64,000 nucleotides of DNA from contig PUQB01000161.1 of the NCBI GenBank assembly GCA_003024785.1, positions 186,001-250,000 on the forward strand, written 5' to 3'. Source of the stretch: Selaginella tamariscina (taxonomy: Eukaryota; Streptophyta; Lycopodiopsida; Selaginellales; Selaginellaceae). Shown in pieces: positions 1 through 64,000 of the stretch. Made by a program: the position numbers and the translations under genes. The first letter of the stretch is position 1. The number at the start of each line of letters is the position of its first letter. The notes under the pieces were generated by a model. That model searched no databases. It worked only from the letters and a program-made list of their open reading frames with translations, and was not told the DNA's origin.

Positions 1-88
1 ATGTTCTGCTCTTGGTCTTGTTCCTGAGTCAAACCTTCCTGTTCTTGGAATCCTACTCTCTTCCTGGTTCCTGGATCGTGGCTTGACA
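1..88 (+). mobile_element. 3' end of a Ty3/gypsy (chromovirus-type) LTR, cut by the window edge
   Basis: This stretch is the near reverse complement of 51802-51890, the LTR of the chromodomain gypsy element further along. It ends in GGCTTGACA, the TGACA terminus that pairs with a TGTCA start. Only the last 88 bases are in the window, so a solo LTR cannot be told from a full element. It replaces the outer 70-75 bp expected for the neighbouring Z-derived element, so it may have inserted there or caused a deletion. Confidence 0.75.
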
Positions 89-1364
89 CCAGTAGTTTGT
101 TTTTCCACTTGTTGGTTATTTAAAATTTAATATCTACATGGCACTTATGTGGCGCCTATATGGCTTTTTCGGTGGTAACCAAAGAACCGGACAATTTTGC
201 CCAGTTATACGGCTACCATGCATAAAATAGTGACGCGTGTATAATTTAAACATGTAAGTTATTATTAAACTTTTTTTTTTTATTTCCTTGCACAAGTCCA
301 TGAAGACTTATTCGGATTACAAGACGACAAGGTGGCGCCACAACAATTATCAATCGATCTTTTTATCATTTGTTATTAATCAATTTGATGTGAAGTGATC
401 TCTTTTTTATTTTAATTACTTTTTTTTTCCCATTAAATAAAGATGCAGTAAGCTTCTCAATATTAAAAAATGATTGATTAAGACAAAGAAGGATTCCGGT
501 GAGATACTCATACATCTTTAATTTGTGTTTTTATATTATAGAATACATAAATATATACACATAACATATATTATAATTATGCATATATGTATTTATGTAA
601 TTCATATATATTCTAATTACATTCATTTTTGCATTATAAAGAGAAAAGCCTCAATATTAGAATTATAACATATATGAGTGTCTATAGTTATGTATCTCTC
701 TTTTCATGTGTGTAATCTATCTCTCCATGCATAATACTTGCCCCATATGCATGAGTGCTATAATTATGCTTTCTCTCTCTATGCATGTATATATGCATAT
801 ATAAACATATGTATATATATGTGTGTGTATTGATATGTTTTATGTATACACATGCATTTGTTTTACATATACACACAAGTTTTTGAAAACAAGAATGCCT
901 GGAAAAAATATATAACTTTATATATATAAAAAAATGTATAAGTTTATAGATTAATTATTTAATATACACAGGAATCACTGTACCATTTGATAATAATTAA
1001 TATATATATATATATATTATATATGAACACATATACATTGACTTAATTAACAAAGGCTACTCATTAGTATATTTATATTTATATTTTTTATATAGTTTAT
1101 TCTCTATCTTTTTATATAATTTATTATTTAAGTCTTTACAATATACTACACACACGTATTCATATCTTCGAGCTCAAAAACTTTAATTAATAATTAAAAG
1201 AACTCCATTAACCATGGTTAAATGGAAACTACTCACTAGTAATTTAATTTTTAATTTAATTAACCACTCTAGTGGAAAAATCACAGTGGTAGTTATTACC
1301 AATGATGTGGTATTTTTTTAATTTACCAGGGGCTAAATAACCACCCGTTAGTGAAAAGTAGACC
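89..1364 (-). mobile_element. Deletion derivative of the Z (PIF/Harbinger-like) family, left end missing
   Basis: Positions 95-250 are an inverted copy of 13715-13865, the inner right end of element Z. Positions 1165-1364 are an inverted copy of 8987-9185, the left end of Z, reaching to the terminal bases (GGTCTACTTTTCAC on the minus strand), followed by TAA at 1365-1367. The 0.9 kb between is AT-rich and non-coding. This is a short non-autonomous relative of Z in opposite orientation; its outer left end is lost beside the LTR at 1-88. Confidence 0.7.
174..217. repeat. 44-bp fold-back hairpin (copy 1)
   Basis: GGTAACC at the left pairs with GGCTACC at the right, with further internal pairing around a central CAATTTTG. 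The cleaner copy at 13744-13787 folds almost perfectly. It marks the subterminal region of the Z family. Confidence 0.65.
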
Positions 1365-1367
1365 TAA

Positions 1368-2814
1368 GTTATTCTAATAAGTATAAGTAACTAAGGTATA
1401 TATAGAGATTGATTATAAAATCTTATAATCATTATCAATTCATATAAGATAGTCCAAATATGATTAAGACTATACATTTGACTTATATATATAAACCTTA
1501 ATCTAAATATAAAAGTTATCTCGAATTTTTTATTTATTTCTGTCGTTATTATATGTTATTTGGGTCCTTATACTGACTCCCTTCTACGTGTGGTAAATTC
1601 GTAAGTTACCTTATAGTTTAAATTATTTACTCAGATCATTATCCCATGGAACACCAAATGCGGGGACGGATAGTTTGATAAAATGGGAATCGTGATAAAA
1701 TGTACTGGCTGTGTGATCCCACCCTGACATCATCCCCGGTACCCTGGGCCCACGTAACGCCGAAATGTAGCGCACGGCGGAACAGGCATTCAAATCCCCA
1801 GCGGGGAGGCTTTTTTATTGCTCCTCATGTGGTGTTGCTTTCTTCGACAATATCTTAAGCCTTCATTAATTTAGGTAGTAGTTTTAAACACTCTCTAGTT
1901 TAACACTCAAGAATATAAAAATTATTCTCCTCCAAAATTTAACCCTTCAAAATTCCAAACCTCTTTATTATTATAATAAGTTAACTAAAATGTATCAGAA
2001 AGAACTTGTTGATGGGCATGTTCCACTATTTCATTACTTAACAGTGTGAGGCTCTTAAGAATGATAGGAGGGAAAGATCCCAAGGTTACTGTACCCCATG
2101 TTGCGTACCGGAAGGACGAGGAACATGAAGTATATAATTACGACTAGCCATTTAAAGGGATCAAGGGGTGTATGTAGGGTTATTCCATAATAAAGAAGTG
2201 GATTGAATCATCCAGAGGCTTTGGATGTCCCAACAGAATTCTTCTTCTTCAACAATGGGAGACGTACATCCACGTCACTGATTTTCCCTTGGAGGAACCG
2301 AGATCCTGCTGTTGGAAGGGTTGCGGAGCTTCTGCATCAAGAGCCTCTCTCGCTTGTGACTGAGGCCAAGTCCAGCATACGATTGAAACTGGGAGGATTT
2401 GTACCTCGAGCCCTCTCCTCTTCAGTAACATGATTTCACTTCAACGGGGCTAAAATTATACTTGCAGCGCTTTGATCTGGGACAGACTCCAACGCACATA
2501 ATGCCAACCTTGCATTTTGAATCTTGGATAGCCGCTTGAAACTCAACCTTTAAAACACAGACATATACACATTATTAATATATTTCTCTACACATAAATG
2601 TACACACACAAATCAAATTAAATTACCTCTTCCTCTCGGTGAACATCAAGATTATTGTGAAGTCAATCCCTGGCTGCAGGATACGCCTGGTTCGGGTTGA
2701 TGAACAGGAGGCTCATTGTTTCATGAGAGCCTGCCGGAACAAATCCTTAGCTGCGCCTTGACATGTTCCTGGAAAGTCTTCCTTCTTCCGCTGCCGCTAG
2801 GTTAATTTTGTTGT
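1368..2814. other. Non-coding region upstream of the nitroreductase-like gene
   Basis: AT-rich to about 1650, then mixed composition. Small ORFs at 2203-2433 (+) and 2249-2431 (-) have no recognisable domain. Promoter and 5' UTR of the gene starting at 2815 must lie here, but no specific element can be supported. Confidence 0.4.
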
Positions 2815-4730
2815 ATGAGGAGGATGCAGCATCTGCCGATTGGAATTGGGCTTGTGCCGTCCAGCAGTAAGACTAGAGCAGTTACACGTGCTTGTCACAA
2901 GCAGCAAGAATCCGGAGAAGAGGAGATCGACGCTGTGATGAGGTATCACGAGGCTACCAAGCATTCATTAACCGAGTATGCTCGTGGCCCGCGGGGTCTC
3001 GATTGGGCCAACCAGCCCAACCCCTTCAGGCGCTACACTGAGGCTGAATTGGTTCGTCTATCAGCACCCGATCATCAGCAGGACCGTCCTTACCCTATCA
3101 TCTTCGACCCGCACCAGCATATTGCTGTCGAGCCAATATCCAAGAGCACTTTGTCCCAACTTTTTTATGACTCTCTTGCACTTTCGGCATGGAAAACCAC
3201 GGGCGCATCGACCTGGTCCCTTCGTGTCAATCCAAGCAGTGGCAACTTGCATCCAACCGAGGGCTATGTCATATGTGGAGCTGTGGAAGGCATCTGCGAC
3301 AAACCGTTCGTAGCTCATTATGCCCCTAGGGAGCATGCTCTGGAAATCCGAACTCATCTTCCATTGGTTACGTGGGAGCAACTCTCTGCCCCTTTCCCAA
3401 GGGGTTCCTTCTTCATAGCGCTATCATCCATCTTCTGGAGAGAAGCTTGGAAATATGGTGAAAGAGCATTTAGATATTGCAACCATGATGTGGGTCATGC
3501 TATTGGAGCCGTGGCTATTGCCGCTGCAAACCTTGGTTGGAGAACTCAAATTGTCGACTCTTGGGGTTACCAGGACTTACACGTCTTAATGGGGCTAACT
3601 CGTGTTAAGATCGTTGCTGAAACTACCAGAGGCCGCTTCCCGCAGTTGAGGAAGAACATGCAGACTGTGTCATGGTCCTATTCCCTTGCAAAAATAGCAC
3701 TGTTATGCCAAGCTGGTGCCCGTCCAAAGAGCTTATATTGCAGTTATCGGAACTGACTTGGAGAGGCAAGCCAAACAGATTAAGTTCGAAACACATTCGC
3801 TGGGATATCATCTACACTGCAGCAGATGCAGCCAAGAAGCCGACATCTATCCAAGCAGAAGTACGCAATGATCCGCCGGTCTTAATTGGGTTTGATCAAT
3901 ATCTTTCGGTGTACAAGGACGCCATGCTCCGCCACATTGTTCGGACACGTAGGAGTGCGGTTAGTATGGATAGCCAGTATACCATGGGAAGAGATGCGTT
4001 TTACCAAATAATGCTTAAAGCGATGCCTACTGGCAAACAGTTGCCTTTCTCTGCGCTTCCATGGAGTGCAGAGGTGGTAAGTTTGGTGCTATTCGTTCAT
4101 AGAGTGGCGGACTTACCTCAAGGGCTCTACTTGCTGGTCAGAAATCCAATGCGTGAAGAGGATCTGAAGATGGCCTTGAGACCAGAGTTTCAGTGGGAAA
4201 AGCCAGCTGGCTGCCCTTCAGTGCTTCCTCTATACCTCTTAGCGCGTGGTGACTGTCGATTTGTTGCAGAACGTCTCTCGTGTCACCAGGTTAGCTCATT
4301 TTGCTCTTTAATCAAGTAGGATTAAGCTATCTTACCACGCAGGATATTGCGAGTGATGGATGCTTCAGCCTGGGAATGCTAGCACGGTTTGAAGACTGCA
4401 TGAGAGACCATGGTGCGTGGATGTATCCTCGCCTCTTTTGGGAAGCTGGCGCACTTGGCCAGTTGCTCTATCTCGAAGCACATGCTGTAGGTGTATCTGC
4501 TACAGGGATTGGATGCTACTTTGACGATGCTGGTACGTTCCAGTCTCTCTTCGTGTGGACTGGCTAACCATCTGTTTCTTGAAACAGTTCACCAACTACT
4601 AGGCATCAAAGACACCAAATTTCAGAGTGTTTACCACTTTGCAATTGGAGCTGCGGTGTTAGATAAAAGGATAATGAGCTTACCTTCCTATCCAGGTCCT
4701 CTGGGCGAGGATTTTGAAGTACACGAATAA
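2815..4730 (+). CDS. SagB-type nitroreductase-like flavoprotein, probably nucleus-encoded
   Basis: The protein resembles SagB/ThcOx-type dehydrogenases of the nitroreductase superfamily, FMN-dependent oxidoreductases. Plants have a long version with two related halves; substrate unknown. The spliced product would be about 600 aa. Visible family motifs are SAWKTTGASTWSLRVNPSSGNLHPTE (residues about 124-149) and the CNHDVGHAIGAVAIAAANLGW segment (about 222-242), which carry the flavin-contacting Arg/Ser/Asn cluster and the helix typical of the fold. A second, less conserved half includes WSAEVVSLVLFVHRV and GALGQLLYLEAHAVGVSATGIG. Two short introns fit GT-AG: 4290-4342 and 4533-4587, and the frame rejoins cleanly. 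A one-base frameshift is needed between about 3615 and 3645, where the frame ending GRFPQ gives way to one reading LPAVEEEHADC. The start at 2815 gives a basic, Ser-rich N-terminus that could be a plastid transit peptide. AATAAA overlaps the stop at 4728. Nearly intact, so probably a real gene with one sequence error. Confidence 0.75.
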
Positions 4731-4839
4731 TAAAGTTTCATGTATATATAATATATATCATATCCAAGGGTTGTGTGTGGTAAGAGGCCGCGTGGGACAC
4801 GTGACTAGCTTGAGTTTCTAATCCTTACGCAATCAATAG

Positions 4840-7800
4840 ATGGAGAGAGCTTGCACGCGTTCTGGTTTTCGATCTCTTCCCACCCTCGAACTATGGCATC
4901 GGCGGCGTGCGGCTTCCGCGCGAAGTTCCGATTGGTGGACAGCTGGAGTAGCACTTGTGGTGAAAGCCGCCACGCCATCGACAAGGCAACGGTTGCCACC
5001 GTTGGCATGCATTGGCCTCTCTAGTTCAGATACTGATGCAGTCGGAGGAGGCAACTCCAATGGAGACAGCGGTCATGGTTCAGGAGGTGGTGGAGGTGGA
5101 AGTGGAGATGGATTCCGAACTTCAGCGTTGCCTGCCAAATCCGCCGGTGCGGATGCAGATGATTCGGCTGGATCTCAAGCGGTTGTGATTCTTGATGTTG
5201 GGGTATGCTCTCTCATGTTTTACCTGTAGATTTCACCGCTTTTCTTTTTCCTACTATAGGGAATGTCATGTGGAGGATGTGCTTCTTCCGTGAAGAACAT
5301 ACTGGAATCACAGGTACCTTGTATACGGCAGTTTATTAAAACCGCTGAGTTGTCTCCTGCCTATAGGTGCAAGTAAATTCTGCGACTGTGAATCTCGTAA
5401 CAGAAACGGCTATTGTGCACATTAGATTGGATGTTCTTCGTGCAACTTCAAAACAGGAAGTTGCAGAAACTCTTGCAAAACACCTTACCAGCTGCGGTTT
5501 CAAGTCCACTGTGAGAGGTCAGCATCCTCTTCCCTGACAGGGTTGAAGCATTCATCCAAGCAATTAATTACCTTCTGTAGTAGACCCTGGGAAGTGCTCT
5601 CCCTCGTGAAGAGGGACAGCGGAGATTTTAATTTCCAAATAATAGACGTCCATTTATTATAATAGAAATTGTTCAGTAGTTCTTGGTAATGCAGAACAAG
5701 GGTCTCAGAGCGGTTTTCAAGCAGCTCTTAGAAAGAGAGAGGAGAGAGAATTGCGCTTGAAAGAGACTGGTAATATTCACTTACTGCCTACACGTGATGA
5801 GCTGACTTCAGTTGGTGCTGCAGGCCGGAAACTTGCTGCTGCTTGGGCACTAGTCTCTGTCTGCATTGTGGGGCATGCTAGTCATCTTGGTGGCAAGTTG
5901 TTACCTCGGTTTCATTTCTTCCATTCAGTGGGTTTCCACATGTCTCTTTGTCTTGCATCTCTTGCTGGGCCAGGCCGGGGGCTTCTCTTAGATGGATGGA
6001 GGAGCTTCCATAAGAGGAATCCGAACATGAACACTCTTGTTGGTCTGGGAGCAATTTCCTCATTTAGCGTGAGCGTTGTTGCTGCGTGTTTCCCAAAACT
6101 GGTAGCCAACCGAAATTCCTCTCTCTCATATCTTGAACGGGCATTTTTGCTTGGCAGGGTTGGCGGTCATTCTTTGAGGAGCCAGTGATGTTATTAGCAT
6201 TTGTTCTGCTAGGTAGAGCAGTGGAAGAAAGAGCCAAAATTCAAGCGAGCAGCGACATGGAGAGCTTACTAAGCCTTGTTCCCAAAACTGCTCGCCTTGT
6301 CATGGGCCATGACTGCTCCGATCGTTCTCCTTCTACATTGGACGTTCCATCCGGCACGATTTCGTCTGGGGACAGGGTTTTGGTCTTACCCGGGTAAGGT
6401 TATGTTCTCGTTGTTCTTTGTGTGTTTAAAGTTTGTAAATTTTCAGGACGTTGTTCCAGTCGATGGCGTTGTAAAAGAGGGCAAGAGTATGGTGGACGAG
6501 TCCAGTCTCACTGGCGAACCTCTTCCTGTTCTGAAAACGCAAGGAGTGAGTTCTTTTGGTTGTCCTCCTATATAGGTTGTCTTATATTCTTTTACAGGAT
6601 GAAGTAAATGCTGGAACACTCAACTACAATGGTGTTATCACGATTGAAGCAAGGTGTGCAGGTGGTGAAACAATAGTTGCAGACATTGTGAGAATGGTGG
6701 AGGGTGCTCAATCAAGGGTGGCACCAGTGCAAAGACTGGCTGACAAGGTAAGGAGGTAATGTACACGCGGGTCATTTATCTGCTTAAAACTCTTTTGTAG
6801 GTGGCTGGGCAATTTTGTTACGGAGTCATGGCCTTGTCGCTGGCTACATTTGCATTCTGGAGTACATTGGGGCCACGGTTGTTTCCTTTGGTCCTCCCCA
6901 CTGGCAATGGGCTACTGCTTGGTCTTCAGTTAGCCTGCAATGTGCTAGTAAGTGAGTGGATAAATCCTTGTTCCAGTTCTTAAATTCCAAAAAACCAGGT
7001 GATTGCCTGCCCATGTGCTCTTGGTCTTGCCACTCCAACAGCTGTCTTGGTAACTCAACTACTGCGTTCTGTCGTTTGTTTTCATGCCACATCATAAATT
7101 GTTGCAGGTAGGCACTTCTTTAGGGCGAAGACTGGTTTGCTCATACGAGGCGGGGATATTCTGGAGAGAGCATCTTATGTCGACACAGTTGTTTTTGACA
7201 AGACGGGAACACTGACAGTGGGAGGCCTGTTGTCACGGAGGTGGTGCTGGGGAAGTAAAGTCGTCAATGCTTCGTGGGGTTGAGAAGTTAACTGCTTGCT
7301 ACTGTTTCAGTGATTGGACCAAAGAGGAAGTCTTAAGGCTTGCTCATGGAGTGGAAAGGAAAACTAGTCATCCTCTTGCCAAGGCTATTGTTGAGGCAGC
7401 AGAAGCTATAGGCTGTGTAGGAGCTTTTGTGCGTGGTTCTACATATGTCTATCTCCTGGTGCACATTCAACTGACTGATTATTTCAGGTGGAGGATGGTT
7501 CGTTCGAGCAAGTGCCTGGAAGTGGAGCAACGGCTGTTGTAGAAGGACGGAGGGTATCCGTCGGAACGCTTGATTGGATAGAAAGGTATGACTGACATGC
7601 CTTTTTCTTAGTGTAAAGCATCCTTGTGACTGTAGACATGGTGCGACGGAAGGTGTCCCTGAGCCGCAGTCGGGAAACTCTACACTGGTTTATGTAGGAG
7701 TAGATAATTGTATTGCGGGAACTATCACCCTGGCAGACAGGACAAGGGACAATGCCGCATTAGCTATAACTGCACTCCGCAAACTGGGAATATCTACCTT

Positions 7801-8318
7801 CCTGCTATCAGGGGACAGGTGGGAAGTTACCAGGGCAGTGGCGAAGAGCGTGGGAATCGACATGGACAAGGTCGTTGAGGTTCTGAGAGAGTCATCAATG
7901 CTAACCTGTCATTTGGCAGGTATATGCGGAGGAGAGGCCTCGTGGAAAAGCGGAACTCATTTCCCGAATGCAAAAGGAAAAGAAGATAGTTGCCATGGTC
8001 GGAGATGGTATAAACGATGCAGCCGCACTTGCACAGGCGGATGTGGGAATGGCAATGGCAACAAGCATAGGAGCTGCTAGCGAGGCAGCATCGATCGTTC
8101 TCATGCGGGACAACCTGTTTCAAGTAAGAATGTGAATGACAGGGTTGCTTGACCTGTGGATTGGTTAATTGATTAATCGATGCAGGTAGTGCATGCCATC
8201 GAGCTAAGCCGCAAAACTCAGAAAAGAATCAAGCAAAACCTGTGGTGGGCGTTCATGTACAACATTGTAAGATTGCCATGTTATTGTTCACATATATATA
8301 CATGTTTATGTGCACACA

Positions 8319-8360
<42 letters not shown>

Positions 8361-8549
8361 TCTTTATTTTGCAAGATCGGTTTGCCGGTAGCTGCAGGGG
8401 CACTGGTACCGATTACTAAGACGACGCTTACGCCTTCTTTGGCGGGTGCTCTCATGGGTTTGAGTTCTTTGGGTGTCATGGCCAACTCGCTCATGCTCAA
8501 TTGGGAGTGTAAGCCCTTTATGCAACACATTCCTGTGTCAAACAAATAA
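4840..8549 (+). CDS. PAA1 (HMA6)-like: Chloroplast Cu+-transporting P1B-type ATPase, PAA1/HMA6-like
   Basis: Imports Cu+ across the chloroplast envelope for plastocyanin and Cu/Zn-SOD in known plants. About 16 exons (2.7 kb coding, about 900 aa; Arabidopsis PAA1 is about 950) run from 4840 with introns mostly 50-60 bp: 5203-5259, 5314-5366, 5518-5694, 6102-6157, 6394-6446, 6546-6597, 6748-6800, 6948-6998, 7050-7107, 7255-7310, 7417-7487, 7586-7635, 7871-7919, 8124-8185, 8267-8375. In order: Ala/Ser/Arg-rich N-terminus fit for a transit peptide, a Gly-rich linker, copper-binding GMSCGGC (5260), actuator TGEPLPV (6517), membrane CPC in VIACPCALG (6999), phosphorylation DKTGT (7199), THPL-type SHPLAKAI (7368), MVGDGINDA (8000), C-terminal helices ending SNK. 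Three single-base losses break the frame near 6391-6394, 7123-7125 and 7219-7222, each explained by a GGGG run read as GGG. Assembly error is likelier than pseudogenisation because all catalytic motifs survive. An alternative ATG at 4892 (MASAACGF...) in another frame is also transit-peptide-like. Confidence 0.88.
8322..8357. repeat. (TA)18 microsatellite in the last PAA1-like intron
   Basis: Uninterrupted AT dinucleotide repeat of 36 bp inside the intron 8267-8375, which is therefore about twice the length of most other introns of the gene. Confidence 0.95.
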
Positions 8550-9399
8550 ATTGAATTCCCAGCATGCTTAGTAGTTAGGTGGTCAGGCTTTTTATACTCA
8601 ACATCTCCACCAACAATGACAACGGGGGTTCTTCCCCTCGTTAGCTGGAACATACAAATGGTTCGTTTGCCCTTCATTTCTTGTCGATTATTTGTCTAAG
8701 ATCCTGTATAAGATCCCAAGTTCAAAATGCGGAAGAGCCCCTCTCTGCAAAAACAAGAACAAGGGACACCATGGCTTGCGCGCATGGGACATGGCAAAGG
8801 TGATATCAAGTATCCTTGTCTAAGACCCACTTCGGAGTTAACAGGCGATTCATGTATGCCCTCACCCTCGGGATCTTTTGAACCCTGTGACCTCAAACAT
8901 AGGGTAAAGAATATACTTTATATTATTTTGCGTGTGGTTGATTGTGGCAATTTAAGACTTATCACATCAGCTTTTAAGGGTGATTAGGCCCACTTTCCAT
9001 AGCACATGGTTATTTGATCCCTAGTAAATTAAAAAAATATCATGTCATTAATAATAACTACCATTGTAGTTTTACACTAGTGGTTAATTGAATTAAAAAT
9101 TAAACTACCATTGAATAATTTTTATTTAACCGTGGTTAAAGAGGTTTTTTTAATTAATTATAATTTAGGGTTATTGAGTTACCCTAGATTTGTGTAGGGA
9201 GAGGCTTTGGCGGCATTTGGTTATGGATTTTGGGCATAGACAAATGGACCGTAAACAACTCATTCAGTTGTAATTGCTCTTGTGATCTCATTCAAGGTAT
9301 ATTAAAAGAAACTACTAGCATCACAAGTATGTTGGCAATTAGTTACTTCTTTAAGGCCTTTGAATTGGCCAAGGTGGAATTCTCCATTCATTTGGATGT

Positions 9400-10533
9400 A
9401 TGATAAGCCTAATGTGTATGTTGAAAGAACACTTCTTGCTTCTTATAATGATGCTATATTCAAGGAAAGAATGCGTGTATCATGAGATACCTTCTCATTT
9501 CTATGTACAGAATTTGCCTCATACTTACAGTGACATGATACTCATTTATGGCAAGCCATTCCACTCAAGAGCGAGTGTGTGTTGCTCTTACCAGGTTAGG
9601 CATTGGTAATCTCATTAAGGATATTGCGGGGATGAGTACGGTATTGGAATGACAATGGTGCACAAGATAGTTAAGGAGTTTTGTAATGCAATAAAAATAA
9701 AGCTTCGAGATAAATGTATTGCTTGGCCATCACCACAAAGGTTAGAAAACTATCTAAAGAGTTTGAGAGGATCAGAGACATTCCTAGTGTTGTTGGAGCC
9801 ATTAATAAAAGTTATTTACAAGTATTGCACCAAAACTTCATACACAAGATTATTATAACAGGAAGGGTTTTCATTTTATTATACTTCAACTGATTGTCTC
9901 AGCAAAGAAGTATATATGGATTATGATATTGGATGGGTAGGTAGTTTACATGACTCTAATGTTTTTAATAGATTAGCAGCTAGTTTGAGAATTAAGAAGG
10001 GATATCTTGGATCATATTGTTTAGTTGGAGATGCTGCATATGCTGTTAAACCTTGGATGTTGTCTCCTTACAAAAGAAGCAAGCAAGGTTTATATCGAAT
10101 GAAGTACTATTGGAACTTCATTCAATTTAGCACTCATATGCCAGTGGAGTGTGCAATTGGTGAACTAAAAGCCCGTTTCAGAATTTTTATAAAGAGGAAT
10201 GATAACAAGTTAAAGTATGTGCCTGATCAAGTGGCTACATGTTGTGTTCTTTACAACTTATGTATTCTACATGGTGATAGTTTTAATGATGCTTGGATGG
10301 TTGAAATTGAAAAAGAGTTGGAAGTTACAATAAAAGCTGAGGAGGAGAGTACATTGGCTCTTCAAAGGGTGAGAGATACCTTTAAGCGATGTAAACTTGA
10401 TGAAAGTGAGGTAGCCAAAGCATCATCTTATAGTTTATATCGGGTGAAAGTAATAGGATTGACTCATATAGAAGCTTTCTCAAGAACTCTTAAAGAACAT
10501 GACAACAATGCAACAATAAGTAATATATGTTAA
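9400..10533 (+). pseudogene. PIF/Harbinger-type DDE transposase of element Z
   Basis: Three stretches in shifted frames together read as a Harbinger nuclease. The first includes GIGMTMVHKIVKEFCNA (from about 9640), then WPSPQRLENYL. The site of the first catalytic Asp, normally GAID in this family, reads VVGAINKSY near 9795, so Asp is replaced by Asn. The longest open part (9916-10533) has GWVGSLHDSNVF, the second Asp in LVGDAAYAVKPW, and the Glu in VECAIGELKARFRIF. With the frame breaks and the Asp-to-Asn change this copy should be inactive. A short continuation (MSSYLDSERRDALAKVLFENA, from 10538) could be part of the same C-terminus. It belongs to a different subgroup from the H1 transposase at 20175. 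Confidence 0.75.
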
Positions 10534-10984
10534 GCCATGAGTAGCTACTTAGACTCAGAAAGGAGGGATGCTTTGGCAAAAGTGTTGTTTGAGAATGCAA
10601 ACATAAACCTTGTGAGCAAGTGTTTAGAGAAAATGACCTTAGTGAGTAAGAAGAGTAAGAACTAGTTTGTTTAGTGTTACAGTGATATAATCATTTATTT
10701 TTGTTGTTTTAAAACTTAAAAATTACAGCGTGTGTGTTTGTGTACATCAACTTATATGTTTGCTTATAAGAATATAAGTGAATATATACTCTCTTATGGA
10801 TGTCTCGTCTTTAGACATGTGCGCGTTTTGTTTTATATAAGATGGATGCTAGTTGGCTAGATACACACTATCATATACATTCGTATATATTATATATGTA
10901 TATGTATGTTTAATACAATGTAACAAACAGCGGAGCTGGAGGATGAAGCATATCCTCTCCTTGAGAAATTGGCTTCCAGAATCA

Positions 10985-11200
10985 GCACACTCTCTCTCTC
11001 TCTCTCTACATATATATATATCTCTCTCTACATCTCTCTCTCTCTCTCACTCTCTCTCTCTCGCTCTCACTCTCTACATATCTCTCTCTCTCACTCTCTA
11101 CCTATCTCTCTACATATCTCTTTCACTCTCACTCTCTCTACATCTCTCTCTCTCTCTCTCTCTTCCTATCTCTCTTGTCTCTCTCACTCTCTACATATCT
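10985..11200. repeat. TC-rich tract with interspersed ACATATC
   Basis: More than 200 bp of CT dinucleotides with occasional CTACATAT and CACT interruptions. ORFs called across it are low-complexity artefacts. Confidence 0.9.
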
Positions 11201-12128
11201 CCAATACAAGTTACACTGTTTCCAAAGGCAGGCTTGGGTTTGTCCCCATAAAGAAAGAGGATATTGAGTTGGAAATGATATATCTTTTGATCCTTCTGGA
11301 GGGATGCTTAGCTGTGCAATAAGTTCTTGGTTTTGCCTGAAAATAAAGATATAATCATATGTGCATGCGTGCGTGTGTGTACATACTGGTGTAATGTAGA
11401 CGATTCGTAAATATCAGCAAACATCCATCATTCTCTTCTTAAGGTAACACATATGTTTGTGTGTATGTTTATGCGTCCACATACATTTACACATGTATAT
11501 ATTTTATTGCAATAATATAAACGTATCGTTGTCTGTAACTAGAGGCCTTCTTTCATCTCTCTGATGTATATATGATATGCACAGAAACACATCCCTAGCA
11601 ACTTGCAAGAACACACACACACACACACACACATCCACAAACTAATAATAATGCAGGTGGCGGAAGTTGATACCCATATAATGCTTTGTTTATGTACATA
11701 CTCCTTTCTAGTAAATCGATTATTGCTTTTTCTATTATTTATGTGAAGTAGAGAGAGAGAGACCGCTTAAAGTAATCTCATTACGTTACATTGAGCTTGC
11801 CAAAATAGTGTTACATATAATCACCTACAAATCAGAAGTAAAATATGTAACAAGGGGCAGAGATCTTCAATGTGTACACTAGTAATATACACATGCTTTA
11901 CTCTGGAAAATTTATAGCTTGTTAAGTCGTCAAGTTACACTTGTTCTTTTCACAAATCGTCCTGCATATAGCATATGTAGTACATTATATAGACTCTCTC
12001 TCACACACACACATCTTACTTTCAAGCAGGGTTGACGTTCTGCATTGAGTTTACGGACTTCGTATCGGATCTTCTTGGAGAAAAGTCGAGTTCTTCTTTT
12101 CTCTCTATACCGCATAACACGTGCTTCT
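11201..12128. other. Non-coding interior of element Z
   Basis: AT-rich with short CA and GA dinucleotide runs (for example 11612-11632). No coding signal or conserved repeat was recognised. Confidence 0.5.
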
Positions 12129-12655
12129 CTACCTCTGCCACGTGCTCGGTCCTCCCCGAAGTTTACCAAGCAAGTTGTCAAGAGCCCGAGCACCAGCATA
12201 TTGTGCCGTGTTACTGTCTGAGATAAGAAGCCCGACTAAGGGCTCAATGCAGATGGTAGCTGCCGGAGTGGAGCAGACCCTTGAACTAGCAAACAACACT
12301 CTGCAGAGCTCTACTACTCCTTCTTTGAGCTCCAGGGAGTAGTCCAAAAGGAGTATTCGAGACAGAGAGTCGAGGGCATTGGGCTCAGCATCCGCTATAG
12401 CAAGTGCTTTTGGAAGATTGTTTGTGGAAAGCCTCATTAGAGCACCCACAGAAGCTTCGAGCTCACGCTCTCCACCAAAGGTTGTATCGCTTGTGAAGCT
12501 GTGTCCATTGCTTTGATATTCTCCGAGGTGAACAGTCCCTGTAAAGCTTGTGCAGCGATGAACCGTGTAGTACGTGTACCTAGACAAAGAACTGCTACTA
12601 GTTGGTCCAATGCAGCTGGTGCTGATTCACGCATGCGGAGCTTTGTGCATAATAA
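12129..12655 (-). pseudogene. Fragment of a CSI1/POM2-like armadillo-repeat gene carried in Z
   Basis: The minus-strand translation strongly resembles ARM repeats of CELLULOSE SYNTHASE-INTERACTIVE proteins, which link cellulose synthase complexes to microtubules. Segments include ALQGLFTSENIKAMD and QAIQPLVE (about 12480-12600), then LEASVGALMRLSTNNLPKA, ELKEGVVELCRVLF and [19 protein letters not shown] down to [10 protein letters not shown] frameshift near 12470-12480 separates the parts. CSI proteins are about 2000 aa; only about 170 aa are here, with no start, no ends and no neighbouring exons. Its place between the transposase and Myb-like genes of Z suggests capture by the transposon. 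Whether it is transcribed cannot be told. Confidence 0.75.
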
Positions 12656-12873
12656 AATATGATTAAGAAGATTAATTAGAATACTTACTTTTGAGATATA
12701 TACAAACGCCCGTACATATGATTTCATATGATTATCAATAGTGTCTGCAAAATAAAGTGTGTGTCCAAATACATGCATTACAAAATAAAATACAATTTTA
12801 TAACTTATCCACAAGCTGCTGCAAAATCTCCTCAAGACGCTCCAGAACAACAACTTTACGCTCTTTCCATTGG

Positions 12874-13483
12874 TTAACTGTGTTTAAATGGTAGTCCTTG
12901 TTTCCTTGAGTTCATTACCAAGTTTAGAAGCTTTATTTCCTTGTCCTTTCTTTGTCTCTTGTGCATCTCATCAGTTGTAGGTAGTCCAATGCCTTCATTG
13001 TCAATAGCACCACCATGTACTTCTTTGATTACAAGGGCCCTGTTACTCATGAACTTATCAATAAGATAATACCATTTGTTTATTTCCTTGTTGTTGCCAG
13101 AGACTTCATTGTATGCCTTCAACTTTTTATATTCTGCATATTTTGCTTTCCACTTATTACAACATGCCTCTGCATCCTTTTTGAAATTTGGAGATTGTGC
13201 TGTACAAAATTCAATATTAAAAAGGTTTGAAAAATAAAAAAGACAACTTATCAACAATTTTCGTCTGCACAATTTGTCACAAATTGACTCCTTGTTTTGG
13301 GGGTTTGCTAAATTCTTCCAGTAGCTCTTCCCTAAAACAAATGAGGAGCTCCACATGTTTATCCTCCCATCTTGATGCCTTCATTTCATCAGGATCTTTC
13401 TTTACCTTCTTGAACCCTCCTTCAGCCTTGAGAGGCCTACCACGTCTTTTTTTAAAGTTCTCATTCGGGATCTCTTGCAACAC
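12874..13483 (-). pseudogene. Myb/SANT-like second protein of element Z
   Basis: Harbinger elements encode a second, DNA-binding Myb/trihelix-like protein needed with the transposase. Exon-like part one (13277-13483) reads a basic KKRRGRPLKAEGG segment, then SRWEDKHVELLICFREELLEEF. Part two (12874-13230) has the second helix region CNKWKAKYAEYKKLKAYNEVSGN, NKWYYLIDKFM and a basic tail. The parts lie in different frames and may be separated by a short intron around 13225-13280. Orientation is opposite to the transposase, as in H1. Confidence 0.65.
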
Positions 13484-13743
13484 AAATAAAAAAGAAGTAA
13501 TAAAAATAAAAAAGAGAGAACTTGCACATCGGATTCATCAAAAAACAAGCAGCAAAGGAGATCGATTGACAACCACCACAGGCTGTGGCACCTTGAATGG
13601 TAGTACCGTCGATAACCCTAGAGAAGTCTCCACAAGATTATGCACCTCCACAAATGTTGCATCCATTTTAATGATTAAGGAAAGCCTAATAATAACCTGC
13701 AGGTTAAATTAAATTATTATACACGTGTTGCTATTTTATGCAT

Positions 13744-13787
13744 GGTAGCCGTATAACCAGGCAAAATTGCCCGGTTATTTGGCTACC
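13744..13787. repeat. 44-bp fold-back hairpin (copy 2)
   Basis: GGTAGCC pairs with GGCTACC, ATAACC with GGTTAT and GGCAA with TTGCC, around a central AA. The element lies about 150 bp inside the right end of Z and recurs inverted at 174-217. Confidence 0.85.
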
Positions 13788-14035
13788 ACCGAAAAAGTCA
13801 TGTAGGCGCCACATAGGTGCCATGTAGATTTTATATTTAAAATAACCTACAAGTGGAAATCCAAACTGTTGATAGAATAAATAATTTATTAAAATTTGAT
13901 TGGTCGGGGCAATTAACCACCCGCTAGTGGAAAGTGGGCCTTAATAAATGTGGTAAGGTTAAAAGGGTAAGGGTAAAGATAAGGGTAACATCTGACATAA
14001 TCTATAAGCAAGAACACATGCTAGAGTAGGGTTTC

Positions 14036-15290
14036 AAAATTCTTACAATTTGATGATGTAATGGAAGAGGATAAAGATGCATATAACAATAATTATGTTT
14101 TTTTGTTTAAAATATTGGGTATGATTTTTTTAAGTAATTTAATGGTATATTGTTAAAAAAAGGGTTAGATCAAACTTGTAAAATGTTGAAAAGAATGAAA
14201 AAATCACTCTTGTATATTCATTTTACAAGCATTTATTATACAACATTGTTATAGATTCTATTTGATTAAGGAAGGTGAGTTTTAGATTTGACCTCATTTT
14301 TTACATTGGTGGAAACATTAGAATTATGTGATTAGTGAGAATGATACTGACAAATACATGAAATTATTTTAAGTTAATTGAAAATAATTTAAATTCATAT
14401 GTGACATGGTAGCCCCAACAATAGAGTTACACCTCCTATAGGTTTTCCTAATAAAATGTAAGTGTTGAGAAAAAGTGAGAATAATTTTAAGTTATTTTTA
14501 GAAATTGGAACATACAAGTGTTGTAAAGTTCATTATAATTAAGTATTATCATAAATTCATTGAGGCTATTTTAGAGCACATGGTTCATTTTTAAAAAATG
14601 ACCAGCTAATTTAATAAACGTTAAACATAGCTTTGATGAATTTCCAAATTGTTGTGGAGTTATAAATTGTCTACATATTGAGCTTGAATTTCCAATTAAT
14701 ACATATATAAGTGACTATATAGACAATGATAAAAACTATTTTATAAGTTGTCAAGCAATAGTGGATAGTAAAGTAAGGTTTATAAATGTTTATAAATGTT
14801 TATACAAAGATGGTTAGAAGCAACAATAACATCAACATGTTACATAAGTCAAAATTTTATAACCTTGTTGAATTTAAACAACGATTGAATGGCTTTCAAG
14901 TTAACAGGGGTTCATATGAGTTTCTAAAATACATTGTGGGAAATTCAGGTTACTTTAGTTTGCCTTAGCTTGTTAATATGCTATATGTTAGAAATACAAA
15001 TGATCAAGTAAAATAATTTAATTTCAAGTGAACATACCTTTGGTCATTTAAAGAATTATTAAAGAATTTTATTAAAGAAAATATCAAAGAATTGAAAAGA
15101 TTAATTATAGCATGTTATATATTACGTAATTTTTTGATTAAGACATGTGATGATGAAGATATTTGGCATTTTATCATAGATGAAGAAGAAAGGTAAAGCT
15201 CTAGGTGTCCTAAAGGATGCACCCCAAGCAACTAAGACTAAATTTTAAAGCTTATTCAAAAACTTTATAAAACCACTTGTAGTTTAAATG
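14036..15290 (+). pseudogene. Decayed H1 transposase (copy 2)
   Basis: Base-by-base similar to 20170-21490 but with many stops and indels. Recognisable are the Asp/Glu-rich N-terminus, CCGVINCLHIELEF near 14650 (first catalytic Asp replaced by Asn), VDSKVRFINVY near 14760 and NSGYFSLP near 14945. Its spacing at 14760-14775 shows that the intact-looking copy 1 has lost a base at the matching place. Confidence 0.85.
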
Positions 15291-15536
15291 TTGTTTTAAT
15301 TACTAAAATATTAGTATAATTATAAAAAGAGAGACTTAACATATATTTTAAAATACTTAAATATATATATGTATGTGTGTGTTTGTGTGCCGATGAACTC
15401 CATGTATATTAACTTCATTAGTCTTTTATATAAAACAGGTACACACATCTACTATATACATGTATATATGTATGTATATAGGTGAGGATATTACAAAGAA
15501 AACACGCACGCACACACTCAAACAAACCTATCCAAA

Positions 15537-16090
15537 AGCTCTAGTAAACTTGGAGTTTGTGTATTTAGAGTTTACTCATTTTAAAACTATAATATATGTT
15601 ATATAGTAATATATATATATATTATAGAAAACTATAATGAGTCCCATAGCAAATGCATGCATGCACACATGTGATATGTTAATTGGTATTAATGCCAATA
15701 AATCCTTGAATAAAATTGACCATTCTCTAGATGAGAAACAATATCCATCGCCCATCACCCATCTTTCACCCAAGTGTCCCAATAGCAATTGAAGCTACAA
15801 TGAGTATATATTATTGGTACATTATGTATGGGAATGGATATATGTATCTATATGAATGCACATAGATATACATGATATGCAAACATATATATTATAAAAT
15901 GTCAATTTCTCACAAGCTGCTAGTTGAAGCTTGTCTTTGTATAAAGCCACTTTGGAGCCAACTTCTCTATGTAAGCTCTTGTAAATTTAGAGTTTGTGTA
16001 TTCAAAGTATACTCATTTTAAAATTTATAATACATGTTATATAATAAATAACTATATATTATAAAAAACTATAATGAGTCCATAGCTTTC
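15537..16090 (+). repeat. Two direct copies of an about 110-bp AT-rich unit
   Basis: 15537-15652 and 15974-16090 both start CTC-TGTAAA-TT, contain GAGTTTGTGTATT and TTTTAAAA, and end ACTATAATGAGTCC(C)ATAGC. The 320 bp between is AT-rich and non-coding. The region 15300-16680 of H1 copy 2 otherwise shows no recognisable gene. Confidence 0.7.
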
Positions 16091-16879
16091 AAGCTCTTCC
16101 TTTCTCCACGTATTTCATAATTAGACTAGTCCATGAAGGAATAGTGTAGTGGCTCATCCTATCAAAGACAGCCTATGCTTGGACCATGCTCTCACACTTG
16201 CTATACATGTCTACCAATGTGTATACCACAAAAGCATTTGTATCAAATCTGTGAGTTTTTGCTTGTCTATAAAATGCACTTCGTGTGTGCTTGTCAAAGT
16301 ATATTCAAGCCTTAAACACAGGGTGGAGTCTGGGTCACATTGCATACTCATGAGTAGCTCCATAACTACTGAGTAATCCATGTTTACCACGTATCACAAA
16401 TGAGATTGTTCCATGGCACAACATCACTAAGTATCACAAAATGAGATTGTTCCATGGCATAACATCACTAGGTATTCTGTGTGATAGCTGAGCCCTCAAT
16501 CTCGTATTGAGGCACAGTCTTTGTGCAATTCCACTAGCTGGGGTAGACAACTCCTACCTAAATGGAACTTTAACTCTTGGCAAAAATGATGCTTGACAGT
16601 TGGATCATCTTGTGTATGTAAATGCCCCTCACATTCCAAGAAGATGTGAAGCAGAATGGTTAGACACGCAAAGCATAATATATAGCAACCTATAAGTGGG
16701 ATTAAGGGTTTTATACACACACAAGAGTTATATATATATATTTAGTGCTATATAGAGAGAGAGACATATATGACGTTCCACAAAATCATTTCAAAAAATA
16801 AAGTAGCCACTCATGTTGGATTGTTACAGTGTTATATACATATTCACTCATGGATTGACACAGTGTTATGTACACACTC

Positions 16880-17490
16880 ACACATGTACTTATATAAAAA
16901 AAGATTGTTTAATAATATATATTTACTTCTTCTTCGTTATCATGCTTTAACTAATAAGAAAGAAACTATTAGTTAATTTATTTAAATTACTAACTATTTT
17001 AAAATTACTTTTAAACTTGCCTCATAATTATTTAGAACATAAAAGTTTAATATTTTTAATCGTGGTTTTCTTTTTCTTCATGTCAAAACATAATGATCCT
17101 CTCCTATCAAATATACAAACTTAGAATAACATACACACAAAAAAAAATTACATACCATCCTCTCCATTTAATGAATCTTGTTGTGCTTGTGAAGGTTGTT
17201 GTTGTGTTGGCCCCCTTAAATCCTCAGTCTGCAGAAGGTCATGGATTAACGCTTGGTTGCACTCTCACATAACATTGTACATTGTACATACATTCATGAA
17301 ATCTTATAAGTAACCTATGTTATTTCCTTTCTTAAACATTCATAATTCATATTTGATTTGCACTAGTAAGATTATGAGATTCATGTTGATAAAACTTGTT
17401 GAAATTAGTTACTTACCTCTCCCAATAAAATTTACACTATGCAGCACTTTTATATACATTGTATCTTTTATAATACTTGCAAATATACAC
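16880..17490 (-). pseudogene. Decayed Myb/SANT-like gene of H1 copy 2
   Basis: Nucleotide similarity to 23900-24560, the Myb-like gene of H1 copy 1, is continuous from about 16690 to 17605. Stops and indels interrupt every frame. The (CA)n-bearing intron of copy 1 is replaced by a shorter AC-rich tract near 17130. Confidence 0.75.
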
Positions 17491-17612
17491 TTATATAATT
17501 AAGCCCACACATATAAGATTAGATGTGTGTGTATGATGTGCATGGGTTGTTTGTGTGTATGTGACAAATGTACATGGGATGTGTGTGATGTGCATGGGAT
17601 ATCTTTTTATGT

Positions 17613-18665
17613 ATGCACATTATAATTAAATTGGGCATGATACATGAAAATGGGAATATAAAATAAATTACTAATTAATACTTAAGTTCTAATATTAATT
17701 AATTATTTTATAAATATATATTTAAGTCTTAATCATTAATTAATTAATTAATTAATCCTAACTTAGTGTTAATAAAATTAATTTTATCATTATTAAAAAA
17801 TATATCTTTATTCTTTTTACAATAATATGCAACAAAGAAATAAATAAAAATATAATCTTCATGTTAATATACACTTAATAAACATTACAACTTGAAATAC
17901 ATAGAGAGAATATTTATATAATAAACAATTAATATATTATAGCAAGATATTCATAAAGTAAAGAATATTTCTAAATATCTTATAATAATTAAAAAATATT
18001 ATCAAACATAATTACAAATGAAATCATTTTTATTATGAAATCATTTCAAATTACTTTCTCCTTAACCATATAAAGGAATCTCTTTTTTGTCTAAATCATC
18101 ACCCTTTATATTAATGAAATCATCCTGATCAATATTTTATATGCACGTTATAATTAAATTGGGCATGATACATGAAAATGAAAATATAAAATAAATTACT
18201 AATTAATACTTAAGTTCTAATTATTACTTAATTATTAATTAATTAACAAATGAATCCTTAATTAACCTTACTTAGTGTTAATAAAATTAATTTTATTATC
18301 ACAAGAAAATATATCTTTATTCTTTTTACATTAATATGCAACAAAGAAATGAATAAAATATAATCTTCATGTTAATATACATTTAATAAACATTACAACT
18401 TGAAATACATAGAGAGAATATTTATATAATAAAACAATTAATATATTCTAGCAAGATATTCATAAAGTAAAAAATATTATTTCTTGAGTGTAAACATATT
18501 TTATAGTAATTAAAAAATACTATCAAACATAATTACAAATGAAATCATTTCTTATCAACCTGTCAATCTATTTATAATTATTTTCTCCTTAACTATACAG
18601 AGGAATCTCCTCATTTTGTCTAAGTCATTACCCTTTGGATTAATAAAATCATTCTAGTCAATATC
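17613..18665 (-). repeat. Tandem duplication of the terminal 0.53 kb of X, including the TIR
   Basis: Unit one 17613-18140 and unit two 18141 to about 18665 are close copies. Both begin ATGCAC(A/G)TTATAATTAAA and run through GGGCATGATACATG, ACTAATTAATACTTAAG and the ATTACAACTTGAAATACATAG block. Copy B has a single unit at 51000-51522. Confidence 0.85.
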
Positions 18666-19500
18666 TTTATGTAATAAAATCATTTTAGTCAATATCTTAT
18701 GTTGTTGTCATCATATAACACTCTTATGAATGTAGTTAGGAATTGTCATCCTTGTTAATATGTAATATGTGATAAAAACCAGGATTGCATAAAGGCTTAT
18801 TTTAAAAAATAAAGTTCCTTAATAATAATATTGTAAAGCGCTCGGTTACTCTTCTTTTGATATTTTTCATAAAGTTTTCAAGATTCTTCTTTCTGAGACA
18901 CATGTCCAATAGTCACTAGTTCATAGTATTAATATCAGAATATGGGCCAAAAGTGATTGGATTGATACAAGCAATGTTTTGGTCGAGCATAACCTTTTGA
19001 GGAGAGTCATTACCACTAAGATATATGTGTTCTTCATTATCCTTAATTGATTGATCTCCCAATAAAGCCCAATTATTCTTTCATTTTTGAAAAAGTTTGG
19101 CTTGCTTTCCTTTTTTATATCATAGTATTTGAGAGATTTATAACACATTCACTAGTCAAAAATCTAATCTTTATGAATTACCTCTTTTACAACACTACAG
19201 TGTTTGTAGAACAAATTTAGTAATGATGTCAAGTTGTGAAACTGCATGCATGATTAAATTCCCACAAGTCATCTCCTTGAGCTTTTGAAAGAGACAGTCC
19301 AACCCTGGACGAAAAATGATATCATGTCAAAATTTACCATGACAACAAATGAAAATTACATGTTTAATTTCTCTTCCCATGTTTTTAAGCATTTATCAAT
19401 GAAGCAGAATGCCATTGACATCCAACAACACAATATAGCCATGGGTAACAAGGGACAACGTTGCCTCTTGAATGATTTGTAACTCACTTGTTTAGTCTCT
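18600..19500 (-). pseudogene. FCP1/NLI-type HAD phosphatase-like gene of X copy A
   Basis: On the minus strand VTHGYIVLLDVNGILL (from about 19445) matches the HAD signature region of copy B at 50339. Further down, 18921-19148 matches the copy-B segment around KPLEFHNIRKESKP and the following region. Frames are broken. The start of unit two of the tandem repeat carries the last coding residues. Confidence 0.75.
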
Positions 19501-19949
19501 TTCACATTTATCTTTTGACGCTATGTTGTTGTCAATCTTTTTATCATTTACTTGTACATCATCCTTACAAGATTCATATATTGCAGGTGCTAAAGAAAGT
19601 GGTTTAGAAACTAAAGGTAATAAAAATGGTGATGCAGAAATTGAAGGAGCTAAAGATGGTAATTTAACAACCTCAACAATAAATTCTTTTTATAACTTGC
19701 CAAGATAAGTGGTCCCCATAGTGATGATGTTTTGAGCTGCATTGTTGTACATTTTCTGCATGAAATATGTCATTATGATATGTGGCACAAGTAATTTTTG
19801 CCATACCTCTCCTTATCTCATGCCATTGTTGAAAATCCTGTTTTATTACATTTATAAAATGATAATTAACTGGCCTTATTACCAAGGTATATTATTTACC
19901 TTGTTAATGTGTGACCCATGTTTGAACTAAAAGCTTCTTTAGTCCCTAA
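19501..19949 (-). other. X copy A: region between phosphatase-like gene and the H1 insertion
   Basis: Corresponds to the reverse of about 49925-50280 of copy B with an insertion of roughly 120 bp near 19560-19690 encoding no recognised protein. The stretch CAAGGTATATTATTTACC to TTTGAACTAAAAGCTTC lines up with the reverse of 49905-49960, giving the left junction of the H1 insertion. Confidence 0.6.
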
Positions 19950-20174
19950 GAGGCGGTTCACATGTACCCTCACCCTTACAAGGGTGAGGGTGAGGATAAG
20001 GGCACATGTGACCCTTCTGTAAATGCCACGTCAGCCTAATGGTTATTAATAAATATGGCAAGGTCACATGTGCCCTCACCCTTCAAAAGTAAAAGTAAAA
20101 GGTAAAATATAAATTTGACCTAATCTTTATGCCACATCAGCAAGAGCAACGTTAGGGTAAGACTCAATATTCTT

Positions 20175-21486
20175 ATGGAATTCCAGAATTTTGATGATTC
20201 AATGGAAGAAGATGAAGATGTAGATAACCATACTTATGCTCTTTTATTTGAAGCATTGGGTATGGCTATTTTCCAGGTAATTCAATGGTATATTGTTAGA
20301 AAAAGGGCTAGGTCAAACTTGCATGATGTTGAAAGACTCACACTCTTACACATTCATTTACGAGCATCTGCTATACTACATTACTGTAGGTTCCATTTGC
20401 TTAAAGAAGGTGAATTTTATATTCGACCTCGTTCTTTACATTGGTGGGAACATTGGAATCTGTGATTGATGAGAATGATAGTGACAGGTACAGGGAATTG
20501 TTTCGAGTTAATCGAGAACAATTCAAACTCATATGTGACATGGTAGCCCCAACAATGGAGTCTACACCTCCTACAGGTTTGTGTTTGCTTCCTAATAGAG
20601 ATGCAAGTGTTGAGAAACAGGTGGCAATAGCTTTGATAAGGTTGGCTACTGGATCAAGCTATTTTCAGATATCAGAACATACAGGTGTTGCAAAGTCTAC
20701 TGTAGTTAAGTATTGTCAGAAATTCATTGGGGCTATTTTAGAACACATGGGTCATTTTTTAAAATGGCCAACTGATTTAACAGAGGTTAAACATGGCTTT
20801 GAGGCACTTCGTGGATTTCCAAATTGTTGTGGAGCTATAGATTGTACACATATTGAGCTCGAACTTCCAGCTAATGCATATGCAAGTGACTATATAGACA
20901 AGGATAAAAACTATTCTATTAGTTGTCAAGCAATAGTGGATAGTAAGCAAGGTTTATGGATGTCTATACAGGGGTGGCTGGAAGTAACAATGACATCAAC
21001 ATGCACGGTAAGTCAAGGTTTTATAACCTTGCTGAATCTAAGCAACGGTTGAATGGTCCTCGAGTTAGAAGGGGTTCATGGGAGTTTCCAGAGTACATTG
21101 TGGGAGATTCAGGTTACTTTAGTTTGCCTTGGCTTGTTATGCCATATGCTGGAAATATGGATGATCAAGTAAAGCAGTTCAATTTCAAGTTGTCATCTAC
21201 TAGAATTGTAGCTGAGCGTGCCTTTGGTCATTTGAAGAATCGTTGGAGAATTTTATTAAAGAAGGTGGAAATGGAAAATATTAAAGAGTTGGGAAGGTTA
21301 GTTGTAGCATGTTGTATATTACATAACTTTGTGATTGAGACAGGTGATGAGGAAGATGTTTGGTATCCTATCACAGATGAAGAAGAAAGGCAAAGCTCTA
21401 GGCGTCCTAGAGGACGCACCCCAATGAGTAATGAAACGGCATTGCAACTAAGAACAAATCTTAAAGCTTATTTAGAAACTTTATAA
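20175..21486 (+). pseudogene. PIF/Harbinger DDE transposase of H1 copy 1 (two single-base frameshifts)
   Basis: About 437 codons in three overlapping frames. An acidic N-terminus (DDSMEEDEDVDN) is followed by a helix-turn-helix-like block with EHTGVAKSTVVKYCQKF (near 20680). The nuclease triad is intact: Asp in NCCGAIDCTHIELE (20825), Asp in VGDSGYFSLPWLV (21100), Glu in VAERAFGHLKNRWRIL (21210). It ends with an Arg-rich RRPRGRTP segment and stops at 21486. Compared with decayed copy 2, one base is missing near 20459 (LHWWEHWNL to VIDENDSDRY) and one near 20957 (before MDVYTG). Otherwise intact, so it was recently functional or the shifts are sequence errors. Confidence 0.88.
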
Positions 21487-21739
21487 AATCACTTGTACTT
21501 TTAAATATTGTTTTTAATTAAATGTATTGTTTTTGGGAATGCAAATAACATATACATATGCATTATATACACAATATATAATATTTAACTTTTGTAGGAC
21601 CATTAATTAATTTAACGTTTTAATGACAGGGCTGTAATCTCTTAAAGGAATTCTAGACTACACAACAGACGCTGTATGTATATGTATATATATGTATACA
21701 TAAGGGTATATGTTTATGTTTTTATTATATGAGCCGGAT
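21487..21739. other. 3' flank of the transposase gene, start of non-H1 filler
   Basis: AT-rich; homology with H1 copy 2 fades after about 21510, so the junction of the acquired PPR segment lies between here and 21740. Confidence 0.4.
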
Positions 21740-22480
21740 TGTGTTACGGTTTTAGAGACACTTGGACAGGCAGTTTTTGATAGAGAAGGGGATGGCTATA
21801 CATAGAGAAGCAAGGGAGCGTGGATGTGACCAGGACATATTCGTGGCGAGCGTCTTGGCTACGCGCTCGTGCGGCGTTCGATAGCATGGCGTACAGGGAC
21901 GTTGTTCATGGACTAGCCTCATTCTTGAATACGTGGAGAATAGGGAGAGCTTTCTGGCTATGGAGTTTTTCGAGAGGATGAGTGAGAACAAAGAGTTTTG
22001 TTTAGAGAAGGGGACTGCCGTTCATAGACGAGCTCGAGAATACGGAGTGGACTGTAGCAAACACGTTGGTGGACATGTATTGCAAATGCGGTAATATATG
22101 CCGTGCCCGAGAGGTGTTCGATAATATGACTCGTCACGATGTTGTTTCATGGAACAGTCACGTTGAGAATGAGAAATACGAGGAAGCTCTGGAGTTATAT
22201 ATGGACATCACCTGTGTACCCGACTCTCTTACGTATGTTGCTGCACTCAAGGCCTGTACAGGTTTAGCTGAATATGAGAAGAACTTAACGGTGGAAAACA
22301 CACTGTTAGACATGTATAGTAAGTGCGGTAGTATGCTACATGCTAGGGTGTTTCAATAACATGATAGAGAGAGACGTGGTTTCCTGGACTAATCTCTTTC
22401 TGGGCGTGGAGAATGGGGAAGTTCAGTAGCTATGGAGTTAATCACGAACATGGACTGTGAATGGGACTTTGTTACATATG
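21740..22480 (+). pseudogene. PLS-class PPR gene fragment, plus strand, inside H1
   Basis: The best open part (22066-22359) contains DMYCKCGNICRAREVFDNM, RHDVVSWNS, EEALELYMDI and a second LDMYSKCGSMLHAR, the signature of PLS-type pentatricopeptide repeats that bind organelle RNA. Out-of-frame flanks encode further pieces: a gene-typical DV-HGLASFL and EFFERM before it, and RDVVSWTN after it near 22375. There is no start, targeting peptide or E/DYW end. It lies between the two transposon genes of H1 and is absent from H1 copy 2, so it was probably captured. Confidence 0.8.
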
Positions 22481-22509
22481 TTGCTGTATATGGCTACCAT
22501 GTCACACGG

Positions 22510-22510
<1 letters not shown>

Positions 22511-22579
<69 letters not shown>

Positions 22580-22584
22580 TGGAT

Positions 22585-22645
<61 letters not shown>
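22511..22645. repeat. Compound (TA)n-(GA)n microsatellite, duplicated
   Basis: (TA) followed by (GA) from 22511 to 22575, then ACTTATGGAT(TA)n(GA)n from 22576 to 22645. The repeated ACTTATG(G/T) motif after each GA run indicates a local duplication. Confidence 0.9.
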
Positions 22646-22648
<3 letters not shown>

Positions 22649-22768
22649 TGTGTTGTCGGAACAAAGAAGGTTTAGGCACAGACCTTTTGCTTTTCTGAAG
22701 AAGGCTATGATGATAAACCATGAGAATTTGTTTGTGATAAATTGCTGATCGTGATATACCAATGGATC

Positions 22769-23272
22769 CTACTTCACATACATGCTCAAGAGCATATTAC
22801 AAACCACCGTGTCCGTCTTCACTCGCTCATCGCATCCAACTAAATATTCATGTATTCCCTTGCCACCTTTCAGGTCACCTAGGTTCCCACAAGAATGAAG
22901 AGCAACACTGAAAGCAACGGTATTAGGCTGTACGTTATCTGAAATTATACTGTGAAAAAGCTGCACGACTTCCCGGTCCTCCTGCGCATATGCCCGGATA
23001 ATTGTCGTCCATGAAACAGTGTCTCTCTCCAAAAGATTCTCAAAGACCACTCGAGCCATGGTACAACGACTGTACAGGTTTACTAGCACGTTTCCAAGAG
23101 CTTCTCCAGGCAAGCCTGCTTCCAGGTATACGGATAGACATCCCGCATCGGCATCTATTCGAAGATCTTCCTGGCCTCGTCGGGACACCCACACCTCCCA
23201 TAGAAGTTGGTCAGTGCGTTGTCCAGAGAAACATTCCTCGAGTTGTCCTCGCAGTATCTAACACTCTGGATG

Positions 23273-23275
<3 letters not shown>
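22769..23275 (-). pseudogene. Second PPR gene fragment, minus strand, inside H1
   Basis: Minus-strand reading has NVLVNLYSRC, ARVVFENLLERDTVSWTTI, AFSVALHSCGNLGDLKGG and CNMLLSMYVK (22769-23194), and in another frame NALTNFYGRCGCPDEARKIF (from about 23250). These are again PLS-type PPR motifs, but the orientation is opposite to the fragment at 21740, so the pair cannot be one gene. Two acquisitions or an inversion are needed. Truncated at both ends and bounded by microsatellites. Confidence 0.8.

Positions 23276-23342
<67 letters not shown>
23275..23342. repeat. (CA)n-(TA)n microsatellite
   Basis: CA repeat from about 23275 to 23308 followed by TA repeat to about 23335, at the end of the minus-strand PPR fragment. 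Confidence 0.9.
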
Positions 23343-23663
23343 GTATACAAGAAAGTTGTTTTCCCTGGTTAAGATCTCCCCATGACGTCATGAAATGCAT
23401 CATGGCAACCACACACACAAACACACATAGACAAGCACACACACGACAATAACAACAACGCATTATTTTGCAGTTTCATATAACTAAACAAATGTATATA
23501 TATGTCACACTGTGTACTCTGAGTAGCTCCAAGCATTCCGTGAAGCAGAATCAATTGACTACAAGATACCAAACATATACAGGAGATTCTGAAGCTTTAC
23601 CCGTGTATAAGCTTTTCTGTACATATCAACTTTGGAGCACCGAATAAGAGTGGGATTAAGGGT

Positions 23664-23695
<32 letters not shown>

Positions 23696-23928
23696 GTGGG
23701 ATTAAGAGTTATATATTTATATTTAGGGGTTATATATATTCAATGCTATATATATATTATATATATATATAGGGGTCATGTTTATTGTTTCACAAATCAT
23801 TTCAAAAAATAAAGTATTCACTCTCGTTGGATTGCAATGTTATATACGTACTCATTTGTGGATTAATAGTGTTATGTACACACTCACATGTACTTATATA
23901 TAAAAAAAGATTGTGCAATACTATATTT
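23343..23928. other. Non-coding interior of H1 copy 1
   Basis: Microsatellite-rich (TA runs at 23668-23690 and 23740-23772). Homology with H1 copy 2 restarts at about 23645 (AGTGGGATTAAGGGTT, matching 16685), which fixes the right limit of the extra PPR segment. Confidence 0.6.
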
Positions 23929-25227
23929 TCACTTCTTCTTAGCTATCATGCTTTGACTAATAAGTAAGAAACTATCAGCCAACTTATCTAAACTATTAGC
24001 TATTTTAAAATCTACTTCTAAACTTGCCTCATGTCTCTTCATATTTCCAGCTTCTGTAATTTCAGCAACTGCTTCAGCACTTTCCTTAAGTGTAGAACAT
24101 AAAAGTTCAATATTCTCAGTTTTGGTTTTCTTTTTCTTTCTGCCAGAGCTATAATAATCCTCTCCTGTTAAATATATAAACTTAAACACACACACACACA
24201 CACACACACAAAAAACATACCATCCTCTCCATTAAATGAATTTTGCTGTGGTTGTGATGGTTGTTGATGTGTTGGCCCCCTTAAATCCTCAGTCTCAAAT
24301 GCAAAAGGTCCTGAGTTAACACTTGGTCGTTTTCCCATCCACTCTCGCATAGCATTGTACATACGCTCGTGAAATCTTACAGGTAACCTATGTTGTTTCC
24401 TTTCTTGAGCATCCATAATCCATATTCTACTTGCTCCAGTAGGATTATGAGAGTCATGTTGATACAACTTGTTAAAATCAGTTACTTGCCTTTCCCAACA
24501 AGATTTACACTGTGTAGCACTTCTATATACATTGTACCTCTTACAATACCTGCAAATATACACTTATATAATTAAGCCCACATACATAAGATGATATGTG
24601 TATGTGTGATGTGCATGGGTTGTTTTGTGTGTGACAATGAAAATGTGCACAGGATGTCTCTGTGTGAGTGACAAAGGGAATCTGCATGGGATGTGTGTGT
24701 GAGAGATGTGCATGGGATATCTCTGTGTGAAAAAGAGGAATGTGCATGGAATGTGTGTGTGTGATAAAGTGCACACACACAAACATACTTTAAACACAAA
24801 TATAATAAGTACTTACTCTGAGACTTTGTGCCACCGTTCATTTGAAGTGCAATGTCGTTCTTGAGTAGTTCCTCTTTGTTGATTGAAGAAATCTTGCTTT
24901 TTACCTTCATTTAAAATCAAAAGTTCGTCGAGAGTCCAAGGAGAATTAGCTGCAGATATGGGTTGTTGAGATTGTGATACTTTTTGTTTCTTTGATGATA
25001 TTCCTGTGTCTGAAGAAGCTCCGAAGATATCTCTGTGAGAAAGCTTTGGAATAAAAGATCCAGAGAAAATCTCCATGCTAGATTGGCAACTGTAAAAAGA
25101 AATTTATCTCAAAACATATATATAAAAAATTACCTTTGTAACGAATTGGGATTTCCGATTGTGAATTAGGCACTATTTCACAATCATCTTCTTCGTTGTT
25201 TTCCCAATTCACAAGTGAATTCTCCAT
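23929..25227 (-). CDS. Myb/SANT-like (trihelix) second protein of H1 copy 1
   Basis: Second protein of PIF/Harbinger elements, a DNA-binding partner that helps the transposase reach the ends. A likely first exon starts at 25227 (MENSLVNWENNEEDDCE, to about 25132). Next comes 25076-24816 with SPWTLDELLILNEGKKQDFF and ERHCTSNERWHKVSE; then, after an intron of about 265 bp, 24548-24223 with YCKRYNVYRSATQCKSCWERQ and LYQHD, GASRIWIMDAQERKQHRLP. A last exon follows a (TG)n-bearing intron (24167-24222) with GRKKKKTKTENIE and a helical tail ending SQSMIAKKK at 23929. Trp spacing and the RYNVYRSATQC block fit the Myb/SANT-like fold. The join between exons one and two is not exact in frame. Confidence 0.75.
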
Positions 25228-26479
25228 AGCCGTGACAAGAATAGATAAACCCTAGCCGCCTGTACCTACGAGCCGCCACACAGTAAAATATATTTTCATA
25301 TATTTTTAGAAAGACACGTGGCAAAAATAAAGTATATTCTCACCCTCACGAGGGTGAGGGAATTAAATCAAATACGGATATATTTGCAGCCATACCCTCA
25401 AGACCCTCGAGGGTGAGGGTAAAATATCACATGTGACCTCGTGAGGGTAAAAAGATTCCTGAGGGTGAGGGCACATGTGAACCGTCTCTAAAGGATTTAT
25501 TTTCTGTACAAATATACACGAAATATACAAAAATATTTTATGTCATACTTATGTATAATTATCTCTCACTCTAACATGTCATTAACAATTCATCTTTGTT
25601 GTTACCTTTTGAGCTAAGCGAAGAAGGTTTTAACCGCTTGGGAAATCGTTCAACATTTTCTATTTCTTCAGTTAATGTTTCTATGGTAAATGAAGTAATT
25701 GAATGTTCCATGCTCCTTAAGATAACTTTCGATGTGATATCTAGTTTAGGATCATCTTCAGATTCTGACATTGAATTGGATTCCTCAGAGTTGTCAAATT
25801 TCTTGGGAGGGAACTTTCCTAAATACTTATGTATGGGTTTGTTGAGTAGTCAGTTGAGAACCTCTCTATCCATTTGTTCAAGTCCTTGACTATGGTATTA
25901 TCCTTTTTAACAGCAAACACAAATGTATCTTGAAGGTAACACTCCTTCAAGACGAAACCTTTAATGTAGTAGTAAAAAACCCAAGCATCACTGGGAGGAC
26001 CTTTGATTAAGTTGACAATGCTGCGTGTAGCCTGACTTGTAATGTTTGGATAACTTACATTGCCGAATACATCCTTCTCAGTTATTGGTGTATCGATTAG
26101 AGGTTCAGGCCCGCTGGAGCAAAAATAAATTCTTGGTTAGTCGTTTGAAAGTTTAAAATTGTTTGATGCATTCCTAACAAACCAAGTGAGCAACTATATC
26201 AATACACCTAGAATCAACATCATTCATGTAAAATCCAATTCAGTGATGTTTGTTCTTCTTGGTGGTAAAGGTATTGGTGACATGAGTAAAAATTAAGAAA
26301 TAAATACCTAAAGACGTATGTATCATGTAAGTGTACAAGAATTAAATAATAAATACCTTCTTTGTACATGCTTGCATAATTTAAGCTTCTCTAAAAATCT
26401 TCTAACACCCAATCTGAAGAAGGATTTTTTTAATACCACCGATTCATTATAAACATTTAAAATGGTTTTTGTAGGTAGT

Positions 26480-27427
26480 TGTCAGAGTTTTTTACCTGGT
26501 GCCACAAAGGTGGCTTGCCAGGTGCCAACCATGAAATCCCCTCTCTGGAAACCTCACGGAATCTGGTAAAGTAACTCGTATTAGGAACCCAACCTTTAGG
26601 AACTTAAGCCCTTAGCTAGCCAAGTCCATGAACAAGGCTCACCTTGTGAATCAGGACATGCGGACTAGTCGAGCTACAAGTATCAATTCTAGCTTGGCGT
26701 GGTTGAGGTGGCTGGAGCAAGGCCTCAACCACTAGTTCTGCGGAACGTGAATTCGAGCAATGCCTTTTGAGCGTGCAAGTAGGTTTTCGGGCTAAGGAAT
26801 CTGACTAATTCCTTGGAATTAACGTACTCCCATCACAAAGGTGTGATCCTGCCAATGATAAGGATAGTCTAACCCAAAGGTAGGACGTACCCCTATCGTG
26901 TGAAAGTTAGGGCGGCAGACGACACAAGCTTAACCTACACTGGTAGGAGGTTAATGAGTTCTTTTTTGAACTCAAGAAGCCTCACTATATATACTCTACC
27001 TTATTTATGTGACGAACCCCCCTCCCTTGTTTTCCTAAGTGAGTAAGTGGGTTGGCATAGAAATGCCAGCCCTTAGAGAAAATGAGTTGTCCTAACCTAA
27101 CCCTAAACCTAACCCCTAGGAAGGGGGGTTAGGGCAACCCTAGGGTTAGGTCAACCCTAGGGGTGTCTCTAACACTTATTTTGACAAGCTACACTTTGCA
27201 AAGAACCCTAACTTGGAACATCAAAATGGGAGAGAGTTTTTCTAAATGGAAGTGCTAGCTTCACCTAGAGTTTCTTGCAATTACCTAATGACACCCGATC
27301 GGACCATCACTAGATACCCAAGTGCACTATGCAGGCATGTTTCTTCTACATCTAGGGTTCGTGACATAGTAGGTAACAACAGTCAAACCCCAAAGTAAAG
27401 GGTCAAGTCATAGTAAAAACTATGACA
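26480..27427 (-). mobile_element. Solo LTR of the LARD-like family, TSD GTAGT
   Basis: Plus strand begins TGTCAGAGTTTTTTACC and ends CTATGACA. GTAGT occurs directly outside both ends (26475-26479 and 27428-27432). X copy B provides the uninterrupted site around 48900. At 948 bp it is about half the length of the LTRs at 55880 and 61399, having lost an internal section. It contains CCTAACCC-like strings typical of this family. Confidence 0.88.
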
Positions 27428-27651
27428 GTAGTGATGTTACCCATAAAGTCTTTATTGTTGAAAGATTGCTATAAAAGAAGGTGTCATCACGATGTTCTCC
27501 TTTTGACATTGGCATGTAATAGATCTTCCGATTGGTTTACCCATTGGATAAGCATATTATTATTTGTTACCTACAAATATTTGCTGACCTCCTCGTATGC
27601 TAGAGCCAAGGCCCAACCCAGTTTATCCAATCACTCTTTAAAGTGTCTGAT

Positions 27652-29297
27652 TGTCAGAATTTTAATCCGAAGTGCCAACATGTGGCAACATGGGGCTGCC
27701 AAGTGGCCTTCTGGCATCATCACCTTGTGTGAACAATGTTAAGTCTTCTAAGATGAACCCAAAGAGTTTGACCCAAATGCCTAATTAGGTTGAAGACTTA
27801 GAGCCTACCCTAAGTCCCCTAGAATGACCATCCCTTGAACCATAGAGTAGATTTTAGGATCCTTTCCCAGTAGACCTAGACAAGCTCATGCCCTAACCTT
27901 ATCAAGGAGATGTGCTTTACACATACCCCCATGACAGAGCTAAGGCATCCTTGAGGAATCACCCTCATTCAAGTATGACAAGGGGTACCTTAAACCACGA
28001 TTAACCCTTGAGGGTTTGAGTGGCCAAATTATACTCTAGACTTAGGGGTAGTACCTAGAGTGTGCGCCATAGGTGAACATGAGTGTTTTGCAAAGCAAAC
28101 TCCCCAAGGCTAGGTTTGGATAACCCTAAGCACATGACCTTGCGAGTGTCTCACGAAAGGGCTCTTGTTAACAAACTTAGGTTGTTCAACCCTTGGATTC
28201 CAAGGAGAACACTCCCCTAGCCAAGCATGCCAAAGCACACCTAGTTATGAGACCTAACCTCCCTTTAGCGGATGCCCAAGACTTAGCACCCTAGTGCAAG
28301 CACAAGCATGCATGTTGGTTAGAGTATCCAACCCCTTGGTAACAAACCCATGACACAACCCCAAAGGGCGTGCCTTAGGCGTTGCACTATGTGCCATCTA
28401 GCCTAATGTCACATAAAGATATTTGCTATCATGCCATAGCTCCTTAGATTCAAGAGTTGCACCATGTGCCATAAATGTGGCTCTCAATGCCAACTCTAGA
28501 ACCCCTTTGTTATCCCTCAAGAACTCGGTAAGGAAACCCTATTAATTAAGAATCCACGACCACAATTTAGACAGGAAATTAGCATACCCTGCCTAATTGT
28601 GAGTGTTGGTCTTAGCTTGACATGGAGGAGGAGGTTGGAGACAAGCCTCAACCTCTAACTTTTAGAACTTGCATTTCAACAAGACCTTCTAGGCATGGAT
28701 TCGCCAACATTAAGGGTAAGCTACCTCAAAGGTGGGACATACTCATGTTATTTGGAAGTTAGGGTGGTACAACAGAGGCTTGTACCTTAATGACACAAGC
28801 TAAATCTTGCACCGGCAAAAGAGCAACGAACTCAGCCATGAATCCAAGAGCTCTCCTACATGTACTACTTATATATGTGACAAAGCCCCTCCCCGGTTGT
28901 TTTCTTATCTACATAAGTGGGATGGCACAAAATCTCATTCCCAAAGGAAATATACTTGGTGAGTTAATTAATGACCTTAAACAAGGTTTAGGGCAACCCT
29001 AGGGTTAGGTCAACCTTAAGGGTGTTTCTACCCATATCTGACATGTCAAACTCACCCAAACCACCCAAAAACCTACCTAGGACACGAAAAACTAAGGTAA
29101 AAGTTTTCTAGATGAAAGTGTTAGCTTCGCCCATAGTTTCTTGTAAGTACCTAATGACACCTGGTTGGATCATCACTAGATACCTAAGTGCAATAAGTGG
29201 GCCTGCTCCTTCTACATCTAGGGCTTATTAACATAGTTCAGTAAGTAACAACAATCAATGTCCAAAGTAAAGAGGAGTCATAATAAAAACTATAACA
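27652..29297 (-). mobile_element. LTR of the LARD-like family (solo or remnant)
   Basis: Begins TGTCAGAATTTTAATCC and ends AACTATAACA (a decayed TGACA). Over 1.65 kb it is the inverse of the LTRs at 37026, 55880 and 61399. Flanking 5-mers CTGAT and CAAAT are only partly alike, so the target duplication has decayed or the ends are off by a few bases. X copy B reads through the site near 48565. Confidence 0.8.
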
Positions 29298-30545
29298 CAA
29301 ATCGTTTTCAGCTCCATTGCCTTGAAAGGTGGGGTTATTGTTGTTAATATGTAGTTTGCCATTAACCACCAAATTAGCTAACACATCCATCTCCTTCATC
29401 GTTATTCCTTTCAAAGACTTTAACCATGTGAGTTTGAAGTTGTTGTCTACATCCTTCGCAAGTTGGATAGACTTAACCTTGGGCGTTTTATTGACTTTCT
29501 TTGCGGACTTTTTCAAAGGTTCCCCTTTACCCATTTGTTTCTTCTTGAATGTTCCTTTTGTAAAGGATTCCATGATCCCCACTCATTTGGCAAAGACCTT
29601 GTCATTGGGGCAAAAAATTAGCATCATTAAAAAGAATGTGTCCTTTTTGCCCACTTGGCAAAATCAACTAATGCAATTTCTTCGATTCTTCACATAGATT
29701 AATTAGAAGATATTATTTTGGCAGGATAAATCCTGCCAAGAATATGTCTTATCTAATATTCCGCACTTTGTTCTTTCCTTGCATTAGCTCTTTGCAATTG
29801 CCCAAGAGTTACCCACATGTGGATCTTTTTATCATCTTTACACATGTATGCTCAAAAAGTTTTGTTGTCATCATTCCCTTATTGTGTTTATTGAGGAGTC
29901 GTTGGGTTGTCATTATCATGTGTTGGTTGTTAATAATGTAGTACCTTATTGGTTTCTTACCCTTCATTTGGATCTTCATGATTTGGTCTGAGTTGTCACC
30001 ACATTATTTTAGTGCCTTTTTTTCTTTCATAGTATGGACATAAAACAGCATTATGTGGGACGGTGTACAAATTGTTGTCTTTCATTTTCTGCATGAACTC
30101 AGTTACATGTTCCTGATTGAGTGGTCTATAGTTAAAGTTAAGGTTAACATTACAATAATTAACCTTACACTCATAAATCTTGTCATCCAATATCATTTCC
30201 TTGTAGCTTATCGTAGCATGGGATGTCATTGGTGTAGCTGATAGAAAGACAAAAGGCTTTCTTTTGCAGTTAAAATTAGCATGTGTGAGCCTCAACTGCA
30301 GCTATTTTAGTATTTCTTGGCACATTATTCTGAAGATTCCTAGCAAATTGAATGTGATTTATAAAGAACTTGGGATCGAGCTACATTCTCAATCTCCTTA
30401 ATAATGTCATTGTGTTCTTCTTCAAAGATAGTTGGGACAATTACTTTATTTGTGGATCTTTTATATTTTAAGTAATATTTGCTATGAATACACCTACTTG
30501 ATGAGTATTGAAATCCTCAAAGAAGACATCTGCCGATATATGAGA

Positions 30546-31070
30546 TCTGGCTAGATCACTACCCTCATTGAGTACAACAATGAGGGTAGTACTTAATAAG
30601 GAGAAAAGGGTGTGCCAAAGGCAAACATGAGTTTTATGTTAAGCAAACTTCTCAAGGCTAGTTAGGATAACCCCAAGTACACAACCTTGCGAGTGCTCAT
30701 AATTGGGCTCTTGCTAATGAGTTTAAGTTGTTTAACCCTTGAATCCCAAGAAGAAGACTCCCCTTAGCCAAGTGTGATGATAGCACATTTAGTTAGGAGA
30801 CCTAATCTCCCTTGAGTGAATGCCCAAGGTTTAGTACCCTAATGTGAGCAAAGGCATGCCCTTCTTGCTAGAGTATTCAACCCTCGGCATTAAACCCATG
30901 AGACAACCCCAACGAACATGCCTCATGCATTGTACCATGTGCCATCTAGCCTAGTGTCACATCTTAATGTGACATTGTTCCCAATATGTGAGTTATCATG
31001 CCATAGCCCCTTAGATTTAAGAGTCATACCAAATGTCATGAATGTAACTCTTTGTTAACATGGTGAAAAC
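30546..31070 (-). mobile_element. Internal LTR fragment of the LARD-like family
   Basis: Inverse of the middle of the LTRs (compare 28060-28500 and 56700-57150), with GCAAACTTCTCAAGGCTAG, CATGCCATAGCCCCTTAGA and related strings. Both LTR ends are missing. It abuts X copy A on the left and a gypsy-like element on the right. Confidence 0.75.
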
Positions 31071-31619
31071 TTTCATGTGTGCAAAAATCACTGTTCATAG
31101 TGCATGAAAAGCTTTCTTAGTTATAGTAGAGGGGATTTTCCTTGAATAGCTCTATATATAACTTATTTCATCTCTAAGGTCAAGGATAGGATTTTGATTT
31201 GGTCATTGCCATGTTCATGTGATGCTGAACTCACCTTAGTCGATTTATCCAATATCTCATGCTACATCCAAGACAAAACCTGCACTAGTTGAATTTCAAC
31301 CTCCTTTTTGCCGAAAAGGTGTCGATGCTTGCCACTCTCTGTGGACATTCTAGGGTCCATATACTTGGTCGGAATTTCCTCTGCTCCTGATTCAAAACAC
31401 TGACTTGCTGCTATTCATGCTTGTTGCATAGGATACCCACCTCGCATGTACATACCTCTCCTCGTGCCGAGTACCATGTAGCTCTCCGGTTAAATCATGG
31501 TTGCCTTGCTAATGACCCATTGGTGAGTGATTTCCTCCAGTAAGAGGCAACTGCAATAAAGCTGCTATTGCCCCTAGAATTGTTTATAGGGGAATATCCT
31601 TAGGAATCTCCTCTTGTTG

Positions 31620-32870
31620 GTGCCCTAACTGCTGTGGCATCTGCTCCACATGTGTTTTTGGCAGCTCCTCCTATAGTGTGTCTTGTAGTTCCTATGCCTC
31701 TCGTGTTGTCTCCTTTCCACTCTGCACCTTAGGTAGTCTTTCCTGCGGCTGCTCCTATTATTTCTAAAGTTCTTGTTGCGGCTACTCCTTATGTTGTTTT
31801 TGAGGTTCTTGCCACAGTTGCTCCTACTGCTCACCATCCGATTGCTCCATTTGACCTACTGGTGGTTATTCTTGAGGCTTCTCCATTGTCTTTGTCCCCC
31901 TTCCTCTAGCATCTCCTGCATCGAATTCCATGTTTTCTTATGTGGCCCCTTGGTCCTGAGTGGTCTCACGAACAAAGCTTGTCTGGAATGGTCTCCCTCC
32001 TCCTCTTCTCCTATGCTAGCTGAATGCTTTCCACCTCGGGCTTCTTCTTTCCTTTTGGCACTGACTTCCACATGGGCATCACTCAATAAGTCTTTTGCTT
32101 CTTTGTCGATGGTGTCTTCTCCATCCTGATGGCTCTTTCCTGTTGCTTTCCTTCCTGAGCCTTCTTTTCCAACTTCTTTTCAATGCCTTATATAAAGACA
32201 TCACCATCTTTGATGTTGTAGTCAAAGAAAGATGGAACTCGAAAGGGTTCACGAGGAAATTGACTAGAAGCTCCCCTTCCTCCTATAAATCTACCAAATG
32301 TAAGTCAAGCTTGCTATTGTATTATCGGCCTTCCTTCAAATACAAATCCAAGTTCTTTTTGTCAATATTTAACTCAGCCTTTTTTAACGGCAATTGAAAC
32401 ACCTTGGCAATCATCTCCTCATCGATGGTCATTCACATATGCCAAAAGATTATCTCCTACTAGCTTCTCCATTATCATTATGAAGTGGTAGCACTATAAC
32501 GCATTCGGCTTTACATGAGCTAGAATATTGGCATAGCTATCCAATGAGAAATCCTTGAGAACTTTCTCAAGCTCATGACTTATTCCCAGCCTATCAACAT
32601 TATTGTGAACTGCCGACATGCTAGATTTTCCTTTGCCTTGTGCAAAGATCAGCAATTTCACCACTAACATGCTCTTTCCCCCTACCATAGCTACTGTATA
32701 AGGAAACCAAAACCCTAGATCTGGGTTTTGCATTGATTTCCATGCATAAGAGAATATTCTAATGGAATATATCTCAACGTCTATATATGGCACTTTATAC
32801 TTTCTCAATTTATTTATATTAACCCTTTTATGCATCACGTCTTCTTTTAGGGTTTTTACACTCACCACTC
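31620..32870 (-). pseudogene. Unrecognised ORF remains downstream of the integrase
   Basis: Minus-strand ORFs at 32494-32868 (124 aa, with KVPYIDVEIYSIRIF and ISHELEKVLKDFSLDSYAN), 31856-32086 and 31625-31837 (very Arg-rich) follow the integrase. They match nothing I recognise. Some plant Ty3 lineages (Athila/Tat) carry an extra ORF here, but no signal peptide or membrane segments are visible. Confidence 0.35.
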
Positions 32871-33261
32871 CATTATCTTTTTAGCTTTAAATGAACCTAA
32901 CCATTTCATCCTTAATTTGTCATGTGGTTTAGCAACACTTCCTCTATACCACAAGACTAAATCTCCTTCCTATGTCATACTTCTTCCTTTTTCTATTATA
33001 CCAAGCTTCCTTTCTTTTCTGGATTGCTTATATAGTCCATAAGGCATATTATAACAATCCTTAGAGATGGCACAATGTATTCAACAAAAGTTATTGCTCA
33101 AATCCATAAGTTAACTTAAAAGGCGTCAGTCCTATTACAACTTTATAAGTTGTTATATAAGCCCATAAGACTTCAAGAAGTCTTTCATCCTGATCTTTTT
33201 CATTTTCTTGAATCACTTTCCCTAAATATTTTTAAGGACTTTATTTGTGGATTCAATTTGT

Positions 33262-33977
33262 TCATTTCCTTGAGAATAATAAGGTGTATTTCTTATGTTT
33301 TATGACAAACTCTTCCATGAGTGTTTTAATTATTTCATTAATAAAGTGTTTTTCCTTTATCATTATTATCTCCTTAGGAATTCCATAACACATTATAATC
33401 ATGTTATATATAGTGCAAGCTATATTATAAGCATCAGCTTTCCTCATAGGTTCTACTTCTACCCATTTAGTCATATAATTCGTAAGTACTAAAATATATT
33501 GATTTCTTCTTGTACTTGTAGGATTTATGAGTCCTTAAAATCCATTTCTCACCTTTAAAAAGGTTCAAGTGGTAGGATCGAATTTAGAAGATATGTCTAT
33601 TTTTTAGTGGTAATTGTGTTCTTTAGCACTTATCACATTTCTTACAAAAGTCTTGTACAACCTTACATAATGTAGGCCTCCACAATCTGGCATGTAATAT
33701 TTTTCTAGCAGTTTTTCCTCTACAAATGTCCTCCTACCAGACTTGAATGGGCCTCTCTCAGGATATTCAAAACTTCAAAAGATTTCACACAACGTCTTAA
33801 CACTTTATCCTGACTAGTCTTATATAACTTTCTTTCCACCACAAAAAAATGTCGTGTCCTCATGATAAATAACTTTTTTTGGTCATTTAATAGGATGGTG
33901 GAACTAATCTTGTTAACAAATAAACTTTTACATCCAAGGAATATGCACATAAAACATATATGCATTATGAAAGTCAT
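33262..33977 (-). pseudogene. Ty3/gypsy integrase remnants
   Basis: 33720-33977 includes VLNILREAHSSLVGGH, the zinc-binding HHCC region. 33262-33474 includes MTKWVEVEPMRKADAYN and YGIPKEI from the catalytic core. Separate frames with stops between. Confidence 0.75.
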
Positions 33978-34019
33978 CCATATACTAGATTGGCTTATGT
34001 ATTATTTAAAAATTATACT

Positions 34020-35027
34020 ACATTAATAAGAGAAACCATCTAGCCAACTTTCCTGTTAGGACTGACTTATTTAAAAGATATAATAAAGTTTTATGATCTA
34101 CAAAGATTTTGACTTTATTAACTAATAAATAATGTTTAAATTTATGAATTCTTAAAGCTTCCTTTTGTGGTAGTGTAGTTTACCTCTGTTAAAGTCTAGA
34201 TATCCGAGCATAATTTTTAGTAAATCTCATGATAACCAATTTTTTCTTAAAAACCATCTTAATCCTTTTAAATCATGTGGTGATTATAAGGTAAGTATAA
34301 TTTTAACTTTATCTCGATCAATTAGGATTTTGTCCTTACAAACCACATGTCCTAAAAGAACTTTGGATTTTACAAAAAAAATAACAATTGTCAGGATTTA
34401 AAATAACATGATTTTGCTTGCTTTTGAAAACATTTTTCTAAGTAATACAGATGATTTTGTTTATCACTATACACACTAAAATCATCCATAAAAACTTCCA
34501 TAAAATCTAATAAATACTCTTAAAAAGTGTTTGTTATAATCCTTTGGAAAGTAAAAGGTGCATTACAAAGGCCAAAGGCATAACTTTATATGCATATGCA
34601 CCCCATGGACTTATAAAAGTTGTTTTATGCTGATCCTCATGAGCCACTAAGATCTGGTTATATCATGAGAATCCATCCAAAAAAAAATACATCTCATGTC
34701 CTGCCACATTAATCAACATTTCCTCTATCAATGGAATAGAAAAAAATCCTTTTTCATGGCATTCTTATACTTTAGACATACTCTCAATTTCCCATTCTTT
34801 TTAGGAACAATCATAAGTGGTGATAACTATTGTGCACCTTGTATAGGATAAATAAAACTAGTATTTAACAGCTTATTTATTTCCTCCTTAACAAGTTGGG
34901 CATAATTAAGATTCATCCTATATTCTCTCTGTTTCACATGTTCACTTTCTGATAATAATTGTATAGTGTGTATACACAATTCAGGAGGTATACCTTTAAG
35001 ATCTATATAAAGACCAAGCAAAAACAT
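34020..35027 (-). pseudogene. Ty3/gypsy reverse transcriptase remnants
   Basis: 34827-35027 carries LKGIPPELCIHTIQL and LVKEEINKLLNTSFIYPI, the N-terminal RT block that precedes the active site. Downstream to about 34020 nucleotide-level remnants of RT/RNase H are dense with stops. Confidence 0.75.
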
Positions 35028-35247
35028 CCTAATACTTTTGAAGTAAGTTCAATTCTTTCTTTCAGAATTCTATATTTAATTCTTGAGTAATAAATAAAAC
35101 TTTAGACTCATTTTCTGTGACTATATTCACTTGTTCTAAAAGTTCTATAGTATACACATATGTATACTCGTAAGTTATTCATGCAAATCCATATGGGATT
35201 GCTTTATAGAACTTTTCTGTAATCCAGGCTTTATCGTTTTCTTTCTA

Positions 35248-36600
35248 TTAAATAGTTTTTTTTTCTTTCAGCACTACATGAAGATCTATGTCTGTTAAGA
35301 CCTTTGAATTAAGATATGCTTTCAAGATTTTTACTTCCTCCAGATTAACTAACCCATTAAACCAATTATATCCTTCTAAAAAAGAGGTTGGTTTTATTTT
35401 TAACATACTTCTTAGTATGATTTTATAGATCATTGGTTTTCCTTGTCCTTCTCCCAACGTTATCTTTTTTGTTCCCCAATTCTGTATCATGAATATTCCT
35501 CCTTAAAATAGAATCAGTTATTTTTAAATCTTTAGGTATATATGTTGGTTGTTTCTCATCATTCGAGATATACTTAGGGAGATCTTGTTCTTGGAGATGA
35601 ATGTTCATCTCTTCTCTTGTCTGCATACTATCATGTAATAGATATACATAATTTCCTTCTTATGTTGTGAGGTATTCCTATTTTTGATATCTGTATTTTT
35701 TTTACACGTTACCACTCTCACAACAGGATTATTTTCTATCTCATTCTCTTCCACATCAATTAATCTAGCTCTAGGTTGTCTTTTGGGAGCATTGTTTGAA
35801 GCAGAAGGTTGATTCTCAAGACAATTTGGAGAAATATGTCTTCTTTCCCCACATGTATAACAATAAGTATTAAATTTTTTTTTATCAACAAATTTGACAT
35901 TTTAACAACTTTAGTTTGCATTTATCCATATATACCTAGTATTTTTACACTTAGCACGCCATACCTTGGCATTCAATTCCTTATATGTAGGATTGGTTTT
36001 CAAGGATTTTACTAACTGTAATAGCATTTTCTCATCATCTTTATAGTCTCAAACCTTAATAGGTTCTTCCTCATTATCTGACTATTCCATCTTCTCTTTG
36101 AAGACTTTATCTTTCCTTCTGCTATATTCACTATTTATCTTCTTTTTTTCTCATAATCTTTTAAGATCTTTCCTAAATATTAGGTACATCAATGTTCCTC
36201 TTAACATTTCAAGGAAAAGTGTCATATTAGCATTTTTGGTGGCTTTCTCTACCACCTTCCTCTGCACTAAGATGGGAACTTTCAGGAAATCCTCCTCTCA
36301 GCCTATTATGAAATCTTGTTCTCCAAGGAGTTCATTCTAACTCCCTCTTCTCTTACAATTTGTAGTTACCGTATTGTATATTTTCCACACGTTTAGTGGC
36401 ACTTTCTCCTATTTGATTAATGAGTCTTATAAGAACTTCTTACCTATTAGCAAGATCTATTTGCTCAGCATGGGCAGCCTCTCTCTCGAGATGGAGTAGG
36501 ATTATAATACTTCCAAGGCTTCATCCATCATCATATATACACACTTCTTTTTCAACTTAAGCTTTATTTCTTTCATAGTTATTTCACATATATCACTTCT
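35248..36600 (-). pseudogene. Ty3/gypsy gag-protease remnants
   Basis: Near 35850 the minus strand reads CYTCGERRHISPNC, a CX2CX4HX4C zinc knuckle of the gag nucleocapsid. 35248-35626 reads protease-region pieces (KPMIYKIILRSM). The upstream gag body to about 36600 is broken in all frames. Confidence 0.65.
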
Positions 36601-37025
36601 CACTTAGGAATTTCACGAATTCCTACACAACAATGGCAAAATCCCTTTTGTGTGCTGAAATCACTGTTCACAATGTTCCAATTAAAGTAAAGGGGATTTT
36701 GTCCTTGAATAACTCTATATATAACTTATCTTGTCTCTAAGGTCAAGAATAAATTTTTCTTTGGTCATTACCATGTTATAGCATTTATAGGATATCTTGC
36801 TCATAAACAAGCATATATTCAATAGTTTATATATATATATATCATAATTATGCACTTGCATTACTAAATAATTATAAAGAGATAGCAAATGTGGAGACTT
36901 ACTTTTCTCCTAAAGATCCTTTCCATGCTTTCCTCTCCATAGCCTTCATAGCATGCATAGCCTTCTCTTCTCCCCCTTCTTGCCCTAACCAAATTTTGTC
37001 CCCATCCAACTGTCATAATTGTTTA

Positions 37026-38662
37026 TGTCATAGTTTTTATATGATTCCCCTTTACTTTGGATGTTGACTGTTGTTACCTATTGTACTATGTTGATAAGCT
37101 CTAGATGTAGTAAGAAATATGCCAACTTAGTGCACTTGGGTATTTGGTGATAGTCTGGTCGGGTGTCATTAGGTATTTGCAAGAAACTTTAGGCGAAGCT
37201 AAAATTTACCTTCTAAAAAACTCTTACCCTAGTGTTTCATGTCTCGGTTAGGTTAATGGTTAGTTCCGGTGAGTTCGGCATATCGGATATGTCTAGAAAT
37301 ACCCCTAGGTTTGACATGTTAGGGTTTAGGGGTCGATGGATAACTCACCAAGTATATTCCCTCTAGGAATGAGATTCCATGCCAACCCACTTATGTAAAC
37401 AGGAAAACTGGGGGGGGAGGAGGGGGCTCTGTCACATAAATAAGCTAGTATGTAGTAGTGAGGGTTCATGACTGAGCTTGTTACTCTTCTCCCAGTGCAA
37501 GTTCTAGCTTGTGTCGTTAAGGCACAACCCTCAGTTGTGCCGCCCTAACTTTCAGATGACAGGGGTATATCCCACCTTCATGGTAGCTTACCCTTAATGT
37601 TGGCGAATCCATGCCTGAAAGGTCTTGTTTGAATGCACGTTCCAAGAGGCAGAGGTTGAGGCTTGTCTCCAGCCTCCTCCTCCACATCAAGCTAGGTGTA
37701 GCACTCACAACCAAGCAAGGCACATCCGTGTTCTTATCCACTATGGGCGTGGGATCTTGCTTGACATGTTCGCGTTGTCTAGTTCCTGAGGTTCATTGAG
37801 GGTTCTAGAGTTGGAATTTATGAGCCATTGTAGAACTCTTGATCTAAGGCTATGGCATGATAGCTCACATCGTGAAAGGCAGTGTCCATGAAGATGTGAC
37901 ATTGGGCTAGATGTCACGCAATACAATGCATGAGGCATGCCCTTTGGGGTTGTGTCTTGGGTTTGTCGCTAAGGGGTTGGATACTTTAGCAAACAGGCAT
38001 GTTTGTGCTTGCACTAGGGTGCTAAGCCTTGGCATCGGCCTGAGGGAGGTTAGGTCTCATAACTAGGTTGTGCTTTGGCACACTTGGCTAAGGGAGTGTT
38101 CTCCTTGGAATCCAAGGGTTGAACAATCTAAGTTTGTTAACAGGAGCCCTTTCATGAAGCATTCGCAAGGTCATGTACTTAGGGAGTTTGCTTAGTAAAA
38201 CACTCATGCGGCGCATACTCGTGTCCTCACTAAGTACTAGCCCTAGGTCTAGGGTATAACTTGGCCACTCAAACCCTTAGGGATTAGCCGTGGTTTAGGG
38301 TACCGCTTGTCGCCCTAAAGGGATTGTACTCCCGGATGAGGGTGATTCCTCAAGGGGTAAGTGACGATGCCTTAGCTCTATCATGGGGTATATCTAAGAC
38401 ACATCTCCTTTGTGGGGTTAGGGCATGAGCTTGTCTAGGTCTACTGGGACATGATTCTAATGTCTACTCGAGTTATCCTCTAGGGTTCAGGGGTGGTCAT
38501 TCTAGGGGACTTAGGGTAGGATTCTAAATCTTTTGCCTAATTGGACCTCTGAGTTAGACTCTTAGGGTTATCTTGAAAGACTTAGCGTTGCTCACATAGG
38601 GTGATAACGCCGGATGGCCACTTGGCAGCCACGTGTTAGCCCTTAGGGTTAAAACTCTGACA
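37026..38662 (+). mobile_element. 5' LTR of a truncated LARD-like element
   Basis: Begins TGTCATAGTTTTTATATG and ends AACTCTGACA, then AT and a primer-binding site TGGTATTAGAGCC (38665-38677) complementary to initiator tRNA-Met. Length 1637 bp, about 165 bp shorter than the LTR at 55880, mostly because the internal 84-bp duplication is missing. Confidence 0.88.
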
Positions 38663-40142
38663 ATTGGTATTAGAGCCTATTCTCTGCGATTAGTAGGATT
38701 GCCTAAAGTGTAGTGTGTTTTAGGGTTTAGTTAGTTCTAAATTCTTAAAGTACTTTATCATTTTCGGCTAACGTCTGAATTCTGCATAGAGAGTGAATCC
38801 TAAGATCTATAACTCTTCAAAGAACATCCACTTGGTAAGTGGGTGTAAGTTATGGACTCGAATATCAAAGATAACACTTGGAAATCAACTTTCAAGTTGT
38901 ATGCTAGGTTACTTTACCATATACTTCCATAAGACATGGCATGTTAGTTTGTTTTGACTTACAAACTAAGTCTTGTGAAGTGAGTCATGTGATATCTTAA
39001 GTCTACACATTACTGAAATTTTTTTTTTTTTTTCTTTAAAAGTGTTTAAATTTAGGATAACTCATGATTTGGAAACAAATAGTGTCCATTGAGTTTTGGC
39101 TTAAGGCAAGATTTAATATCAACTTTGGCAATAATGTTCAAACAGGGAAAGACTTATGTTCAAATGTGTATCTTTAACTTCGGAAGAAGAGTATATTCAA
39201 ATATAAGAGTGAACACTACATTTTGACAGAAGTTGTAGAATGAGCTCTCATTGTAGTGCATGTTTTTGAAAGTGTAACTCCATAAGCAAACTATGGTGAT
39301 GAACTTATACTACAACAAAATGTTAGATATTAACATATGATGAATAATATGTTAAGCAATTGGTTTGAAGATCCAATGTAATCAAAGTATTGTCTAATGT
39401 TTGCAATATTTTGATGATGCTAGCTACAAGTAATATTAAGTGGAATAGTTTACTAAGTTCAAGTCACCTGATTTGAATATGTATAACTTGAAACCTTAGT
39501 TAGTTGTAAGCGTGCACTTTGTATTCAATTAGTTAGTTCGACTAACTTGATTATGAAGCTATTTTATGTGGGATCATAAGAATGAACTAGAATAATAGAT
39601 TTTGGCAACAAACAGATTTAATGTTGCATCTCTAACATTACACTTTTTGGATGGATGGCATGATTTATCACAAAGAGTAATGTTGAAAACATACATTTAC
39701 ATTTTCAGTTTACTGAGTAATAAAAGACTTGCATAGTAAAGGCGTTCGGTGCACACTTGTACATTTTCATTGTTAATTCTTTAATTTTAGAATTTGTAAC
39801 GTTGTTTGCAATGTGGGATGAGAGAGTCGATATTCGATGAGAATTAAAAATTGATATTGATTTTCAATATCAATTTCATTTTAAAGTTAAATACGATTAT
39901 TCAAAGACGGTTTCTTGACTTTGCATCATGGTTGAAAATGTGGGCACTCAAAGAACTTATCAACTAAGTATCTTCAGTTCTTTGGAATATAAAAAAAATA
40001 GAACTATTCTTGACTCAAGGTTTAAATATATTCCTTGGGTTAGTCGTTAGTTTTATCTCAGGGTTTTGATGGTGTTCCTTGAGTTTGGTTCAATATCCTT
40101 AAAAGTAAGATATCCAGTGGTGAGATTAGTTCAAGAAGATGG
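38663..40142 (+). mobile_element. Internal non-coding part of the LARD-like element (truncated)
   Basis: Collinear with 57684-59300 of the complete element. No gag-pol ORF. Similarity ends at about 40142 (AGAAGATGGGT), where a different repeat begins, so the rest of this copy is lost. Confidence 0.8.
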
Positions 40143-40337
40143 GTCTAACAGTCTTTTCCTACCCATGCAGGATCTTTCCTACCACTGTAGGATGTTTCCT
40201 ATCCCCCATAGGATTTTTCCTGTACTCATAAGATTTTCCTACCTACGTGTTTCTCTTTATCATAGGAAAGTTCTTGTATGCAGTTTCTATATGCTCTATT
40301 TTTGGTCCCTAAACTCTCAAATGTCAACTTGAGAACC
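40143..40337 (-). mobile_element. Repeat fragment and left half of the LTR target of X copy B
   Basis: Contains a short series of TTTCCTACC/CATAGGA motifs. The last about 40 bp (AATGTCAACTTGAGAACC) match the LTR-family string AATGCCAACTCTAGAACC at 28475-28500; the continuation of that LTR lies beyond X at 51523. Confidence 0.5.
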
Positions 40338-40773
40338 ATGCAAGTTGTAACTAAAATGGGCATGGCTATAGTCCCATTTTTAATAATTAGCAATTTTAGC
40401 TATTTAATTAGCATTTTCTAATATTAAAGGAATATTCTTTTAGAATATATGTTTAAAAAATAGAATATTCTTTAGAATATTCATTTATAGTTAAGTAAAC
40501 AATTTGGTATTATTATTAAAGAGTTTATAATAATTATGAATATTAAATATATGATATTTTTTAATTTTGTAATTGCTTTAAGCTTCAAAAACATACATTC
40601 CCTTGTAGTTTTGTTAATCGTGACTTTATCAACGCTTCTTGACATCCACCCATATCAAATGGATTTAACATTTATAAAACATGCTGGGTCTTTTTGATTG
40701 GGAGACCATGTTTCTCTAGGCATTCATTATATCTTTCGCTCTCCTTCTCGTGTCGCCTTTTTTGTGGTTTGAA

Positions 40774-43690
40774 CTATGCAACCTTAACAATACTATTTTT
40801 TGTGATTACTTCAGGTGTGTCGATAATTTGACCCATCCAAATAGGTTGATTATATGACGCATCTAGAGTAATGAGAACCATCATTAGTTTTTGAAGATCC
40901 TGGCAGCAAATCAAAGTATGCTTTAGGTTTTTGGTTCCTTTGTCCAACAAAGTGTGGGGTTTGCACTTCCACATCACTACTGGCTTCTATATCGTCTGTG
41001 CTCAGTGATGTCATTTCAATCTCCTCTCGCCACCTTGTTTTAGGCCAAAAAGGGTGTTGCAATTCTGTACTTGTGACAGTAGGCCCTTCCAAGTCTCGAA
41101 CAACAGTCTCCCAATAGTCAACCACATGCTTATATAGTTCTGAGTAACCAATTGCCTTATCAGAATTCTTTGGCATCGATTTTTGAACCCATGCCACATA
41201 TTTTTTGATGCCATCAATAATAACCTCTTGTTCCTTGAGCTGGGCACTCAATGGAATAGGGTCTGGTTGTCCTTCTGGGAGAAGTGGATTTCCATTCTCT
41301 CCACTTTTGAAGAGCATTAACCCCTCTTTCGGTAACCACTCCTGCTCTGATGGCCGTAATTTGTACTGCATAATAGGTATACCATCTCGTATGGAGAAAA
41401 AGAATTGTAAGGCACAAGGTGACCAACTAAAGAATCACTCCCTCTTTTATATACTCCTTGAGAAATTTTTTGAAGTCTGGCACCTCAGTCACAAGCAAAG
41501 CACAACTTTTTTTGGAGATGCAATTTTCAAAAGATTCATCATATGCGGTAAGATAAGTGCACTTGTCCTTTTTGTAGAGTTGGAGACCTTGCTGAAGAAC
41601 GCATCAATATCTTCATGAGTGTGACCAACCATAAGAAAACTGAGCGTGATTGTTTCAAACACACCTTTGGCAACAACATTGACAAGTATGCTAGCACATA
41701 TCTAGAAAATAAAAGTAAGTATGAGCTTGAGAAACCCTTAAGTAAAATGATTTACCTATTTTTGTTCTCGCCTGCATAATTATCCATCTGTAAAAGCAAA
41801 TGACGAGGAAGCTTATTTGATGTTGAGGACACATGTACACTATTTGAGCTAGATCCCTCCTGAACCTGAACTCTCAACAGGGCCATCTGTTTTTTGTGCA
41901 GGTTGCTGACAATGCCTCTCATATTCCCAAGTAGCCTCAAGTGCAAATGTGTTCATGAGAGCATTATGTAAAGGTTGAAGGTGTTGTTTCTTCACTTTGA
42001 GATCACTGATAAAACTTGTATGTGAGTGGGCTTCAAGGTTTCTGAAACACATGGCCAACGACCCAATAGTGAAATTGGAGTCGCTAGACCAATGTGGAAA
42101 TGAAAAGTGTCCATATGATTCACAACCATGTCCATGTGTTAGCACACCTGTCAATGAAATCGGAAGTTTCATGACATTTCCAAGGCACTTTGGTGTTGCA
42201 ATGAGCTTTGGAATGCTGTTTTTGAATGATCCATCTTGTTATGGATCAAGCACAGGTACTCTGATGGGCGTGACACAGAAAGCATGCGGTGTGCATAGTA
42301 CTAAGACCGGCAAGTTTGTTGTGCAATCATGTGGGCCTCCATCTTCTTTTGAATGGCAGTGATCTCCACCAAGGTTTTTGCACAAGCCTCTGCAGCCTTC
42401 AATGATGTACAAGTGTCACACTTGGAAAAGCTAGAATGTTTTGCAATCTCCACATCCTTAAAATGAGTATTCCATATGTTGTTGAAGGTACCAGTGCAGA
42501 TTGCTTGCAGCCCATCAAGCTTGAGGCACTTGTTCACACACAGCTTCAATTGAGTGTAGATCGAAGGCAAAACCTTGAGATTTTCCCTGACCCCTGCATT
42601 TGTGGTTCGACATTTGTGAGGCATCCTGTCTGCATTTGCTTCCACAAAAGCCTTGAGTATCTCTATGGCTGCCATAATGTGAGAGCGGGTTTTGACCAAG
42701 CCAGTGTTCCCATGTACTGAGGTTTGCGCTCCATCTAACCACTCATCCCTCCGACGATAGAACATGGTCTTTGGGATCTCATATATACCGTACCAAGCTT
42801 TGAAGCAGATGGCCACCTTATTAAATACCATGGATGTACTCTGATAACCTGTGTCCGAAGCCATTCCATCAATATACCCAGTTAGTGCAGCATATACAAA
42901 CTCATGCCTTTGCTTTTGGGTGAGCGTACAAAAGACATGTCTACATTGGGTAATTTCATTCCGGTCTGCCATCTGACAACACTTTTTCTTGCAGCAGTCA
43001 ATCGTGGAAATGCTCATTACACTTTCGGAAGATGTAGGATCCATCTTCACCCTTTTGCTGAAACATGTAGGGGAAGATCTGCAACCCATGAATCGCCTTT
43101 TTCTTATAATAGGACCAATGCAAGGAACCTCTTCAAATATGAATTGTTCTTCCGGGTTGTTATTATTGAAATCCAACCCAAAATATGTTGAACCATCTTG
43201 CCGTTTTAATTCAGATGTTCGCCACCTCACGAGGGATCCAGGATGCAAAGTGCCATTAGGTGAAACCTCTGTTACAACTACACCCACGAAGTTGGACCCT
43301 AGTTTCTCTTCTGACACTGCTTCCATTAGATTTATAGCTGTGATGATGCCTCTCCCAACCTCAATCTCATGAAGAAAGAGAATCACCTCATCCATCACAG
43401 CAGACAAGCCATCATCTGGAAAACTCGTGCTACTGTTTGTTTGTGACTCTGTATATTCTATGTCAGCCTTAACTTCATCCAAATTCCACAATACAGGAGA
43501 ACCCTCCTCAAATTCCATTCCAGGAACCTCAACATGCTTGAAAATGGTGTTCACCCATACGTACACACAAGATCCTTGGGCAATATTGTGACATGATGCA
43601 TTATCATCTCGAACTTCCACAGTTCCAGTGCCAACTATCTCGTTGTTCCAAAGAAGACATACTTTATCTCAGTATTATACATATTGTCCT
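40774..43690 (-). pseudogene. Putative DDE/RNase H-like transposase of X (DUF7869-like)
   Basis: Read 3' to 5'. The N-terminal domain (43620-42301, 439 aa open) starts after VGTGTVEVRDD with GSCVYVWVNTIFKHVEVPG, then a Cys-rich patch CCKKKCC (near 42975), MFYRRRDEWL, VHGNTGLVK and a second Cys pair SFSKCDTCTSL (near 42420). An in-frame TAG at 42298-42300 interrupts it. The core then reads YLCLIHNKMDHSKTA (first Asp, near 42240), GVLTHG and SFPHWSSDSNFTIGSLA (42050-42150), LLLQMDNYAGENKNR (second Asp, near 41765), FLMVGHTHEDIDAFFSKVS (acidic cluster, near 41600), then IMQYKLRPSEQEWLPKEGL (41350). These motifs are those of the plant/animal proteins I believe are named DUF7869, suspected transposases. 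At least one stop and three frameshifts; some gaps (41380-41480, 41640-41750) may be short introns. Confidence 0.7.
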
Positions 43691-43857
43691 GCACATAAAT
43701 AATTGTGTTATTTATAATATCTATTTATGCAATATTTCTAAGAAATCATAACTGCAGTTGCTTAATAATATGCATAATACATAATTATATATAAAAATAT
43801 GCATAATATATCTCATATTTATTAATAATATCTCATGCTTTAATAATATAACTAATG
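43691..43857. promoter_or_regulatory. Probable 5' region of the transposase gene of X
   Basis: AT-rich stretch between the first recognisable transposase exon and the first palindrome. An AG acceptor-like site (minus strand TTATGTGCAG, near 43690) suggests that a 5' exon lies further upstream. No specific promoter element is supported. Confidence 0.35.
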
Positions 43858-44045
43858 GGCGGGATTAATCCCGCCGCAGACTCTACCCCTTCAGAGTGAG
43901 TCGGCGGGATTAATCCCGCCGTCGACTCTACCCCATCGGAGAGAGTCGGCGGGATTAATCCGCCGCCGACTCCCCCGTCGGAGAGAGGCGGCGGGATTAA
44001 TCCCGCCACCGATATATCCTCGTTGGAGAGAAGCGGCGGGATTAA
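43858..44045. repeat. Palindrome array, block 1 (about 45-bp spacing)
   Basis: GGCGGGATTAATCCCGCC occurs at 43858-43875 and 43903-43920, with one C missing at 43948-43964, again at 43990-44007, and as a half copy from 44035. Spacers read like CGACTCTACCCC and CGGAGAGAGTCG, which can themselves pair (GACTCT with AGAGTC), so hairpins can form both at and between the palindromes. Confidence 0.95.
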
Positions 44046-45269
44046 CCCTTAATCTCTTCTCTCATACATACACAGTGTCACCATGCATAATTCCTTCTCT
44101 CATACATACACACCATGCATGATCCATAATATGTACTGATGTTACAATATTATGTAATATGTATAATGTATATCTGTGTATAACACTCACTCCTCTCATA
44201 CATAAACACCATGCATGATCCATCCTAACCCTAAACCCTAAACCCTACATTGAATTTACACATGTAATATGTATGTATGTCTGTGTGTATACACGTGTGT
44301 ATGTATATGTGTGTACTAATATATCCAATGTGTATGAATTTAATTTGTTAACACTCTCACTCTTCTCTCATACATACACACCATGCATGATCCATGTAAA
44401 TATATACTGTCTTTCTTCTCTCAAACATACACACCATGCATGATTCATAATATGTATTTCACTCTTCTCTCATACATACACACCATACATGATCCTGTAC
44501 TCTGTCTCTTAATATTAATATGTACTAATATGTATGTATGTCTATGTGTATAATACTATGTGTGTATATATGTATCGTTACACGTGAAACTTTAACACTC
44601 TCATGGACACACACGTGTTAAACCCGTGCATGATATTTATTCTTGGGGTGTATGTGATACACCCACGCACACGCACACGCTGATAATATAATAAAAGAAT
44701 ATTTGTTTAAGGCGAATCTATAGTATATTCTTTTTAAGGTTTAAGTATATTCTTAGAAGGAATATTCAATTAGGGTTAATATATATTCTATTCCTTTTAG
44801 GGTTTAAGTATATTCCTAGGGTTTGTAAGGCGGCGGCGGCGGCGGTGGCGAAATCTCCTTCTCTCTCTCACACAGGTGAGATCTCTCTCTCACACGCACA
44901 CTCTTCTACGTTTATTTATTTATTTTTATTCACATATATATTTATATGTGTGTGTATCTTAATAATATAATTTAAATCTCTATCTCTCGCACACATGCAC
45001 ACTCGTATACATATACACACACAGTATATATATATTATATTCTATTTATTTTCTATTATATATATGTGTGTGTGTGTGTGTGTATCTGTATAATTTTATT
45101 GATTTGCTAATTGTATCTCTCGCACACACACGCACACTCCTGTATATATATATATGTGTGTGTGTGTGTTTGTTTATTTGTATGATTTTATCTGATTTGA
45201 CTATCTCTGGCACACACACGCACTCTCCTACACACACATATACATATATATATATCTGTGTGTGTGTGT
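44046..45269. repeat. AT-rich spacer with a CTCATACATACACACCATGC repeat, a CGG run and microsatellites
   Basis: Imperfect copies of CTCTTCTCTCATACATACAC followed by ACCATGCATGATCCAT occur near 44055, 44095, 44193, 44353 and 44465. A telomere-like CCTAAACCCTAAACCCTA string lies at 44228-44246, a (CGG)6 run at 44831-44850, and TG/TA/CA dinucleotide runs fill 44930-45269. No gene. Confidence 0.8.
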
Positions 45270-45274
45270 GTATA

Positions 45275-46040
45275 GCGGCGGGATTAATCCTGCCGCTATA
45301 TGGTGAGACGTGTGTAGCGGCGGGATTAATCCCGCCGCTATATAATTAGCCACTCGGCGGCGGATTAATCCCGCCGCCATTTCAACCCAAGTGAAGGGCC
45401 TGGGCAATCCCTCCTCCTACGCATGCCCTGCGCGGAATCGGGTGGGATTTATCCCGCCGCTAAAGGCCTGTAAAGGGCCTAGGCGGCGGGATTAATCTCG
45501 CCGAATTCCGCACAGGGCATTGGTGTCCGACAAGATTAATCCGCCGACTAAGGCCCAAGTGAAGGCCTGGGCGGCGGGATTAATCCCGCCGGATTCGCAC
45601 AGGGATTGGCGTCGGCGGATTAATCCCGCCGATTAAGGCCAGTGAAGGGCCTGGGCGGCGGGATTAATCCCGCCGCGTACGCATGCCCTGCGCGAATTGG
45701 GCGGGATTTATCCCCCGCCAGGCCTGCCTGAAGGGCCTAGGCGGGGATTAATCCCGCCGATTCCGCACAGGGCATTGGCGTCCGGCGGGATTAATCCCGC
45801 CGACTAAGGCCCGATGAAGGGCCTAGGCGGCGGGATTAATCCGCCGTACGCATGCCCTGCGGAATCGGGCGGGATTTATCCCGCCGCCAAAGGCCTGCCT
45901 GAAGGGCCTAGGCGGCGGGATTAATCCCGCCCGATTCGCGTAGGGATTGGCGTCCGGCGGGATTAATCCCGCCGCATAGGGACCGAGTGAAGGCCCTGGG
46001 CGGCGGGATTAATCCCGCCGAGCCTTCAATGCCTATTGGA
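45275..46040. repeat. Palindrome array, block 2 (higher-order repeat)
   Basis: About 18 copies of GGCGGGATTAATCCCGCC or its variants (core ATTTAT; single-base losses) spaced 40-50 bp apart. Spacers alternate: one reads ACGCATGCCCTGCG with GAAT, the next AGGCCTGCCTGAAGGGCC, the next GATTCCGCACAGGGCATT, the next AAGGCCCGATGAAGGGCC. The third type is close to the reverse complement of the first. Units of about 170 bp recur, for example ACGCATGCCCTGCG at about 45419, 45680 and 45848. Confidence 0.95.
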
Positions 46041-46390
46041 GGAATGAATCCCGCCACCCTTTTTTTTCTTCATTGGTGAGTCGGACCAATCCCAAACGTT
46101 TCTGTCTGAGACGTAGAAGGTTTACAACATACCAATGGAGAGAACTGGGAAGGGTGGCGAAATTCATTTAACCATCCTTACATGGTGGGCGAGATTAATC
46201 CGCCTCCTTTCTGGAGTCACTGAAGGGGTGTGCCAAATAAATCCTGCCAGTTCTCTCTGAGACCGAGAAGGGTGGCAAGATTAATTCCGCACTCCCGTTC
46301 AAGGCCTCCAGAAAGGTGGCGAGATTAATCCCGCCCACTCTTTCAGGAGGCATTGAAGGGTGGCGAGATTAATCCCGCCGCACCTTCCAT
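46041..46390. repeat. Palindrome array, block 3 (degenerate copies)
   Basis: Weaker palindromes such as GTGGCGAGATTAATCCCGCC near 46315 and 46355, GGCGAGATTAATCCGCC near 46188 and half copies near 46045 and 46275. Looks like an older edge of the array where copies have diverged. Confidence 0.85.
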
Positions 46391-46492
46391 GTGAATATAT
46401 ATGTGTATTAATATATAAGTTGCATATCTCATTTTATTTACTTTTATCATCTTATCATAATATTTCGAGTAAAAGCTAGGAAACTATGTAAA

Positions 46493-46576
46493 ACTGTCCA
46501 GAGCTCACATTTGTGGTGGTTTAAAACGAAATGTTATCTTTCTTTTGCACTAGCACAAAGGTGAGCTTTGGACAGT
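46493..46576. repeat. Inverted repeat, 23-bp arms, 38-nt loop
   Basis: Left arm 46493-46515 (ACTGTCCAGAGCTCAC...) pairs with right arm 46554-46576 (...GTGAGCTTTGGACAGT) with two mismatches. It lies between the palindrome array and the first plus-strand exon of X. Confidence 0.9.
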
Positions 46577-46716
46577 TAATTCCGTTACTTCTCTCTGTGT
46601 ATTATTTGTATATTCGGGTTTATACAAGTGTGTGTGCGTTTTTATATGATTTGTATTCATAGTGTATTATTTTGCAGAAGGACGATTTAATTAAACAAGG
46701 AGATCGAGTCATTAGT

Positions 46717-47350
46717 ATGGAGTCGTCGTCAAATTCTGGGTAAGAATTAAAATAAAATCTGTTATACTCGGATATGTGCTTGAACTAATCATTTTTGTAT
46801 TCAGATGTGGAATTGAGGTGACATTAAAGACGAGAGCAGGAGAAGAGATGGGCAGGGGGATTCTGGAATCAACTTGGCCATATTTCAAACTAAACGGGAA
46901 GCGCATTGGAACAACCATGGTTGCTGTCAAACTAACCTCTGTCACATCGCATGGACAAGCAAAACAATGGAAAGTGGTGTGCTAGTCAAGCATCCGAAAG
47001 CATGCTGTGAACCCAGATTGAACGATGCTCGACACATATGCCTCGTTCCATCCAATGTCACGTTCTCGGATCCAGAGGTCGCCAGTTACAACATTAATTT
47101 CGGGTGGTTTTGTCGACTTGTGGATAATGACGTTCACGTGTTCACTAATGATGTTGACGTGGAGTTCTTCTTCAACTCAACGAAAGCCCATCTATGGAGG
47201 GGATCCAACTGGATGTTACTTCGAAGATCTTCAGACTCATCGAGTAGGTGTATTGTCAGGAGATATTGCTTCACAATACAGAAAATCCACAAATGGAGCA
47301 ATCGTCCCTCTTCACATTGAAAAGAACACACGACATCATAAAGGAGATTG
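46717..47350 (+). pseudogene. 5' part of the ParB/methyltransferase-like gene of X, function not recognised
   Basis: A probable first exon starts at ATG 46717 (MESSSNSG) with a GTAAGA donor at 46740 and an acceptor near 46804. The next exon reads CGIEVTLKTRAGEEMGRGIL and KLNGKRIGTTMVAVKLTSV to a stop at 46985. After a frame change, VTFSDPEVASYNINFGWF and DNDVHVFTNDVDVEFFFNST follow (to about 47190), then YFEDLQTHRVGVLSGDIAS in another frame (to about 47320). I do not recognise the domain. The frame changes suggest indels or undetected short introns. Confidence 0.5.
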
Positions 47351-47360
47351 AGAGGGTGGC

Positions 47361-48107
47361 TTGGTCTCAGGTTCTTTACAGATCACGTTCAATTTGCTTA
47401 GCAAATTTCGGGAGCTGGAAGAGTGTGCCAGAACATTAGAACAGCATCAATCGGGGATCACACATGTTGATTCGGATCGTAGAAGAAAATCATTAGTCGT
47501 TTTGTCAGCTGCACCTGTGGCGTCCCATGCTGCAATAAGCCACAAGGAAATGATGTTGGATGATAGGATTTATGAGTGTAGGGTTAAGTATTGCAGCGTC
47601 AACCCAAACTTCAATTACAGGCCACTCAATCAGGAACGTGTAGCTGAGCTCATGGAGAAGATGAAGGACGACAATTCTTACACCGTTCCACATAATGCTG
47701 TTTTGTGCGCATACTACGAGAAACAAAGGGCTGACAAAGTGTGGATCACAACACCGGAACAAATGAGGAAGGTTCAGACGGAGAATAGAAAATCAGTTAA
47801 GTACTACATCATTAGTGGCCAGCACACAATAACGGCAGCCCAACGACTTCTCGACGAACACAACAAAGGAACGATGGCAACAAAACTTTCCGAGCATACC
47901 CGTGAGAAGCTGACGAAAATCGGCGTTTTTAGCGAAGCCGAATCTCACAATCGAGCAGTACCATAAGTTATCGGCGGAATGGGACGCTGCAGACACCACT
48001 ACAACAGCAAAATATGGGAGAAGTTCAAACACACGCGAGCCGTGTGGGAATCTCTTCAGCGACCACAAAGAGCTACCGCAGGGAATACACAATCTGCGGA
48101 CTACCGG
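47361..48107 (+). pseudogene. ParB/sulfiredoxin-fold-like domain region of X
   Basis: The 201-aa open part (47361-47966) contains FNYRPLNQERVAELMEKMKD (47605) and, about 70 residues later, VKYYIISGQHTITAAQRLLDE (47790), in the same positions as the N-terminal ParB motifs RPxxxxxVxxLxxSI and YxIIxGxxRxxAAxxL. Known ParB-N domains bind CTP or act as nucleases; in phages they are often fused to DNA methyltransferases. Here the Arg of the GxHR motif is Thr (SGQHTITAA), so enzymatic function is doubtful. After 47966 the frame shifts by one and continues with LTIEQYHKLSAEWDAADTTT and RAVWESLQRPQ up to a donor at 48108. The same region occurs in X copy A at 29996-30295. Confidence 0.65.
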
Positions 48108-48167
48108 GTAAGCAAATTGTTTGGGCGGGATTTATCTCGCCGGTATATTAATCTGTCTTTTTTCTCA
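48108..48167 (+). other. 60-bp intron carrying one copy of the palindrome
   Basis: GTAAGCAAATTG donor and TTTTCTCAG acceptor join TADYRV to EEIVAVDFAQVGG. In the middle is GGGCGGGATTTATCTCGCCGG, a variant of the palindrome with the ATTTAT core. It is the only copy seen outside the central array. Confidence 0.7.
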
Positions 48168-49810
48168 GAGAGTTGAAGAAATTGTAGCAGTTGATTTTGC
48201 CCAGGTGGGCGGGAAGGAAACATCCTTTTTGATGATGTTGATTTCTTGTCCCGAGGATAGGATCTTTGCGAAATGGTTGGGGATTATGGAATCCTTTGCA
48301 AAAGGAACACTGAAGAAGAAGCAGACAAGTGAAGTGGAGCCCTCAGAGAAGTCTGCAAAGAAACCCAGTAAGACGCCGAAGGCTAAGTCTGTTCAATCTA
48401 TAAAGGATGTAGACAACGATTTCAAGCTCACATGGTTGAAGCCTTTAAATGGAACAACGATGGAGGAGATGGAAGTCTTGGCTGATTTGGTGATTGATGG
48501 CAAATTACAATTAACAACAGCAGCCCCACCTCTCCTTTTCATCTCAAGGCAATGGAGTTGAAGACGGTCAGGCACTTCAAGGAGTGGTTGGGAATACACT
48601 GCCACAAACTGGGTTGGATTTCGGCTTCAACATACGAAGAGGTCAGCAAATATTTGCATGTGACAAATGATGATATGCTTGTCGAATGGGTGAATCAATC
48701 GGAAGATCTGGGCAAGAATCTATTGCACGCCAACGCCAAAAAGGAGAACATTGCGATGACGCCTTCTCTTATGGCAGTCCTTCAGCAGCGGAGAACCGAG
48801 TTGAACCTTATAAAGGAGGATGCTACGAATCACGACAAGCCCTACAGATGTTTGTTGTTGGATTCGGAGACTTTATGGGGTACCATCACTGCTTGTAGGA
48901 AACCGTTTCAATTGTTCGTGATGGATCGGCGGGTGTCAAAAAATCCTTCGACAGACAGGACACTAGAGGATTTGGTGGAGAAACTTAGTGCAAGTATGTA
49001 CAAAGAAGGTATTTATTATTGAATTCATACTTGCACTCTTGACTGATATCTACGTTTTCAGGTATTTATTTCTTGATTCTTGCTCATGTCACCGATACCT
49101 TTGCCTTCTCCTTTGCCAAGAGGAATAAACCATCGTTGGACAGGATTTTATATGAATGATGCTGATCCGAAGTGCATTGATTCGGTTGTTCACTTGGTTG
49201 TTAGGAATGCGCCAAACAGTTTCAAACTTCCAAATGACTGGCCAGGCATCTGTTTGCACTCCAACGGCCCTGAACCTCCATCCGATACACCGATAGGTGA
49301 GAGTGACGTATTCGGCAATGTACGTTATCCAAACATCACAAGTCAAGCGGCACGGAGCATCGTCAACTTGATCAGGGGTCCTCACAGTGATGCGTGGGTT
49401 TTTGACTACTGCACTAGGGGGTCCGTCTTGAAGGAGTGTTACCTTCGGCATACATGTGTATTTGCCGTTGAAAAGGATAAGACCATGGTTGAGGACCTGA
49501 ACAAGTGGATAGATAGGTTCTCAACTGACTACCCCAACGAATCCATAAAGGAGTATTTGAGAAAGTTCCCTCCGATAAGTGCGATAGCTCTGAAGACGAA
49601 TCTGGTTCAATGTCGGAGTCTGAGGACGAACTTCAATCAGATATTAGACCGGAAGTTATCTCGAGGAGTACAGAACATTCGCACACTCCATTACCCATGG
49701 AAACATCAATAGAAGATGCAGAAGATCTTGAACCATCTCACAAGCGGCTTAGACCTTCTTCGCCTCACTCAGAAGGTAATAGCGAAGAAGAATTGTTAAT
49801 GAGTTCTTAG
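48168..49810 (+). pseudogene. Methyltransferase-like C-terminal part of the ParB-like gene of X
   Basis: Follows the intron with EEIVAVDFAQVGGKETSF and a Lys-rich region (48300-48400: KKKQTSEVEPSEKSAKKPSK). The next segment, 48552-49022, includes YRCLLLDSETLWG, in the place where a DPPY-type catalytic motif would sit. A likely 53-bp intron follows (about 49009-49061), then 49080-49712 with VFDYCTRGSVLKECYLRHTC and VFAVEKDKTMVEDLNKWI, resembling the SAM-binding motif I and acidic loop of beta-class DNA methyltransferases (DxFxGxG...ExD). The order (ParB, motif IV, motif I) matches phage ParB-methylase fusions, but the Gly loop and DPPY are altered, so catalysis is unlikely or the match is wrong. 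An acidic tail in another frame (MSESEDELQSDIRPE to 49810) ends it; copy A conserves this tail. Confidence 0.55.
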
Positions 49811-50064
49811 AGTGACGAATAGTTGTAAATGAGTGTAACATAAGGCATTTTTGTATATTTCGTTTATATTTGTACAGAAAATAAATTCTCAAGGATTAAT
49901 GAAGCTTTTAGTTCAAACATGGGTCACACATTAACAAGGTAAATAATATACCTTGATAATTTTAAGGTCAGCTAATTATCATTTTGCAGATGTAATGAAA
50001 CAATTGAGAACATGGATTTTCAGCATTGGCATGAGGTAAGAGAGGGGTTTGGCGACAATTTCTT
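49811..50064 (+). other. Spacer between the two plus-strand genes of X
   Basis: AT-rich, 3' UTR-like after the acidic tail. It is the part of copy B that matches both sides of the H1 insertion in copy A (49885-49960 against 19880-19949 and 25492-25560). Confidence 0.8.
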
Positions 50065-51219
50065 GTGCCACATGTCAGAATGACAGAGTTCATGCAGGAA
50101 ATGGATAATAATGCAGCTCAAAACATCGTTACCATGGGGGCCACTTCAGTTTTTTCATCATCATTTTTATTGGCTTCAGTTCCGAAATCAATTTCTTCAG
50201 CGCATGCAATATCTGAATCTTGTAAGGATGATGTACAATTAAATGATGAAGGGATAGGCAACGAGATAGTGGCAACGGATAAATGTGAAAGGGAGCAAAC
50301 AAGTGATTTGCAAAGTATTCAAGAGGCAACGCATGTTACTCATGGCCATATTGTGTTGTTGGATGTCAATGGTGTTCTGCTTCATCGACAAAGGCCCGAG
50401 GATAGGAAAAAAGAAATCAAACAAGGAGATTTCATTCCTTGTCATGGTAAATTTCGATATGATATTATTTTTCGTCCAGGGTTGGATCGTCTCTTTCAAA
50501 AGCTTAAGGAGATGGGTGCGCTTGTGGGGATTTGGTCATGCATGCAGATTCATAACTTAACACCGCTGTTGAATTTGCTTAAGAAACATTGTAGTGTTGC
50601 AGAAGAGGTGATTCGTAAAGATTTTTTTGACCAGCGAATATGTTATAAACCTCTCGAATTTCACAATATAAGAAAGGAAAGCAAGCCGTCTTCTTCAAGA
50701 ATGAAGAATAATTGGGACTCATGGGGAGATCAGTCGCTTAAGATAATGAAGAAGCACAGATGTTAGTGTAGACGACTCTCCTCAGAAGGCTATGCTCAAC
50801 CAAAACATTGCTTGTATTCATCCAATCACTTTCGATCCATATTCTGATACGATATCATGGATGAGCTAGTGAACTACTTGGATACGTGCCTCAGAAAGAA
50901 GAATCTCGAAAATTTTTGTGAGCAGTATCCACCGTATCATACATTTCCTGAAGCTTTTCTTTCTCGTGATTTTGAATTTTATAAAATGAAGGATAGCAAC
51001 CGGGCGCTTTATAATATTATTCTTAAGGAACGTCATTTTTAGATGAGCCTTTATGCAGACCTGGTCTTATTATCTTATGTATTAACAAGGATGGCAACTC
51101 CCAATTGCATTCGTGAGAGTGTTAGGTGGTGGCAACAACATCAAGATATTGACCAAAATGATTTGATTAATCCGGAGAGTGATGATTTAGACAAAATGAG
51201 GAGATTTCTGTATGGTTAG
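50065..51219 (+). pseudogene. FCP1/NLI-type HAD phosphatase-like gene of X
   Basis: HAD-fold protein of the CTD-phosphatase-like (FCP1/SCP) group. The N-terminal 90 residues are low-similarity and Ser/acid-rich. The domain starts near 50340 with HIVLLDVNGVLLH, matching the hhhDxDx(T/V)(L/V) motif except that the second Asp is Asn; I recall DVNG as usual in one plant FCP1-like family, so this may be inherited. Then come FRPGLDRLFQKLKEMGALVGIWS (about 50470) and KKHCSVAEEV. After a frameshift near 50690, SVDDSPQKAMLNQN (about 50763) matches the late acidic VDDSP motif, and after another shift MDELVNYLDTCLRKKNLENF (50857) matches the C-terminal DxELxxLxxxL helix. A last segment ends RWWQQHQDIDQND...FLYG at 51219. 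At least three frame changes; X copy A keeps the same gene. Confidence 0.75.
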
Positions 51220-51522
51220 AAGAAAGTATTTATAAAAAATTAACATGTTGATAAGAAAATGATTTCATTTGTAATTATGTTTGATAGTATTTCTTCATTA
51301 TTGTAAACTATTTTTAGAATAATATGAATATTCTAAGATATTTTAGGAATATTCCTTACTAAGTAAGGTTATTGAAGGATTAATTAATTAATTAATTAAT
51401 ATTTAAGGCTTAATTACATATTAATTAAATGATTAATTAATAATTAAAACTTAAGTATTAATTAGTAATTTATTTTATATTCCATTTTCACGTATCATGC
51501 CCACTTTAGTTACAACGTGCAT
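51220..51522 (+). other. Right terminal region of X copy B
   Basis: AT-rich, with a repeated TTAATTAATTAA tract near 51375-51400 and the TIR at the end. It corresponds to the tandemly duplicated segment of copy A (17613-18665). No gene. Confidence 0.85.
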
Positions 51523-51801
51523 ACCCTTTTTGTGATCCATCAGAAACTCAATAAAGAAAACCTATCAATCAAAATCCCACACTCACAGTTAAACAAGGAC
51601 ATGAATGTGCCCTACTTGTGAGTGCTACTCTAGAGACAAACCTAAACCTTTGACCTTTGGAATGTGCAGTCTAACAAGACCTCCCATGCATGAATTCACT
51701 AACATTAAGGGTAGGTTACCCTGAAGGTGGGATGTACCTTTATTTTGGAAGTTGAGGCGACACAACAAAGAGTTTGGCTTAACAACACAAGTTAAAGCTT
51801 G
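51523..51801 (-). mobile_element. LARD-family LTR fragment (right half of the X target)
   Basis: Inverse of 56390-56660, with CACTCACAG, CCTCCCATGCATGAATTC and GGTAGGTTACCCTGAAGG. It continues the LTR broken at 40337 and is itself cut at 51802 by the chromodomain gypsy LTR. Confidence 0.8.
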
Positions 51802-52367
51802 TGTCAAGCCACGATCCAGGAAACAGGAAGTGAGCAGGATTCCAAGAGTAGGAAGGCTTGACTCAGGAGTAGGATAGGAAACAAGACAGGAACTAGGAAC
51901 TCAGGAGCAAGTCAAGACGCATGACAGGATCCAGAGTAGGACAGGAACAGGACTGGATCTAGGAGCGAGATAGAACAGGACAGGATCCAGGAGCGAGACA
52001 AGAGCAGGAGGCAAAGGAGCAAGACAAGACAAGAACAAGACAAGAACAAGAATGATCGTAGAAAGACTGGTGTTGATAGTAACTGATTGTACAACAATTA
52101 GGTCGGAGCTTTTATGTCACAACTCCAAGCTAATTAGTCATGAGTCTAATCTAGTCATGAGCTAAGAATAGTGTCCCTTATCCTCTAGGCATATCCTGTA
52201 GCATATCCTATAGGCATATCCTATAGGAATATCCTATAGGTATATCCTGTAGAAATATCCTGCAGGCATATCCTATAACCCGCATTCCTGTATCCGAAAT
52301 CCTGCATCCTGTATCTGTATCCGGAATCCTGTATCCTGCATCTTGTATCCTGTATCGGGTTGTGACA
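51802..52367 (-). mobile_element. 3' LTR of a chromodomain Ty3/gypsy element
   Basis: On the minus strand it runs from TGTCACAACCCG (52367) to GGCTTGACA (51802), 566 bp, with TGTCA...TGACA ends. Interior strings such as ATCCTATAGGCATATCC repeat several times near 52190-52280. A polypurine tract (minus strand TTAGGGAGGAGGTGC) lies directly upstream. The LTR end at 1-88 is a second copy. Confidence 0.9.
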
Positions 52368-54042
52368 GCACCTCCTCCCTAAGGACGAGTTCCACGAGTC
52401 TTAGGACCTGGTTAGCAGGATAATGCCGATGGAAGGCAACAACTTTGGAAGAAGCATGGAGTAAGTTGGATGTAGGTTCCCAAGTGCGATCGGTAGGCAA
52501 ATAACCTTTCCAATCCACCAAGTATTGAAGTTGGCAGCGATGAAGACGAGAATCAAGGATGGCTGCAACTTCGTACTCAGGTTCACCAGCAAAAGACCAC
52601 AGGAGGGGGAGGAGAAGAAGCACGACCAGGAAGAGAAGAAGGATGATACGGCTCCAACAAGGAGGTGTGAAACACAGGATGAAGTTTCACTGTGGATGGT
52701 AACTCGAGTCGGAAAGCTACAGGATTTACCTCCTCCACGATCCTATAAGGGCCCAATCGTTGAAAATCCAACTTAGAAGAAGGCCTGTTGGTGCGAATGT
52801 GTCGACGAAGAAGCCACACAAGATCACCAATCTTGTATGCAGGTGCCGGCTGACGGTGAGCATCAGCATGATGCTTGTACCGTTCCTGTGCCTGCTGAAG
52901 GTGAACCTGGAGAGCATCCTGTACCTGCCGAAGATGCTGAAGACGATCCTGTACTGCAGGAGCGGAAGATGGAGAAGCAGGAGGAGCGAAGTTAAAACGT
53001 GGATGGTGGCCTGTAAGAGCAAAGAAAGGTGTCTGTCCTGTAGATGCGTGAATGGAGTTGTTGTAGGCAAACTCCCGCCATAGGAAGAAGGTCCAACCAA
53101 TTGTCCTGTTGGTAACTGATGAAGCAGCGGAGATATTGCTCCAGGTCTAAATTGTCCGTTCTGATTGCCCATCAGTTTGCGGGTGATATCCTGAAGAAAG
53201 ATCCGCTTTAACCTGTAGACTCCGAAGAAGCTCTTGCCAAAACTTGGACATGAATTGTGGACCTCGATCGGAAACAATGCTCTCAGGAAGACCTGATGTC
53301 GGAACACCTCACGGATCCACCAACTCGGCAGTTGTTGACCTGTAGCTATCTTGTTGCAGGGTAGGAAATGAGCCTGCTTGGTGAAACGGTCAACCACCAA
53401 GAACTGCATCGAATCCGCGAGAAGGAGGAAGATCAGTGAAGAAATCCATAAGAAATGGATCTCCAAGGAGCAGAAGGAACAGGAAGAGGACGAAGAAGAC
53501 CAGAAGGTGCATGACGAGGCATCTTCGACTGTTGCAGGTGTCACAACTCCGTACGACCTTTCCCAAAACCTCGCAACCCAGGCCACCAATAGTTGCGAGT
53601 CACCAACTCAACTGTCTTGGCCACACCGAAATGTCTTGTAGCCGGGGTATCATGACAATCCTGTCCACACGAGTTGCAAACCCAACAGGAACGTACAGGA
53701 GACCTTCCCGGTATAGGAGTCCGTCCTGTATGGAAAACAGCGTGTAGTCTGAACGGGAACTGGAGGAAGAGGAACTTGCAATGTCAAGATGAATGTGTGA
53801 GAGAACACATTCTTTGCCAAGTCGTCTGTATCCAATTGCGAACGGACGTCCTGTAGGAGTGTTGAATTTGCTGGAGCCTAATGAACCTGCAGTGCCGCAA
53901 GCCGGAATCGAATCAAGACCCAACAACACTTGCCTTTGACAGTCAAATGCAGGATCGCCCGGGCTTGGTGCAAGGTAAAGAGCGCCTAGACAATGCGTCC
54001 GCCTTACCATTCTGAAAACCGGGCCTGTAGACGATGACGAAG
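52368..54042 (-). pseudogene. Ty3/gypsy chromovirus pol 3' half: RNase H end, integrase, chromodomain
   Basis: Minus strand from 54042: VYRPGFQNGKADALSRRSL (end of RNase H), then FSIQDGLLYREGLLYVP (53720, linker to the integrase), VVDRFTKQAHFLPCNKIATG (about 53370, integrase core), then broken core to RLGPYRIVEEVNPVAFRLEL and HPVFHTSLLEPY (52620-52760, integrase C-terminus), and a chromodomain EYEVAAILDSR, QLQYLVDWKGYLPTDRTWEP (52413-52584), expected to bind histone marks and steer insertion. Frames shift repeatedly. Gag, protease and most of the reverse transcriptase are missing: the element stops at the assembly gap. Confidence 0.88.
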
Positions 54043-54159
54043 NNNNNNNNNNNNNNNNNNNNNNNNNNNNNNNNNNNNNNNNNNNNNNNNNNNNNNNNNN
54101 NNNNNNNNNNNNNNNNNNNNNNNNNNNNNNNNNNNNNNNNNNNNNNNNNNNNNNNNNNN
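54043..54159. other. Assembly gap (run of N)
   Basis: 117 unknown bases. The gypsy pol reading frame enters from the right side of the element and does not reappear beyond the gap, so true gap length or joining is uncertain. Confidence 0.99.
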
Positions 54160-55381
54160 TTGTGTGTGTGTGTCCAACTGTATTGTATTATATACGTTTC
54201 TTGTGTCTTTTGTTTTAACATCATATTCATTATCATGTTGATATGAGTGCAATGCTTGTCTACGGTCTTGCTTACAGTACTATGACTATATCTGATTTGT
54301 AACATTTGATCTTCTCTCACTCCCACACATACACAGTATAATACTTGTATATACACATTGATATTATACTATCTCCTCCCTCCCATCTCCTAAACATGTA
54401 TATACAGATGGTATATAACAGGCACACAGTACATGTACTGTATTGTCAATATACAAATATATACACCAATATGCTTTTGCTTAAGCAGTGTTCTTACAAC
54501 ACTCTCTCTCTCTCTCTCTATACAATATGTGTATCTATGCATGGGGCATTGTATACATATACACAGAACATCATCTTATATACAAGAACACGCTGAAGAA
54601 CAGACGTATATTCATGTCTGTATTACAACCAGGCAGATTATGCCATATGAAGGTTATATACATGTAAAGTCAAGAGTCTATTATATATATCCTGAACTTA
54701 AATAAAGCCAATATATTTTCCATCTGAAGTAACACATTCTTCAAGATATACATATGCATCACATGTATACACACACACACACAAGAACTTCTATGTATAA
54801 CCTTAATGTATGAATAAACATCAGGAGTTGAGCGTGTTGTGTGTCTCTTTATAATATGTGATAGATATATAATCTACCATCTCTGAGTACAAAAACATAC
54901 ATATAAATACAAGCATGCACACATACACAAAAGAGCCAACCATTTGTGTCATGTGAAGGCTATATATATGTAACCATACTATATTGAAACTCTCTCTCTC
55001 TCTCTCTCTCTCTAGAATTGAAGAACCTGTGCGGACGAAACTCCAAGCCAGAGATTAAACAAAGAATGCGTGGTGCGAAGGCGAGAAGACCGTGCATTTG
55101 GGCAAGAATCAATCTGATCAAATGTTGCTGCGACAAAGAATGCAGGAGGAGGCTCCCTCTTCTTCCTCGGCGGCGGAGGATACGAATAGAATCTGCTCCT
55201 GCTCGTCCCGAGGAGGAATCGCTCCCCTGCTCGCGCAATCCGCAGCATGAACCCTTAAACTGCCCTAAACCCTAAACCCTCCGCAATACCTTATACAAAA
55301 ATCAATAAGATCATGTAACATAATGTTTAATGGACCATTAACTTGGTGAGTGTATCCCTAAGTTGGACTTTTAACCCAGTT
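54160..55381. other. Non-coding region, microsatellite-rich
   Basis: TG, TC and CA dinucleotide runs (for example CT 54991-55012), otherwise AT-rich. A GC-richer part at 55013-55260 has ORFs on both strands without recognisable domains. A CCCTAAACCCTAAACCCT string lies at 55263-55280; two or three telomere-like units, not a telomere. Confidence 0.6.
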
Positions 55382-55879
55382 TGTAATAGTTTTTATTTTA
55401 CTCTCTACTTTTACTTTGAAAGTTGACTGTTGTTACCTATCGAATTCGTTGACAGACTCTATATGTAATAAGAAACATACCTACTTAAATGCACTTGGGT
55501 ATCTAGTGATGGTTGCCGGGTGTTATTAAGTATTTGTAAGAAACTCTAAGCAAAGCTAGAACTTACCTTTCCCCTCTTGACGATTTGTCCCAGTTAAATT
55601 TTTGGTTGGCTCTAGTGAGTTCGGCGTGTTGGATATGGTTAGAAACACCCCTAGGGTTGACCTAACCCTAGGGTTGATCCAACCCCATGCCCTAAACCCC
55701 TTGGGATAGGGTTTGGGGGTTTGATGGGGTCGATCGGGTAAACTCACCGTCTCTTTTGCATTGAGGATAGATTTCTGTGCCAGCCCACTTATTAGACAGC
55801 ATTTTAGGGGGGTGGCTCCGTCACAAAATAAGGTAGAGTAGGTGTGAGGCAAGCAGGCCAAGAGACTAAGAGGTCTATG
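55382..55879 (+). mobile_element. Older LARD-family LTR, left part (interrupted)
   Basis: Begins TGTAATAGTTTTTATT and follows the 5' part of the family LTR with many differences. It is cut at 55879 by the complete element 55880-63191 and resumes at 63192. Confidence 0.8.
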
Positions 55880-57683
55880 TGTCATAGTTTTTTTACTATG
55901 ACTCCTCTTTTACTTTGGACGTAGACTGTTGTTACCTACTGGATTATGTGACGAACCCTAGATGTAGAAGAAACAGGCCCGCATAGTGCACTTGGGTATC
56001 TAGTGATGGTCCGGCCGGGTGTCTTAGGTATTTGCAAGAAACTCTAGGCGAAGCTAGCACTTCCATTTAGAAAACTCTCCCCCGTTTTGACGTTCCAGGT
56101 TAGGGGTTTTGCAAAGTATAGCTTGTCAAAATAAGGGTTAGGGACACCCCTAGGGTTGACCTAACCCTAGGGTTGCCCTAACCCCACGTCCTAAACCCCC
56201 CCCCTAGGGGTTAGGTTTAGGATTAGGATTGGACAACTCATTTTCTCTAAGGGCTAGCATTTCAGTGCCAGCCCACTTACTCATATAGGAAAACAGGGGG
56301 GGGGGGCTCCGTCACATAAATAAGGTAGAGTATACGTAGGAGAGCTCCTGGGTTCATGAATGAGTTCGTTGCTCTTCTGCCGGTGCAAGCTTTAGCTTGT
56401 GTCGTTAAGGTACAACCCTCTGTTGTGCCGCCCTAACTTCCAGATGCCAGGGGTACGTCCCACCTTCGGGGTAGCTTACCCTTAACGTTGGCGAATCCAT
56501 GCCTGGGAGGTCTTGTCGGATGCACGTTCCAAGAGGCAGAGGTTGAGGCTTGTCTCCAGCCTCCTCCTCCACGTCAAGCTAGGTGTAGCACTCACAGCCA
56601 AGCAAGGCACATCGTGTCCTTGTCCAACTGTGGGCGTGGGATCTTGTTTGACAGGTTCACGTTACCTGGTTCCTGAGGGTTCATTGAGGGGTTCTAGAGT
56701 TGGCATTTAGGAGCCACGTTTGTGGCACTTGGTGCAACTCTTGAATCTAAGGGCTATGGCATGATAGCCCACATCGGGAAGGCAGTGTCACATGGAGATG
56801 TGACACTGGGCTAAACGTCACATGGTACAACGCCTGAGGCACGCCCTTTGGGGTTATGTCATGGGCTTGTCGCCAAGGGGTTGGATACTCTAGCAAACAG
56901 ACATGCTTGTGCTTGCACTAGGGTGCTAAGCCTTGGGCATCCGCTCAAGGGAGGTTAGGTCTCATAACTAGGTGTGCTTTGGCACACTTGGCTAGGGGAG
57001 TGTTCTCCTTGGAATTCAAGGGTTGAACAACCTAAGCATGTTAGCAGAGCCCTTTCGTGAGGCACTCGCAAGGTCATGTGCTTAGGGTTATCCCAAACCT
57101 AGCCTTAGGGAGTTTGCTTAGCAGAACACTCGTGTCCGCCTACGGCGCACACTCGTGTCCTCACTCGTACTAAGTACTAGCCCTAGGTCTAGGGTATAAC
57201 TTGGCCACTCAAACCCTTAGGGGTTAGTCGTGGTTCAGGGTACCCCTTGTCGCCCTAAAGGGGTTGTACTCCCGGATGAGGGTGATTCCTCAAGGGGTAA
57301 GTGACGATGCCTTAGCTCTGTCTAGGGGTATGTGTGGAACACACGTCTCCTTGATGGGGGTTAGGGCATGAGCCTGTCTAGGTCTTCTAGGGCAAGACCC
57401 TAAGTCAACTAGGGTTATCCCTCAAGGGTTTTGGGGGTAGACACTCTAGGGAGACTTAGGCTAAACCCTAAGTCAACTAGGGTTATCCCTCAAGGGTTCT
57501 GGGGGCAGACATTCTAGGGAGACTTAGGCTAAACCCTAAGTCTCCTGTCCACTTGGGCATTAGAGTCTAACCCTAGGGGTCGTTGGGGTTGTTCTGGGAA
57601 ACTTAGCGTTGCTCACACAGGGTGATGACGCCGAATGGCCACCTGGCAGCCACGTGTTGGCCCTTTGGGTTAAAACTCTGACA
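55880..57683 (+). repeat. 5' LTR of the LARD-like element
   Basis: Contains family strings AGAAACAGGCCCGCATAG and TCTAGGGTATAACTTGGCC and an internal tandem duplication of about 84 bp at 57400-57545 (ACCCTAAGTCAACTAGGG...GGCTAA twice) that the LTR at 37026 lacks. Confidence 0.93.
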
Positions 57684-57685
57684 AT

Positions 57686-57698
57686 TGGTATCGGAGCC
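57686..57698 (+). promoter_or_regulatory. Primer-binding site (initiator tRNA-Met)
   Basis: TGGTATCGGAGCC two bases after the 5' LTR; the usual plant sequence is TGGTATCAGAGCC. Start of minus-strand DNA synthesis. Confidence 0.85.
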
Positions 57699-60600
57699 TA
57701 TTCTCTACGGTCAGTAGGACTACCTAAAGTGTAGTGTATTTTAGGGTTTAGTTAGTTCTAAATTTTGAAGTACTCTATCACTTTCGGCTAATGTCTGAAT
57801 TCTGCGTGGAGAGTTGGTCCTGAGATCTATAACTCTTCAGAGTACACCTACTTCATAAGTGGGTGTGGGTTATGGACTTAGAAGGTAGCACTTGGAAGTC
57901 AGCTTCCAAGTTGTATGCCAGGTTATTTTCCTATTATTACTTAAGGTTGTCCAGGTTACTTTACCATATACTTCCACAAGACGTGGCGTGTTAGTTTGTT
58001 CTGGCTTACAAACTAAGTCTTGGAAGTGGTCTGTGATATCTAAGCTACACATTATTGAAAATTTTTCTTTTTCTTTAAGGTGTTTGAATTTGGGATAACA
58101 CATGATTTGGAAACAGACAGTGTCCTTGAGTTTTGGCTTAGTCAAGATTCAATATCGTCCAACTAGTGTTCAAACGGGGAAAGACTTATGTTCAGAAGTG
58201 CATCTTTGACTTCGGGAGAAGGGGCATATTCAAACATGAATGAACACTACATTTTGACATAAAGTGTAAAATAAGCTCTCATTATAGTGCATGTTTTCCA
58301 GAGTGTAACTCTAGAAGCAGACTATGGTGATGAACTTATAATACAACGGAATGTCGAATATTAACATATGATGAATATGTTAAGCAGTGGTTTAAGATCC
58401 AATGTAATCAAAGTATTGTCTGATGTTCGCAATATTTTGATGACGCTAGCTGCAAGTAACATTAGGTGAATAGTTTACTAAGTTCAAGTCACCTAATTTG
58501 AACAAAGTACAACTTGAAACCTTAGTTAGTTGTAAGCGCGCACTTGTATTCAAGTTAGCTAGCTCGACTAACTTGATTATGAAGTTATCTCATATGGGAT
58601 CTAAGAATGAGATAGTAAGCTTTGAGTAGACGATTTAATGTTGCATCTATCAATGCAATTTTGGGATAGATGGCATGATCTATCAGAAAGAGTAATGTTG
58701 GAAACATACGTTTACATTTTCAGTTTACTGAGTAATGAAGGACTTGCATAGTGAAGGCGTTCGGCGCACACTTGTGCATTTTCATTGTTAACTCTTTAAT
58801 CTTGAAATCTGTAACGTTGTTTGCAATGTGGGGATAAGCTCTTGAACAAGGGTGATTCCTTGGTTAAGAAGAGCATGATTTGGGATTCTTCACTTTGTTA
58901 TCGACTAAGTAAGGAAACTTGCTAAGTTTAGTTAGTCGAGTAGTACATTTTGGAGGTTTAAGTGCATGTACCTCCTCAGAGAGTCGGTGTTCGATGAGAA
59001 TTGAAAGTTGATATTGATTTTCAATATCAATTTTAATTTTAGGTCGAATACATTATTCAAAGACGATTTCTTGACTCTGCATCATGGTCGAAAATGTGGG
59101 CACTTAAAGAACAAATAAAGCATATATCTTTTAATCTTTGGAATATTGAAAAATAGAACTATTTTGACTCAAGGTTTGATTGTATTCCTTGGGTTAGTTG
59201 TTAGTTTTATCTCAAGGTTTGATGGTGTTCTTGAGTTGGTTCAATATTCTTGTAAGTATGATATTGTGTAGCGGGATTAGCTCAAGAAGATGGTGTTCCT
59301 TCTTGATGATTATAATTCAAGGTTCGTCCAATATCCAGTTCGAGAATATGAGGTTCTATCACCTCATCTGTTGAGATATTTATATTCTAAACTTTAGCAG
59401 AATTGTGACAATCTTTTCAAGATTGGTTATAAATCACCTATCAAAAGTATGGTATGATATCTCTTCAATATTGAGTTTGGAGCGCTCAATATCGAAACTT
59501 GGTTATGATCACATGCGGTGACCATAATCATATAATAGAAAGACTTAAGCGGACTTGAGTTCAACACGTTGGTAAGGCACTACCTTAGTGTTTAACTTGA
59601 AACGTGTTTTCAAGTTAGTTGAGAAATGAGGCATTTCTCATACATTGCTTGAGGGGCAATGTAGTACTTTCTGGATTACTAGGTGTCTAAAATGAATAAT
59701 GTATCTTAGTTTGACATACTGAACTAGATATCTTATTCATGTTTGGGGAGATCTATTGAATTATAAGGTATGACTAATACATGAAGTTGATATAACACTT
59801 CAGTGTTATGATAACATTTATGTGGAGGTTGATATCTTACTAAATCAATTAGATGAACTAGACACTAGTTCATGATTCCTCTTAGTCTCTGAACAAGATC
59901 CTGGAATACTGTCATAACATTATAATGTCCATCTCAAAATTGAAGTTCGGTTCATGTAAACTAAGACCATATCTATAATGTAGTTATAGCATTTTGATAA
60001 ATTGATATGATTGTAAGTTTATATCCATAGTTGATAAGCTTAGGATTTGAACGTTAAAACGATCATTATCCATTCGAGAGTATCAATATCGAAATTGTGA
60101 TTATTTATAGAATAAGGATTAGTTTTAAAAGATGTTTATCAAAAACACTAGTTGCTTCAATTAGTGAAATGCTATACTTCGGTATAGTGTTGAGAAACAT
60201 TTACGAAATCAGTTTAAGAGTTGGAAATAAATATAATGTTATGGAAGTGTGCAGTATTCTGAATTCAGAGAAACTCTTATCATGGAAACTAAGTTCTAAA
60301 ATTCGGTATTTTGAACTTAGTACGATAAGGAGTTAGGAAGTATTGAACGGCATCTAGTACGATGTGCTCTTTGGGGAATGAGTACAATGAAAGTGACAAT
60401 TAAGAGACGTGTTATTTAAAGGTTGTCGATTGAGGCACTAGAGATGGGTTGAATTTCCTGGTTTCCACATTGGTTTGTAAGAAGGGTATGTTAGCTTATC
60501 TGGTCCTGAACTGGTCGGTGTTATGAAAGAGTACAAAGTTGGTTGCGAAGGACGAATGCTAAGGCTATCACACTTGGTCACAGGTTTGACTGAATTCGGG

Positions 60601-61384
60601 AATAAATTTATGTTAATAACACACCATGAATAGAAGTTGGTAGATTAGCAAGACCTTGTTGTATACATGTGTACAACCATCCGCCTCTGTGATCGCCTCT
60701 GGCCAGATTGACATGTTTACAAAGATAGGGTTTATGACTTGTACTCTTATATCGGAAAAGAGCTTGATTCCGATAAAAGTCTCATACTTAGTCTGGCGTA
60801 GCTATATACTAATGAGAAATAGATATAGTAGCAGACCTTTATGAAAAGGGGTAATGAGAAGCACCGAGGGATGCAGAGATATAAGCTATAATATCATAAC
60901 ATGTGGAGATGTGGGACCATTGGAAAATCAAAAGAAATGCGAAGGTGTTTGGTCAAGCATTTGAGAAGTGCTTGTTGTGTGTTAAAACGACAGAGTCGTC
61001 AACAGCATTTAATATTAAGGAATAAAGCAACTCTTTATTTTTTGTTAACCAAGGGGCCGGCAACAACACTAACTAGAGGCCTCCAATATAAATTTCTAAT
61101 TAAGTAAAGAAATTAACCAGTGTTTGTGGCATCGGGTGACAGACTTTGCAGACGTGCAAAAGGTCTCCAGGTGACTTCATGTCGCAGGTGGTGCCTCCGG
61201 CAGCTGAGTTTATGACTTAGTGAACGACGGTTCTGAAGTACTTGGTTTCGCGTAATGCAAGGGGTAATAAAACTTATGTGAACTTTTGGCTGACTCCACA
61301 TAGAGTGATATGTTTAGTTTTGGTTAGTTTTTTCTAACATTATCTAGTCTTGGAGTTGGATGTCAACGAGGACGTTGACATTTT
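57699..61384 (+). other. Non-coding interior of the LARD-like element
   Basis: No ORF above about 90 codons and none resembling gag, protease, reverse transcriptase or integrase. 57684-59300 is collinear with 38663-40142, showing a conserved family interior. Confidence 0.8.
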
Positions 61385-61398
61385 CAAAGGCGGGAGTG
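61385..61398 (+). promoter_or_regulatory. Polypurine tract
   Basis: CAAAGGCGGGAGTG immediately before the 3' LTR, the expected primer for plus-strand DNA. Confidence 0.75.
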
Positions 61399-63191
61399 TG
61401 TCATAGTTTCTACTATGACTCCTCTTTTACTTTGGACGTTGACTGTTGTTACCTATTGGATTATGTGACGAACCCTAGATGTAGAAGAAACAGGCCCGCA
61501 TAGTGCACTTGGGTATCTAGTGATGGTCCGGCCGGGTGTCATTAGGTATTTGCAAGAAACTCTAGGCGAAGCTAGCACTTCCATTTAGAAAACTCTCCCC
61601 GTTTTGACGTTCCAGGTTAGGGGTTTTTGCAAAGTATAGCTTTCAAAATAAGGGTTAGGGACACCCTTAGGGTTGACCTAACCCTAGGGTTGCCCTAACC
61701 CGCCTAAACCCCCCCTTAGGGTTAGGTTTAGGGTTAGGTTTGGACAACTCATTTTCTCTAAGGGCTAGCTTTTCAGTGCCAGCCCACTTACTCATATAGG
61801 AAAACAGGGGGAGGGGGGCTCCGTCACATAAATAAGGTAGAGTGTATGTAGGAGAGCTCCTGGGTTCATGACTGAGTCCGTTGCTCTTCTGCCGGTGCAA
61901 GCTTTAGCTTGTGTCGTTAAAGTACAACCCTCTGTTGTGCCGCCCTAACTTCCAGATGCCAGGGGTACGTCCCACCTTCGGGGTAGCTTACCCTTAAGTT
62001 GGCGAATCCATGCCTGGGAGGTCTTCTCATAATGCATGTTCCAAGAGGTAGAGGTAGAGGCTTGTCTCCAGCCTCCTCCTCCACGTCAAGCTAGGTGTAG
62101 CACTCACAGCCAAGCAAGGCACATTCGTGTCCTTGTCCAACTGTGGGCGTGAGACCTTGTTTGACAGGTTCATGTTACCTGGTTCCTAAGGGTTTATTGA
62201 GGGTTCTAGAGTTGGCATTTAGGAGCCACGTTTGTGGTACTTGGTGCAACTCTTGAATCTAAGGGCTATGCATGATAGCCCACATCGGGGAAGGCATGTC
62301 ACATGGAGATGTGACACTAGGCTAATGTCACATGGTACAACGCCTGCGGCACGCCCTTTGGGGTTATGTCATGGGTTTGTCGCCAAGGGGTTGGATACTC
62401 TGACAAATAGACATGCTTGTGCTCGCGCTAGGTGCTAAGCCTTGGGCATTTGCTCAAGGGAGGTTAGGTCTCATAACTAGGGGTGTTTTGGCACACTTGG
62501 CTAGGGGAGTGTTTCCTTGGAATTCAAGGGTTGCACAACCTAAACATGTTAGAAGGAGCCCTTTCGTGAGGCATTCGCAAGGTCATGTGCTTAGGGTTAT
62601 CCCAAACCTAGCCTTAGGGAGTTTGCTTAGCAGAACACTCGTGTCCGCCTACGGCGCACACTCGTGTCCTCATTAAGTACTAGCCCTAGGTCTAGGGTAT
62701 AACTTGGCCACTCAAACCCTTAGGGGTTAGTCATGGTTCAGGGTACCCCTTGTCGCCCTAAAGGGATTGTACTCCTAGATGAGGGTGATTCCTAAAGGGG
62801 TAAGTGACGATGCCTTAGCTCTGTCCAGGGGTATGTGTGGAACACACATCTCCTTGAAGGGGGTTAGGGCATGAGCCTGTCTAGGTCTTCTAGGGCAAGA
62901 CCCTAAGTCAACTAGGGTTATCCCTCAAGGGTTTTGGGGGTAGACACTCTAGGGACTTAGGCTAAACCCTAAGTCAACTGGGGTTATCCCTCAAGGGTTC
63001 TGGGGGCAGACATTCTAGGGAGACTTAGGCTAACCTAATCTCCTGTCCACTTGGGCATTAGAGTCTAACCCTAGGGGTCGTTGGGGTTGTTCTGGGGAAC
63101 TTAGCGTTACTCACACAGGGTGATGACGCCAAATGGCCACCTGGCAGCCACGTGTTGCCACGTGTTGGCCCTTTGGGTTAAAATTCTGACA
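61399..63191 (+). repeat. 3' LTR of the LARD-like element
   Basis: Near-identical to 55880-57683, including the 84-bp internal duplication (62890-63030). Small indels and a few substitutions only, so the insertion is recent compared with other repeats here. Confidence 0.93.
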
Positions 63192-64000
63192 CTATGGTTC
63201 CCCAGCATGGGTTTGTCTCATGTCGTCAAGGCATACTCGCTATGCCGCCATGTCCCACTCGCCTGCTGGGTACGTCATATTTTAGGGGTAGCTTACCCCT
63301 TATCATTGGCGAATTTGCACTACTATGCCTGGGTACGCCGCATCTATGGGAGTTAGCCAACTCCATTTCATTCGGTAACCCGCTCGCACATTTGGGCAGT
63401 CGTTGAGGCTCTATTTCGGCCTCCTCGTCCATGTCAAGCTAAGGGTAGTGCTCATAGCTCAACTAATCATGCATCTTGACTCACAATGTGAGCATTGTCC
63501 GTGCACTTAGCTAACTGTGGGGGTGAGCTCTCAGGCAGACAAGTTCCCAAAGGGGTATCTGAGTGTGGGCTCTAAAGGTTGGCATTTGGCGAGCCACAAA
63601 CTGGCACCGGGTCTGACCTTGTCTCTAAGGGGGTTATAAAGATAGCCTTGTCTTGGGAAATGGTGCCACATGCTCATGTGACACTAGATGGTTTCATACA
63701 AGTCAACACTTAGGGCATGACCTATAGGGTCGTGTCTTGAGCCTAAGGCCGAGGGGTTGGTGACCTAGCAAGCACATGTTTGTGTTCTAGGACCAGGGCC
63801 GAGCCTTGGGCACATGCCTAAGGGAGGTTAGGTCTCTTGGCCAAGTGTGCTTACCGGCACACATGGCTAGGGATGTTCGTCCTCAGGATGTGGAGCAGTC
63901 CGAGGGTTGAACAACCTAAGCTCCTTAGCGAGGGTCTTCTTAGACATAGGCATGTTTCCCTTTGGGGAATAAGGGGTAGGGTTTTTCCAACCTTAGCCTC
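63192..64000 (+). mobile_element. Older LARD-family LTR, right part, running off the window
   Basis: Continues the LTR interrupted at 55879 (after the repeated CTATG): GGTAGCTTACCCCT, TGGCGAATTTG, GTCAAGCTAAGGGTAGTG and GGGAGGTTAGGTCTC match the family with clear divergence. It has no 3' end within the window. Confidence 0.8.

Follow-up and report, generated by a model that had tools for sequence, protein, structure and literature searches.

A 13-14 kb DNA transposon family of Selaginella tamariscina, likely of the Sola type, with ParB/methyltransferase-like and predicted phosphatase genes opposite a predicted DUF7869 transposase

The element and its genes

The window analysed here (a 64,000-nt stretch of Selaginella tamariscina DNA) contains, at 40338..51522, an element of 11,185 bp to which no strand is assigned, defined by its inverted ends, by the 4-bp duplications of its family and by copies possessing both ends. 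The left terminal inverted repeat (ATGCAAGTTGTAACTAAAATGGGCATG, 40338..40364, plus strand) agrees with the right one (ATGCACGTTGTAACTAAAGTGGGCATG, 51496..51522, minus strand) at 25 of 27 bases, which has a chance probability of about 2e-13 for one given pair. The termini are 5'-ATGCA...TGCAT-3', and the matching ATGCA ends proposed in an earlier, sequence-only reading of this DNA were confirmed. The 3-bp flanks (ACC) of that reading were rejected, because the target duplication is of 4 bp in the window and in 11 further two-ended copies (exact in 8/12, one mismatch in 4/12); 3-bp and 2-bp duplications each fit only 1/12. The window itself shows AACC on the left (40334..40337, plus strand) and ACCC on the right (51523..51526, plus strand), with one of the four bases differing, while ATTA, CCCA, ATAG, CAGA, AAGT, TTAT and ATAA occur among the family copies.

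The window copy is a shortened one. It lacks approximately 265 bp close to the left end as well as some of the middle, both of which are present in other copies, and four complete copies measure 12.9-14.1 kb (compared with 11.2 kb here). What had been described as a complete 11.2-kb DNA transposon is therefore a mobile unit with its own ends, but not an intact one, since its transposase gene is also broken. The non-coding middle (43858..46386, no strand assigned), which is longer in other copies, contains minisatellites with palindromic GGCGGGATTAATCCCGCC units.

The minus-strand gene is a predicted two-exon DUF7869 (PF25273) transposase. Exon 1 (41756..43682) encodes a Tudor/KOW-like N terminus and the motifs CCKKKCCQ, NKMDHSKTA and DNYAGENKN, and is followed by a 54-bp GT..AG intron with an in-frame stop (41702..41755) and by exon 2 (40577..41701, 3' limit approximate), with VGHTHEDID and a BAH-like C-terminal region. 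The three motifs noticed earlier (MDHSKTA, DNYAGENKN and VGHTHEDID) indeed all lie on this strand. Both exons are broken in the window, where the MDHSKTA region is preceded by an in-frame stop and followed by frameshifts, and N replaces the first D of DKMD, which is present in 60/60 aligned relatives. This D, the D of DNYAGENKN (LDN) and that of VGHTHEDID occupy the predicted triad positions; at the third of these, D is found in 60/60 relatives, whereas the neighbouring E is found in only 43/60. The predicted DDD catalytic triad is thus kept across the 60 aligned relatives.

Both exons are open in one natural copy (L055, C84), whose exons scored 94.1 and 47.1 bits with PF25273 (curated cut-off 26), the only Pfam family found in this transposase; the window piece 41849-42172 alone reached 25.3 bits, just under the cut-off. 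In a structural model of a relative, the core grouped with Mos1 and retroviral integrases and the two ends were Tudor-like and BAH-like; the fold lists excluded no DDE family. Bryophytes, cnidarians, a mollusc and a sea cucumber are among the named matches to DUF7869.

The plus strand carries two genes, as had been proposed. The second of them (50080..51043, limits approximate) was identified by profile as a NIF/FCP1-type HAD phosphatase gene: PF03031 (cut-off 21.8 bits) matched the window ORF at 1.8e-7 (31.5 bits) and the family-majority reading at 4.8e-12 (46.3 bits), with the family motifs LLDVNGVLL ... VVDDSP. The strict catalytic motif of NIF/FCP1-type enzymes is DxDx(T/V), and the predicted motif of this protein, DVNGV, is atypical. 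The first gene (47212..49811, 5' limit provisional) was recognised from motifs read by eye, which place a ParB-like part at about 47560-47900 and a methyltransferase-like part at about 48850-49550, both on the plus strand, as is an intron at about 49009-49061. No Pfam profile matched this gene even at E<=10, and protein searches with the ParB/methyltransferase part gave no homologue support. Searches of NCBIfam, PHROGs, PADLOC and PDB sequences also returned nothing useful for the element. By eye we take YYIISGQHTITAAQRLL to be the ParB-like motif; the predicted structure of this part has a pLDDT of 39.5. The DPPY/W motif of beta-class N4/N6 DNA methyltransferases is not recognisable, and what is presumably its place reads LDSETLWG (majority of five copies). 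From its motifs, the product of this gene is a likely DNA-binding, methyltransferase-like protein.

Selection on these genes was examined by simulation of synonymous changes, excluding any change located 4 columns or fewer from an indel; the ParB part was compared in 5 copies, the later parts in up to 12, and the last part of the phosphatase gene was left out. The synonymous excess observed was reached in 2/1000 simulations for the ParB part, in 1/1000 for the methyltransferase part and in 53/1000, a weak signal, for the phosphatase gene. These values, which give indications of selection on the accessory genes, bear on the possibility that the accessory half is passive cargo, i.e. genes of host or foreign origin that became enclosed by the inverted ends and are of no use to the element. 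Such an origin would agree with the missing DPPY/W motif, with the atypical phosphatase motif and its weak excess, and with the many methyltransferase-exon matches interrupted by stop codons in the frame that was searched (the tail of the query itself departs from the frame of the family majority). Against it stand the excess in the ParB and methyltransferase parts, the retention of the accessory half in the copies followed through the genome, and a brown-alga transposon for which a protein of this type has been described (PMC12477816); we consider passive cargo a possible but rather unlikely explanation.

Copies and linkage of the two halves

The family is abundant in its 300-Mb genome. A left-end probe of 163 bp matched at all 40 scored places (40 of 1317 genome candidates were scored), and a right-end probe of 153 bp was 100% identical at 11 of 40, the window included; near-identical copies exist in its own genome. 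Twenty of the 40 scored left-end loci were fetched, and 14 of them held a single left-half block of at least 3.2 kb. The other six (L012, L013, L014, L021, L023 and L024) had a left half that was interrupted, truncated or in two blocks, and L013 also reaches the contig start. Twelve of the 14 were followed, leaving out L011, near a contig end, and L015, whose block derives from a second, inverted copy.

Among the 12 followed copies with a full left half, 11 continue into the shared right half and its terminus (in seven of these the right half was read over the last 1.3-2.7 kb only). The twelfth, C510, ends in an assembly gap and was left out of the duplication count. Starting from the right end, left-half sequence was found at the expected place in 8 of 10 copies, and ten divergent gene pairs are spaced 8.9-11.7 kb apart. 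In C538 the right end occurs twice in tandem; the first occurrence gives the duplication TTAT/TTAT, which was used, and the second TTAT/ATAT.

The window also contains a second, decayed copy (17613..30530, minus strand), interrupted by other repeats. The inverted copy with the same plus-strand genes that had been reported there is real, but comprises the accessory half only (75-90% identity, heavily decayed), with its right end duplicated (at 17613 and 18141) and a PIF/Harbinger-type transposase (PF13359) inside it at 20441-21486; no second transposase half was found within the 64,000 nt.

This copy and the two of ten right-end copies in which unique left-half sequence was missing at the probed place are what might be expected if one element with the transposase and another with the ParB-like and phosphatase genes had been joined by chance. 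The copy counts largely refute such a joining, which we regard as highly improbable: both halves lie between one pair of ends in 11/11 followable copies, left-half sequence accompanies most of the right ends, and the gene pairs recur at similar spacing. The sequence-only reading had treated separate movement of the two halves as fatal to its proposal of one unit; since the halves stay together in the 11 further two-ended copies, that proposal is upheld. The segment 40338-51522 is a real mobile element, and one unit.

Relation to described transposons

The sequence-only reading knew of no described element that joins such genes. This claim does not hold, as Sola1-1_Ec32 of Ectocarpus (21.5 kb) is described as carrying a transposase and, on the opposite strand, a ParB-like/DNA-methyltransferase gene encoding a protein of 1104 aa, with similar proteins cited from green and red algal transposons (PMC12477816). 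Both it and the present family (12.9-14.1 kb) are giant DNA transposons with this arrangement, a comparison made by description and not by sequence. Because the brown-alga element likewise combines a transposase with a methyltransferase, the Selaginella family is probably a further branch of an already described type of transposon. It differs from Sola1-1_Ec32 in that its ParB-like and methyltransferase-like parts have diverged beyond what Pfam can find, and the NIF-type phosphatase is absent from the available description of that element.

Sola transposons are reported to have a DDD transposase, 4-bp duplications and variable inverted ends, to exceed 15 kb in some cases and to occur in moss (PMC10741241). 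The present family shares the DDD transposase, the duplication length and the inverted ends, which at 27 bp (25/27) fall inside the 11-1124 bp range reported for Sola, whereas Tudor-like and BAH-like transposase ends do not appear in the description at hand. The size, the 4-bp duplication, the DDD triad and the gene layout all suggest a Sola element by description, not by comparison of transposase sequences; the new parts are the phosphatase and the chromatin-reader-like transposase ends.

Alternatively, DUF7869 might be the transposase of a separate, unnamed DDD superfamily that resembles Sola only in its 4-bp duplication and in tending to carry a ParB/methyltransferase-like gene. The literature search yielded no paper with DUF7869, PF25273 or the GHTHEDID string and the family profile matched no PDB sequence, both of which would suit a separate superfamily, as would the transposase ends missing from the Sola descriptions seen. 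Those same descriptions fit the DDD triad, the 4-bp duplication, the length of more than 10 kb and the relatives in bryophytes, and the ParB/methyltransferase-like gene lies on the opposite strand as in Sola1-1_Ec32. We therefore give a separate superfamily limited credence and prefer the assignment to Sola.

Other transposon groups agree less well with the family. Kolobok lineages are also DDD/E transposons with extra enzymes, but their accessory proteins differ and they generate TTAA duplications (PMC9587614), in contrast to those listed above. PIF/Harbinger elements (0-, 2- or 3-bp duplication, PF13359-type transposase) disagree with the duplication counts and with PF25273 as the sole Pfam match. 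Ginger termini are 5'-TG...CA-3' (PMC10741241), and those of the CMCT group (EnSpm, Plavaka, ESTA and others) are 5'-CA...TG-3' in most cases (PMC12730594); neither corresponds to the termini of the present family, and the CMCT group was judged by termini alone. A foreign source was likewise rejected: none of 123 pattern matches in viral contigs was a relative, tblastn with the ParB/methyltransferase-like reading gave no phage match, and of the 86 pattern matches in genome_contigs three were relatives, which lie on contigs 4.3-6.4 kb long with cyanobacterial/Bacteroidetes metagenome or MAG labels and were taken as probable eukaryotic contamination.

Proposed mechanism and significance

We propose, with a probability of about 0.68, that this is an abundant 13-14 kb family with 27-bp ends and 4-bp duplications, likely moved by its own DDD cut-and-paste transposase and likely of the Sola type. 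The transposase core is predicted to adopt an RNase H fold with the DDD triad (DKMD, LDN, GHTHEDID), to cut at the inverted ends and to connect the element with the target strands at points separated by 4 bp. Chromatin marks would be recognised by the Tudor/KOW-like N terminus and the BAH-like C terminus of the transposase, which would thereby steer or license insertion. The ParB/methyltransferase-like protein may bind the element's own DNA, perhaps at the palindromic GGCGGGATTAATCCCGCC units in the middle, and so mark that DNA or protect it from silencing; in the weakest step of the scheme, the phosphatase might act on host transcription proteins and so favour expression of the element. Certain fungal DNA transposons carry TET/JBP, a DNA-modification enzyme thought to aid escape from silencing (PMC12730594); they resemble the present family with its putative gene of the DNA-modification type and differ in that the enzyme is a dioxygenase, the transposases belong to other superfamilies and the hosts are fungi.

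A bolder version, which we consider improbable, combines a non-Sola DDD superfamily having its own chromatin readers with three proteins for self-marking: one of the ParB type that coats the palindromes of the middle, its methyltransferase-like partner, and a phosphatase directed at the host transcription machinery. If true, such a superfamily would represent a transposon choosing, marking and opening its own chromatin.

To conclude, DUF7869 proteins are widespread and have no function given in Pfam, and one is now placed in a mobile element with defined ends, 4-bp duplications and a natural open copy of the transposase. The arrangement in which the transposase faces a ParB/methyltransferase-like gene on the other strand is extended beyond the described brown alga, with a phosphatase added and with indications of selection on the accessory genes; the idea of a self-marking (epigenetic) transposon therefore becomes testable in a second lineage.

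Ends, duplicated target and copies in the genome

The DNA transposon family represented at 40338-51522 of the window is real and abundant in Selaginella tamariscina. Its matching inverted ends, proposed in a sequence-only reading, were borne out: the left end ATGCAAGTTGTAACTAAAATGGGCATG (40338-40364) and its inverted partner (51496-51522) are identical at 25 of 27 bases. Both flanks were obtained for 12 copies (window copy included), and 4-bp flanks were exact in eight and one base off in four (the window copy, C514, C536 and C549); eight exact 4-mers were reached in none of 20,000 shuffles of flank partners. The ACC flanks of the window copy, previously taken as 3 bp, are really a 4-bp duplication with one base altered, as a 3-bp duplication fits one of the 12 copies and a 5-bp duplication none. 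One of the eight exact copies, C538 (loci L020/L039), has two successive right ends, the first of which was used in the count. The inverted second copy in the window likewise has two inverted ends in a row, its right end being tandemly duplicated (17605-18140 and 18135-18670, approximately 535 bp, 85% identical).

The search of the genome (300.7 Mb, 1391 contigs) yielded at least 40 matches to the left-end query (163 bases; 95-100% identity; 40 of 1317 first-look candidates scored) and at least 40 to the right-end query (153 bases; 40 of 136 candidates scored), at least 11 of the latter, including the window, being 100% identical. Fourteen of the 20 left-end loci fetched contained a single left-half block of at least 3.2 kb, 93.6-96.8% identical to the window, and four complete copies were defined (13,656, 12,867, 13,593 and 14,149 bp). 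A DUF7869 exon, the domain of the transposase, was among the matches listed at the expected place for six of the 40 scored left ends. Within the best 150 of 4249 DUF7869 candidates, more than 80 are tied at 95.0 bits and the open frame is long in many of them, which points to recent amplification of near-alike copies.

Linkage of the transposase and accessory halves

Both halves of the element move together in the copies examined. Twelve of the 14 copies with one full left-half block were followed. In 11 of them the left half leads on to the shared right half and its end; the remaining copy (C510) stops at a block of Ns. Ten copies were also picked by their right end (of the 40 scored) and 701 bases were probed at the expected left-half site: eight contained left-half sequence (at locus L045 the match beyond the repeats spans only some 40 bases), and two showed no unique left-half sequence within the bases probed. 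These results uphold the earlier proposal that the transposase and accessory genes form one mobile unit. When the best 150 of 4249 DUF7869 matches were paired with the best 150 of 5794 matches to the methyltransferase-like exon, the matches listed included at least ten divergent pairs 8.9-11.7 kb apart and two differently oriented pairs with a spacing of 7-14 kb, and 27 of the 150 exon matches lay on a contig also carrying a listed DUF7869 match. Members of a large equal-scoring group in this exon list each carry a TGA and a TAA in the searched frame; the gene may be dead in an amplified subfamily, or the stops may reflect the query, whose tail does not keep the frame. As for the second copy (17613-30530), its accessory half is present as had been claimed, decayed and unaccompanied by the other half, and alone it says little on one unit versus two.

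Coding content and state of the window copy

All three transposase motifs were confirmed on the minus strand of the window copy, as initially read. The complete 11.2-kb element first described is nevertheless a shortened family member, because the four complete copies are longer (12,867-14,149 bp); missing from it are a stretch of approximately 265 bp around position 149 and some of the non-coding minisatellite middle. Its transposase is broken by a stop after CRS and by frameshifts after MDHSKTA and on either side of the intron region, and where the family has DKMD, the leading D is replaced by N. Compared with the majority of five copies, the right half carries 18 substitutions versus 52 indel bases in 4.9 kb; indels are common relative to substitutions, and the breaks vary from copy to copy. 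Single-base deletions fall in homopolymers in 22 of 100 cases, with homopolymers making up 18% of sites (no clear concentration). The frameshifts may reflect assembly error or genuine decay. Non-coding arrays based on the palindrome GGCGGGATTAATCCCGCC lie at 43858-46386 in the window copy and also in the middle region of other copies, which there extends over several kb; they are possible binding sites.

On the plus strand, the reading frames at 47361-49712 contain YYIISGQHTITAAQRLL, which we take, by eye, to be ParB-like, and VFDYCTRGSVLKE, presumably a methyltransferase-like motif I, also by eye. The identity of the claimed ParB/methyltransferase-like gene is not secure: neither domain was matched in Pfam (at E<=10), NCBIfam, PHROGs or PADLOC, protein searches returned no relative, and the predicted structure of the ParB part was worthless. 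An active methyltransferase seems doubtful because the expected DPPY/W site reads LDSETLWG. The identity of the HAD phosphatase-like gene (50065-50766, plus strand) is secure by profile, as a NIF-type phosphatase (PF03031), although the motif is DVNGV.

Distinct changes between copies were compared with expectation in 1000 trials, and the resulting figures are indications rather than exact probabilities because the copies have common ancestry: synonymous changes numbered 81 versus 59 expected in the transposase (0/1000), 24 versus 14.6 in the ParB part (2/1000; five copies), 36 versus 24.2 in the methyltransferase part (1/1000) and, a weak excess, 24 versus 17.4 in the phosphatase (53/1000). 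Stop-making changes amounted to 13/213, 2/53, 0/77 and 3/66, respectively. This pattern suggests that the proteins, beyond DNA alone, have mattered to the family.

Other features were also found in the window. A PIF/Harbinger-type transposase lies inside the decayed second copy (20441-21486; PF13359, 7.1e-20 on 20956-21486), with a related one at 9916-10533. Just outside the element is a minus-strand chromodomain (52273-52623; PF00385, 1.7e-12), of the kind present in chromo-carrying Ty3/gypsy integrases. A plus-strand nitroreductase-family frame (2815-3756; PF00881, 1.7e-6) looks like the sole host-type gene among the seven frames scanned outside the element.

Relation to Sola elements

The claim that no described element joins such genes fails: Sola1-1_Ec32 of Ectocarpus, a transposon of 21.5 kb, is described as carrying, on the strand opposite its transposase, a gene for a 1104-aa protein with ParB-like and DNA-methyltransferase domains; such proteins were proposed to bind and mark their own element, and comparable ones are cited from transposons of green and red algae (PMC12477816). 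Sola elements are characterized by DDD, a 4-bp duplication, a length of >15 kb in some cases and presence in moss (PMC10741241). Every one of these features that could be tested was also seen here, and we call the element Sola-like because it is likened to Sola by features, not sequences. There is good support for its working in the manner of Sola1 elements that have a ParB-methyltransferase partner; that it is itself such an element is likely, by description and not by sequence. No mention of DUF7869, PF25273 or the GHTHEDID string was found in the literature searched, and no phosphatase in such an element was recognised among the papers listed, most subscription journals being outside the coverage. 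Relatives in bryophytes and the presence of introns would fit a plant host. Three DUF7869 relatives (loci L056-L058), on contigs of 4.3-6.4 kb labelled as cyanobacterial or Bacteroidetes metagenome/MAG assemblies, are probably misbinned eukaryotic DNA.

To conclude, this probably recently active transposon family belongs to a type whose outlines have been described from algae; its new parts are the phosphatase gene and, on the transposase, ends predicted to read chromatin.
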